Source: a virus. Taken from it: a DNA stretch of 25,991 bases. Under the pieces are notes generated by a model. It had not been told where the DNA came from, made no database searches, and saw nothing but the letters and a program-made list of their open reading frames with translations. The stretch lies in IMG/VR virus record IMGVR_UViG_3300010413_000189, positions 1 to 25,991 of that record. One strand, 5' to 3'. The position numbers were made by a program, and so were the translations under genes. This document shows, piece after piece, positions 1 to 25,991 of the stretch (position 1 is its first letter; the number at the start of each line of letters is the position of its first letter).

Positions 1-1062
1 GGCTGAATTAACTTGTAGCCAGACGGATAGATAAACATTATCAGCCGAATGGACGTGAAAACAATTAGAGACTGCTAGAATATGCAGTTGGCTTAGTGTT
101 GGCGATGTAGCAGTATGGGCATGTAAACAAGGGGAAACAGTTAGAGTTCCAGTTGTTAACAGTACGACATTTTCAGCGGAATGAGCGTGGAAAGTATTTG
201 CTACAACTAAATTATGTTCCTGCGAGAGAGAAACCGATGTAGCTGTATGATTATGCCACGCAGAATCTACTGAGAGTATATGAGTTTGAATAAGAGCAAT
301 ACTCTCAGCAGTATGAGAATGGAGGCAATTCTCAACAATTAAGCCGTGAAGCTGTGTCAGTGCTATTGATTCTGCTGTATGGGAATGGAGACAGTCGGAA
401 ACAACTAAGTTGTGCTCTTGGGTAAGACTAATCGACTCAGCAGTATGGGCGTGGAAGCAATCTGAAACAGATAGGTATTGTTTATGAATAAGCGTCGGGG
501 CAGACGCGTAAGAATCAAATAGAGAGGATGTACTAAGAGTAATTACCCCAGAGATTTCCTCTACAGCAGGAGATGTGGAGCTATGCCCATGTGCGCTATT
601 ATTCGCGGAAAGATTGTGTACTTGGCTTAAACTAATTTCAGATGTGGAATGTGAATGTGAAGCACCTTGTACTGTCAACGGAGTTGAAACTACCTCTTCG
701 ACAGCAGGATTCTCAGCAGTATGCTGATGTTGCCCACTAGCTACAGCTAGATTATGCTGCTGTAGGAGGTCTGGCTTCTCCGATGTAAGGCTGTGTATGC
801 CATTAAAGACAGAGAGGATATGAGTCTGCGTTAGATTTACTGTAGTGGCGGAATGTATATGGATACACGCAGCGATAATAAGCAGCACTACAGCGGTGAC
901 AGATGGACTCGTAGCAGTATGCGTATGTGAACTGGGATTAACTACTAAATTATGAGTCTGCGTTAAATCAAGATTTTCGCTGGTTTGGGAATGGGCAGCG
1001 TTAGCAGCAGTCAAGTTATGTAGCTGTGTTAGAGTTGGATTCTCAGCAGTATGGCTATGAGA
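1..1062 (-). repeat. 22-aa (66-bp) H-x-H repeat array, fibre gene 1
   Basis: Protein-level tandem repeats of 22 residues cover residues 178-531 of the partial gene. The typical unit is x-H-x-H-T-A-E-S-x-x-L-T-Q-x-H-x-L-x-V-x-x-x. Codon choice differs between neighbouring units, so the array is conserved as protein more than as DNA. Confidence 0.9.
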
Positions 1063-1593
1063 ACCACCCTCGGCAACTAACTGAGTCGCACCAGCTGTAT
1101 AATAAACTCGAATCCGAACATGGTCTACATAGGCCGTGCCTCCACCGCTTCCAGCTTGGGCCGCTAGATGTACGCCGAATGTAGAGGCTAGAATGTCAGT
1201 TTCATCAAGACCAGCCCCCCAAGTGTCGGTGCTGCTGCCGTGCGTACGATATGTATCTCCAGTAGGCCATGTCCCTGCTATGGAGCCGTTATTACCTACT
1301 CTACCTGTAGAATCGCACAGTCGGAAATCGTAATCAGAGATTTGGTTGGTTACAGATGCGGCGCACTCTACATCAACCTCAATCCCATCAATCGTAGACC
1401 CAGAGGGTATGTCTGTCTCTGTAAAACCGAATCCAGTACAACGCAACCAATAAGAAGTCTTATTCTTAGAAATTACAGAACTGGCATCCGCATCATTACT
1501 AGTCGTTGCGTTAGTCGGACTAGTCCAATCTGTACCAGAGGGTATAGATTCGGTATCAACAGATGACGGAGATTTCCAATCAGTTACAGACAT
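1..1593 (-). CDS. H-x-H repeat fibre-like protein, partial (C-terminus beyond window)
   Basis: The frame is open for 531 codons from the ATG at 1593 to the left edge of the window, so the C-terminus is missing. Residues 1-168 form a beta-rich domain ending in a Y-V-D-H-V-R-I-R-V-Y-Y strand; the 796-aa upstream protein has a related N-terminal domain. From about residue 178 the protein is a chain of 22-residue repeats with the core H-x-H-[TS]-A-[ET]-[SN], then L-[TS]-Q-x-H-x-L-x-V. About 15 H-x-H-like units are visible, plus one variant unit in which F-D-S-Y-A replaces H-x-H. The ATG directly abuts the TAA of the upstream gene, which suggests translational coupling. By analogy with its paralogues I expect a C-terminal tail-type domain just outside the window. 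A role as a tail fibre or adsorption protein is inferred; the reading frame itself is certain. Confidence 0.85.
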   Translation of the reverse strand, partial: MSVTDWKSPSSVDTESIPSGTDWTSPTNATTSNDADASSVISKNKTSYWLRCTGFGFTETDIPSGSTIDGIEVDVECAASVTNQISDYDFRLCDSTGRVGNNGSIAGTWPTGDTYRTHGSSTDTWGAGLDETDILASTFGVHLAAQAGSGGGTAYVDHVRIRVYYTAGATQLVAEGGSHSHTAENPTLTQLHNLTAANAAHSQTSENLDLTQTHNLVVNPSSHTHTATSPSVTAVVLLIIAACIHIHSATTVNLTQTHILSVFNGIHSLTSEKPDLLQQHNLAVASGQHQHTAENPAVEEVVSTPLTVQGASHSHSTSEISLSQVHNLSANNSAHGHSSTSPAVEEISGVITLSTSSLFDSYASAPTLIHKQYLSVSDCFHAHTAESISLTQEHNLVVSDCLHSHTAESIALTQLHGLIVENCLHSHTAESIALIQTHILSVDSAWHNHTATSVSLSQEHNLVVANTFHAHSAENVVLLTTGTLTVSPCLHAHTATSPTLSQLHILAVSNCFHVHSADNVYLSVWLQVNSA

Positions 1594-3984
1594 TTAATCC
1601 ACATAGATGTCATAGTTACCTTCTGGCAACCTGACATTAGAATCAGCAGGCACATTTGTGTCTACTACAAGTCCATAGAATATGGCAGTTCCACCCGAAG
1701 AAGCAGTGTAACCCGCCAAACCAACCACAGTTCCCCAAGAAGCAGTGGAAGCAGCAAATTCGATTGTCCCAACATTGTAGCTTGCTCCACCAGCAGCAGT
1801 GGCCCACGAATTGTGCTGGGCACGAGCATAACTTCCACCCGACGGCTCTGTCACATTTCCAGTATCGTCAGGTACAGTAGTGCTAGCCGCTATGTAAATA
1901 TTATCTGGTACATTTAGCGTTTGATTTCTGAACAGCCAGTCTAAAACACTATTAACATATTGAGTAAAAAATCCTCCCGCAATGACTGATATTTGTGCTT
2001 CGCCAATGCCAAGACGTGGCACTTCTCCTACTGCAACATAACTCGCAGAATCAAGTCTGCCATGCGCTAAAGCAGTTCCCCCTGTTGAGGCATTCATAAT
2101 TGTCCAATGGGTGACTGTCCCCCAACTAGCTGTGGCCTGTCCAAAAGAGATTGTAGCACTTTGGGCTATGGAACGTGCAGAGGCAGAACCAAAAGCTATA
2201 ACCTGACGAGAGTAGCCACCCCCAACAGGCTCCGAGAAGCCACTGGCATCATCAGTGGGGTCGGCGCTCGATAAAGCTAGATAAACAGTACCGGGTGGTG
2301 AATACACCTCTACCTTCAGGATATGGTTTAGTACCTTCAGCTCCGCATAGTCTGTCAACCCCCCACTAATAAAGACTAATGTTGGACTTGTAGCTGTATG
2401 AGCATGTATAGAATTCGCAACGACTAAAACAACTATAGAAGTTAAATCTACATTCTCCGCAGTATGAGAATGTGACGTATTAGCTACAACTAAGTAATGT
2501 AACTGCGTTAGTGAAGGACTTGTCGCTGTATGAGAATGGAACGTGTCCTCTACTGTCAGAATATGTGTCTGGAGTAACGCAACAGATTCAGCAGTATGTG
2601 CATGAGCAGCATGGGCTACAGTAAGAGTATGAGTTTGGGTAAGGTTTACATTCTCAGCAGTATGCTGATGTAGAGCATTACCTACAACCAAGAACGTGGC
2701 AGTTGAGATTCCTACATTATCGGCTGTATGGCTATGTAGAGTGTTACTTACTGTTAAATTGTGCTCTTGAGAAAGACTGATACTCTCTGCTGTATGTGAA
2801 TGAAGCGCAGGACTAACAGTTAGAATATGCTGTTGAGCAAGAGTTACAGAATCTACTGTGTGGGCGTGACTACAATTCTGAACTATTAAAAGGTGCGCCT
2901 GACTGAGTGTGATACTTTCGGCTGTATGATTGTGATAGGTATCGGAAACAACTAAATAATGTAGTTGAAAGAGGCTAACACTCCCAGCCGTATGAGAATG
3001 GAAAGTAGAATCTACGATTAAAATATGTTGCTGAGTGAGTATGAGTGATTCTACTGTGTGGGCGTGACTACAATTTTGGACAGTCAGGCTGTGAGTTTGA
3101 ACTAAGGTAACATTCTCAGCAGTATGAGTATGAGAGGTATTAGCTACAACTAAATAGTGTAACTGAGTAAGGTCGATATTCTCCGCTGTATGATTATGCA
3201 GACAAGAGCCAACAACAAGGCTTTTAATCTCAGTGAGGCTGACGCTCTCGGCTGTGTGGGCGTGGAGTGCGTCATTAGCAGTGAGGAAATGGGTTTGTGT
3301 AAGAGTTAGGCTCTCAGAAGTGTGGCTATGGAGACAATCATCAGCGACAGCCTCAACGAAAGCCTGTTCAACTAAATCAGGGAGTGAAGCACGAGTATCA
3401 AAAGACGAAGAGGCCGATACCCATAGAAAGGGAGTAATCTCACATACTTCTACTGTATGCGAATGCGAAGCATCATCGACAGATAACTGAATTGTGTAAT
3501 GGATTTTTATTTGGACATAATCAATATAGGCAAAGCGTAAATCTGTAGTGGAATTGTTATATGCCCTAATTTCGACACCGAAACTAGAGTCGTTAACTTC
3601 AGAAGCACTCCAAGAGGCATTCCAAAGGTCGCTGGCCCCACCATAGTCAACCGCTGTAGCAGTTCCAGGCCAAGAGCTACCAGAAGCGTAATCATCACCA
3701 ACAGTGCCAGTACTTTTTCGCAGGTAGACTGAATAGTCTGTGATATCTGAATTATCGCCGTAGCGTTCAATCCTAACTTCAATACCGTTTATTGTCGTCC
3801 CAGAGGCAAGACTAAAGCCGAAGTTAGTGAGACGTAGAATATCTGTCGGACCTTCCTTCTGTATACTCGAAGAAGTATAGTTACCGTCGTCAGCTTTAGC
3901 GTTGTTGTAATTACTCCAAGGGTCGCCCGGAGTCTGGTCAACATTCGCTGCTGTGCCTGGAAAAGTCCAATTTGTTTCAGTCAT
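1594..3984 (-). CDS. H-x-H repeat fibre-like protein (796 aa)
   Basis: Three parts are visible. Residues 1-168 are an N-terminal beta domain (I-N-G-I-E-V-R-I-E-R core, then a F-A-Y-I-D-Y-V-Q-I-K-I strand). Residues 173-540 hold 16 H-x-H units, fifteen of them in an unbroken 22-residue register from about residue 218. Residues 540-796 hold two copies of a tail-type domain with Y-L-A-L-S-S-A-D-P, S-E-P-x-G-G-x-Y and S-W-G-T-V motifs. The C-terminal region matches those of the 289-aa and 1051-aa proteins. In 11 of the 15 regular units a Q-x-H motif follows the H-x-H by 11 residues. The ATG overlaps the stop of the 132-aa gene by one base (TAATG). A trimeric fibre with the repeats as shaft and the C-terminal domains as tip is an inference. 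Confidence 0.85.
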   Translation of the reverse strand: MTETNWTFPGTAANVDQTPGDPWSNYNNAKADDGNYTSSSIQKEGPTDILRLTNFGFSLASGTTINGIEVRIERYGDNSDITDYSVYLRKSTGTVGDDYASGSSWPGTATAVDYGGASDLWNASWSASEVNDSSFGVEIRAYNNSTTDLRFAYIDYVQIKIHYTIQLSVDDASHSHTVEVCEITPFLWVSASSSFDTRASLPDLVEQAFVEAVADDCLHSHTSESLTLTQTHFLTANDALHAHTAESVSLTEIKSLVVGSCLHNHTAENIDLTQLHYLVVANTSHTHTAENVTLVQTHSLTVQNCSHAHTVESLILTQQHILIVDSTFHSHTAGSVSLFQLHYLVVSDTYHNHTAESITLSQAHLLIVQNCSHAHTVDSVTLAQQHILTVSPALHSHTAESISLSQEHNLTVSNTLHSHTADNVGISTATFLVVGNALHQHTAENVNLTQTHTLTVAHAAHAHTAESVALLQTHILTVEDTFHSHTATSPSLTQLHYLVVANTSHSHTAENVDLTSIVVLVVANSIHAHTATSPTLVFISGGLTDYAELKVLNHILKVEVYSPPGTVYLALSSADPTDDASGFSEPVGGGYSRQVIAFGSASARSIAQSATISFGQATASWGTVTHWTIMNASTGGTALAHGRLDSASYVAVGEVPRLGIGEAQISVIAGGFFTQYVNSVLDWLFRNQTLNVPDNIYIAASTTVPDDTGNVTEPSGGSYARAQHNSWATAAGGASYNVGTIEFAASTASWGTVVGLAGYTASSGGTAIFYGLVVDTNVPADSNVRLPEGNYDIYVD
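2368..3468 (-). repeat. 22-aa (66-bp) H-x-H repeat array, fibre gene 2
   Basis: Sixteen H-x-H units occur here, fifteen of them in exact 22-residue register. A 26-bp stretch is identical at 2852-2877 and 3050-3075, exactly 198 bp or three units apart. This points to a fairly recent internal duplication of three units. Confidence 0.9.
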
Positions 3985-4382
3985 TAGACTATACCGTCAA
4001 TAATCTCCTGCTTAATTCTAGGTAGATAAGGCTCAAATCTGTTACGCAAATAAGTTTTTTCAGCACTACTCAAGCTGTCTCTTAAACGTAGAAATATCCT
4101 AGCTAAAACAATTACACTATCTATACGTTCTGCAAAAGCCCGTTTTACAGGGTCTTCCAATTGTTCATGAAATACAACTATTACCCAAGCCGACCATCTG
4201 TTATTTACTTTCTCTCCTTGATAGAACTCTGGGATGTTATTGATTGCTTGTTGGAAAGTAATATTTGGATATTGTAATGTCACTCCATCCCAAAAATCTA
4301 TAATATGTTGACATTCTACCGGATTCACACTCTGTCTTAATACTGCCCAAGCATCAGAGAACAACATAGTTAGAGTTAGCAT
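3984..4382 (-). CDS. hypothetical protein between two fibre genes
   Basis: A 132-aa, mostly alpha-helical-looking protein with no repeat, signal peptide or motif that I recognise. Its stop overlaps the ATG of the 796-aa fibre gene by one base, and its start lies 8 bases after the 1051-aa fibre gene, with AGGTGATGAG as the ribosome site. Its position between two very long fibre-like genes suggests a fibre chaperone or assembly helper, as phages often place such genes next to fibres. That is inference from position only. Confidence 0.75.
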   Translation of the reverse strand: MLTLTMLFSDAWAVLRQSVNPVECQHIIDFWDGVTLQYPNITFQQAINNIPEFYQGEKVNNRWSAWVIVVFHEQLEDPVKRAFAERIDSVIVLARIFLRLRDSLSSAEKTYLRNRFEPYLPRIKQEIIDGIV

Positions 4383-4390
4383 CTCATCAC

Positions 4391-7300
4391 CTAATCTGAA
4401 TCTACAACATAACTACCGTCTGCTATAGCTATAGCATTGCCAGCAGACACAATAACATTGTTAATTGAACTATAGAACATAGGAGTTGCCCCAGAATATC
4501 CAACCAAAGCCACAATCGTCCCCCAAGAAGCTGTAGCTACTGAGAATGAAATCGTTCCACTATTAGAGCTAGAGGCTAACGTAGCTGTTCTCCAAGTATT
4601 ATGAGTGACTCTACTATATCCTCCGCCATTTGGCTCTGTTACATTACCAGTATCATTTGGTTCTGTCGTGCTAGCAGCTAAATAAATATCTCCTGGTTGT
4701 GCTAATGCTTGTCCCCTAAAAAGCCAGTCTAAAACATCATTAGCGTATGCAGTAAAGAATCCTCCAGACTCAACTGATATAGCGACTTCCCCAGTTCCAA
4801 CATTCGGTATAGTCCCTGTAAGAACGTAGGTCGCCGCAGAGAATGGGCCATACGCCATAACAGTTCCACCAGTTAGGGTGTCCATGATTGCCCAGTGAGT
4901 AATAGTTCCAAGATTACCCGTAGCCTGAGTAAACGCTATCGTAGCACTTTGAGAAATCACTCTAGCTGAAGCTGTCGAGAAACTTATTACTTCTCTGGCA
5001 TAATTACCACCTGATGGTTCGCTTAGACCGCTTCCAGGCTCTCCTGGGTCAGCCAAAGAAAGCGCAAGATAAACAGTTGAGGGGGGAGTATAGGATTCGA
5101 CCTTGAGAATATGGTCTAAAAGTTCAAGTTCGATTGTATCAGATAGCGAACCTTGTAAGGTGAGCTGTATATTCGCTGCACTATGTACGTGCGTAGCACC
5201 ATCGATAACAAGTACGAAAATAACTGTGAGCGAGATAGGCTCTGCTGTATGTATGTGAGAACAACCAGAAACAGCTAAATTATGTTCCTGTGTTAGTGTA
5301 GGAGATTCTGCTGTGTGAGAATGTTTAGCGTCTGCTACGGCTATAGGTAAAGCATTGACTTCTAAACGTACACTAAAAGCTGGATAGGCAGAAGTAGGAC
5401 CATTAGCTGGAACTGATGCTATATTTACTAGACTTTTAAAGGCAATTGGAGTGTCTTGAGTTACTGTATCTGAAGTCTCGGTATCTGCTACTTCTACAGA
5501 TAAAGAACTGTCTTGTCCATCATCCCGCAGAGAAAATGTATATCCCTTACCTACACCTGGAACATAACTTAAATAAGCCCCCAAAGACTTTGCTGTGATA
5601 TCAGCAGGCATCACAGCAAGAATTTTAGTCTCAGTTGTGTGCCAGTAGTTGTAAAATGAACCAGCTTGGAGTGGACGAAATGCTGTACTTGAAGCGTTGG
5701 TTAGTCCGTTTATGCTACAGACAATGACATCGCCAGAATTTGAACGTACAGAGATACCCCATTGGCATCTAGAAGTAGTAGCAGCACCACTAGGAACACA
5801 AATTAGGCGAAGAATGTCGCCTTCTGTTATAGGCACTTCGCCTGTCGTGGTTTTTGTGCCATTCTCAGAATCGGAATAGGAAACTTGGAGAGCAGTTTCA
5901 GTTACATAGTTTTTCTCTAGACTAATTGTTCTCGATTCACCCGCCCCAGGAGCTATCTCAAGATTAAAACTTAACGCAACTACTTTACCCGAAAAGCCAG
6001 GAGGTACAACCAATTCCTGACCGTTAGTATAATAACCACCCAATCCAGCTAAAGAATAATAATAAGTATTTACTCCGTCTAGCCCATATAGACGACTACC
6101 CCCCATCATCGGGAATTCGCTATTGCTAGATTCAAAGACTATCCCATAATGAACAACAGAAGCGACAGCCGTTCCACCCGATACAACTCCAATGACTGAA
6201 ACTCTTTGTCCAGCCGAAATCGCCACATCGGTAGTGATGGTTTTAAATCCACTTTCAGTTGGGCCAAAGGAAACTGATAGGTCTGTAGAGACTTCGTTTA
6301 TTCTAAAGGTAAATGTACGAGTGGCGACACCACCCGGAGCGATAGGTAGATATACAGAGAGACGCTTAACTGTGCCGTCTGTGGCACATAAAGTGCTAAG
6401 GAAGTAGTCATTGGAGCCGTATGGATTCATTGAGCCGTGCGCAGGCAATCCATCAAAGCCAACGGCTGTACGCAAGTCGTATCCAATAGTGCCGCAAAGC
6501 CATACGGCTTGTATTTTACGAGTTAAGTCTACGCTACTGACTGAATGTAGATGTGCTGAATCGTCTACAGATAAAAAATGTACCTGAGAAAGAGTAATAT
6601 TATCGCCTAAATGTTGGTGAAGAGTATCCCCAACATTTAAATTATGCTCTTGTGCGAGAGTAATACTTGCTACTGTATGCGAATGGATACAGACAGATAT
6701 ACTAAGAATATGGGTCTGTGCTAATGATATTGGTTGAGCTAAGTGAAGATGAATACAATTCTCAGTACTCAACTGATGCTGCTGAATAAGAACTATGTTG
6801 TCTGCTATTTGGTTGTGTAGAGTATTATTAACTAATAAATTATGTACTTGTAAAAGCTGTACACTTTGACATATATGCCCATGTAGCGCATTGCTAATAC
6901 TGAGTAGATGTCCTTGGGTCAATATAGCACTATCAACAGTATGCTGATGTAAGGTACTAGCTATATTCAGAACATGGAGTACAGAGAGGGAAAGTTTCTC
7001 TGATGTGTGGGAGTGTACAGCAGGAGAGGTTGTTAAATAATGCTTCTGGGTAAGACTTAATGATTCTGATACGTGTGAATGGTCTGAAGAAGAAACTGTT
7101 AGAAAAGTTGCTGTTGAAAGTGTTGGAGACTGACTGGTTGTATAATGAATGCAATTAGCAATGGTCAGTCCAATCTTCTCTATTAGGTCAATATTGTCAG
7201 CAGCATGGGTGTGTTGAGTACCATTAACTGTTAGCAAATATATCACTACAAAAGTAGGCGAATCAGAAGTGTGATTGTGCGATGTATTAGCAACAGTAAG

Positions 7301-7546
7301 AGGGATAATCACTACAAGAGTGAGAGAATCAGCGACATGACTATGTAGTGTATTATCGGTGGTAATAGATACAGAAGGTTGTTGCGTTAAGACAGGGGAT
7401 GGGGCCACTGTATCAAAAATTGATGTGGCCGAAACATAATGTCCAGTATACTCAGTTATAACCGCGCTTTCAGCCGTATGTGAATGTAGCGCATGACTAA
7501 TAACCAGGCTAGACTTGGCAGATAAGAGTAGGCTACTTCTTAACAT
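4391..7546 (-). CDS. H-x-H repeat fibre-like protein with internal beta-sandwich insert (1051 aa)
   Basis: The largest protein in the window. It opens with about 14 22-residue H-x-H units. Some are degenerate, such as H-Y-T-T and H-N-Q in place of H-x-H. The array is interrupted by about 390 residues that look like three successive beta-sandwich domains, each with an A-P-G/V-P-G turn followed by a strand like R-T-F-T-F and later a P-S-G-like turn. Three more H-x-H units follow, and then the doubled tail-type domain shared with the 289-aa and 796-aa proteins (D-H-I-L-K-V, S-T-V-Y-L-A-L-S, S-E-P-S-G-G-N-Y-A-R). Start and upstream stop overlap by one base (TAATG). Function as a tail fibre or adsorption protein is inferred from domain content and position. 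Confidence 0.85.
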   Translation of the reverse strand: MLRSSLLLSAKSSLVISHALHSHTAESAVITEYTGHYVSATSIFDTVAPSPVLTQQPSVSITTDNTLHSHVADSLTLVVIIPLTVANTSHNHTSDSPTFVVIYLLTVNGTQHTHAADNIDLIEKIGLTIANCIHYTTSQSPTLSTATFLTVSSSDHSHVSESLSLTQKHYLTTSPAVHSHTSEKLSLSVLHVLNIASTLHQHTVDSAILTQGHLLSISNALHGHICQSVQLLQVHNLLVNNTLHNQIADNIVLIQQHQLSTENCIHLHLAQPISLAQTHILSISVCIHSHTVASITLAQEHNLNVGDTLHQHLGDNITLSQVHFLSVDDSAHLHSVSSVDLTRKIQAVWLCGTIGYDLRTAVGFDGLPAHGSMNPYGSNDYFLSTLCATDGTVKRLSVYLPIAPGGVATRTFTFRINEVSTDLSVSFGPTESGFKTITTDVAISAGQRVSVIGVVSGGTAVASVVHYGIVFESSNSEFPMMGGSRLYGLDGVNTYYYSLAGLGGYYTNGQELVVPPGFSGKVVALSFNLEIAPGAGESRTISLEKNYVTETALQVSYSDSENGTKTTTGEVPITEGDILRLICVPSGAATTSRCQWGISVRSNSGDVIVCSINGLTNASSTAFRPLQAGSFYNYWHTTETKILAVMPADITAKSLGAYLSYVPGVGKGYTFSLRDDGQDSSLSVEVADTETSDTVTQDTPIAFKSLVNIASVPANGPTSAYPAFSVRLEVNALPIAVADAKHSHTAESPTLTQEHNLAVSGCSHIHTAEPISLTVIFVLVIDGATHVHSAANIQLTLQGSLSDTIELELLDHILKVESYTPPSTVYLALSLADPGEPGSGLSEPSGGNYAREVISFSTASARVISQSATIAFTQATGNLGTITHWAIMDTLTGGTVMAYGPFSAATYVLTGTIPNVGTGEVAISVESGGFFTAYANDVLDWLFRGQALAQPGDIYLAASTTEPNDTGNVTEPNGGGYSRVTHNTWRTATLASSSNSGTISFSVATASWGTIVALVGYSGATPMFYSSINNVIVSAGNAIAIADGSYVVDSD
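5150..5340 (-). repeat. H-x-H repeat array, fibre gene 3, three-unit block
   Basis: Three H-x-H units (K-H-S-H-T-A-E-S, S-H-I-H-T-A-E-P, T-H-V-H-S-A-A-N) follow the beta-sandwich insert and lead into the C-terminal tail-type domain. They show that the insert splits one ancestral array. Confidence 0.85.
6520..7497 (-). repeat. H-x-H repeat array, fibre gene 3, N-terminal block
   Basis: About 14 units of roughly 22 residues with H-x-H cores, more diverged than in the other two genes. One unit near 7396-7430 has F-D-T-V-A in place of H-x-H. Confidence 0.85.
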
Positions 7547-8415
7547 TAGTTAGATACAACCTTGTAATTGCTGTTGAGAATACCCAAAAAACTATCGGCC
7601 TCAAAAAAAGTAGGCGTTATAGAACTGTAAAACATTTCTGTTCCACCTGTTGGAGAATCATAAATTGCTAGTGCGACAACTGTCCCCCAAGAAGCTGTAG
7701 CCATCACAGAAAAAATAGCCCCAGAATTTGTACACGACCCTAGAGCAGCAGTATTCCAAGAATCGTGTTGGATTCTAGTATATCCACCCTCAGTGGGTTC
7801 GGTCACATTACCATCATCATCAGGGAGTGATGTACTTAACGCCAAATAGATACCCGATGGCTGTGTAAGACTTTGACCTCTAAAAAGCCAGTCAAGTATA
7901 TTATTAGCATATAGAGTAAAAAAACCTCCTTGTAATACAGTTACAGATATTTGCTCGGTATCTACACTCAATGTAGTACCTGTGTCAACATAAGTTGCAG
8001 AGGAAAACTGCCCACAGGCCATCATATTCCCACCAGTAAGTGTATCCATCAGAGCCCAATGAGTAACAGTTCCCCAAGAGGCTGTGGAAGTATTAAACAC
8101 TACTGAGCCACTTTGAGTGATTGTTCGTGTGGAAGCTGTAGAGAATGTAATAGCCTTTCTGCCATAAGCTCCATTGGAAGGTTCAGAGAGCCCACTTGCA
8201 TCATCGGTAGGGTCTGCCTGCGATAATGCTAAATAAACGGTACTGGGTGGAGAATACGACCCAATTCCCAAGATATGGTCTAGCATCTCTAGCTCAATAA
8301 AGTCAGATAGAACATGTCTCTGACCGATAGCCGGAGAACTTGAGCTAAAAAAATGAGAGCCATCTGCAACAATCAAAGCTACAGAGGCTCTTGATAGTAC
8401 AACGAGCTTTCTCAT
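7546..8415 (-). CDS. fibre-like paralogue lacking the repeat array (289 aa)
   Basis: The protein consists mainly of two copies of the tail-type domain that ends the 796-aa and 1051-aa proteins. Copy one, about residues 38-165, has S-T-V-Y-L-A-L-S, A-D-P-T-D-D-A-S-G and S-W-G-T-V-T-H-W. Copy two, about 166-289, has L-D-W-L-F-R-G-Q, I-Y-L-A-L-S and S-W-G-T-V-V-A-L. Residues 10-36 look like one decayed H-x-H unit (A-D-G-S-H-F-F-S-S-S-S-P then Q-R-H-V-L). It is therefore the short form of the family, with the shaft absent. Translation is coupled to the 1051-aa gene by a one-base overlap. A virion tail or baseplate role is likely but unproven. Confidence 0.85.
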   Translation of the reverse strand: MRKLVVLSRASVALIVADGSHFFSSSSPAIGQRHVLSDFIELEMLDHILGIGSYSPPSTVYLALSQADPTDDASGLSEPSNGAYGRKAITFSTASTRTITQSGSVVFNTSTASWGTVTHWALMDTLTGGNMMACGQFSSATYVDTGTTLSVDTEQISVTVLQGGFFTLYANNILDWLFRGQSLTQPSGIYLALSTSLPDDDGNVTEPTEGGYTRIQHDSWNTAALGSCTNSGAIFSVMATASWGTVVALAIYDSPTGGTEMFYSSITPTFFEADSFLGILNSNYKVVSN

Positions 8416-8419
8416 TTAT

Positions 8420-8743
8420 CTATGGGCTAACTACTTTCCACGGAAAGGCTCGGCCAGTGCCATCTGTCTGCTCTAAAGTAAAAACAGCTTCTTGGTCAGT
8501 GATAAGTGGGTCACTATATTTTATCGGTATAGCTTGTGGATTTGCATAAACAGCTTCCTGACAGAGACGAGTGGTCCCTCCATTTAATACCAAGGTTTTA
8601 ACCCTCAGAACTAAAACATCCCCTGTAGAGAGATTAGCTGTATCCACATACAACATCACAACAGAACTTGTAGACACAGTTGCCAATGAATGTTCTGTAT
8701 CAATAACAGCAGTTTGAGTACCTGTCGCTAAAAGTGTAGCCAT
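8420..8743 (-). CDS. small conserved phage structural-type protein
   Basis: A 107-aa protein rich in beta-type residues. It starts M-A-T-L-L-A-T-G-T-Q-T and has a central V-D-T-A-N-L-S-T-G-D-V-L-x-L-R segment and a G-T-G-R-A-F-P-W end. From memory, similar short proteins occur in many environmental phages near tail genes, and none has a clear name. The upstream AAGGTGA ribosome site supports the start. It sits between the duplicated two-gene unit and the fibre genes. A small virion component is the best guess. Confidence 0.8.
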   Translation of the reverse strand: MATLLATGTQTAVIDTEHSLATVSTSSVVMLYVDTANLSTGDVLVLRVKTLVLNGGTTRLCQEAVYANPQAIPIKYSDPLITDQEAVFTLEQTDGTGRAFPWKVVSP

Positions 8744-8755
8744 GATTGAATCACC

Positions 8756-9583
8756 TTACCCAAAAAGGGTCATATGAAAATTGTCCAGTCTATTACCTGA
8801 ATCTGTCTCCTCTGACTGGATTCTAACTGCGACTCTAGAACCTGCTGGAATAGAAAGCGGCAAGCTGATAACTCTAGGACCCCTGATATCGTACACTTCA
8901 GTATGGAAGAAGGTATAATCAGGTAGTATAACCTCCTCATTACCTGCTGCTCCTATACCAATATCAAGTAAACCTATAGCACTAGCGATAGCCCCACCAA
9001 TCGGATAGGTGTACCAAACAATTACCCATTTAGCACTAAAGGAAGTGCTACTAGATAATTCGACCCATGCACCTTTTGTATTGGGAGTGGCTCCAGGGTC
9101 TACTTCTTGTCCACGACTCACCGAAGTATCGGCACCTATTGTTTCAGTCCTGTGGAACCCAGGAAAGTCAAAGCTACTAGGAAAACAAGTTATGAAACCA
9201 TTAAGGGAATTGGCAGTAGCGTTTGATTGAGTCCTCATAGCTAATCTAGTCCCTGCACCTAGCGCTAGAGGCACATAGAAAGCATTAGATACATTCCCTT
9301 GGTCTTCAATACTCCCTCCTCCATTTGCTAGAACGACTGTCTCATTACCACTCGCACCTATACCAAGGTCCCACATCTGTCTAGCATCGGCTTCCTTTAA
9401 AAACATACAAAAACCAGACATATCCATATCTAACGCAGCACAAATTTCTTGCCAGTCGCCTTTTGTATGCTCTGTAGTTGAATCCGACTGAGGCGTAAAA
9501 AGTCTAAACGGACTAGTGGCTGGGGTTGCATACGGATAGAGATAGAGCTTAGATACATCGTAATGGTATGGGAAAATCGGCAT
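8756..9583 (-). CDS. two-domain beta protein, copy B of the duplicated module
   Basis: A 275-aa protein paralogous to the 279-aa product encoded at 9883-10722. It has an internal twofold repeat. Each half has H/N-T-K-G-x-W-x-E followed by D-[LI]-G-I-G-A-[SA]-G-N-E and then I/L-x-x-G-[ST]-R-[LV]-A-[MV]-R-x-Q-S. The start overlaps the upstream 96-aa gene by one base. The repeated beta-strand pattern and its position next to fibre genes suggest an adsorption or tail-tip protein. I do not recognise a named family. Confidence 0.85.
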   Translation of the reverse strand: MPIFPYHYDVSKLYLYPYATPATSPFRLFTPQSDSTTEHTKGDWQEICAALDMDMSGFCMFLKEADARQMWDLGIGASGNETVVLANGGGSIEDQGNVSNAFYVPLALGAGTRLAMRTQSNATANSLNGFITCFPSSFDFPGFHRTETIGADTSVSRGQEVDPGATPNTKGAWVELSSSTSFSAKWVIVWYTYPIGGAIASAIGLLDIGIGAAGNEEVILPDYTFFHTEVYDIRGPRVISLPLSIPAGSRVAVRIQSEETDSGNRLDNFHMTLFG

Positions 9584-9873
9584 TAGCTTCTCTCCCGATA
9601 AAGTTTCTTTAAGATTAATAGTAAAACTCTATCCCGTTTTGCACTAGTCAAATTGCCGCCACTTATAAGTGACAAGGCTTCAGCTAAATCAGGATTTGAA
9701 GGTTCATTTCTATCAACAAATGCCAAGATACTAGGGTCCCATATTTTATTGGTTCCACTCTTTGGATTCGACTGATATTCTTTATAATCTAAATCTGGAG
9801 ACAGTTTCCCCAAAACGGTGCCTGTGCTTACTAATTTACCAGTCGCTTTTTCATAGACCGCATACCAAGCCAT
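9583..9873 (-). CDS. small protein, copy B of the duplicated module
   Basis: A 96-aa protein whose first half (W-Y-A-V-Y-E-K-A-T-G, L-V-S-T-G-T-V-L-G, Y-K-E-Y) is nearly the same as in the 97-aa product of 10723-11016. The C-terminal half is helical and charged. The W-D-x-x-x-x-x-F-V stretch resembles small phage tail-associated proteins that describe a residue-by-residue beta hairpin. Function is unknown. It forms a translationally coupled pair with the 275-aa gene. Confidence 0.8.
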   Translation of the reverse strand: MAWYAVYEKATGKLVSTGTVLGKLSPDLDYKEYQSNPKSGTNKIWDPSILAFVDRNEPSNPDLAEALSLISGGNLTSAKRDRVLLLILKKLYRERS

Positions 9874-9882
9874 CTTAACTCC

Positions 9883-10722
9883 CTATCCATACGCCAGCAT
9901 ATGAACATAGATATTTCTAGTATCAGTCACAATCGTTGTACTTTGAGCTCTGGCCGCAATTCTAGTTCCAACTGGAATAGAGAATGGCATCTCAAAAACA
10001 CGCGGCCCCCAGTGACGATTATAGTAATAACTGTTACCGAATCTATTCAGAAACATATACAAATCAGGTAGTATAATCTCTTCATTTCCAGCCGCGCCTA
10101 TCGCAATATCCACTAGCCAGCTATTATCGTCTTCAGTACCACCCACTAGACGGGCCAAGAATAAATTTATCCATTTACAGTCCATTTCTAGACTGCTCGT
10201 TATCTCTGTATAGGCACCTTTAGTATTTGCAGTCGTACCCGGATTGACCAGTTGTCCACTAGAATTACTTGTGTCTGCTCCAGCAGTGGCCGCTCTGCCA
10301 AAACCACTAAAACCAAAATTTGCAGGTATAAAATAAAAAGTCCAAAAGCTGTCAGAGCTGGCAGAATTAGCTTGCGACCTGACAGCTACTCGAGCACCTT
10401 TAGGAATTGCTATGGGATAAAAATGTATGTTAGGGCGATATAAATCCTGATTAGCTTGTCCACCAGCATTAGCCAAAATTACTTGTTCGTTGCCTGATGC
10501 GCCAATACCCAAATCCCATAAGACGCGTTCCTGCCAAGTTGCACTATGTACTAAAACACCGCAACAGTTTACATCTAAAGCGGAGCAAACCTCAACCCAA
10601 GAACCTTTAGTGTGTACAGACCCACCAGCAGTTACAGTCAGCTCTCGCTTTGATGTGCCAGCCACAGCAGCAGGATAAGCATACAGTCCCGAACTATCAA
10701 AGTGGTGTGGAAATGCTGGCAT
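9883..10722 (-). CDS. two-domain beta protein, copy A of the duplicated module
   Basis: A 279-aa protein paralogous to the 275-aa product at 8756-9583. Both begin M-P-x-F-P-x-H-x-D and both contain the H-T-K-G, L-W-D-L-G-I-G-A-S-G-N-E and I-A-I-G-A-A-G-N-E-E-I-I-L-P-D landmarks. The two halves of the protein are related to each other, so the window holds four copies of this domain. The ATG directly abuts the stop of the 97-aa gene. Likely a virion surface or tail-tip component, by position only. Confidence 0.85.
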   Translation of the reverse strand: MPAFPHHFDSSGLYAYPAAVAGTSKRELTVTAGGSVHTKGSWVEVCSALDVNCCGVLVHSATWQERVLWDLGIGASGNEQVILANAGGQANQDLYRPNIHFYPIAIPKGARVAVRSQANSASSDSFWTFYFIPANFGFSGFGRAATAGADTSNSSGQLVNPGTTANTKGAYTEITSSLEMDCKWINLFLARLVGGTEDDNSWLVDIAIGAAGNEEIILPDLYMFLNRFGNSYYYNRHWGPRVFEMPFSIPVGTRIAARAQSTTIVTDTRNIYVHMLAYG

Positions 10723-11016
10723 CTAACTTACCTCATATGCCCGCTTCAGAAGTAGCGTCAGAGCCTTATTTATCTCCGTACTAGTCCAAGTTTCTTTAGA
10801 AATCAATACCTCAGCATCTACCAAGTTCTGGTCTACAACAGGCTCACTTGGGTCTGGCTTTGGTACAAAGTCCATCATCGCCTCGTCCCACATGTAATCT
10901 AGCTCTAATTGATTATCAGCATATTCTTTATATGCCAAACCTTCTGGCAGAGAACCAAGGACAGTACCAGTACTGACTAACCTACCAGTAGCCTTTTCAT
11001 AAACTGCGTACCACAT
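10723..11016 (-). CDS. small protein, copy A of the duplicated module
   Basis: A 97-aa protein with the same N-terminal block as the 96-aa protein at 9583-9873 (W-Y-A-V-Y-E-K-A-T-G and L-V-S-T-G-T-V-L-G) and a diverged acidic, helical C-terminal half. It is the first gene of the duplicated two-gene unit. No named family is recognised. Confidence 0.8.
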   Translation of the reverse strand: MWYAVYEKATGRLVSTGTVLGSLPEGLAYKEYADNQLELDYMWDEAMMDFVPKPDPSEPVVDQNLVDAEVLISKETWTSTEINKALTLLLKRAYEVS

Positions 11017-11024
11017 AACTAAAC

Positions 11025-11180
11025 CTACTTAAATTTCAGATTTTGAGTATGTGACGTATCCTTCACCATGATAACAGCTTGGCGTTTTTTACAGACCTTA
11101 CACACATCCATCTTCAAAATGTCATTGTAACGCCATTCATGGAGTTTACCCAAGTCTTGACATTCTTTTACTTCATCCAT
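11025..11180 (-). CDS. small zinc-finger-like protein (51 aa)
   Basis: A 51-codon ORF starts at the ATG at 11180 and ends in TAG at 11025-11027. It fills most of the otherwise empty 212-bp gap. It carries C-x-x-L-G-K-L-H near the N-terminus and C-K-V-C-K-K-R-Q near residue 27, a possible C-H-C-C metal site. It ends S-H-T-Q-N-L-K-F-K. AGGGGG upstream can serve as a ribosome site. From memory, similar short proteins are common in phages between adaptor and tail genes. Function unknown. Confidence 0.7.
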   Translation of the reverse strand: MDEVKECQDLGKLHEWRYNDILKMDVCKVCKKRQAVIMVKDTSHTQNLKFK

Positions 11181-11228
11181 AAAAGCCCCCTAAAAATTTC
11201 CCACCCACCCGTCCAACTCGACTAAGAG

Positions 11229-11603
11229 TTATGTAGGATCACCAATCTCCATCTTCCAAGAAGGAATATTCACCTTATTGCCAGATGTTAGAGACTGAGT
11301 AGTACAAGTTGTCACGTAAAGCAGTCGAGTGCCATCCACAAGAGCAACGTGCTGAGCACTCCCAGAGCTATCAACACTCACAGAGTTGAACGCATTAACG
11401 GTTAACTTTCTTCCACCAGAAGAGCCACTGGTAGGCCCAGTGAAATTGGCGGAAGTAAAAGCAGTAGCCGCTAGAGCGTACGAAGTAATCGCATGTGAGC
11501 GAGTAGTGGGCTCAGTAGAGCAAACAGTAATTTGCCCAGAAGTCGCGCTCTTGATGATGGCCCAAGCGCCATCTAAAACATCATTATGTACACTCTTACC
11601 CAT
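11229..11603 (-). CDS. conserved phage structural-type protein
   Basis: A 124-aa protein starting M-G-K-S-V-H-N-D-V-L-D, with C-S-T-E-P-T-T-R, S-G-G-R-K-L-T-V and V-N-I-P-S-W-K-M-E-I landmarks and a mainly beta character. I recognise this as a widespread but unnamed environmental phage protein found beside adaptor and tail genes. It overlaps the upstream 276-aa gene by 8 bases. A tail or neck component is likely. Confidence 0.8.
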   Translation of the reverse strand: MGKSVHNDVLDGAWAIIKSATSGQITVCSTEPTTRSHAITSYALAATAFTSANFTGPTSGSSGGRKLTVNAFNSVSVDSSGSAQHVALVDGTRLLYVTTCTTQSLTSGNKVNIPSWKMEIGDPT

Positions 11604-12426
11604 TTACTTTTTCTCCCAGTTCGTCATGAAATGTTACATACGGAGGATACAAAGGTTCCCCACGTGTGAACTTCAAATAGGTTACATCTCCATTCATATA
11701 GGCGAATTCAATCCACCTACGCTTAATGTGCCAAATTAACGGGTCTGGCTGTTCCACTTCACGTGTATCACTCACGACCCATTCTTCTACTAGTCGCTCG
11801 ATAGTTTCTTGAGCAGGTGTTATCTTCCACTCGTCACTTGGACCCACAGCATGTTCCATCTCGGTACAGCCGCGTTTAAGAATTACACTTACATCTTCGC
11901 CGAGAAAAGGATCGTTGTTAACAGCCTCACGTACAGCGATGTAGCACTCTTCTCCGTTTTCAAGTCCTCTGTTATAAAAGTATCCACCATACAATCCGTG
12001 TACAGTTGAACGTACTTCTATACCACATTTCGAGGGCCGTCCAAGTCGCTTCTGTAGATCGTCCAAAGCAAAGAGTTGAACTAACGTTTTGGGACGCACT
12101 ACTACCTTATAACAGTTCTGGCACCCAGAGGGAACGAAGGGCTTCCCGCCCTTAAAATACTTACCCATGTTCATTGAGATTATGTTGAACAAAATATTTG
12201 TCCATGTAAAACAATCTATACCCGCATGTCCGTTATGAACCCACGGGGTTTCTATCGCAAATTGTTTCTGTCTGGCCTTAAGTTTTCCGTTATCTTGGAC
12301 AATCCAACCGCCACTATCCAGTAGCGGCCTTAACCAAGTATAAATATCGTGGGCCATCAGCCATTCATAATAACTGCCTTCTAGCTGTTCCTGTTCAGTG
12401 TCTGTCCCTTCGATTATATCAACCAC
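11596..12426 (-). CDS. conserved phage protein of unknown function (276 aa)
   Basis: The protein has a C-Q-N-C-Y-K-V-V-V-R-P motif near residue 103, then C-G-I-E-V-R, G-L-Y-G-G-Y-F-Y-N and L-K-R-G-C-T-E-M-E-H. These cysteines may bind a metal. From memory, similar proteins occur in environmental phages next to head-tail connector genes, with no assigned role. An AAAGGAG ribosome site lies five bases before the ATG, which supports the start. Not membrane-associated by eye. Confidence 0.8.
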   Translation of the reverse strand: MVDIIEGTDTEQEQLEGSYYEWLMAHDIYTWLRPLLDSGGWIVQDNGKLKARQKQFAIETPWVHNGHAGIDCFTWTNILFNIISMNMGKYFKGGKPFVPSGCQNCYKVVVRPKTLVQLFALDDLQKRLGRPSKCGIEVRSTVHGLYGGYFYNRGLENGEECYIAVREAVNNDPFLGEDVSVILKRGCTEMEHAVGPSDEWKITPAQETIERLVEEWVVSDTREVEQPDPLIWHIKRRWIEFAYMNGDVTYLKFTRGEPLYPPYVTFHDELGEKVNG

Positions 12427-12436
12427 ATGAACTCCT

Positions 12437-12580
12437 TTACGATTTCTTTTTCTTTTTCTTCTTTTTCTTGGCCTGAGACATAGCGATTGCCACTGCCTGT
12501 TTAGGCGGATAACCTTCGTTTACCAACTTCTTGATATTGGACGAAACAGTTTTTTTACTACTCCCCTTTTTTAATGGCAT
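12437..12580 (-). CDS. small lysine-rich protein (47 aa, DUF6496-like)
   Basis: A 47-codon ORF begins [13 protein letters not shown], has [13 protein letters not shown] and ends in nine lysines and a serine. I recognise this as a very common small phage protein, DUF6496-like, with no proven function. It fits exactly between two genes, 2 bases after the adaptor gene. The run of AAA/AAG codons is unusual and could favour ribosome slippage. Confidence 0.8.
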
Positions 12581-12582
12581 GG

Positions 12583-13080
12583 CTACGCCCTCACTAGTTC
12601 AACCATAAAGGCCGATTTAAGATAGGGTTTAAGCAACCTATCAATATACGTATATTCTGGAACATCGCGTTTGCCACCGCGATCATACTCAATCTCGATT
12701 ACGTCTACCTTTTCTCGTACGATATTTCCCATCTCGGATAAGTCCGGCGCAGGATCGCCACCAGTAAGATAGCGCAAAGCGAGTTCGGCCTGTGCTTGCC
12801 TAATAGCCACCGGCACGACTGTAGCGGAGACATAGTACTGGTTTCTATCAATGACGTTGCGACGCGGCCATTCTAAAGACTGTGTCGAGTCCGCCTTGAT
12901 ACCTCGCCAAGGAAGAGTCTCCATATAACGAGTAGCTCGGATAAGGCACGACTCTAGAGAATCGTTTGATCCAGTCCAAGTTATAATACCCATCTCAACA
13001 AAATACGAGTTTGCACTAGCCAACGACAGGTAACTGTTAGCTGAACTTAGAGAAGTGCCGTCTTCTACGATTATAGTCAC
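12583..13080 (-). CDS. DnaT-like head-tail adaptor protein
   Basis: A 165-aa protein with the pattern of the phage DnaT-like family. The N-terminal strand I-I-V-E-D-G-T-S-L is followed by [14 protein letters not shown] and W-P-R-R-N. A helix with [11 protein letters not shown] comes next. In tailed phages these proteins usually sit between the capsid and tail genes and are thought to act as head-tail connectors, which matches the position here. The family name reflects sequence similarity only and does not imply replication function. Confidence 0.8.
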
Positions 13081-13081
13081 T

Positions 13082-13219
13082 CTAATACCCTCTCATACCC
13101 GAACGCCGCTCTTTCGGATTGCGAGCGTCGCCACGAACCTTTGACAAGCGTTGGCGCTTAGGCTTCTTCACGCCGCCTTTTGCCTTCTTCTTCCGTTTTT
13201 GTTTACTCTTCGTAGCCAT
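13082..13219 (-). CDS. small Lys/Arg-rich protein (45 aa)
   Basis: A 45-codon ORF begins at the ATG at 13219 and ends in TAG, one base before the adaptor gene starts. It is extremely basic (M-A-T-K-S-K-Q-K-R-K-K-K near the start; R-R-S-G-M-R-G-Y at the end). It fills the gap exactly between two good genes, so I regard it as real. It may bind nucleic acid or an acidic surface. No family recognised. Confidence 0.65.
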   Translation of the reverse strand: MATKSKQKRKKKAKGGVKKPKRQRLSKVRGDARNPKERRSGMRGY

Positions 13220-13220
13220 A

Positions 13221-13424
13221 CTACTTAGTCTTCTTCATGCTCGGATATTTACGATAAACAGCGGCCCTGACTTTCTTCTTCTCCTCAGGTGTCCCGTATT
13301 GTGAGACACGTGCAAGGGCGTTTCTCGCGTGGGCCTTATCATGGATAGGGTACTTACGTTTAGAAGGTATAGCAAAATTCGACGACTTAATATGCTTACG
13401 TCCCTTAGAAGTTAATTTAGCCAT
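13221..13424 (-). CDS. small basic protein (DUF6582-like)
   Basis: A 67-aa basic protein with the recognisable block F-A-I-P-S-K-R-K-Y-P-I-H-D-K-A-H-A-R-N-A and then G-T-P-E-E-K-K-K-V-R-A-A-V. This block occurs in DUF6582-type phage proteins, where it is often fused to or near prohead protease or capsid genes. The gene overlaps the acetyltransferase gene by 8 bases. Function unknown. Confidence 0.8.
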   Translation of the reverse strand: MAKLTSKGRKHIKSSNFAIPSKRKYPIHDKAHARNALARVSQYGTPEEKKKVRAAVYRKYPSMKKTK

Positions 13425-13923
13425 CTTGGTTCCCCATATTGGATAGGTCTCGCTTAATCCACTGGTAGGACACGATCCTAGCCGGTACTCCCCACGCCGT
13501 CATATTGTCAGGGACATCTCGGGTAACAACGCTTCCAGCTCCAACAAAAGCATTCTCCCCGATTGTCACACCACAAATTATAGTAGCATTAGCTCCAATC
13601 GCGGCTCCACGTCTAATCAGTGTCTGTTCAAATCTGCCTCTACGATATGTACGCGGACGTTTTACATTTGTAAACGTGGCGTGCGGAGCGATAAAAACAT
13701 CATCCTCAATAATCACACCACTGTAAACGTATACGCCGTTTTGTATACGCACATTGTTACCGATTATGGCCCCAGTTGCCACTTGACAATAGCTACCGAT
13801 CATACAGTTTTTACCGATGCGTGCGCCCTCTTGAATATGGCTAAAGTGCCACACAGAAGAATTATCACCGATGACGCACCCAGGTTCTACCAACGCGTGA
13901 CGACTTATAAAGATATTACCCAT
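13417..13923 (-). CDS. wbpD: WbpD-like UDP-sugar N-acetyltransferase (left-handed beta-helix)
   Basis: The 168-aa protein has hexapeptide repeats typical of left-handed beta-helix acyltransferases (V-I-G-D, R-I-G-K, I-I-G-N-N-V, A-I-G-A-N, T-I-G-E-N). It also carries the W-H-F-S-H-I, F-T-N-V, R-R-G-A-A-I-G-A-N-A-T-I and G-V-P-A-R-I landmarks of the WbpD/WlbB group. Known members use acetyl-CoA to acetylate the 3-amino group of a UDP-2-acetamido-3-aminoglucuronate during O-antigen sugar synthesis. The length is slightly below that of bacterial WbpD (about 190 aa). It overlaps the upstream gene by 8 bases. The same operon encodes a WbpB-like dehydrogenase, which supports the pathway call. The exact substrate is inferred. 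Confidence 0.85.
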   Translation of the reverse strand: MGNIFISRHALVEPGCVIGDNSSVWHFSHIQEGARIGKNCMIGSYCQVATGAIIGNNVRIQNGVYVYSGVIIEDDVFIAPHATFTNVKRPRTYRRGRFEQTLIRRGAAIGANATIICGVTIGENAFVGAGSVVTRDVPDNMTAWGVPARIVSYQWIKRDLSNMGNQDG

Positions 13924-14140
13924 CGAGCCCCCTAGTCTGCAAAAACCCGTCCTGTTCTATTCGTCTAACAGCTTCTCTAAGTTTGCGATTACCGATCATA
14001 CCATAAACTGCCCAACTCACAGCGCTAGCAATATCATCTGCTAACTCTTGGTCGATATTACCTAGCAGGGAATCGTCAATTGCAAGTTCACCCGTAATCC
14101 CATTCACGTCTGTAATATAGATTTTAATCTGTTCTGGCAT
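13916..14140 (-). CDS. hypothetical protein (74 aa)
   Basis: A short acidic protein with an N-terminal I-K-I-Y-I-T-D-V-N-G strand and a helical middle (E-L-A-D-D-I-A-S-A-V-S-W-A-V). No family recognised. It overlaps the acetyltransferase start, so the two are likely co-translated. Confidence 0.65.
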   Translation of the reverse strand: MPEQIKIYITDVNGITGELAIDDSLLGNIDQELADDIASAVSWAVYGMIGNRKLREAVRRIEQDGFLQTRGLDG

Positions 14141-14150
14141 AGATTGACCT

Positions 14151-14534
14151 CTATCCTTTAACTTTTTTTAATAATTCAATTATATCTTGTTGTTGATCAA
14201 TAAGCCGCTTAAGTAGCGACTTAATGTCGTCGTCGTCGGGTATAGGCTCAACAGGCTCACGTAGGGCATACTCCCTAGCTTTAGCCTCAAAAATCTCCCA
14301 CTCCTCTCTAATATCACTCCAGATGAGACAGTAGTCGTCGTGCGATATTTGCTCTGAGGACTTGAGTGCAAGTAAAAAATACTCGAACTCGTCCAGTTCG
14401 GCCTCAAAATCGTTGCTCTCTATGGAGTTGTCCTCGCCCTCGCGCAAAAAGGATTCACGCGAGTTCCTCCAACTCCTAGCCATGTTTTTGAGGTCCCCCT
14501 TTAAAAGTTCTACTGAGTTATCATTTTTTTTCAT
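14151..14534 (-). CDS. hypothetical acidic helical protein (127 aa)
   Basis: A strongly acidic, probably helical protein with E-A-E-L-D-E-F-E-Y-F-L and a C-terminal segment (S-L-L-K-R-L-I-D-Q-Q-Q-D-I-I-E-L-L-K) that could form a coiled coil. Start overlaps the upstream zinc-ribbon gene by 14 bases. No known family. Confidence 0.65.
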   Translation of the reverse strand: MKKNDNSVELLKGDLKNMARSWRNSRESFLREGEDNSIESNDFEAELDEFEYFLLALKSSEQISHDDYCLIWSDIREEWEIFEAKAREYALREPVEPIPDDDDIKSLLKRLIDQQQDIIELLKKVKG

Positions 14535-14871
14535 AACGTTTCGAGTATGTTGACATGTCCCAGAACCAGTTTTGCTTATGTCTGGGCACCCAAGGGTAGA
14601 CCATCAGGAACTTCACTGACTTGAATGATCCACACGATGGACACACAACAAACCTGTGGAAAACTCCTCCTCCATCGTCCGGACCATCTGAGTCCCCCCA
14701 AGGTTGTACCCAACGCTCAGGAGTTCCCTCGGGTGTTTTACACTCTCCACACTCAAAAGCCAACAAACTCACATCAGCGTGAAACTTCGCAAAGTGAGCA
14801 TAATCCCCTAGGTATCCGTTCTTTAGATCAATAAACGGAGGAGTTCTTACATTCTCCGCAGTCTCTCGCAT
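14521..14871 (-). CDS. zinc-ribbon protein of unknown function (116 aa)
   Basis: Two cysteine pairs (C-G-E-C near residue 41 and C-P-S-C-G near residue 77) make a likely zinc ribbon. The ends of the protein are aromatic and basic (W-V-P-R-H-K-Q-N-W-F-W-D-M). The gene overlaps the end of the WbpB-like gene by 25 bases, an unusually long overlap, and sits inside the sugar operon. No catalytic motif seen; a regulatory or binding role is possible. Confidence 0.7.
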   Translation of the reverse strand: MRETAENVRTPPFIDLKNGYLGDYAHFAKFHADVSLLAFECGECKTPEGTPERWVQPWGDSDGPDDGGGVFHRFVVCPSCGSFKSVKFLMVYPWVPRHKQNWFWDMSTYSKRYEKK

Positions 14872-15683
14872 AATTTAATACTCGGTGCAGCGTCGTCAAG
14901 TGTAAAACCTTGACCGGCCATGATTTGTTTATAGGACTCAGTATGGAGATTCGTAAAACCCCCAGTAAAGTCTATCCTTTCTCCGTCGATAACGATCTCA
15001 CGCTTAACGCTATTAAAAGGCTCTACAGATAAATCAAAACTAATTTGAGCCTTAGGTGTTTCAAATTCCCCAATCACCCGATAAGGCTTTCGCGTTGATA
15101 ACCTAACTCGTCTGAACTCATCACCAAAAAACCATAACAGTAAATCGAACATGTGAACACCAATGTTCGTTTCTAGTCCCCCAGATTTTCGCACATCGGC
15201 CTTCCATGTTTGGTTATACCATCTCCCTCTCGGAGTATGGTACAACAGATGCACCTTATGTCCAGATGTAATTTGATCTCTAAGCGAGATTAATTCTGGT
15301 TTTAGTCTGGATTGTAGTATCGTAAAGACTTTTCTGCCGGTTTCAGCTTCACAGTCTTTTAAACGACAGATATCGTTATAAGTCAATACAACAGGTTTCT
15401 CACAGATTACGTTTGCTCTGTTGCGTAGTCCAGCAAGGCACTGTTCAAAATGAACATGATTGGGTGAACAGATAACAAAATAGTCAGGCTGGACATATAG
15501 ACATTCCTTAGAAAACGACTTAAAGTCTTTAAAGAACCCACACTCCATACTGTGAGCGTCTAAGAATCCGACAGAGTCGAACGGATCATACCCGACGACT
15601 AACTTCCCTTCACACTCCTCAATCGCGCGCAAGTGACGAGGGAATACATAACCAGCAATCCCTGTTGCCGCGAATGTCAACAT
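14847..15683 (-). CDS. wbpB: WbpB-like sugar-nucleotide dehydrogenase (Gfo/Idh/MocA family)
   Basis: The 278-aa protein has an N-terminal NAD-binding motif (T-G-I-A-G-Y-V-F-P-R-H-L, residues 7-18), the E-K-P motif at 95-97 with the catalytic-type lysine, and G-G-L-E-T-N-I-G-V-H-M-F-D at 168-180. The A-G-Y-V-x-P-R-H-L, Y-D-P-x-D-S-V and R-G-R-W-Y patterns point to the WbpB/WlbA subgroup. That group oxidises the 3-position of UDP-N-acetylglucosaminuronate before amination. It is shorter than bacterial WbpB (about 315 aa). No aminotransferase (WbpE) or WbpA is in the window, so the pathway would need host enzymes or genes elsewhere in the genome. Confidence 0.85.
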   Translation of the reverse strand: MLTFAATGIAGYVFPRHLRAIEECEGKLVVGYDPFDSVGFLDAHSMECGFFKDFKSFSKECLYVQPDYFVICSPNHVHFEQCLAGLRNRANVICEKPVVLTYNDICRLKDCEAETGRKVFTILQSRLKPELISLRDQITSGHKVHLLYHTPRGRWYNQTWKADVRKSGGLETNIGVHMFDLLLWFFGDEFRRVRLSTRKPYRVIGEFETPKAQISFDLSVEPFNSVKREIVIDGERIDFTGGFTNLHTESYKQIMAGQGFTLDDAAPSIKLCERLRRM

Positions 15684-15880
15684 AACAATTTATAGTGCTC
15701 AATATGATTATAGACAAATTCACGTCGTTTCATCCATGCTTCTATGACGCGAGTAACTGAGTCCATGAGGTCATGGACATCATCTTCATCATAACGTTCT
15801 TTCGCCATCGCAACCGAACCACATATTCCGTGGTTATTTTCAAAGTCAACTACGTAGTTTTTGTCTTCATCAATGATCAA
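15677..15880 (-). CDS. hypothetical protein (67 aa)
   Basis: A small acidic N-terminal, helical C-terminal protein with overlaps on both sides (4 bases with the glycosyltransferase, 7 with the WbpB-like gene). Tight coupling supports a real gene. No family recognised. Confidence 0.65.
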   Translation of the reverse strand: MIIDEDKNYVVDFENNHGICGSVAMAKERYDEDDVHDLMDSVTRVIEAWMKRREFVYNHIEHYKLLC

Positions 15881-17070
15881 ACCGCCACCTCTCTAATGTC
15901 CAGTGCCGAGTACGCTTGAACATCACTTAGGCTCGGAACTTCTTGCAAAAGATGGGGTAACCCAATCACACCTAAGTTCATTTTAAGTTCGCTTTTGAAG
16001 TCAGGACTCAGCGTATCTATCCGACTCTTGACAGCAGTCCAACACTTCATCCCTTCCTCTAAACTCGCCATCGACAGCCTGTAGAGGTTCAAGGTCAAAA
16101 TCTCCTCGTTGATAGAGAAGTAGAACTGCCCCCCCTTCCTAGCAGGGTTCTCGGTCATGTCTCTGAATCCGGCAATGTATCGTCTGGCACCTTCGGCCAT
16201 GAGAGCGTTATTGTGAGTCATTGCCCCTTGGTCGCTCATAGCACTAGCTAAATCAGGGTCTGTTGGACGTGAGGCCATCGCCTCTCTCAGAAGCTCGGCG
16301 GCCTTGTCTAGGTCCCCTGTCTCTTGGTAACATTTGACCATGGTGAAGTAGATAGTTGTATTAAAACGGTCTGGGGGGATGCTGTCTTTGGCAGCCAAAT
16401 ACTTCTCTCCCCAAGCCTTGCTTTTTTCCACATGGCCGTGGTGCCCATATAACTGACACAGATAAAACGGAACATCAAAGTTGCTAGGATTGTCCCGCAT
16501 CTCCTTATATAACAGCCCCTTAGTTCGCCAGAACTTCTTCTTCATCTGTTCTGGAGAGAGATCATACCCATGATGACTCAAAGAAAACCAGTGATTTAAA
16601 ACGCACGCTCCTTCGAACCTAGGCTGGTTATGAATCATATTTTGATACTTAACGGTGCCTTTTTTAAACATCCGAGCAGAGTTACAACTCATGGCACAAC
16701 GACCCTGTTGAAAGTCGTTTACCATGACAGCCGACGCCTTAAACCCAGCCCCATCAACTTCATCAGTCAACCACTTAATGAAGCCGGATTTTTTATACAT
16801 CGGCGACTTAACTACTCGTTCGTCAGCGTCAATAACTAAACACCAGTCTCCTGTAGCGTACTGAAGAGACTGGTTACGATGTAAAGAAAAATTTTGCTGC
16901 CAAGGATGGTGATACACCTTAGCTCCAAACAGTTCAGCAATCTCAACTGTATTATCACTTGATCCTGTGTCAACGACAATAATCTCGTCAACAACGTCGG
17001 CCAAGGACTCTAGCACATGCGGCATATTCTTGGCCTCGTCTTTGACCATCATACATGCTGATACTTTCAA
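15877..17070 (-). CDS. family-2 glycosyltransferase with TPR-like C-terminus
   Basis: The N-terminal GT-A fold is clear. It begins K-V-S-A-C-M-M-V-K-D-E, continues with V-V-D-T-G-S-S-D-N-T (residues 32-41) and R-N-Q-S-L, and has the metal and nucleotide-sugar motif D-A-D-E at 81-84. Residues about 200-290 have helical repeats of TPR type (K-C-Y-Q-E-T-G-D-L-D-K-A-A-E-L-L). This domain pair occurs in bacterial and phage glycosyltransferases of the WaaE/KdtX-like type. It would transfer a sugar in the cytoplasm, possibly one made with the WbpB/WbpD-like enzymes. It starts 28 bases after the 98-aa gene. The acceptor, whether host glycan or virion protein, is unknown. Confidence 0.85.
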   Translation of the reverse strand: MKVSACMMVKDEAKNMPHVLESLADVVDEIIVVDTGSSDNTVEIAELFGAKVYHHPWQQNFSLHRNQSLQYATGDWCLVIDADERVVKSPMYKKSGFIKWLTDEVDGAGFKASAVMVNDFQQGRCAMSCNSARMFKKGTVKYQNMIHNQPRFEGACVLNHWFSLSHHGYDLSPEQMKKKFWRTKGLLYKEMRDNPSNFDVPFYLCQLYGHHGHVEKSKAWGEKYLAAKDSIPPDRFNTTIYFTMVKCYQETGDLDKAAELLREAMASRPTDPDLASAMSDQGAMTHNNALMAEGARRYIAGFRDMTENPARKGGQFYFSINEEILTLNLYRLSMASLEEGMKCWTAVKSRIDTLSPDFKSELKMNLGVIGLPHLLQEVPSLSDVQAYSALDIREVAV

Positions 17071-17098
17071 CTAGTGCTCCTTTACGTAGTTTAAAAAA

Positions 17099-17395
17099 TT
17101 ACTTGATAAGTTCAAAATGGCTTGGAATGACATCATCCGCGCCGAACTCTCTGACGTCCCCAACCTCAAAAAGCCCGTACTTAGGAGTCCAGCAACGCAC
17201 ACGACAAATATACTTTTTTGGCGCTGGCGGTGCTGTAGCAGGCGCAGGCGCTTTTGGGGCCGGTGCCTCCATCTTAGGTACGGGCTTTTCAGGCGTTTCA
17301 GGTTTAGTAGCCTTCAAAGTATCGTCTTGTTTCAAAGTATCGTCTTGTTTCAAAGGTTTGTCCCCTTTAGGTAGTTCGACAGGTATTTTAGCCAT
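17099..17395 (-). CDS. Pro/Ala-rich protein with conserved C-terminal phage domain
   Basis: The 98-aa protein has a low-complexity N-terminal half with a tandem L-K-Q-D-D-T repeat and a Pro/Ala/Lys linker. It ends in a compact C-terminal part (Y-I-C-R-V-R-C-W-T-P, E-V-G-D-V-R-E-F, H-F-E-L-I). Short phage proteins with that C-terminal pattern are common near capsid genes. It is the first gene after a strong terminator; GGGAGAA precedes the ATG. Function unknown. Confidence 0.75.
   Translation of the reverse strand: MAKIPVELPKGDKPLKQDDTLKQDDTLKATKPETPEKPVPKMEAPAPKAPAPATAPPAPKKYICRVRCWTPKYGLFEVGDVREFGADDVIPSHFELIK
17313..17355 (-). repeat. 18-bp tandem repeat within the 98-aa gene
   Basis: Two exact copies of an 18-base unit (17313-17330 and 17331-17348) are followed by seven bases of a third. 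It encodes the doubled hexapeptide in the linker and keeps the reading frame. Confidence 0.9.
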
Positions 17396-17420
17396 GGTCT
17401 AATTCTCCCTGCATGTATAT

Positions 17421-17458
17421 AAAAAACGCCGGAAGACGCCAAGTGCGCCTCCCGGCGT
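17421..17458 (-). terminator. strong intrinsic terminator after the head genes
   Basis: On the minus strand a G/C-rich hairpin of about 14 bp (ACGCCGG pairs with CCGGCGT, with further inner pairs and an ACTT loop) is followed at once by TTTTTT. It lies just downstream of the decoration-protein gene. Confidence 0.85.
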
Positions 17459-17483
17459 CGTATGTGGGTTATCTAAGACGAAA

Positions 17484-17924
17484 TTACTCCATCTTAGTCG
17501 GAATTGGCCCGATATCGAGCCACGCATCGAGAGTTCCGCCGTCGATAGTGGCCCCACCAATTGTCCCCTTACAACGCACATAACGTCTGCACGCAGGTGG
17601 AAGCGGAGCACTATAGATGAGTTTACCCGCAGTCAACAGGCTACCAGTCATACTGGAGCCCCCATTCAGGTTCATGTTGACAAGCTGAGCAAAACTAGCG
17701 GCGGTGTTCGAGTGAGAATGTTCCAAGATCAAGGCGAAAGTACAAGTAGTGGTATTACCACTCACAGCAGTCCCAACCCGAGCATGGAGATAGATCGGTT
17801 CACCCCGACCAATATCAGGATTGGCCGCACCCAAGTCAACCGTATAATCTACAACAGTAGCAGCAGAAGCACCCGCGATGGACTTTCCATCCATCAGCAA
17901 GGCACGATAGTCCATGATAGCCAT
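17484..17924 (-). CDS. Bbp16-like capsid decoration protein
   Basis: The 146-aa beta-rich protein begins M-A-I-M-D-Y-R-A-L-L. It has V-D-L-G-A-A-N-P-D-I-G-R-G-E-P-I-Y-L-H, T-F-A-L-I-L-E-H-S and R-Y-V-R-C-K-G-T landmarks. These match the pattern of Bbp16-type proteins, first seen in Bordetella phage BPP-1 and usually encoded right after the major capsid gene, as here. They are thought to decorate or cement the capsid. The gene is followed by the strong terminator. Confidence 0.75.
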   Translation of the reverse strand: MAIMDYRALLMDGKSIAGASAATVVDYTVDLGAANPDIGRGEPIYLHARVGTAVSGNTTTCTFALILEHSHSNTAASFAQLVNMNLNGGSSMTGSLLTAGKLIYSAPLPPACRRYVRCKGTIGGATIDGGTLDAWLDIGPIPTKME

Positions 17925-17938
17925 ATTTAATTCCCTCT

Positions 17939-17961
17939 TAGGGTCGTCGTAGACGACCCTA
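17939..17961 (-). other. hairpin between capsid and decoration genes
   Basis: A perfect 10-bp stem with a 3-base loop (AGGGTCGTC and GACGACCCT arms). On the minus strand it is followed by AGAGGG, the ribosome site of the decoration gene, with no T-run. A role in mRNA processing or translation level is more likely than termination. Confidence 0.7.
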
Positions 17962-17980
17962 CTTCAATTTATTTTACTAT

Positions 17981-18955
17981 TTAGGTGAGGGCAGATTCTG
18001 TTGTCAGAAGAGCCTCGACCTTTTTAACCGGCACACCACGGAAGTGCATGGTTGGAATTCCGAACGGACCAGACGGCATATAGTTCACATTAGTCTTATC
18101 CTTGGCTTCCTTGTCAAGCTGTCCAAGAACAGTGGCGTTAGCATAAATAACAGCGCCCGCACCGTCATAAGGCATTTGACGCAGAGCGTCGATAAGAGAA
18201 TTGGAAAGGTTAGCCGCTGTCGCAGGAATATTAGCCACGCGTTGGACACAGCGATCATCACGCACAACCAGACCCGCATACTGTTTGAAATGAGTCTGGT
18301 AGACTTTGTAGATCCCGCCATTAGGCGCTGTGGTAACAACCTCACCATCGTCCTTCATGGTGAAACCGACAGTAACCGAGTTTCTGGGGTAGATCATGTG
18401 GACCGTATTTGCACCCCACTGCACGATCCAGATAGAGTTCAGAGTAGAACCTGTGGCCCCATAGTTGTGAACGTTATGAGCAGCACTCACACCTAGTGTG
18501 GTCAGGTTAGCATAACGAGTAGAGAACCCGTCAAACCTCTCAGGATAACCTACGGTTGTGCCGTAGACAATCTGATTAGCCAAGGTTTGGGCCATACCTT
18601 CAACGAACGCCAAGTCTTCAGTGAGACGAAAGGCCGCCTTATCAGGGGCGACGTCGATCAGGGCGGTATCAACGCGGGAATAAGCTTCCAACATACCGAT
18701 ACCTTCCACGATCTGTTCTGTGGTTGACCGTTCCGGGTCTACACCCTCGTTAATCTTACGCCAAGAACCAGTGGGCAGGCTCAGCCTTTTAGAAGTGAGA
18801 TGCTGAGTTTCCCCGTTGGCTCTGATCCAAATGGCGTCGTCCATAATGGAGTTGACCTTGTTCAGTACTTCGGCAATGGCTAGAACAGCATGGTCCTTAG
18901 TACGTTTTGCAAGATCAAGCAACGTCATTTGTGTAGAAGTCAGCAAAGTAGCCAT
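17981..18955 (-). CDS. major capsid protein
   Basis: A 324-aa protein directly after the scaffold-like gene and before the decoration gene, the usual place of the major capsid protein. It starts M-A-T-L-L-T-S-T-Q-M-T-L-L-D-L-A-K-R. Further landmarks are G-S-W-R-K-I-N-E-G-V, D-G-F-S-T-R-Y and V-I-Y-A-N-A-T-V-L-G-Q-L-D. The final part, near G-P-F-G-I-P-T-M-H-F-R-G-V-P-V, is typical of phage capsid proteins of the HK97-fold group. The fold is inferred from family and context. AAGAGGT provides the ribosome site. Confidence 0.85.
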   Translation of the reverse strand: MATLLTSTQMTLLDLAKRTKDHAVLAIAEVLNKVNSIMDDAIWIRANGETQHLTSKRLSLPTGSWRKINEGVDPERSTTEQIVEGIGMLEAYSRVDTALIDVAPDKAAFRLTEDLAFVEGMAQTLANQIVYGTTVGYPERFDGFSTRYANLTTLGVSAAHNVHNYGATGSTLNSIWIVQWGANTVHMIYPRNSVTVGFTMKDDGEVVTTAPNGGIYKVYQTHFKQYAGLVVRDDRCVQRVANIPATAANLSNSLIDALRQMPYDGAGAVIYANATVLGQLDKEAKDKTNVNYMPSGPFGIPTMHFRGVPVKKVEALLTTESALT

Positions 18956-18970
18956 AGAAGAATTTACCTC

Positions 18971-19789
18971 TTATTGATTTTTCATTGTGGGATACATAGT
19001 CGTCGCTAACGCATCCTCTTGTTCTGATACGAGTTTGTCTGGACTGAAAACCCCAGATCCAGATTGCATTTTACCTTTAAGGATACTATCTTTGAGTGGA
19101 GACTTCTCGATAAGGATTTCGATTGCTTCCTCTGTAGTTGCCAGCTCGCCCGGGTTGCGCTTAGAGATAATCTCTTCGCCTGTAGGAAATTTACCCACAG
19201 CAACTGGCTGGCCGTTAATTTCCTTAACCTCAAAAAATCTCTTGAAATACTCATGGGCCACTTCTGGATGTAACAGAGTCTCACTCCGAATGTAGTCAGA
19301 ACTATCAAACGAGTTTTTGATTAAGAGAGTCTCAATTTGTCTGCTCTTTTTCTCCAGATCTTTGTTTGTACCCGTAAGCTTCTCTTCCCACTCTTTACGT
19401 TGTTTTTCTAAGTCAGCTTGGAAGGCTTCTCTCATCTGCCGCTTCACGCTTTCCACGCCTTCCGTATCCATCAGCTGTTTGTCTTCCATGTTCTGTAGCG
19501 TTTCCATAGCCTTTCTTGCAGCATCCGGGTCCTCAAGCCCGTTATACTTATCCCTCAATGTTGTTAGTTCTTGTTTGAGTTCGGCTATTTCGTGGCGGCG
19601 ACTCGCACTCTCTGCATTCGCCTTTGTTTTGTCATTGTAAAGTTTGGCAACATCGAAGACTACTTCTTCATTGTCTTGATTAACCCAGATGGGAAAATCA
19701 TTTTCATTTAACGCTACATTGCCATTTTCGTCGAATTTCAGTTTCAGTTTCAGTTCCTTTTCGTCTTTCTTATTTCCCTCGTCAGCCAT
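18971..19789 (-). CDS. scaffold-like protein
   Basis: A 272-aa charged protein with a long coiled-coil-type region (about residues 55-155, many E, K, Q and L) and a C-terminal tail. It sits just upstream of the major capsid gene. Charge, predicted helicity and position match phage head scaffolding proteins, which fill the prohead during assembly and then leave. No protease domain seen. Confidence 0.8.
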   Translation of the reverse strand: MADEGNKKDEKELKLKLKFDENGNVALNENDFPIWVNQDNEEVVFDVAKLYNDKTKANAESASRRHEIAELKQELTTLRDKYNGLEDPDAARKAMETLQNMEDKQLMDTEGVESVKRQMREAFQADLEKQRKEWEEKLTGTNKDLEKKSRQIETLLIKNSFDSSDYIRSETLLHPEVAHEYFKRFFEVKEINGQPVAVGKFPTGEEIISKRNPGELATTEEAIEILIEKSPLKDSILKGKMQSGSGVFSPDKLVSEQEDALATTMYPTMKNQ

Positions 19790-19834
19790 ACTCGGAATCT
19801 CTCCGTTGTTTTTAAGGCATCACGCCCGAATGAA

Positions 19835-19851
19835 AAGAACAAAGTGTTCTT
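19835..19851 (-). other. short hairpin in the leader of the scaffold-capsid genes
   Basis: A perfect 7-bp inverted repeat with a 3-base loop (AAGAACA and TGTTCTT arms) lies in the 133-bp untranslated gap upstream of the scaffold gene. It may be an operator or a 5' leader structure. No clear promoter was seen in the gap, only weak TATACG-like boxes. Confidence 0.5.
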
Positions 19852-19885
19852 GGTTGTTTCTAACTAACGTATAATGTCTGTTGTG

Positions 19886-19916
19886 AAAAATGCAAAGAAA
19901 AAACCGTATTTTTGCA
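19886..19916 (-). terminator. weak terminator-like inverted repeat after the phosphoesterase gene
   Basis: On the minus strand TGCAAA and TTTGCA arms are followed by TTTTT. The stem is A/T-rich with an inner mismatch, so termination would be partial at best. It lies 6 bases past the phosphoesterase stop. Confidence 0.35.
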
Positions 19917-19922
19917 CCCAGA

Positions 19923-20915
19923 CTATGTACGAATAGGAAAAAACTGTTGTACAACCTTCACTATTCTATCAGGGGCAACTGTGACTTCCAAAATCCAGAA
20001 CCCCATAATAGCTGCTATTTTACGACCTCGCATGAATGGAGTCTGATGTTGGGTAGTACCGCCCTGATAAATAAGTATTCCCCTGTAGGGCAAAAACTCG
20101 GCCTTGTGATAATGACCTAGCAAAAGGATGTCCGGTTTAGTCCCTGGAGGTAGCGCATTAACATATTGTTGGGGTTTATAACTTATAGCATAAGCAGTTC
20201 CATCTTCTGGATGAACAAGCCGCACAACTGCTTTGGAGCGGCCCTCTCCCAACTCAATGTTAGCCTCTTGATAACCTAAATAGGTCATATCCTCGCGTTT
20301 GTCACCTATCAATTGTCCTACGTCTACACCACCGTGTTTCCAGTGACTCCTGTCGTGGTTACCGCAGAGAAATAATGTCTTCATATTTTTTCTGTACGGA
20401 TACTTTTCCACAACTACTCGTACTTGTGCATCTGCTCCGTGATGAGACAACTCAAATTCATGGCCTCTAAACATTCTTATACCATCAGTCAAGTCACCAG
20501 TATTGAAGACAGTAGAAATACCTTCTTCACGAAAAACGTCATAAGCGTATTCCAAAAGAGCGTAATCGGAATAGAGGCTACCAAAATGGCTGTCTGATAC
20601 GTAGCCGAATTTATGTCGCGTGCCTTTAATTGTGAGTTTCGGAGATTGAAGGTGCCGAGTGAGCTCCTCAACTTGTCGGAGAAGCTTTTCTACCTCAGCA
20701 TTGTATTCCGTTCCGCTTTCCTCTTCCTCCTCTTGAGGAGTCTCACACATCTCACAGGCGGCTTCAACAGCGTTGTTCCAACTTCCAAAATATTTGTTGA
20801 TTGTGGTACGAGCAGGCTTACTTATGGGTAGATCCGTATATTCACACGAGGAAACCATACCGTACCTGTTAAAAATTTCTGCCAATGTCCGAAGTATTCT
20901 CTCTTTTTTTCCCAT
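19923..20915 (-). CDS. metallophosphoesterase with N-terminal DNA-binding-like repeat
   Basis: A calcineurin-like phosphoesterase with all key motifs: D-S-H (108-110), G-D-L-T-D-G (140-145), G-N-H-D (185-188) and G-H-Y-H (267-270). These residues normally hold two metal ions for phosphoester cleavage. Residues 1-55 form a helical segment ending F-G-S-W-N-N-A-V-E-A-A, the pattern of the homing-endonuclease-associated or HNH-linked repeat, which is thought to bind DNA. Residues 60-92 are acidic and coiled-coil-like. It lies between the methyltransferase and scaffold genes. The substrate could be DNA, RNA or a nucleotide and cannot be decided here. Confidence 0.85.
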   Translation of the reverse strand: MGKKERILRTLAEIFNRYGMVSSCEYTDLPISKPARTTINKYFGSWNNAVEAACEMCETPQEEEEESGTEYNAEVEKLLRQVEELTRHLQSPKLTIKGTRHKFGYVSDSHFGSLYSDYALLEYAYDVFREEGISTVFNTGDLTDGIRMFRGHEFELSHHGADAQVRVVVEKYPYRKNMKTLFLCGNHDRSHWKHGGVDVGQLIGDKREDMTYLGYQEANIELGEGRSKAVVRLVHPEDGTAYAISYKPQQYVNALPPGTKPDILLLGHYHKAEFLPYRGILIYQGGTTQHQTPFMRGRKIAAIMGFWILEVTVAPDRIVKVVQQFFPIRT

Positions 20916-20920
20916 ACTCC

Positions 20921-22111
20921 TTACCTAACCGGTCTGCTGTGCTTCAATGTATGTGGGTGATACATATAGTTATCAGTTCCGTTGAAACACACATCCCAAA
21001 TTGTAGTGTAGGCTTCTGGGTCATACTCAAAATCACAGATGTTGTATACATCTCCATCTTCCAGTACAACCTTCAGCATAGAAATGTCTCGCTTCATCTG
21101 TTCAATGGAGTACACCATCTGTTCCTCAGAGAAGCCGAAACAGTGCCTCACTTGGTGCCAGTATTTTTGACCGTTCCATACTTTGTAGGCACGATAGACA
21201 TCCCCTGCTGTATCGTCGCCCTCAGAATGTCCGGCACTGCAACCGTCGTTATTCGTCGGCAAGTCGAGATACTTGCCGACTTTGGCGCAGAGTAGATTTA
21301 CTTTCTGATGATCGAGCGAACCGAAGGAGATACGATAGCTCATCATGGGGTCAGCGAAAAGTGGAAAAGCACTAGGGATCGTAACAATTCCAGGTTGCAA
21401 AATCTGTCCCATAACAAGACCACAAAGGCACTCAGCGTGAGCCTGCAAAGCCAAACCATAGATACTCGCAGGGCCGGTAGAGTAAGAGATTGGCATCACA
21501 GTTAAAAACAAAGGTAAATTCCGTTTACATGCCTCGATAAAAATAGGCACGTTTGGCCCGTTATCATTGAGTTTAAGTGGGCTGTAGAAGTGAGAATGAC
21601 AAGTAGCTATTCTCGGGTCGTGAGAGTGTTCGAGATGTGCGGCCTTGATTCCTTCTATAGATCCAACATAAACATAGATGTAGCCAGAGTAGTGTTTTCG
21701 CATTATGGCTATCTGGGTTACATCCTCTGTTGGAGTGTGTTGAGGACCTACGCCCCTAAACATAAATGGAATGTTGTGACGTTCGGCGATCCGCATGATG
21801 TTCTCCACATCAGCGGTCGTCGGGGCTCGGGTCTCTCCCTTCTCCCAAATTAGTGTTGCGGTACCGCCTCCTCCAAATGAATGTTCAGGCACGCCATAGC
21901 GCTTGATGAACTCGTGACGCTTTGGGACAGTCCTTAGACACTCTTCTACAAGCTCGGGTTCCATACAAATACGCACTTGTTCACCTATCTCGACTTTATA
22001 GGCTTTTCCAGTGCGCAAAAAAATATCGGCGACCTCCTCGTTATGACATCTGAACCCAGGCGACGCCAACAGTAAAACCGCTTCCTCGTGAAGCTTTTCC
22101 TCAACAATCAT
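20921..22111 (-). CDS. MttB-superfamily corrinoid methyltransferase-like protein
   Basis: The 396-aa protein follows the trimethylamine methyltransferase (MttB, COG5598) pattern. The N-terminus has H-E-E-A-V-L-L-L and E-P-E-L-V-E-E-C-L-R-T-V-P. T-G-P-A-S is at 212-216, A-E-C-L-C-G-L-V-M-G-Q at 226-236, a D-N/G-C-S-A-G-H-S-E-G-D-D segment near 290-300, and H-P-H-T-L-K-H at 385-391. Known members move a methyl group from a methylamine or betaine to a corrinoid protein. True MttB has pyrrolysine in the 290 region; here ordinary residues stand there, as in glycine-betaine-type relatives. It is about 90 residues shorter than usual and ends right after H-P-H-T-L. No corrinoid protein gene is in the window. 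Activity is therefore uncertain, and it may have a new role. Confidence 0.75.
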   Translation of the reverse strand: MIVEEKLHEEAVLLLASPGFRCHNEEVADIFLRTGKAYKVEIGEQVRICMEPELVEECLRTVPKRHEFIKRYGVPEHSFGGGGTATLIWEKGETRAPTTADVENIMRIAERHNIPFMFRGVGPQHTPTEDVTQIAIMRKHYSGYIYVYVGSIEGIKAAHLEHSHDPRIATCHSHFYSPLKLNDNGPNVPIFIEACKRNLPLFLTVMPISYSTGPASIYGLALQAHAECLCGLVMGQILQPGIVTIPSAFPLFADPMMSYRISFGSLDHQKVNLLCAKVGKYLDLPTNNDGCSAGHSEGDDTAGDVYRAYKVWNGQKYWHQVRHCFGFSEEQMVYSIEQMKRDISMLKVVLEDGDVYNICDFEYDPEAYTTIWDVCFNGTDNYMYHPHTLKHSRPVR

Positions 22112-22127
22112 ATCACATTATCGCTCC

Positions 22128-22211
22128 TTATTTTGTTCCTGTTGCCCTACTTCCAACAGAGTTGGCTCTAAAATGAAAATCAAACTCTAGAAACGCAGCG
22201 TCACCGTTTGA
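22128..22211 (-). other. out-of-frame C-terminal remnant of the 22187-22717 gene
   Basis: 27 codons and a TAA stop in a different frame continue the upstream protein in a natural way. The TAA is followed by GGAG for the next gene. Either a real one-base deletion or a sequencing error separates the two parts. Confidence 0.75.
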
Positions 22212-22717
22212 CCTGGATTTCTATATAACCTACACACCAACATAGAACTGATTGTTTTTCCTGTCCCGCTGAGAACAGGCAGTACAGCCATCTGGTGCGT
22301 CCAAGTAGTGCCAGAAGCAGCCTGCGATACTGAGACAGATGCGGGGGAAGACATGGCTCCGTAGATATTCCCCCAACTGTATTCCAAATGCCAGATCACT
22401 GTTCCAGTAGCACCGGTTGACGGAGCCCAGTGAACATGTGGACTGATATCAGTGCCTTCCTCGTATGAGTGTGGAAGTTGGCAAGTAAAAAACACCTGCT
22501 CTTGCGTAGTTCCACCATCAAAAGAATACAGCCACAAGTTCCCCAAGAACGACTCTAGATCTGGAGCCGAGGCACCCAGTTTCACGGCCAAACCTGGAAT
22601 ACGCAGATCGTCCCAAACTACCGCGTCTCCGTACATCACCATGGTTCCGTCATCTTCAAAAACTGTATAATTCGGAGTTGTGCCGATAAAAGGTGTACCG
22701 AATCGAAAAGTTGACAT
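22187..22717 (-). CDS. conserved phage virion-type protein, frameshifted near its C-terminus
   Basis: The 176-aa ORF has V-V-W-D-D-L-R-I-P, Q-L-P-H-S-Y-E-E-G-T-D-I-S-P-H-V-H-W and W-H-L-E-Y-S-W, landmarks of a common but unnamed phage protein beside head genes. It ends early after C-R-L-Y-R-N-P-G. The missing family-type C-terminus is present in another frame (22128-22211), reading N-G-D-A-A-F-L-E-F-D-F-H-F and ending G-S-R-A-T-G-T-K. Adding one base near 22209-22213 would give a 196-aa protein. A virion surface role is a guess. Confidence 0.8.
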   Translation of the reverse strand: MSTFRFGTPFIGTTPNYTVFEDDGTMVMYGDAVVWDDLRIPGLAVKLGASAPDLESFLGNLWLYSFDGGTTQEQVFFTCQLPHSYEEGTDISPHVHWAPSTGATGTVIWHLEYSWGNIYGAMSSPASVSVSQAASGTTWTHQMAVLPVLSGTGKTISSMLVCRLYRNPGQTVTLRF

Positions 22718-22727
22718 TACTGTACCT

Positions 22728-23087
22728 CTAAATTCTCCAAGTGCCGTGTGCGCCGACGATTAACCACTTGCTCGCGGATGGAATGGCTTTCAACGTTAGT
22801 GTAGCGTAAGTCTCACTCGCCTCTTCATTATAGATACTACCCCCTGTAGCCGAATTGGCAATCCAGTCAGTAGACCCAGCGCTGATAACTACTTTACCAC
22901 TGCCTAACTTAACAAAAGTCAAATCCTTATCGTATGCAGTAGAAGCATCAGGTAATACGATCGTCTGAGTCGTAGCAGAACTGACAGAGACCAAACTCAG
23001 ATCATACCTAGGAGTGTAAAGACGCAGATCTGTTACGCCTGCCGTAGTAGAAGTAATAGTGACTTCGTACAGAGTCTCTAGAGTCAT
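22728..23087 (-). CDS. beta-rich fibre-like or decoration-like protein (119 aa)
   Basis: A 119-aa protein with a regular beta pattern: I-V-L-P-D-A-S, L-T-F-V-K-L-G-S-G-K-V-V-I, E-T-Y-A-T-L-T-L-K and W-L-I-V-G-A-H-G-T-W. This strand and turn pattern is typical of small phage fibre or head-decoration modules. AGTAGGTG precedes the start. No named family is certain. Confidence 0.75.
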   Translation of the reverse strand: MTLETLYEVTITSTTAGVTDLRLYTPRYDLSLVSVSSATTQTIVLPDASTAYDKDLTFVKLGSGKVVISAGSTDWIANSATGGSIYNEEASETYATLTLKAIPSASKWLIVGAHGTWRI

Positions 23088-23115
23088 ACATCACCTACTA
23101 TCTTCTTAATAAGCC

Positions 23116-23141
23116 AAAAGCCGTTGTTCTCGTACAACGGC
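23116..23141 (-). terminator. intrinsic terminator upstream of the 119-aa gene
   Basis: On the minus strand an 8-bp stem (GCCGTTGT and ACAACGGC arms, 6-base loop) is followed by TTTT. It sits between the zinc-ribbon gene and the 119-aa gene. Confidence 0.6.
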
Positions 23142-23207
23142 CAAAACGCCGGTTCGGTCTCTTGGCCTCACAATGGACAGATATGTCATTTCCCCCAAAG
23201 GCATTAA

Positions 23208-23236
23208 CCTGTCGTATAAGGAGGAAAAACGACAGG
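23208..23236 (-). other. hairpin with an anti-Shine-Dalgarno loop
   Basis: CCTGTCGT and ACGACAGG arms form an 8-bp stem around a 13-base loop. On the transcribed minus strand the loop contains CCTCCTTA, the same as the 3' end of 16S rRNA. A second CCTCCTT-type motif (23275-23282, minus strand) lies about 40 bases upstream in the same gap. The 23088-23296 stretch contains no convincing gene. Confidence 0.5.
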
Positions 23237-23247
23237 CAGAGAACCGC

Positions 23248-23553
23248 TTACACCAGACTCCAGGCGCATCTAGGAAAGGAGGCGGGGGAACTTTTCTCAT
23301 TTGTGGCAACAGCCCCCAGTGCCCTCATTGTTATACATCGCCACATTATCGTCAGACGAGATAGTATAGGAATCCCCGCACGTAGTGTATGGAGTCCAGA
23401 CCCAAGTAGGCTTCCACTGCGGCCAAACATAACCCCAAGTTGGGCTCCACTCGGGCTCCACTCTCGTCCGCATTTTGAACAATAGACCCTATCACAATGT
23501 GGACATACGTGTAAGGAATGCTCGCAACAATGTCCATGTACATGACAACTCAT
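23248..23553 (-). CDS. zinc-ribbon protein, frameshifted by an 11-bp duplication
   Basis: The first 32 residues hold C-P-H-C-D-R-V-Y-C-S-K-C-G-R-E-W, a clear C-x-x-C...C-x-x-C zinc ribbon after a His/Cys-rich start. After residue 32 the open frame becomes low quality. The other frame instead gives a W/Y/T-rich tail ending G-G-C-C-H-K (stop at 23297). From memory, a tail of this kind is normal for this small phage protein family. An exact 11-bp tandem duplication at the junction explains the shift. Removing one copy restores an 81-aa protein. Confidence 0.65.
   Translation of the reverse strand: MSCHVHGHCCEHSLHVCPHCDRVYCSKCGREWSPSGAQLGVMFGRSGSLLGSGLHTLRAGIPILSRLTIMWRCITMRALGAVATNEKSSPASFPRCAWSLV
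23297..23463 (-). other. out-of-frame C-terminal remnant of the zinc-ribbon gene
   Basis: In the alternative frame this stretch encodes a tail rich in Trp, Tyr, Thr and Pro that ends C-C-H-K and stop. It joins the zinc ribbon directly if one 11-bp copy is removed. Confidence 0.7.
23442..23463 (-). repeat. exact 11-bp tandem duplication
   Basis: GGGCTCCACTC occurs twice back to back (23442-23452 and 23453-23463). Eleven is not a multiple of three, so the second copy shifts the frame. Confidence 0.95.
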
Positions 23554-23756
23554 AATTTACACCCTCTATGTTCATTAATCCATTCAACTATTTTTTCTTG
23601 TTCATGTTTAACTCGAGTCATATCTGACTCGTAATACTTATCCCACACATAGGCGAAATTTGCCAAACGTAGAGCTACTTCTTTATGAAACGCAGAGTCA
23701 AACTCTGGAAATACGTCTTTGAGTAGATTCTCAAAGGCGATTACAGCGTCACACAC
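23550..23756 (-). CDS. hypothetical protein (68 aa)
   Basis: A small helical protein with C-D-A-V-I-A-F-E-N-L-L-K-D-V-F-P near the start and a charged C-terminus. It lies 6 bases after the portal gene and overlaps the zinc-ribbon start by 4 bases. No family recognised. Confidence 0.7.
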   Translation of the reverse strand: MCDAVIAFENLLKDVFPEFDSAFHKEVALRLANFAYVWDKYYESDMTRVKHEQEKIVEWINEHRGCKL

Positions 23757-23762
23757 GTTAAG

Positions 23763-25376
23763 TTACCTCCCACTACGTCCAGTACCACGTTTAAAGCCAA
23801 ACGGAGTTGTTGTACCTGTCTGTGATCGTTCTGTGTCAATAGCTACAGGCTTGGATTGATCCTGTATAACATTACCCATACTGTTTTGCGTGAATTCGTC
23901 TTGCGGATTCTCCTCGTCGAACATACGCTCCAAGTCAGCATAGGTATACTGGTCGCTGACAATAGCCCGTCTCTGCAACTCCTCAAAGACTAGCCGTTTC
24001 GGCAGCACACCAAATTGGGCACCTCGCAGTAGCACCTCAGCGTCAAGAGTCTGCATCCAGCGGAACTGAGTATTAACCTCAACGCTCCCGCCGTCATCTT
24101 TATCGAGATACATAGCAGTATACTTCAGACACAGTTCGATGAAGTCAACGAAGAGCAGCGCCCAAGACTTAAGAGTACTATCACTCTCACCTGAAGCCAA
24201 CGCTTTTTCCGTAGCAGTTATTGTGCCAGTTTTGGGCATCAAAAGCTGAAGCCCCCACATCGCCATTTTGGTTTCTAGGTCGACTAGGTGAGTGTGGCCT
24301 GCGCCTATAGCGCCCCCTGTATGTTCAACATACTTGAGGTCTCCTTCTGGACTATCCGAATGAATCAATCTGTTGGGTCCTATTTCGATCTGGTCGAGCT
24401 TTTCTGGCTCGACAAGCTCCTTCCCGAACAAGATTGGGAGACGTGTGAAGTGTAAGATATTCATCTGATCACTGGTTGACTGCCAGTGAGCTAAGTTCAT
24501 ATAGGCTAAGTCTTCCAATGGAGGCTCGGCAGTAAGGGCAGACAACCGTTCACCGGGCATGAATACAGCTAGTGGCACTACATCTAACGACGTAGAACCC
24601 TCTCCGATCAGATACCAGTCTACTTCGCCCTTCCTCTCCTGCTCTTCGTACAGACGCCACCTACCCGGCTCCAAAACACGGATTCGATTGACGTACTCAA
24701 CTCCAAAATCTCCGTCATCGACTTCTTCAACTTCCTTGATTCGTACCTGGGTAAATACTTCCTTTCCGTCTACACGTTTAGTCCTCCACCCGATGATGGC
24801 AGACGTCTGAATGTGAACCCAGTACGGCCGAGTTCCTGTCTGCTTAACATCAGCTAGGGATACATCTCCTGTAACAGAGATACTCGGAAAGTCTACCAGC
24901 ACACAGGTACAGCCGTCAGTGATACCTGCCTGAAAAACAGGCTTCAAAAACCCATCCAAATTATTGCCTTTGAGGTCGATATCCTCCTCGTACCCCTCTG
25001 TACTGCCAGTTTTTAGCTCGGTTGGCACGTCGTCCAGCAGTTTTACGGGCTGAGCGAATACTTGGCCGCCCAAGTATGAGATCGTACGTCCAAAGGCGTT
25101 AAATAGATAGGAACGTTTAAGTCTGTTCTGGTAGTTGTCGTTGCTCTCTTTAGGTTCTTTAGGCAGATACTTTTGACCGGCCTTTTTCATGGCGTGCGTG
25201 CCACCTAAGAGAGTATTGGGAAGTTCGAGTCGCCGCTGGTGTTTGATGTACTCCTGACGCGGAATTTCCACACCGTCGGACGTCTCTTGACTTTCTCCGC
25301 GTAACAGAGGCTCGTACGAGGCGATTCTTTCCTCAACTACCGTTTCACCCGTGAGTTCGTCCACCAAATATGCCAT
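23763..25376 (-). CDS. portal protein (DUF4055-like)
   Basis: A 537-aa protein with the features of DUF4055-type portals. The N-terminal block holds Y-L-P-K-E-P-K-E-S-N-D-N-Y-Q-N-R-L, followed by R-T-I-S-Y-L-G-G-Q-V-F-A-Q-P. Next come G-C-T-C-V-L-V-D-F-P, Y-W-V-H-I-Q-T-S-A-I-I-G-W-R and M-N-L-A-H-W-Q-S-T-S-D-Q. The length is normal for portals. Portals form the ring at one capsid corner through which DNA is pumped. Its place one gene after the terminase agrees. GAGG eight bases before the ATG supports the start. Confidence 0.9.
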   Translation of the reverse strand: MAYLVDELTGETVVEERIASYEPLLRGESQETSDGVEIPRQEYIKHQRRLELPNTLLGGTHAMKKAGQKYLPKEPKESNDNYQNRLKRSYLFNAFGRTISYLGGQVFAQPVKLLDDVPTELKTGSTEGYEEDIDLKGNNLDGFLKPVFQAGITDGCTCVLVDFPSISVTGDVSLADVKQTGTRPYWVHIQTSAIIGWRTKRVDGKEVFTQVRIKEVEEVDDGDFGVEYVNRIRVLEPGRWRLYEEQERKGEVDWYLIGEGSTSLDVVPLAVFMPGERLSALTAEPPLEDLAYMNLAHWQSTSDQMNILHFTRLPILFGKELVEPEKLDQIEIGPNRLIHSDSPEGDLKYVEHTGGAIGAGHTHLVDLETKMAMWGLQLLMPKTGTITATEKALASGESDSTLKSWALLFVDFIELCLKYTAMYLDKDDGGSVEVNTQFRWMQTLDAEVLLRGAQFGVLPKRLVFEELQRRAIVSDQYTYADLERMFDEENPQDEFTQNSMGNVIQDQSKPVAIDTERSQTGTTTPFGFKRGTGRSGR

Positions 25377-25393
25377 AAAATCCTCAAATTTTG

Positions 25394-25468
25394 GCCTGTA
25401 CAGGCAATTTTCTGGCTTGTACTAGCCGTTTTTGGCTTGTACAAGCGATTTTTTCAGCCTGTACAGGC
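25394..25468. promoter_or_regulatory. cluster of four GTAC-centred palindromes upstream of the portal gene
   Basis: Four palindromes share the form GCyTGTACArGC: 25394-25405, 25414-25427 (imperfect), 25435-25446 and 25457-25468. The first and last are identical. Their centres are 21, 20 and 22 bp apart, about two DNA turns. A run of four to six T (plus strand) follows each one. The cluster fills the 102-bp gap before the portal gene. It looks like a set of operators or a protein-binding array. Confidence 0.8.
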
Positions 25469-25478
25469 ACTTTTTGCA

Positions 25479-25736
25479 TTAATTTACTGTAGGTTCGTCC
25501 GTTTGGAAGAATAACCTACAGGATGGACATTCCAACATAATGTCCAGTAAGGCGTTAACTTTCTCATCCTCTAGACAGACGATATTATTCGCCGCATCCA
25601 GTAAACAGCGAAAAGCCGCACTCACTGGAAGATCAGCAGGAAATGTACGCAAGACGTCGATCAAGTCGCTTACAGTAGCATTATCCTTGAGTATCGTACT
25701 GTCCCCCGCATAAAATGAAATTTCTCCAAAGAACAT
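25479..25736 (-). CDS. small hypothetical phage protein (85 aa)
   Basis: An 85-aa protein with T-V-S-D-L-I-D-V-L-R-T-F-P-A-D-L-P-V, a pattern common in small phage proteins that begin with a helix ending in F-P-x-D-x-P-V. Cysteines near the C-terminus (C-L-E-D, C-P-S-C) might bind metal. It lies between the terminase and the palindrome cluster. Function unknown. Confidence 0.7.
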   Translation of the reverse strand: MFFGEISFYAGDSTILKDNATVSDLIDVLRTFPADLPVSAAFRCLLDAANNIVCLEDEKVNALLDIMLECPSCRLFFQTDEPTVN

Positions 25737-25742
25737 AATTTT

Positions 25743-25991
25743 TTACCACAACAGCTCGACGCTGCGACTTTCCAAAGATTGGATGGGGAATTTCTCGACA
25801 ACATAGTATCCCAGAGCGTCAGTTAAGTGAGTCAGCATCGGATCAGAGCGTTTGTCGATGGACCCATCCGCCGACCCCTCTAAAATACGCGTACCTTCAA
25901 AATCAGTGACGAGATTCGGGCATCTGTCCTTATCTACGCACAGCCTGACAATGCCGCTGGCAGACATCAGACGCGAGTTGACCGCATTAAC
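25743..25991 (-). CDS. terL: terminase large subunit, partial (C-terminal 82 residues)
   Basis: The frame is open to the right window edge, so the start is missing. The visible part reads N-A-V-N-S-R-L, L-V-T-D-F-E-G and K-R-S-D-P-M-L-T-H-L-T-D-A-L-G-Y-Y. The H-x-x-D-A-x-x-Y-Y end is the classic C-terminal nuclease signature of large terminases. The enzyme cuts concatemeric DNA and drives it into the prohead. Position next to the portal gene agrees. Confidence 0.85.
   Translation of the reverse strand, partial: VNAVNSRLMSASGIVRLCVDKDRCPNLVTDFEGTRILEGSADGSIDKRSDPMLTHLTDALGYYVVEKFPIQSLESRSVELLW

Follow-up and report, generated by a model that had tools for sequence, protein, structure and literature searches.

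A 22-residue H-x-H repeat of uncultured phages travels with neck-whisker and tail-fibre base proteins and most likely forms a virus appendage rod

The locus analysed here, located at one edge of a 25,991-nucleotide stretch of viral DNA (the window), encodes proteins with long arrays of a 22-residue, histidine-rich unit, which raises the question of what structure such arrays form in the virion and what role their histidines play. All features described below lie on the minus strand. Gene A (1..1593; 531+ aa, its 3′ end lying beyond the window edge) encodes an N-terminal domain common to A and B, followed by 15 units (residues 172–527; 13..1080) with a spacer or variant unit at residues 350–373. 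Gene B (1594..3984; 796 aa) specifies this N-terminal domain, one plus 15 units (residues 167–541; 2362..3486) and two C-terminal Gp80 domains (1597..2361). Gene C (3984..4382; 132 aa), between the array genes, matched no family, and gene D (4391..7546; 1051 aa) encodes 14 units (main array, residues 14–346; 6509..7507), a 388-aa non-repeat region, three further units (residues 735–800; 5147..5344) and a second tandem Gp80 pair (4394..5146). The product of gene E (7546..8415; 289 aa) consists almost entirely of two Gp80 domains, with a single degenerate unit, HFFSSSSPAIGQRH, and no H-x-H.

Profile counting identified 48 units across genes A, B and D (for gene A, within the 531+ aa retained), so that the original prediction of about 48 repeats is right if units are counted, while strict H-x-H motifs number 44 (13 in A, 16 in B, 15 in D and none in E). 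Histidine occupies position 8 in all 48 units and position 10 in 44 of these. The 22-residue spacing is real, as H-x-H pairs exactly 22 residues apart occur 8, 14 and 10 times in A, B and D, respectively, as opposed to a maximum of one when each protein was shuffled 2,000 times. Of the proposed family of four genes, three indeed carry arrays and E only its degenerate unit; likewise, H-x-H-T-A-E stands as a consensus core, the complete string being present just 16 times, and the second Q-x-H, 11 residues after the first motif, was observed in 11 units of the 796-aa protein. Position 6 is a cysteine (C-x-H-x-H) in 14 of the 48 units. Each array also contains one variant unit, not previously remarked upon, in which F-D replaces H-x-H (residues 189–210 in B); a regular-expression search did not find this variant in other arrays. 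The Gp80 pairs at the C-termini had likewise gone unremarked.

The repeat is not confined to this virus. Using the DNA pattern of the unit, it was detected in more than 100 other viral ORFs, which together hold 1,210 units, with up to 44 in one protein. Among genome contigs the pattern matched 63 times, an array being present in only nine cases, and the remaining matches look like chance. A tblastn search with a consensus array retrieved a single isolate, Microcystis phage Mae-JY22, whose array gene lies at 39942–40619 of its record and immediately upstream, and a search for close relatives among viral contigs with the 796-aa protein returned no match. The repeat falls outside the Pfam and PHROG families, sequence comparison with solved chains gave no match to the array, and our literature search found no paper describing it, in agreement with the earlier assertion that it occurs in environmental phages without a described function. 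Among 72 other array proteins, seven possess a lectin-like Laminin_G_3 domain and two match PTR (PF12789) somewhere in their sequence; the window arrays did not match PTR at E values up to 1.

Conservation of the unit provides some information on its likely fold. Over 1,064 in-register slots, H8 is retained in 98% and H10 in 83%, with position 10 being Gln in 13%, Glu once and Asp or Cys never; two arrays (L049 and L072) are 85% H-x-Q. Gly accounts for just 6% at position 6, and a small residue occupies position 9 between the two histidines. The units of the window exhibit a mean DNA identity of only 44–51%, and the codon differs in 33–79% of comparisons of identical residues at conserved positions; that H8 is near-invariant despite such wide synonymous divergence indicates strong selection on this residue. 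Low entropy is restricted to positions 1, 3, 6, 8, 10, 12, 15, 17, 19 and 21, charges are found chiefly at positions 5 and 13, and indels of −2 to +3 sit at positions 19–22 in units without Q-x-H. In an alternating pattern A6 and A12 share the face of H8 and H10, L1, V3 and L17 share that of H21, and the variable residues lie opposite. Since the conserved residues, including the histidines, thus share a single face of a beta pattern, and this face is uncharged, the histidines are, judging from the sequence, most likely buried.

The domains that accompany the arrays are better characterised. The products of B, D and E belong to Gp80 (PF23140; 177, 164 and 193 bits versus a cut-off of 27; E values of 2e-52, 4e-48 and 4e-57) and match phrog_240 (E values of 2e-37, 2e-26 and 4e-39), placing the two tandem domains behind the array in B and D, and nearly all of E, in the same family as three solved structures, i.e. 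Ralstonia phage GP4 gp80 (8JOU), Sf14 9C39_K and Bas63 9MT4. GP4 fibre I is covered by phrog_240 (8jou_a profile match, E 8e-6), as is FelixO1 ORF55 (E 6e-29), which in turn has close 110-aa homologues in the connector of Bas63 (9mt4, E 1.5e-69) and the neck of Sf14 (9c39_K, E 6e-65). Sf14 whiskers are composed of gp30 and gp31 dimers (PMC11821841), and gene order and length suggest that chain K is gp31. None of the solved or isolate phrog_240 members that we examined has an H-x-H array, in contrast to the tandem Gp80 domains behind the arrays in the window.

A second gene links the repeat to this family. The partner gene (11229..11603; 124 aa, phrog_3758) lies within 3 kb of the array in 18 of the 21 array loci that are flanked on each side by 2.5 kb, and when the partner alone was used in a reverse search an array was located within 5 kb in 62 of 80 loci. 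Its AlphaFold model (pLDDT 96.4) has the same fold as the PF23140/phrog_240 structures, the best-ranked structures being neck or fibre proteins: 9c39_K (Z 9.9, rmsd 2.6 over 105), 9mt4_K (Z 9.6), the 7-7-1 tail fibre structure 9rkv_A (Z 8.2) and GP4 Fiber I 8jou_a (Z 6.5). Direct profile comparison between partner and Gp80 is weak (17.5%), and a sequence bridge is provided by the partner-like gp9 of Octadecabacter DB virus 2, which matches phrog_240 (E 9e-8). A head-tail adaptor Ad1 gene (12583..13080; phrog_477 profile match) indicates that the module lies with the neck genes, and the window contains no tail genes that could settle morphology.

Given that the repeat travels with small neck-whisker or tail-fibre base proteins across uncultured phages, we consider, with a probability of about 0.62, that the arrays are rod segments of virion appendages, most likely collar or neck whiskers or fibres whose base sits on the head-tail connector or tail adaptor. 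The fibre-like character originally proposed is therefore upheld by the C-terminal Gp80/phrog_240 domains and by an adaptor gene of related fold that accompanies the arrays almost constantly, and the search of other phage genomes likewise ties the repeat to fibre and whisker-base proteins. Phrog_240/Gp80 proteins are known both at necks (Sf14) and at a podophage tail (GP4), and a neck location appears the more plausible here. The Gp80/phrog_240 domains at the C-termini of B and D, and the whole of E, would form the seat, and the N-terminal domain of A and B the outer end, where it is probably a binding domain. Each unit would comprise beta strands with two turns, at positions 4–5 and 13–14, and residues L1, V3, A6, H8, H/Q10, A12, V/P15, L17, Q19 and H21 would point inward, resulting in a hydrophobic rod core with stacked His/Gln layers. 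Such layers are somewhat more likely to act as a hydrogen-bond ladder than as metal sites. The rod would hardly be "very long" as first supposed, since 15 units of a beta-helix would span an unexceptional 7–15 nm or so.

The favoured structural version of this appendage rod, rather than an alternative to it, is a single-chain right-handed parallel beta-helix with one unit per coil, to which we accord slightly less than even odds. The histidines would then be arranged in buried, hydrogen-bonded His/Gln ladders rather than between three chains, metal would not be needed, and the tandem Gp80 pair would allow a dimeric base from one chain. Pectate lyases have Asn ladders of a similar kind. An AlphaFold monomer of ten units aligns to pectate lyases, alginate epimerases and phage tailspikes (Z 16.2, rmsd 2.7, 194 of 220 residues), which likewise have approximately 22 residues per coil; the exchange of His for Gln suits a side-chain hydrogen-bond ladder, and the indels at positions 19–22 resemble solenoid loops. 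NosD profiles match A and B at E 1e-3 and four of the 72 array proteins (best 2.4e-6), although in the window they reach only 19 bits, below the gathering cut-off of 23.6. The confidence of the model is low (pLDDT 62.7 and pTM 0.51 at best, the five models spanning pLDDT 28.5 to 62.7), Foldseek found nothing better than E of about 0.08–0.09, and monomer predictions of beta repeats may default to a beta-helix. Unlike NosD, pectate lyases and tailspikes, the array has a His-rich core and no recognised catalytic site; a depolymerase role was dropped, as the repeats lack a conserved acidic cluster outside turn positions 5 and 13.

The metal-bound fibre first proposed, taken as a trimer whose chains bring their H-x-H and Q-x-H motifs together on the shaft axis to bind a metal such as iron in every unit, is less probable, and we regard it as unlikely. 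It may be likened to a regularised T4 gp37 needle or to a triple-stranded beta-helix with one layer per 11 residues. Near-invariant, buried histidines on an uncharged face favour metal, as do the C-x-H-x-H units, and the exact 11-residue alternation of H-x-H and Q-x-H would suit a rung-by-rung triple helix. The local motif, a small residue two before H-x-H and Ser, Thr or Ala after it, resembles the G-x-H-x-H-[ST] of the T4 gp37 iron sites. Gp37 is, however, a short needle with irregular spacings (9/9/14/14/32/37), whereas the arrays maintain a strict 22 over as many as 44 units, with interposed Q-x-H and frequent H-x-Q, and a gp37-type G-x-H-x-H at irregular short spacing was accordingly rejected, as was Alteromonas phage R22Y gp12, a proposed iron-binding fibre (PMC11705849), as a published instance of the repeat: its four H-x-H motifs are also 22 residues apart, but its unit (HxHxIEDIxGLxxxLxxK) differs and lacks the LTV...TLTQxH strands. 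Further arguments against one metal between three chains in every unit are the exchange of His for Gln at position 10, where Asp and Cys never occur and Glu only once, and the two arrays in which H-x-Q prevails. The Sf14 whisker proteins are dimers, and the AlphaFold model is a closed single-chain helix, albeit of low confidence and from a monomer run, which cannot exclude a trimer.

It is similarly unlikely that the array proteins are capsid decorations or head fibres. In many phages the genes 3′ of the arrays encode head and connector proteins (portal, adaptor, protease, head morphogenesis protein, major head protein), an order that would also suit a neck appendage, and phrog_240 and phrog_3758 are both labelled head and packaging; the solved phrog_240 members are nevertheless neck whisker and fibre proteins, and the gene order of Octadecabacter DB virus 2 (tail tubular gp7, Gp80-type gp8, partner-like gp9, tailspike gp10 and tail fibre gp12) points to a tail adaptor or spike slot. 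The regular spacing over 15–44 units and the small residue at position 9 would also suit histidines that face outward as a surface lattice binding metal ions, mineral or the host surface, but this is improbable given that H8/H10 share their face with A6 and A12, and H21 with L1, V3 and L17, the variable residues being on the other face.

An appendage rod has parallels in the bead-chain neck fibres of Anabaena phage A-1(L) (PMC10966104) and the neck passage structures of 936 phages (PMC6669499), both being neck appendages with carbohydrate-binding modules. The A-1(L) fibre is built from many copies of a gp81 trimer as opposed to a repeat array, and no sequence link was found between the arrays and either structure.

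The present analysis defines an undescribed, widespread repeat that is tied to a structurally solved neck and fibre base family, which makes the place of the array in the virion testable. The arrays also offer a protein rod of natural origin whose interior would hold a dense and regularly spaced ladder of histidines. They may, as a tentative extension, represent a new class of appendage rod, in which the core of a single or triple beta-helix is a ladder of 15–44 buried histidines, alternating with Gln/His layers, as an axial metal or hydrogen-bonded imidazole chain; if so, the ladder would stiffen the rod or switch its state with pH or metal. Should they bind metal, the arrays would rank with the most metal-dense structures of phages and be relevant to the proposed carriage of iron by phages in water (PMC11705849); otherwise, they would constitute an unusual polar core inside a beta rod.

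The main genes of this 25,991-base record from an uncultured virus all lie on the minus strand, in the order terminase end, portal, scaffold, major head protein, head-tail adaptor Ad1, small structural genes and array genes. Arrays of the 22-residue H-x-H unit occur in three of the latter, gene A at 1-1593, which is truncated at the window edge, gene B at 1594-3984 and gene D at 4391-7546; gene E (7546-8415) holds a single degenerate unit. The H-x-H repeat of the original prediction was confirmed, with 44 strict motifs, 48 units by profile and 8, 14 and 10 pairs per protein at a spacing of exactly 22, far above shuffled sequences (no more than 1 such pair in any of 2,000 shuffles). The window consensus is L-T-V-x-N-[ACT]-x-H-x-H-T-A-E-[SN]-[VIP]-x-L-T-Q-x-H-x. 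In one unit of each array F-D replaces H-x-H (LSTSSLFDSYASAPTL, VSASSSFDTRASLPDL and VSATSIFDTVAPSPVL; 481-546, 3355-3420 and 7370-7441), a variant that a regex search did not find among the arrays of other phages.

Searching IMG/VR by the DNA pattern of the unit matched 98 stretches among 2.9 million contigs which, together with Microcystis phage Mae-JY22, the sole isolate found with an array, yielded 103 ORFs and 1,210 units, spaced by exactly 22 residues in 995 cases; nine bacterial genome contigs also bear arrays. A single ORF of L209 holds 44 units. The array is usually located near the C-terminus, with a C-flank of mostly 20-60 residues, and at many ORF C-termini (e.g. L106, L049 and L087) it is followed by a 9-11-residue repeat, R-[VA]-[LF]-x-V-x-x-E-[ST], which may form a cap or a further segment of rod. 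Profile searches found no Pfam or PHROG family covering the unit, and the array sequence had no match among solved chains. A Laminin_G_3 domain is present in 7 of 72 array proteins, and at L176:4851-5804 a relative of the N-terminal domain is apparently split by an intein/Hint-like insert (AGTLISAPYGEIPIEEL...HNL). No description of the unit was found in the open-access papers searched; R22Y gp12, the single published protein with H-x-H spaced by 22 residues (PMC11705849), was rejected as an instance of it, as its repeat differs.

DNA identity among window units averages 0.44-0.51, and a shared conserved residue is encoded by different codons in one third to four fifths of comparisons; judged by sequence, the units are old. 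Since they have diverged in DNA and codons, yet keep H8 in 48/48 cases, the histidines are held by selection rather than recent copying, and as 36 of 37 sub-threshold units (counted by eye) retain H8, its conservation is no search artefact. Across the 1,210 units, the conserved positions (1, 3, 6, 8, 10, 12, 15, 17, 19 and 21) follow a beta alternation with phase shifts at 4-5 and 13-14. Charged residues occupy 68% of position 5 and 81% of position 13, both turns, and 0% of positions 1, 3, 6, 8, 10, 12, 15 and 17, with Lys and Arg together forming 0.4% of all residues. The histidines most likely point inside the rod, because they share a face with near-invariant leucines.

A ten-unit AlphaFold monomer (mean pLDDT 62.7, pTM 0.51) aligns as a right-handed parallel beta-helix (Z 16.2), in agreement with sub-threshold NosD matches; we lean towards this fold and no further, since the prediction covered a single chain. 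A beta-helix rises 4.8 Å per coil, and 15 units would measure about 7 nm in a single-chain helix or about 14 nm in a triple one. The histidines may hold a metal, as originally proposed: H8 is near-invariant (98% of 1,064 in-register slots, against 83% for H10, 76% for Q19 and 69% for H21) and C-x-H-x-H occurs in 29% of window units, but position 10 exchanges His for Gln (13%), lacks Asp and Cys and has Glu once, a pattern that speaks for a hydrogen-bond ladder more than for metal sites. The metal and trimer parts of the proposed shaft stay hypothetical. In the arrays of L049 and L072, 85% of units carry H-x-Q, not H-x-H.

Gp80/whisker bases fused or adjacent to the arrays supported the fibre reading itself and narrowed it to a neck/tail appendage module. 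A tandem Gp80 pair (PF23140) closes B and D, and E consists of two such domains, which are rare in array genes of other phages. The matching PHROG, phrog_240, includes FelixO1 ORF55, closely homologous to 110-residue chains of the Sf14 neck (9C39_K) and Bas63 connector (9MT4). Sf14 whiskers consist of dimers of gp30 and gp31, to which the adaptor gp37 binds (PMC11821841). In FelixO1 the portal gene is followed by genes for 166 and 110 aa, an order suggesting that chain K is the gp31 whisker protein. The structure 8JOU, titled 'Fiber I and fiber-tail-adaptor of phage GP4', contains GP4 gp80.

A second, predicted base is the product of the partner gene (11229-11603, 124 aa, phrog_3758), the model of which (pLDDT 96.4) best matches those same Sf14 (Z 9.9) and Bas63 (Z 9.6) neck chains, followed by phage 7-7-1 tail fibres (Z 8.2) and GP4 gp80 (Z 6.5), with tail-collar fibre proteins among its BFVD matches. 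It adjoins arrays in 75 of 110 loci, short fragments counted, in 18 of 21 array loci having 2.5 kb either side and in 7 of the 9 bacterial contigs. Conversely, searching with the partner protein alone placed an array within 5 kb in 62 of 80 loci, against just 98 stretches in 2.9 million contigs for the unit pattern; in array-less loci, other large surface-type proteins come after the partner. Octadecabacter DB virus 2 has a tandem pair of one Gp80-type and one partner-like gene, placed between a tail tubular protein and a tailspike, and its partner-like protein matches phrog_240 (E 9e-8), which joins the two families. Partner and Gp80-type genes are likewise adjacent in L178.

In other phages the genes downstream of arrays encode, for the most part, portal, head-tail adaptor, maturation protease, head morphogenesis and head proteins. 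Array genes of 13 loci have a 71-76-aa protein (MKxIExLxxI...GxxYxxGE...GWA) encoded downstream of them (e.g. L010:756-968, L077:1254-1481), in many cases between array gene and partner. Within the window, a two-gene cassette seems to have been duplicated in tandem at 8756-11016, with 275/279-aa paralogues (8756-9583, 9883-10722) each accompanied by a ~97-aa protein (9583-9873, 10723-11016). Amid the head genes lies a trimethylamine methyltransferase (MTTB) homologue (20921-22111; PF06253, E 4e-19). Judged from the sequence, the stretch from head gene to adaptor (13417-17070) appears to hold genes for hexapeptide acyltransferase, Gfo/Idh-type oxidoreductase and glycosyltransferase; the relative L177 has them too, and they suggest surface-sugar chemistry.

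The Gp80 fusions and partner linkage together indicate that the repeat is either fused to appendage bases or encoded beside them. L177 has a partner 95% identical to that of the window, but next to it lie a 107-aa ORF and an array gene that is not the window's and differs in its N-terminal domain, in keeping with a host-contact module under rapid exchange.
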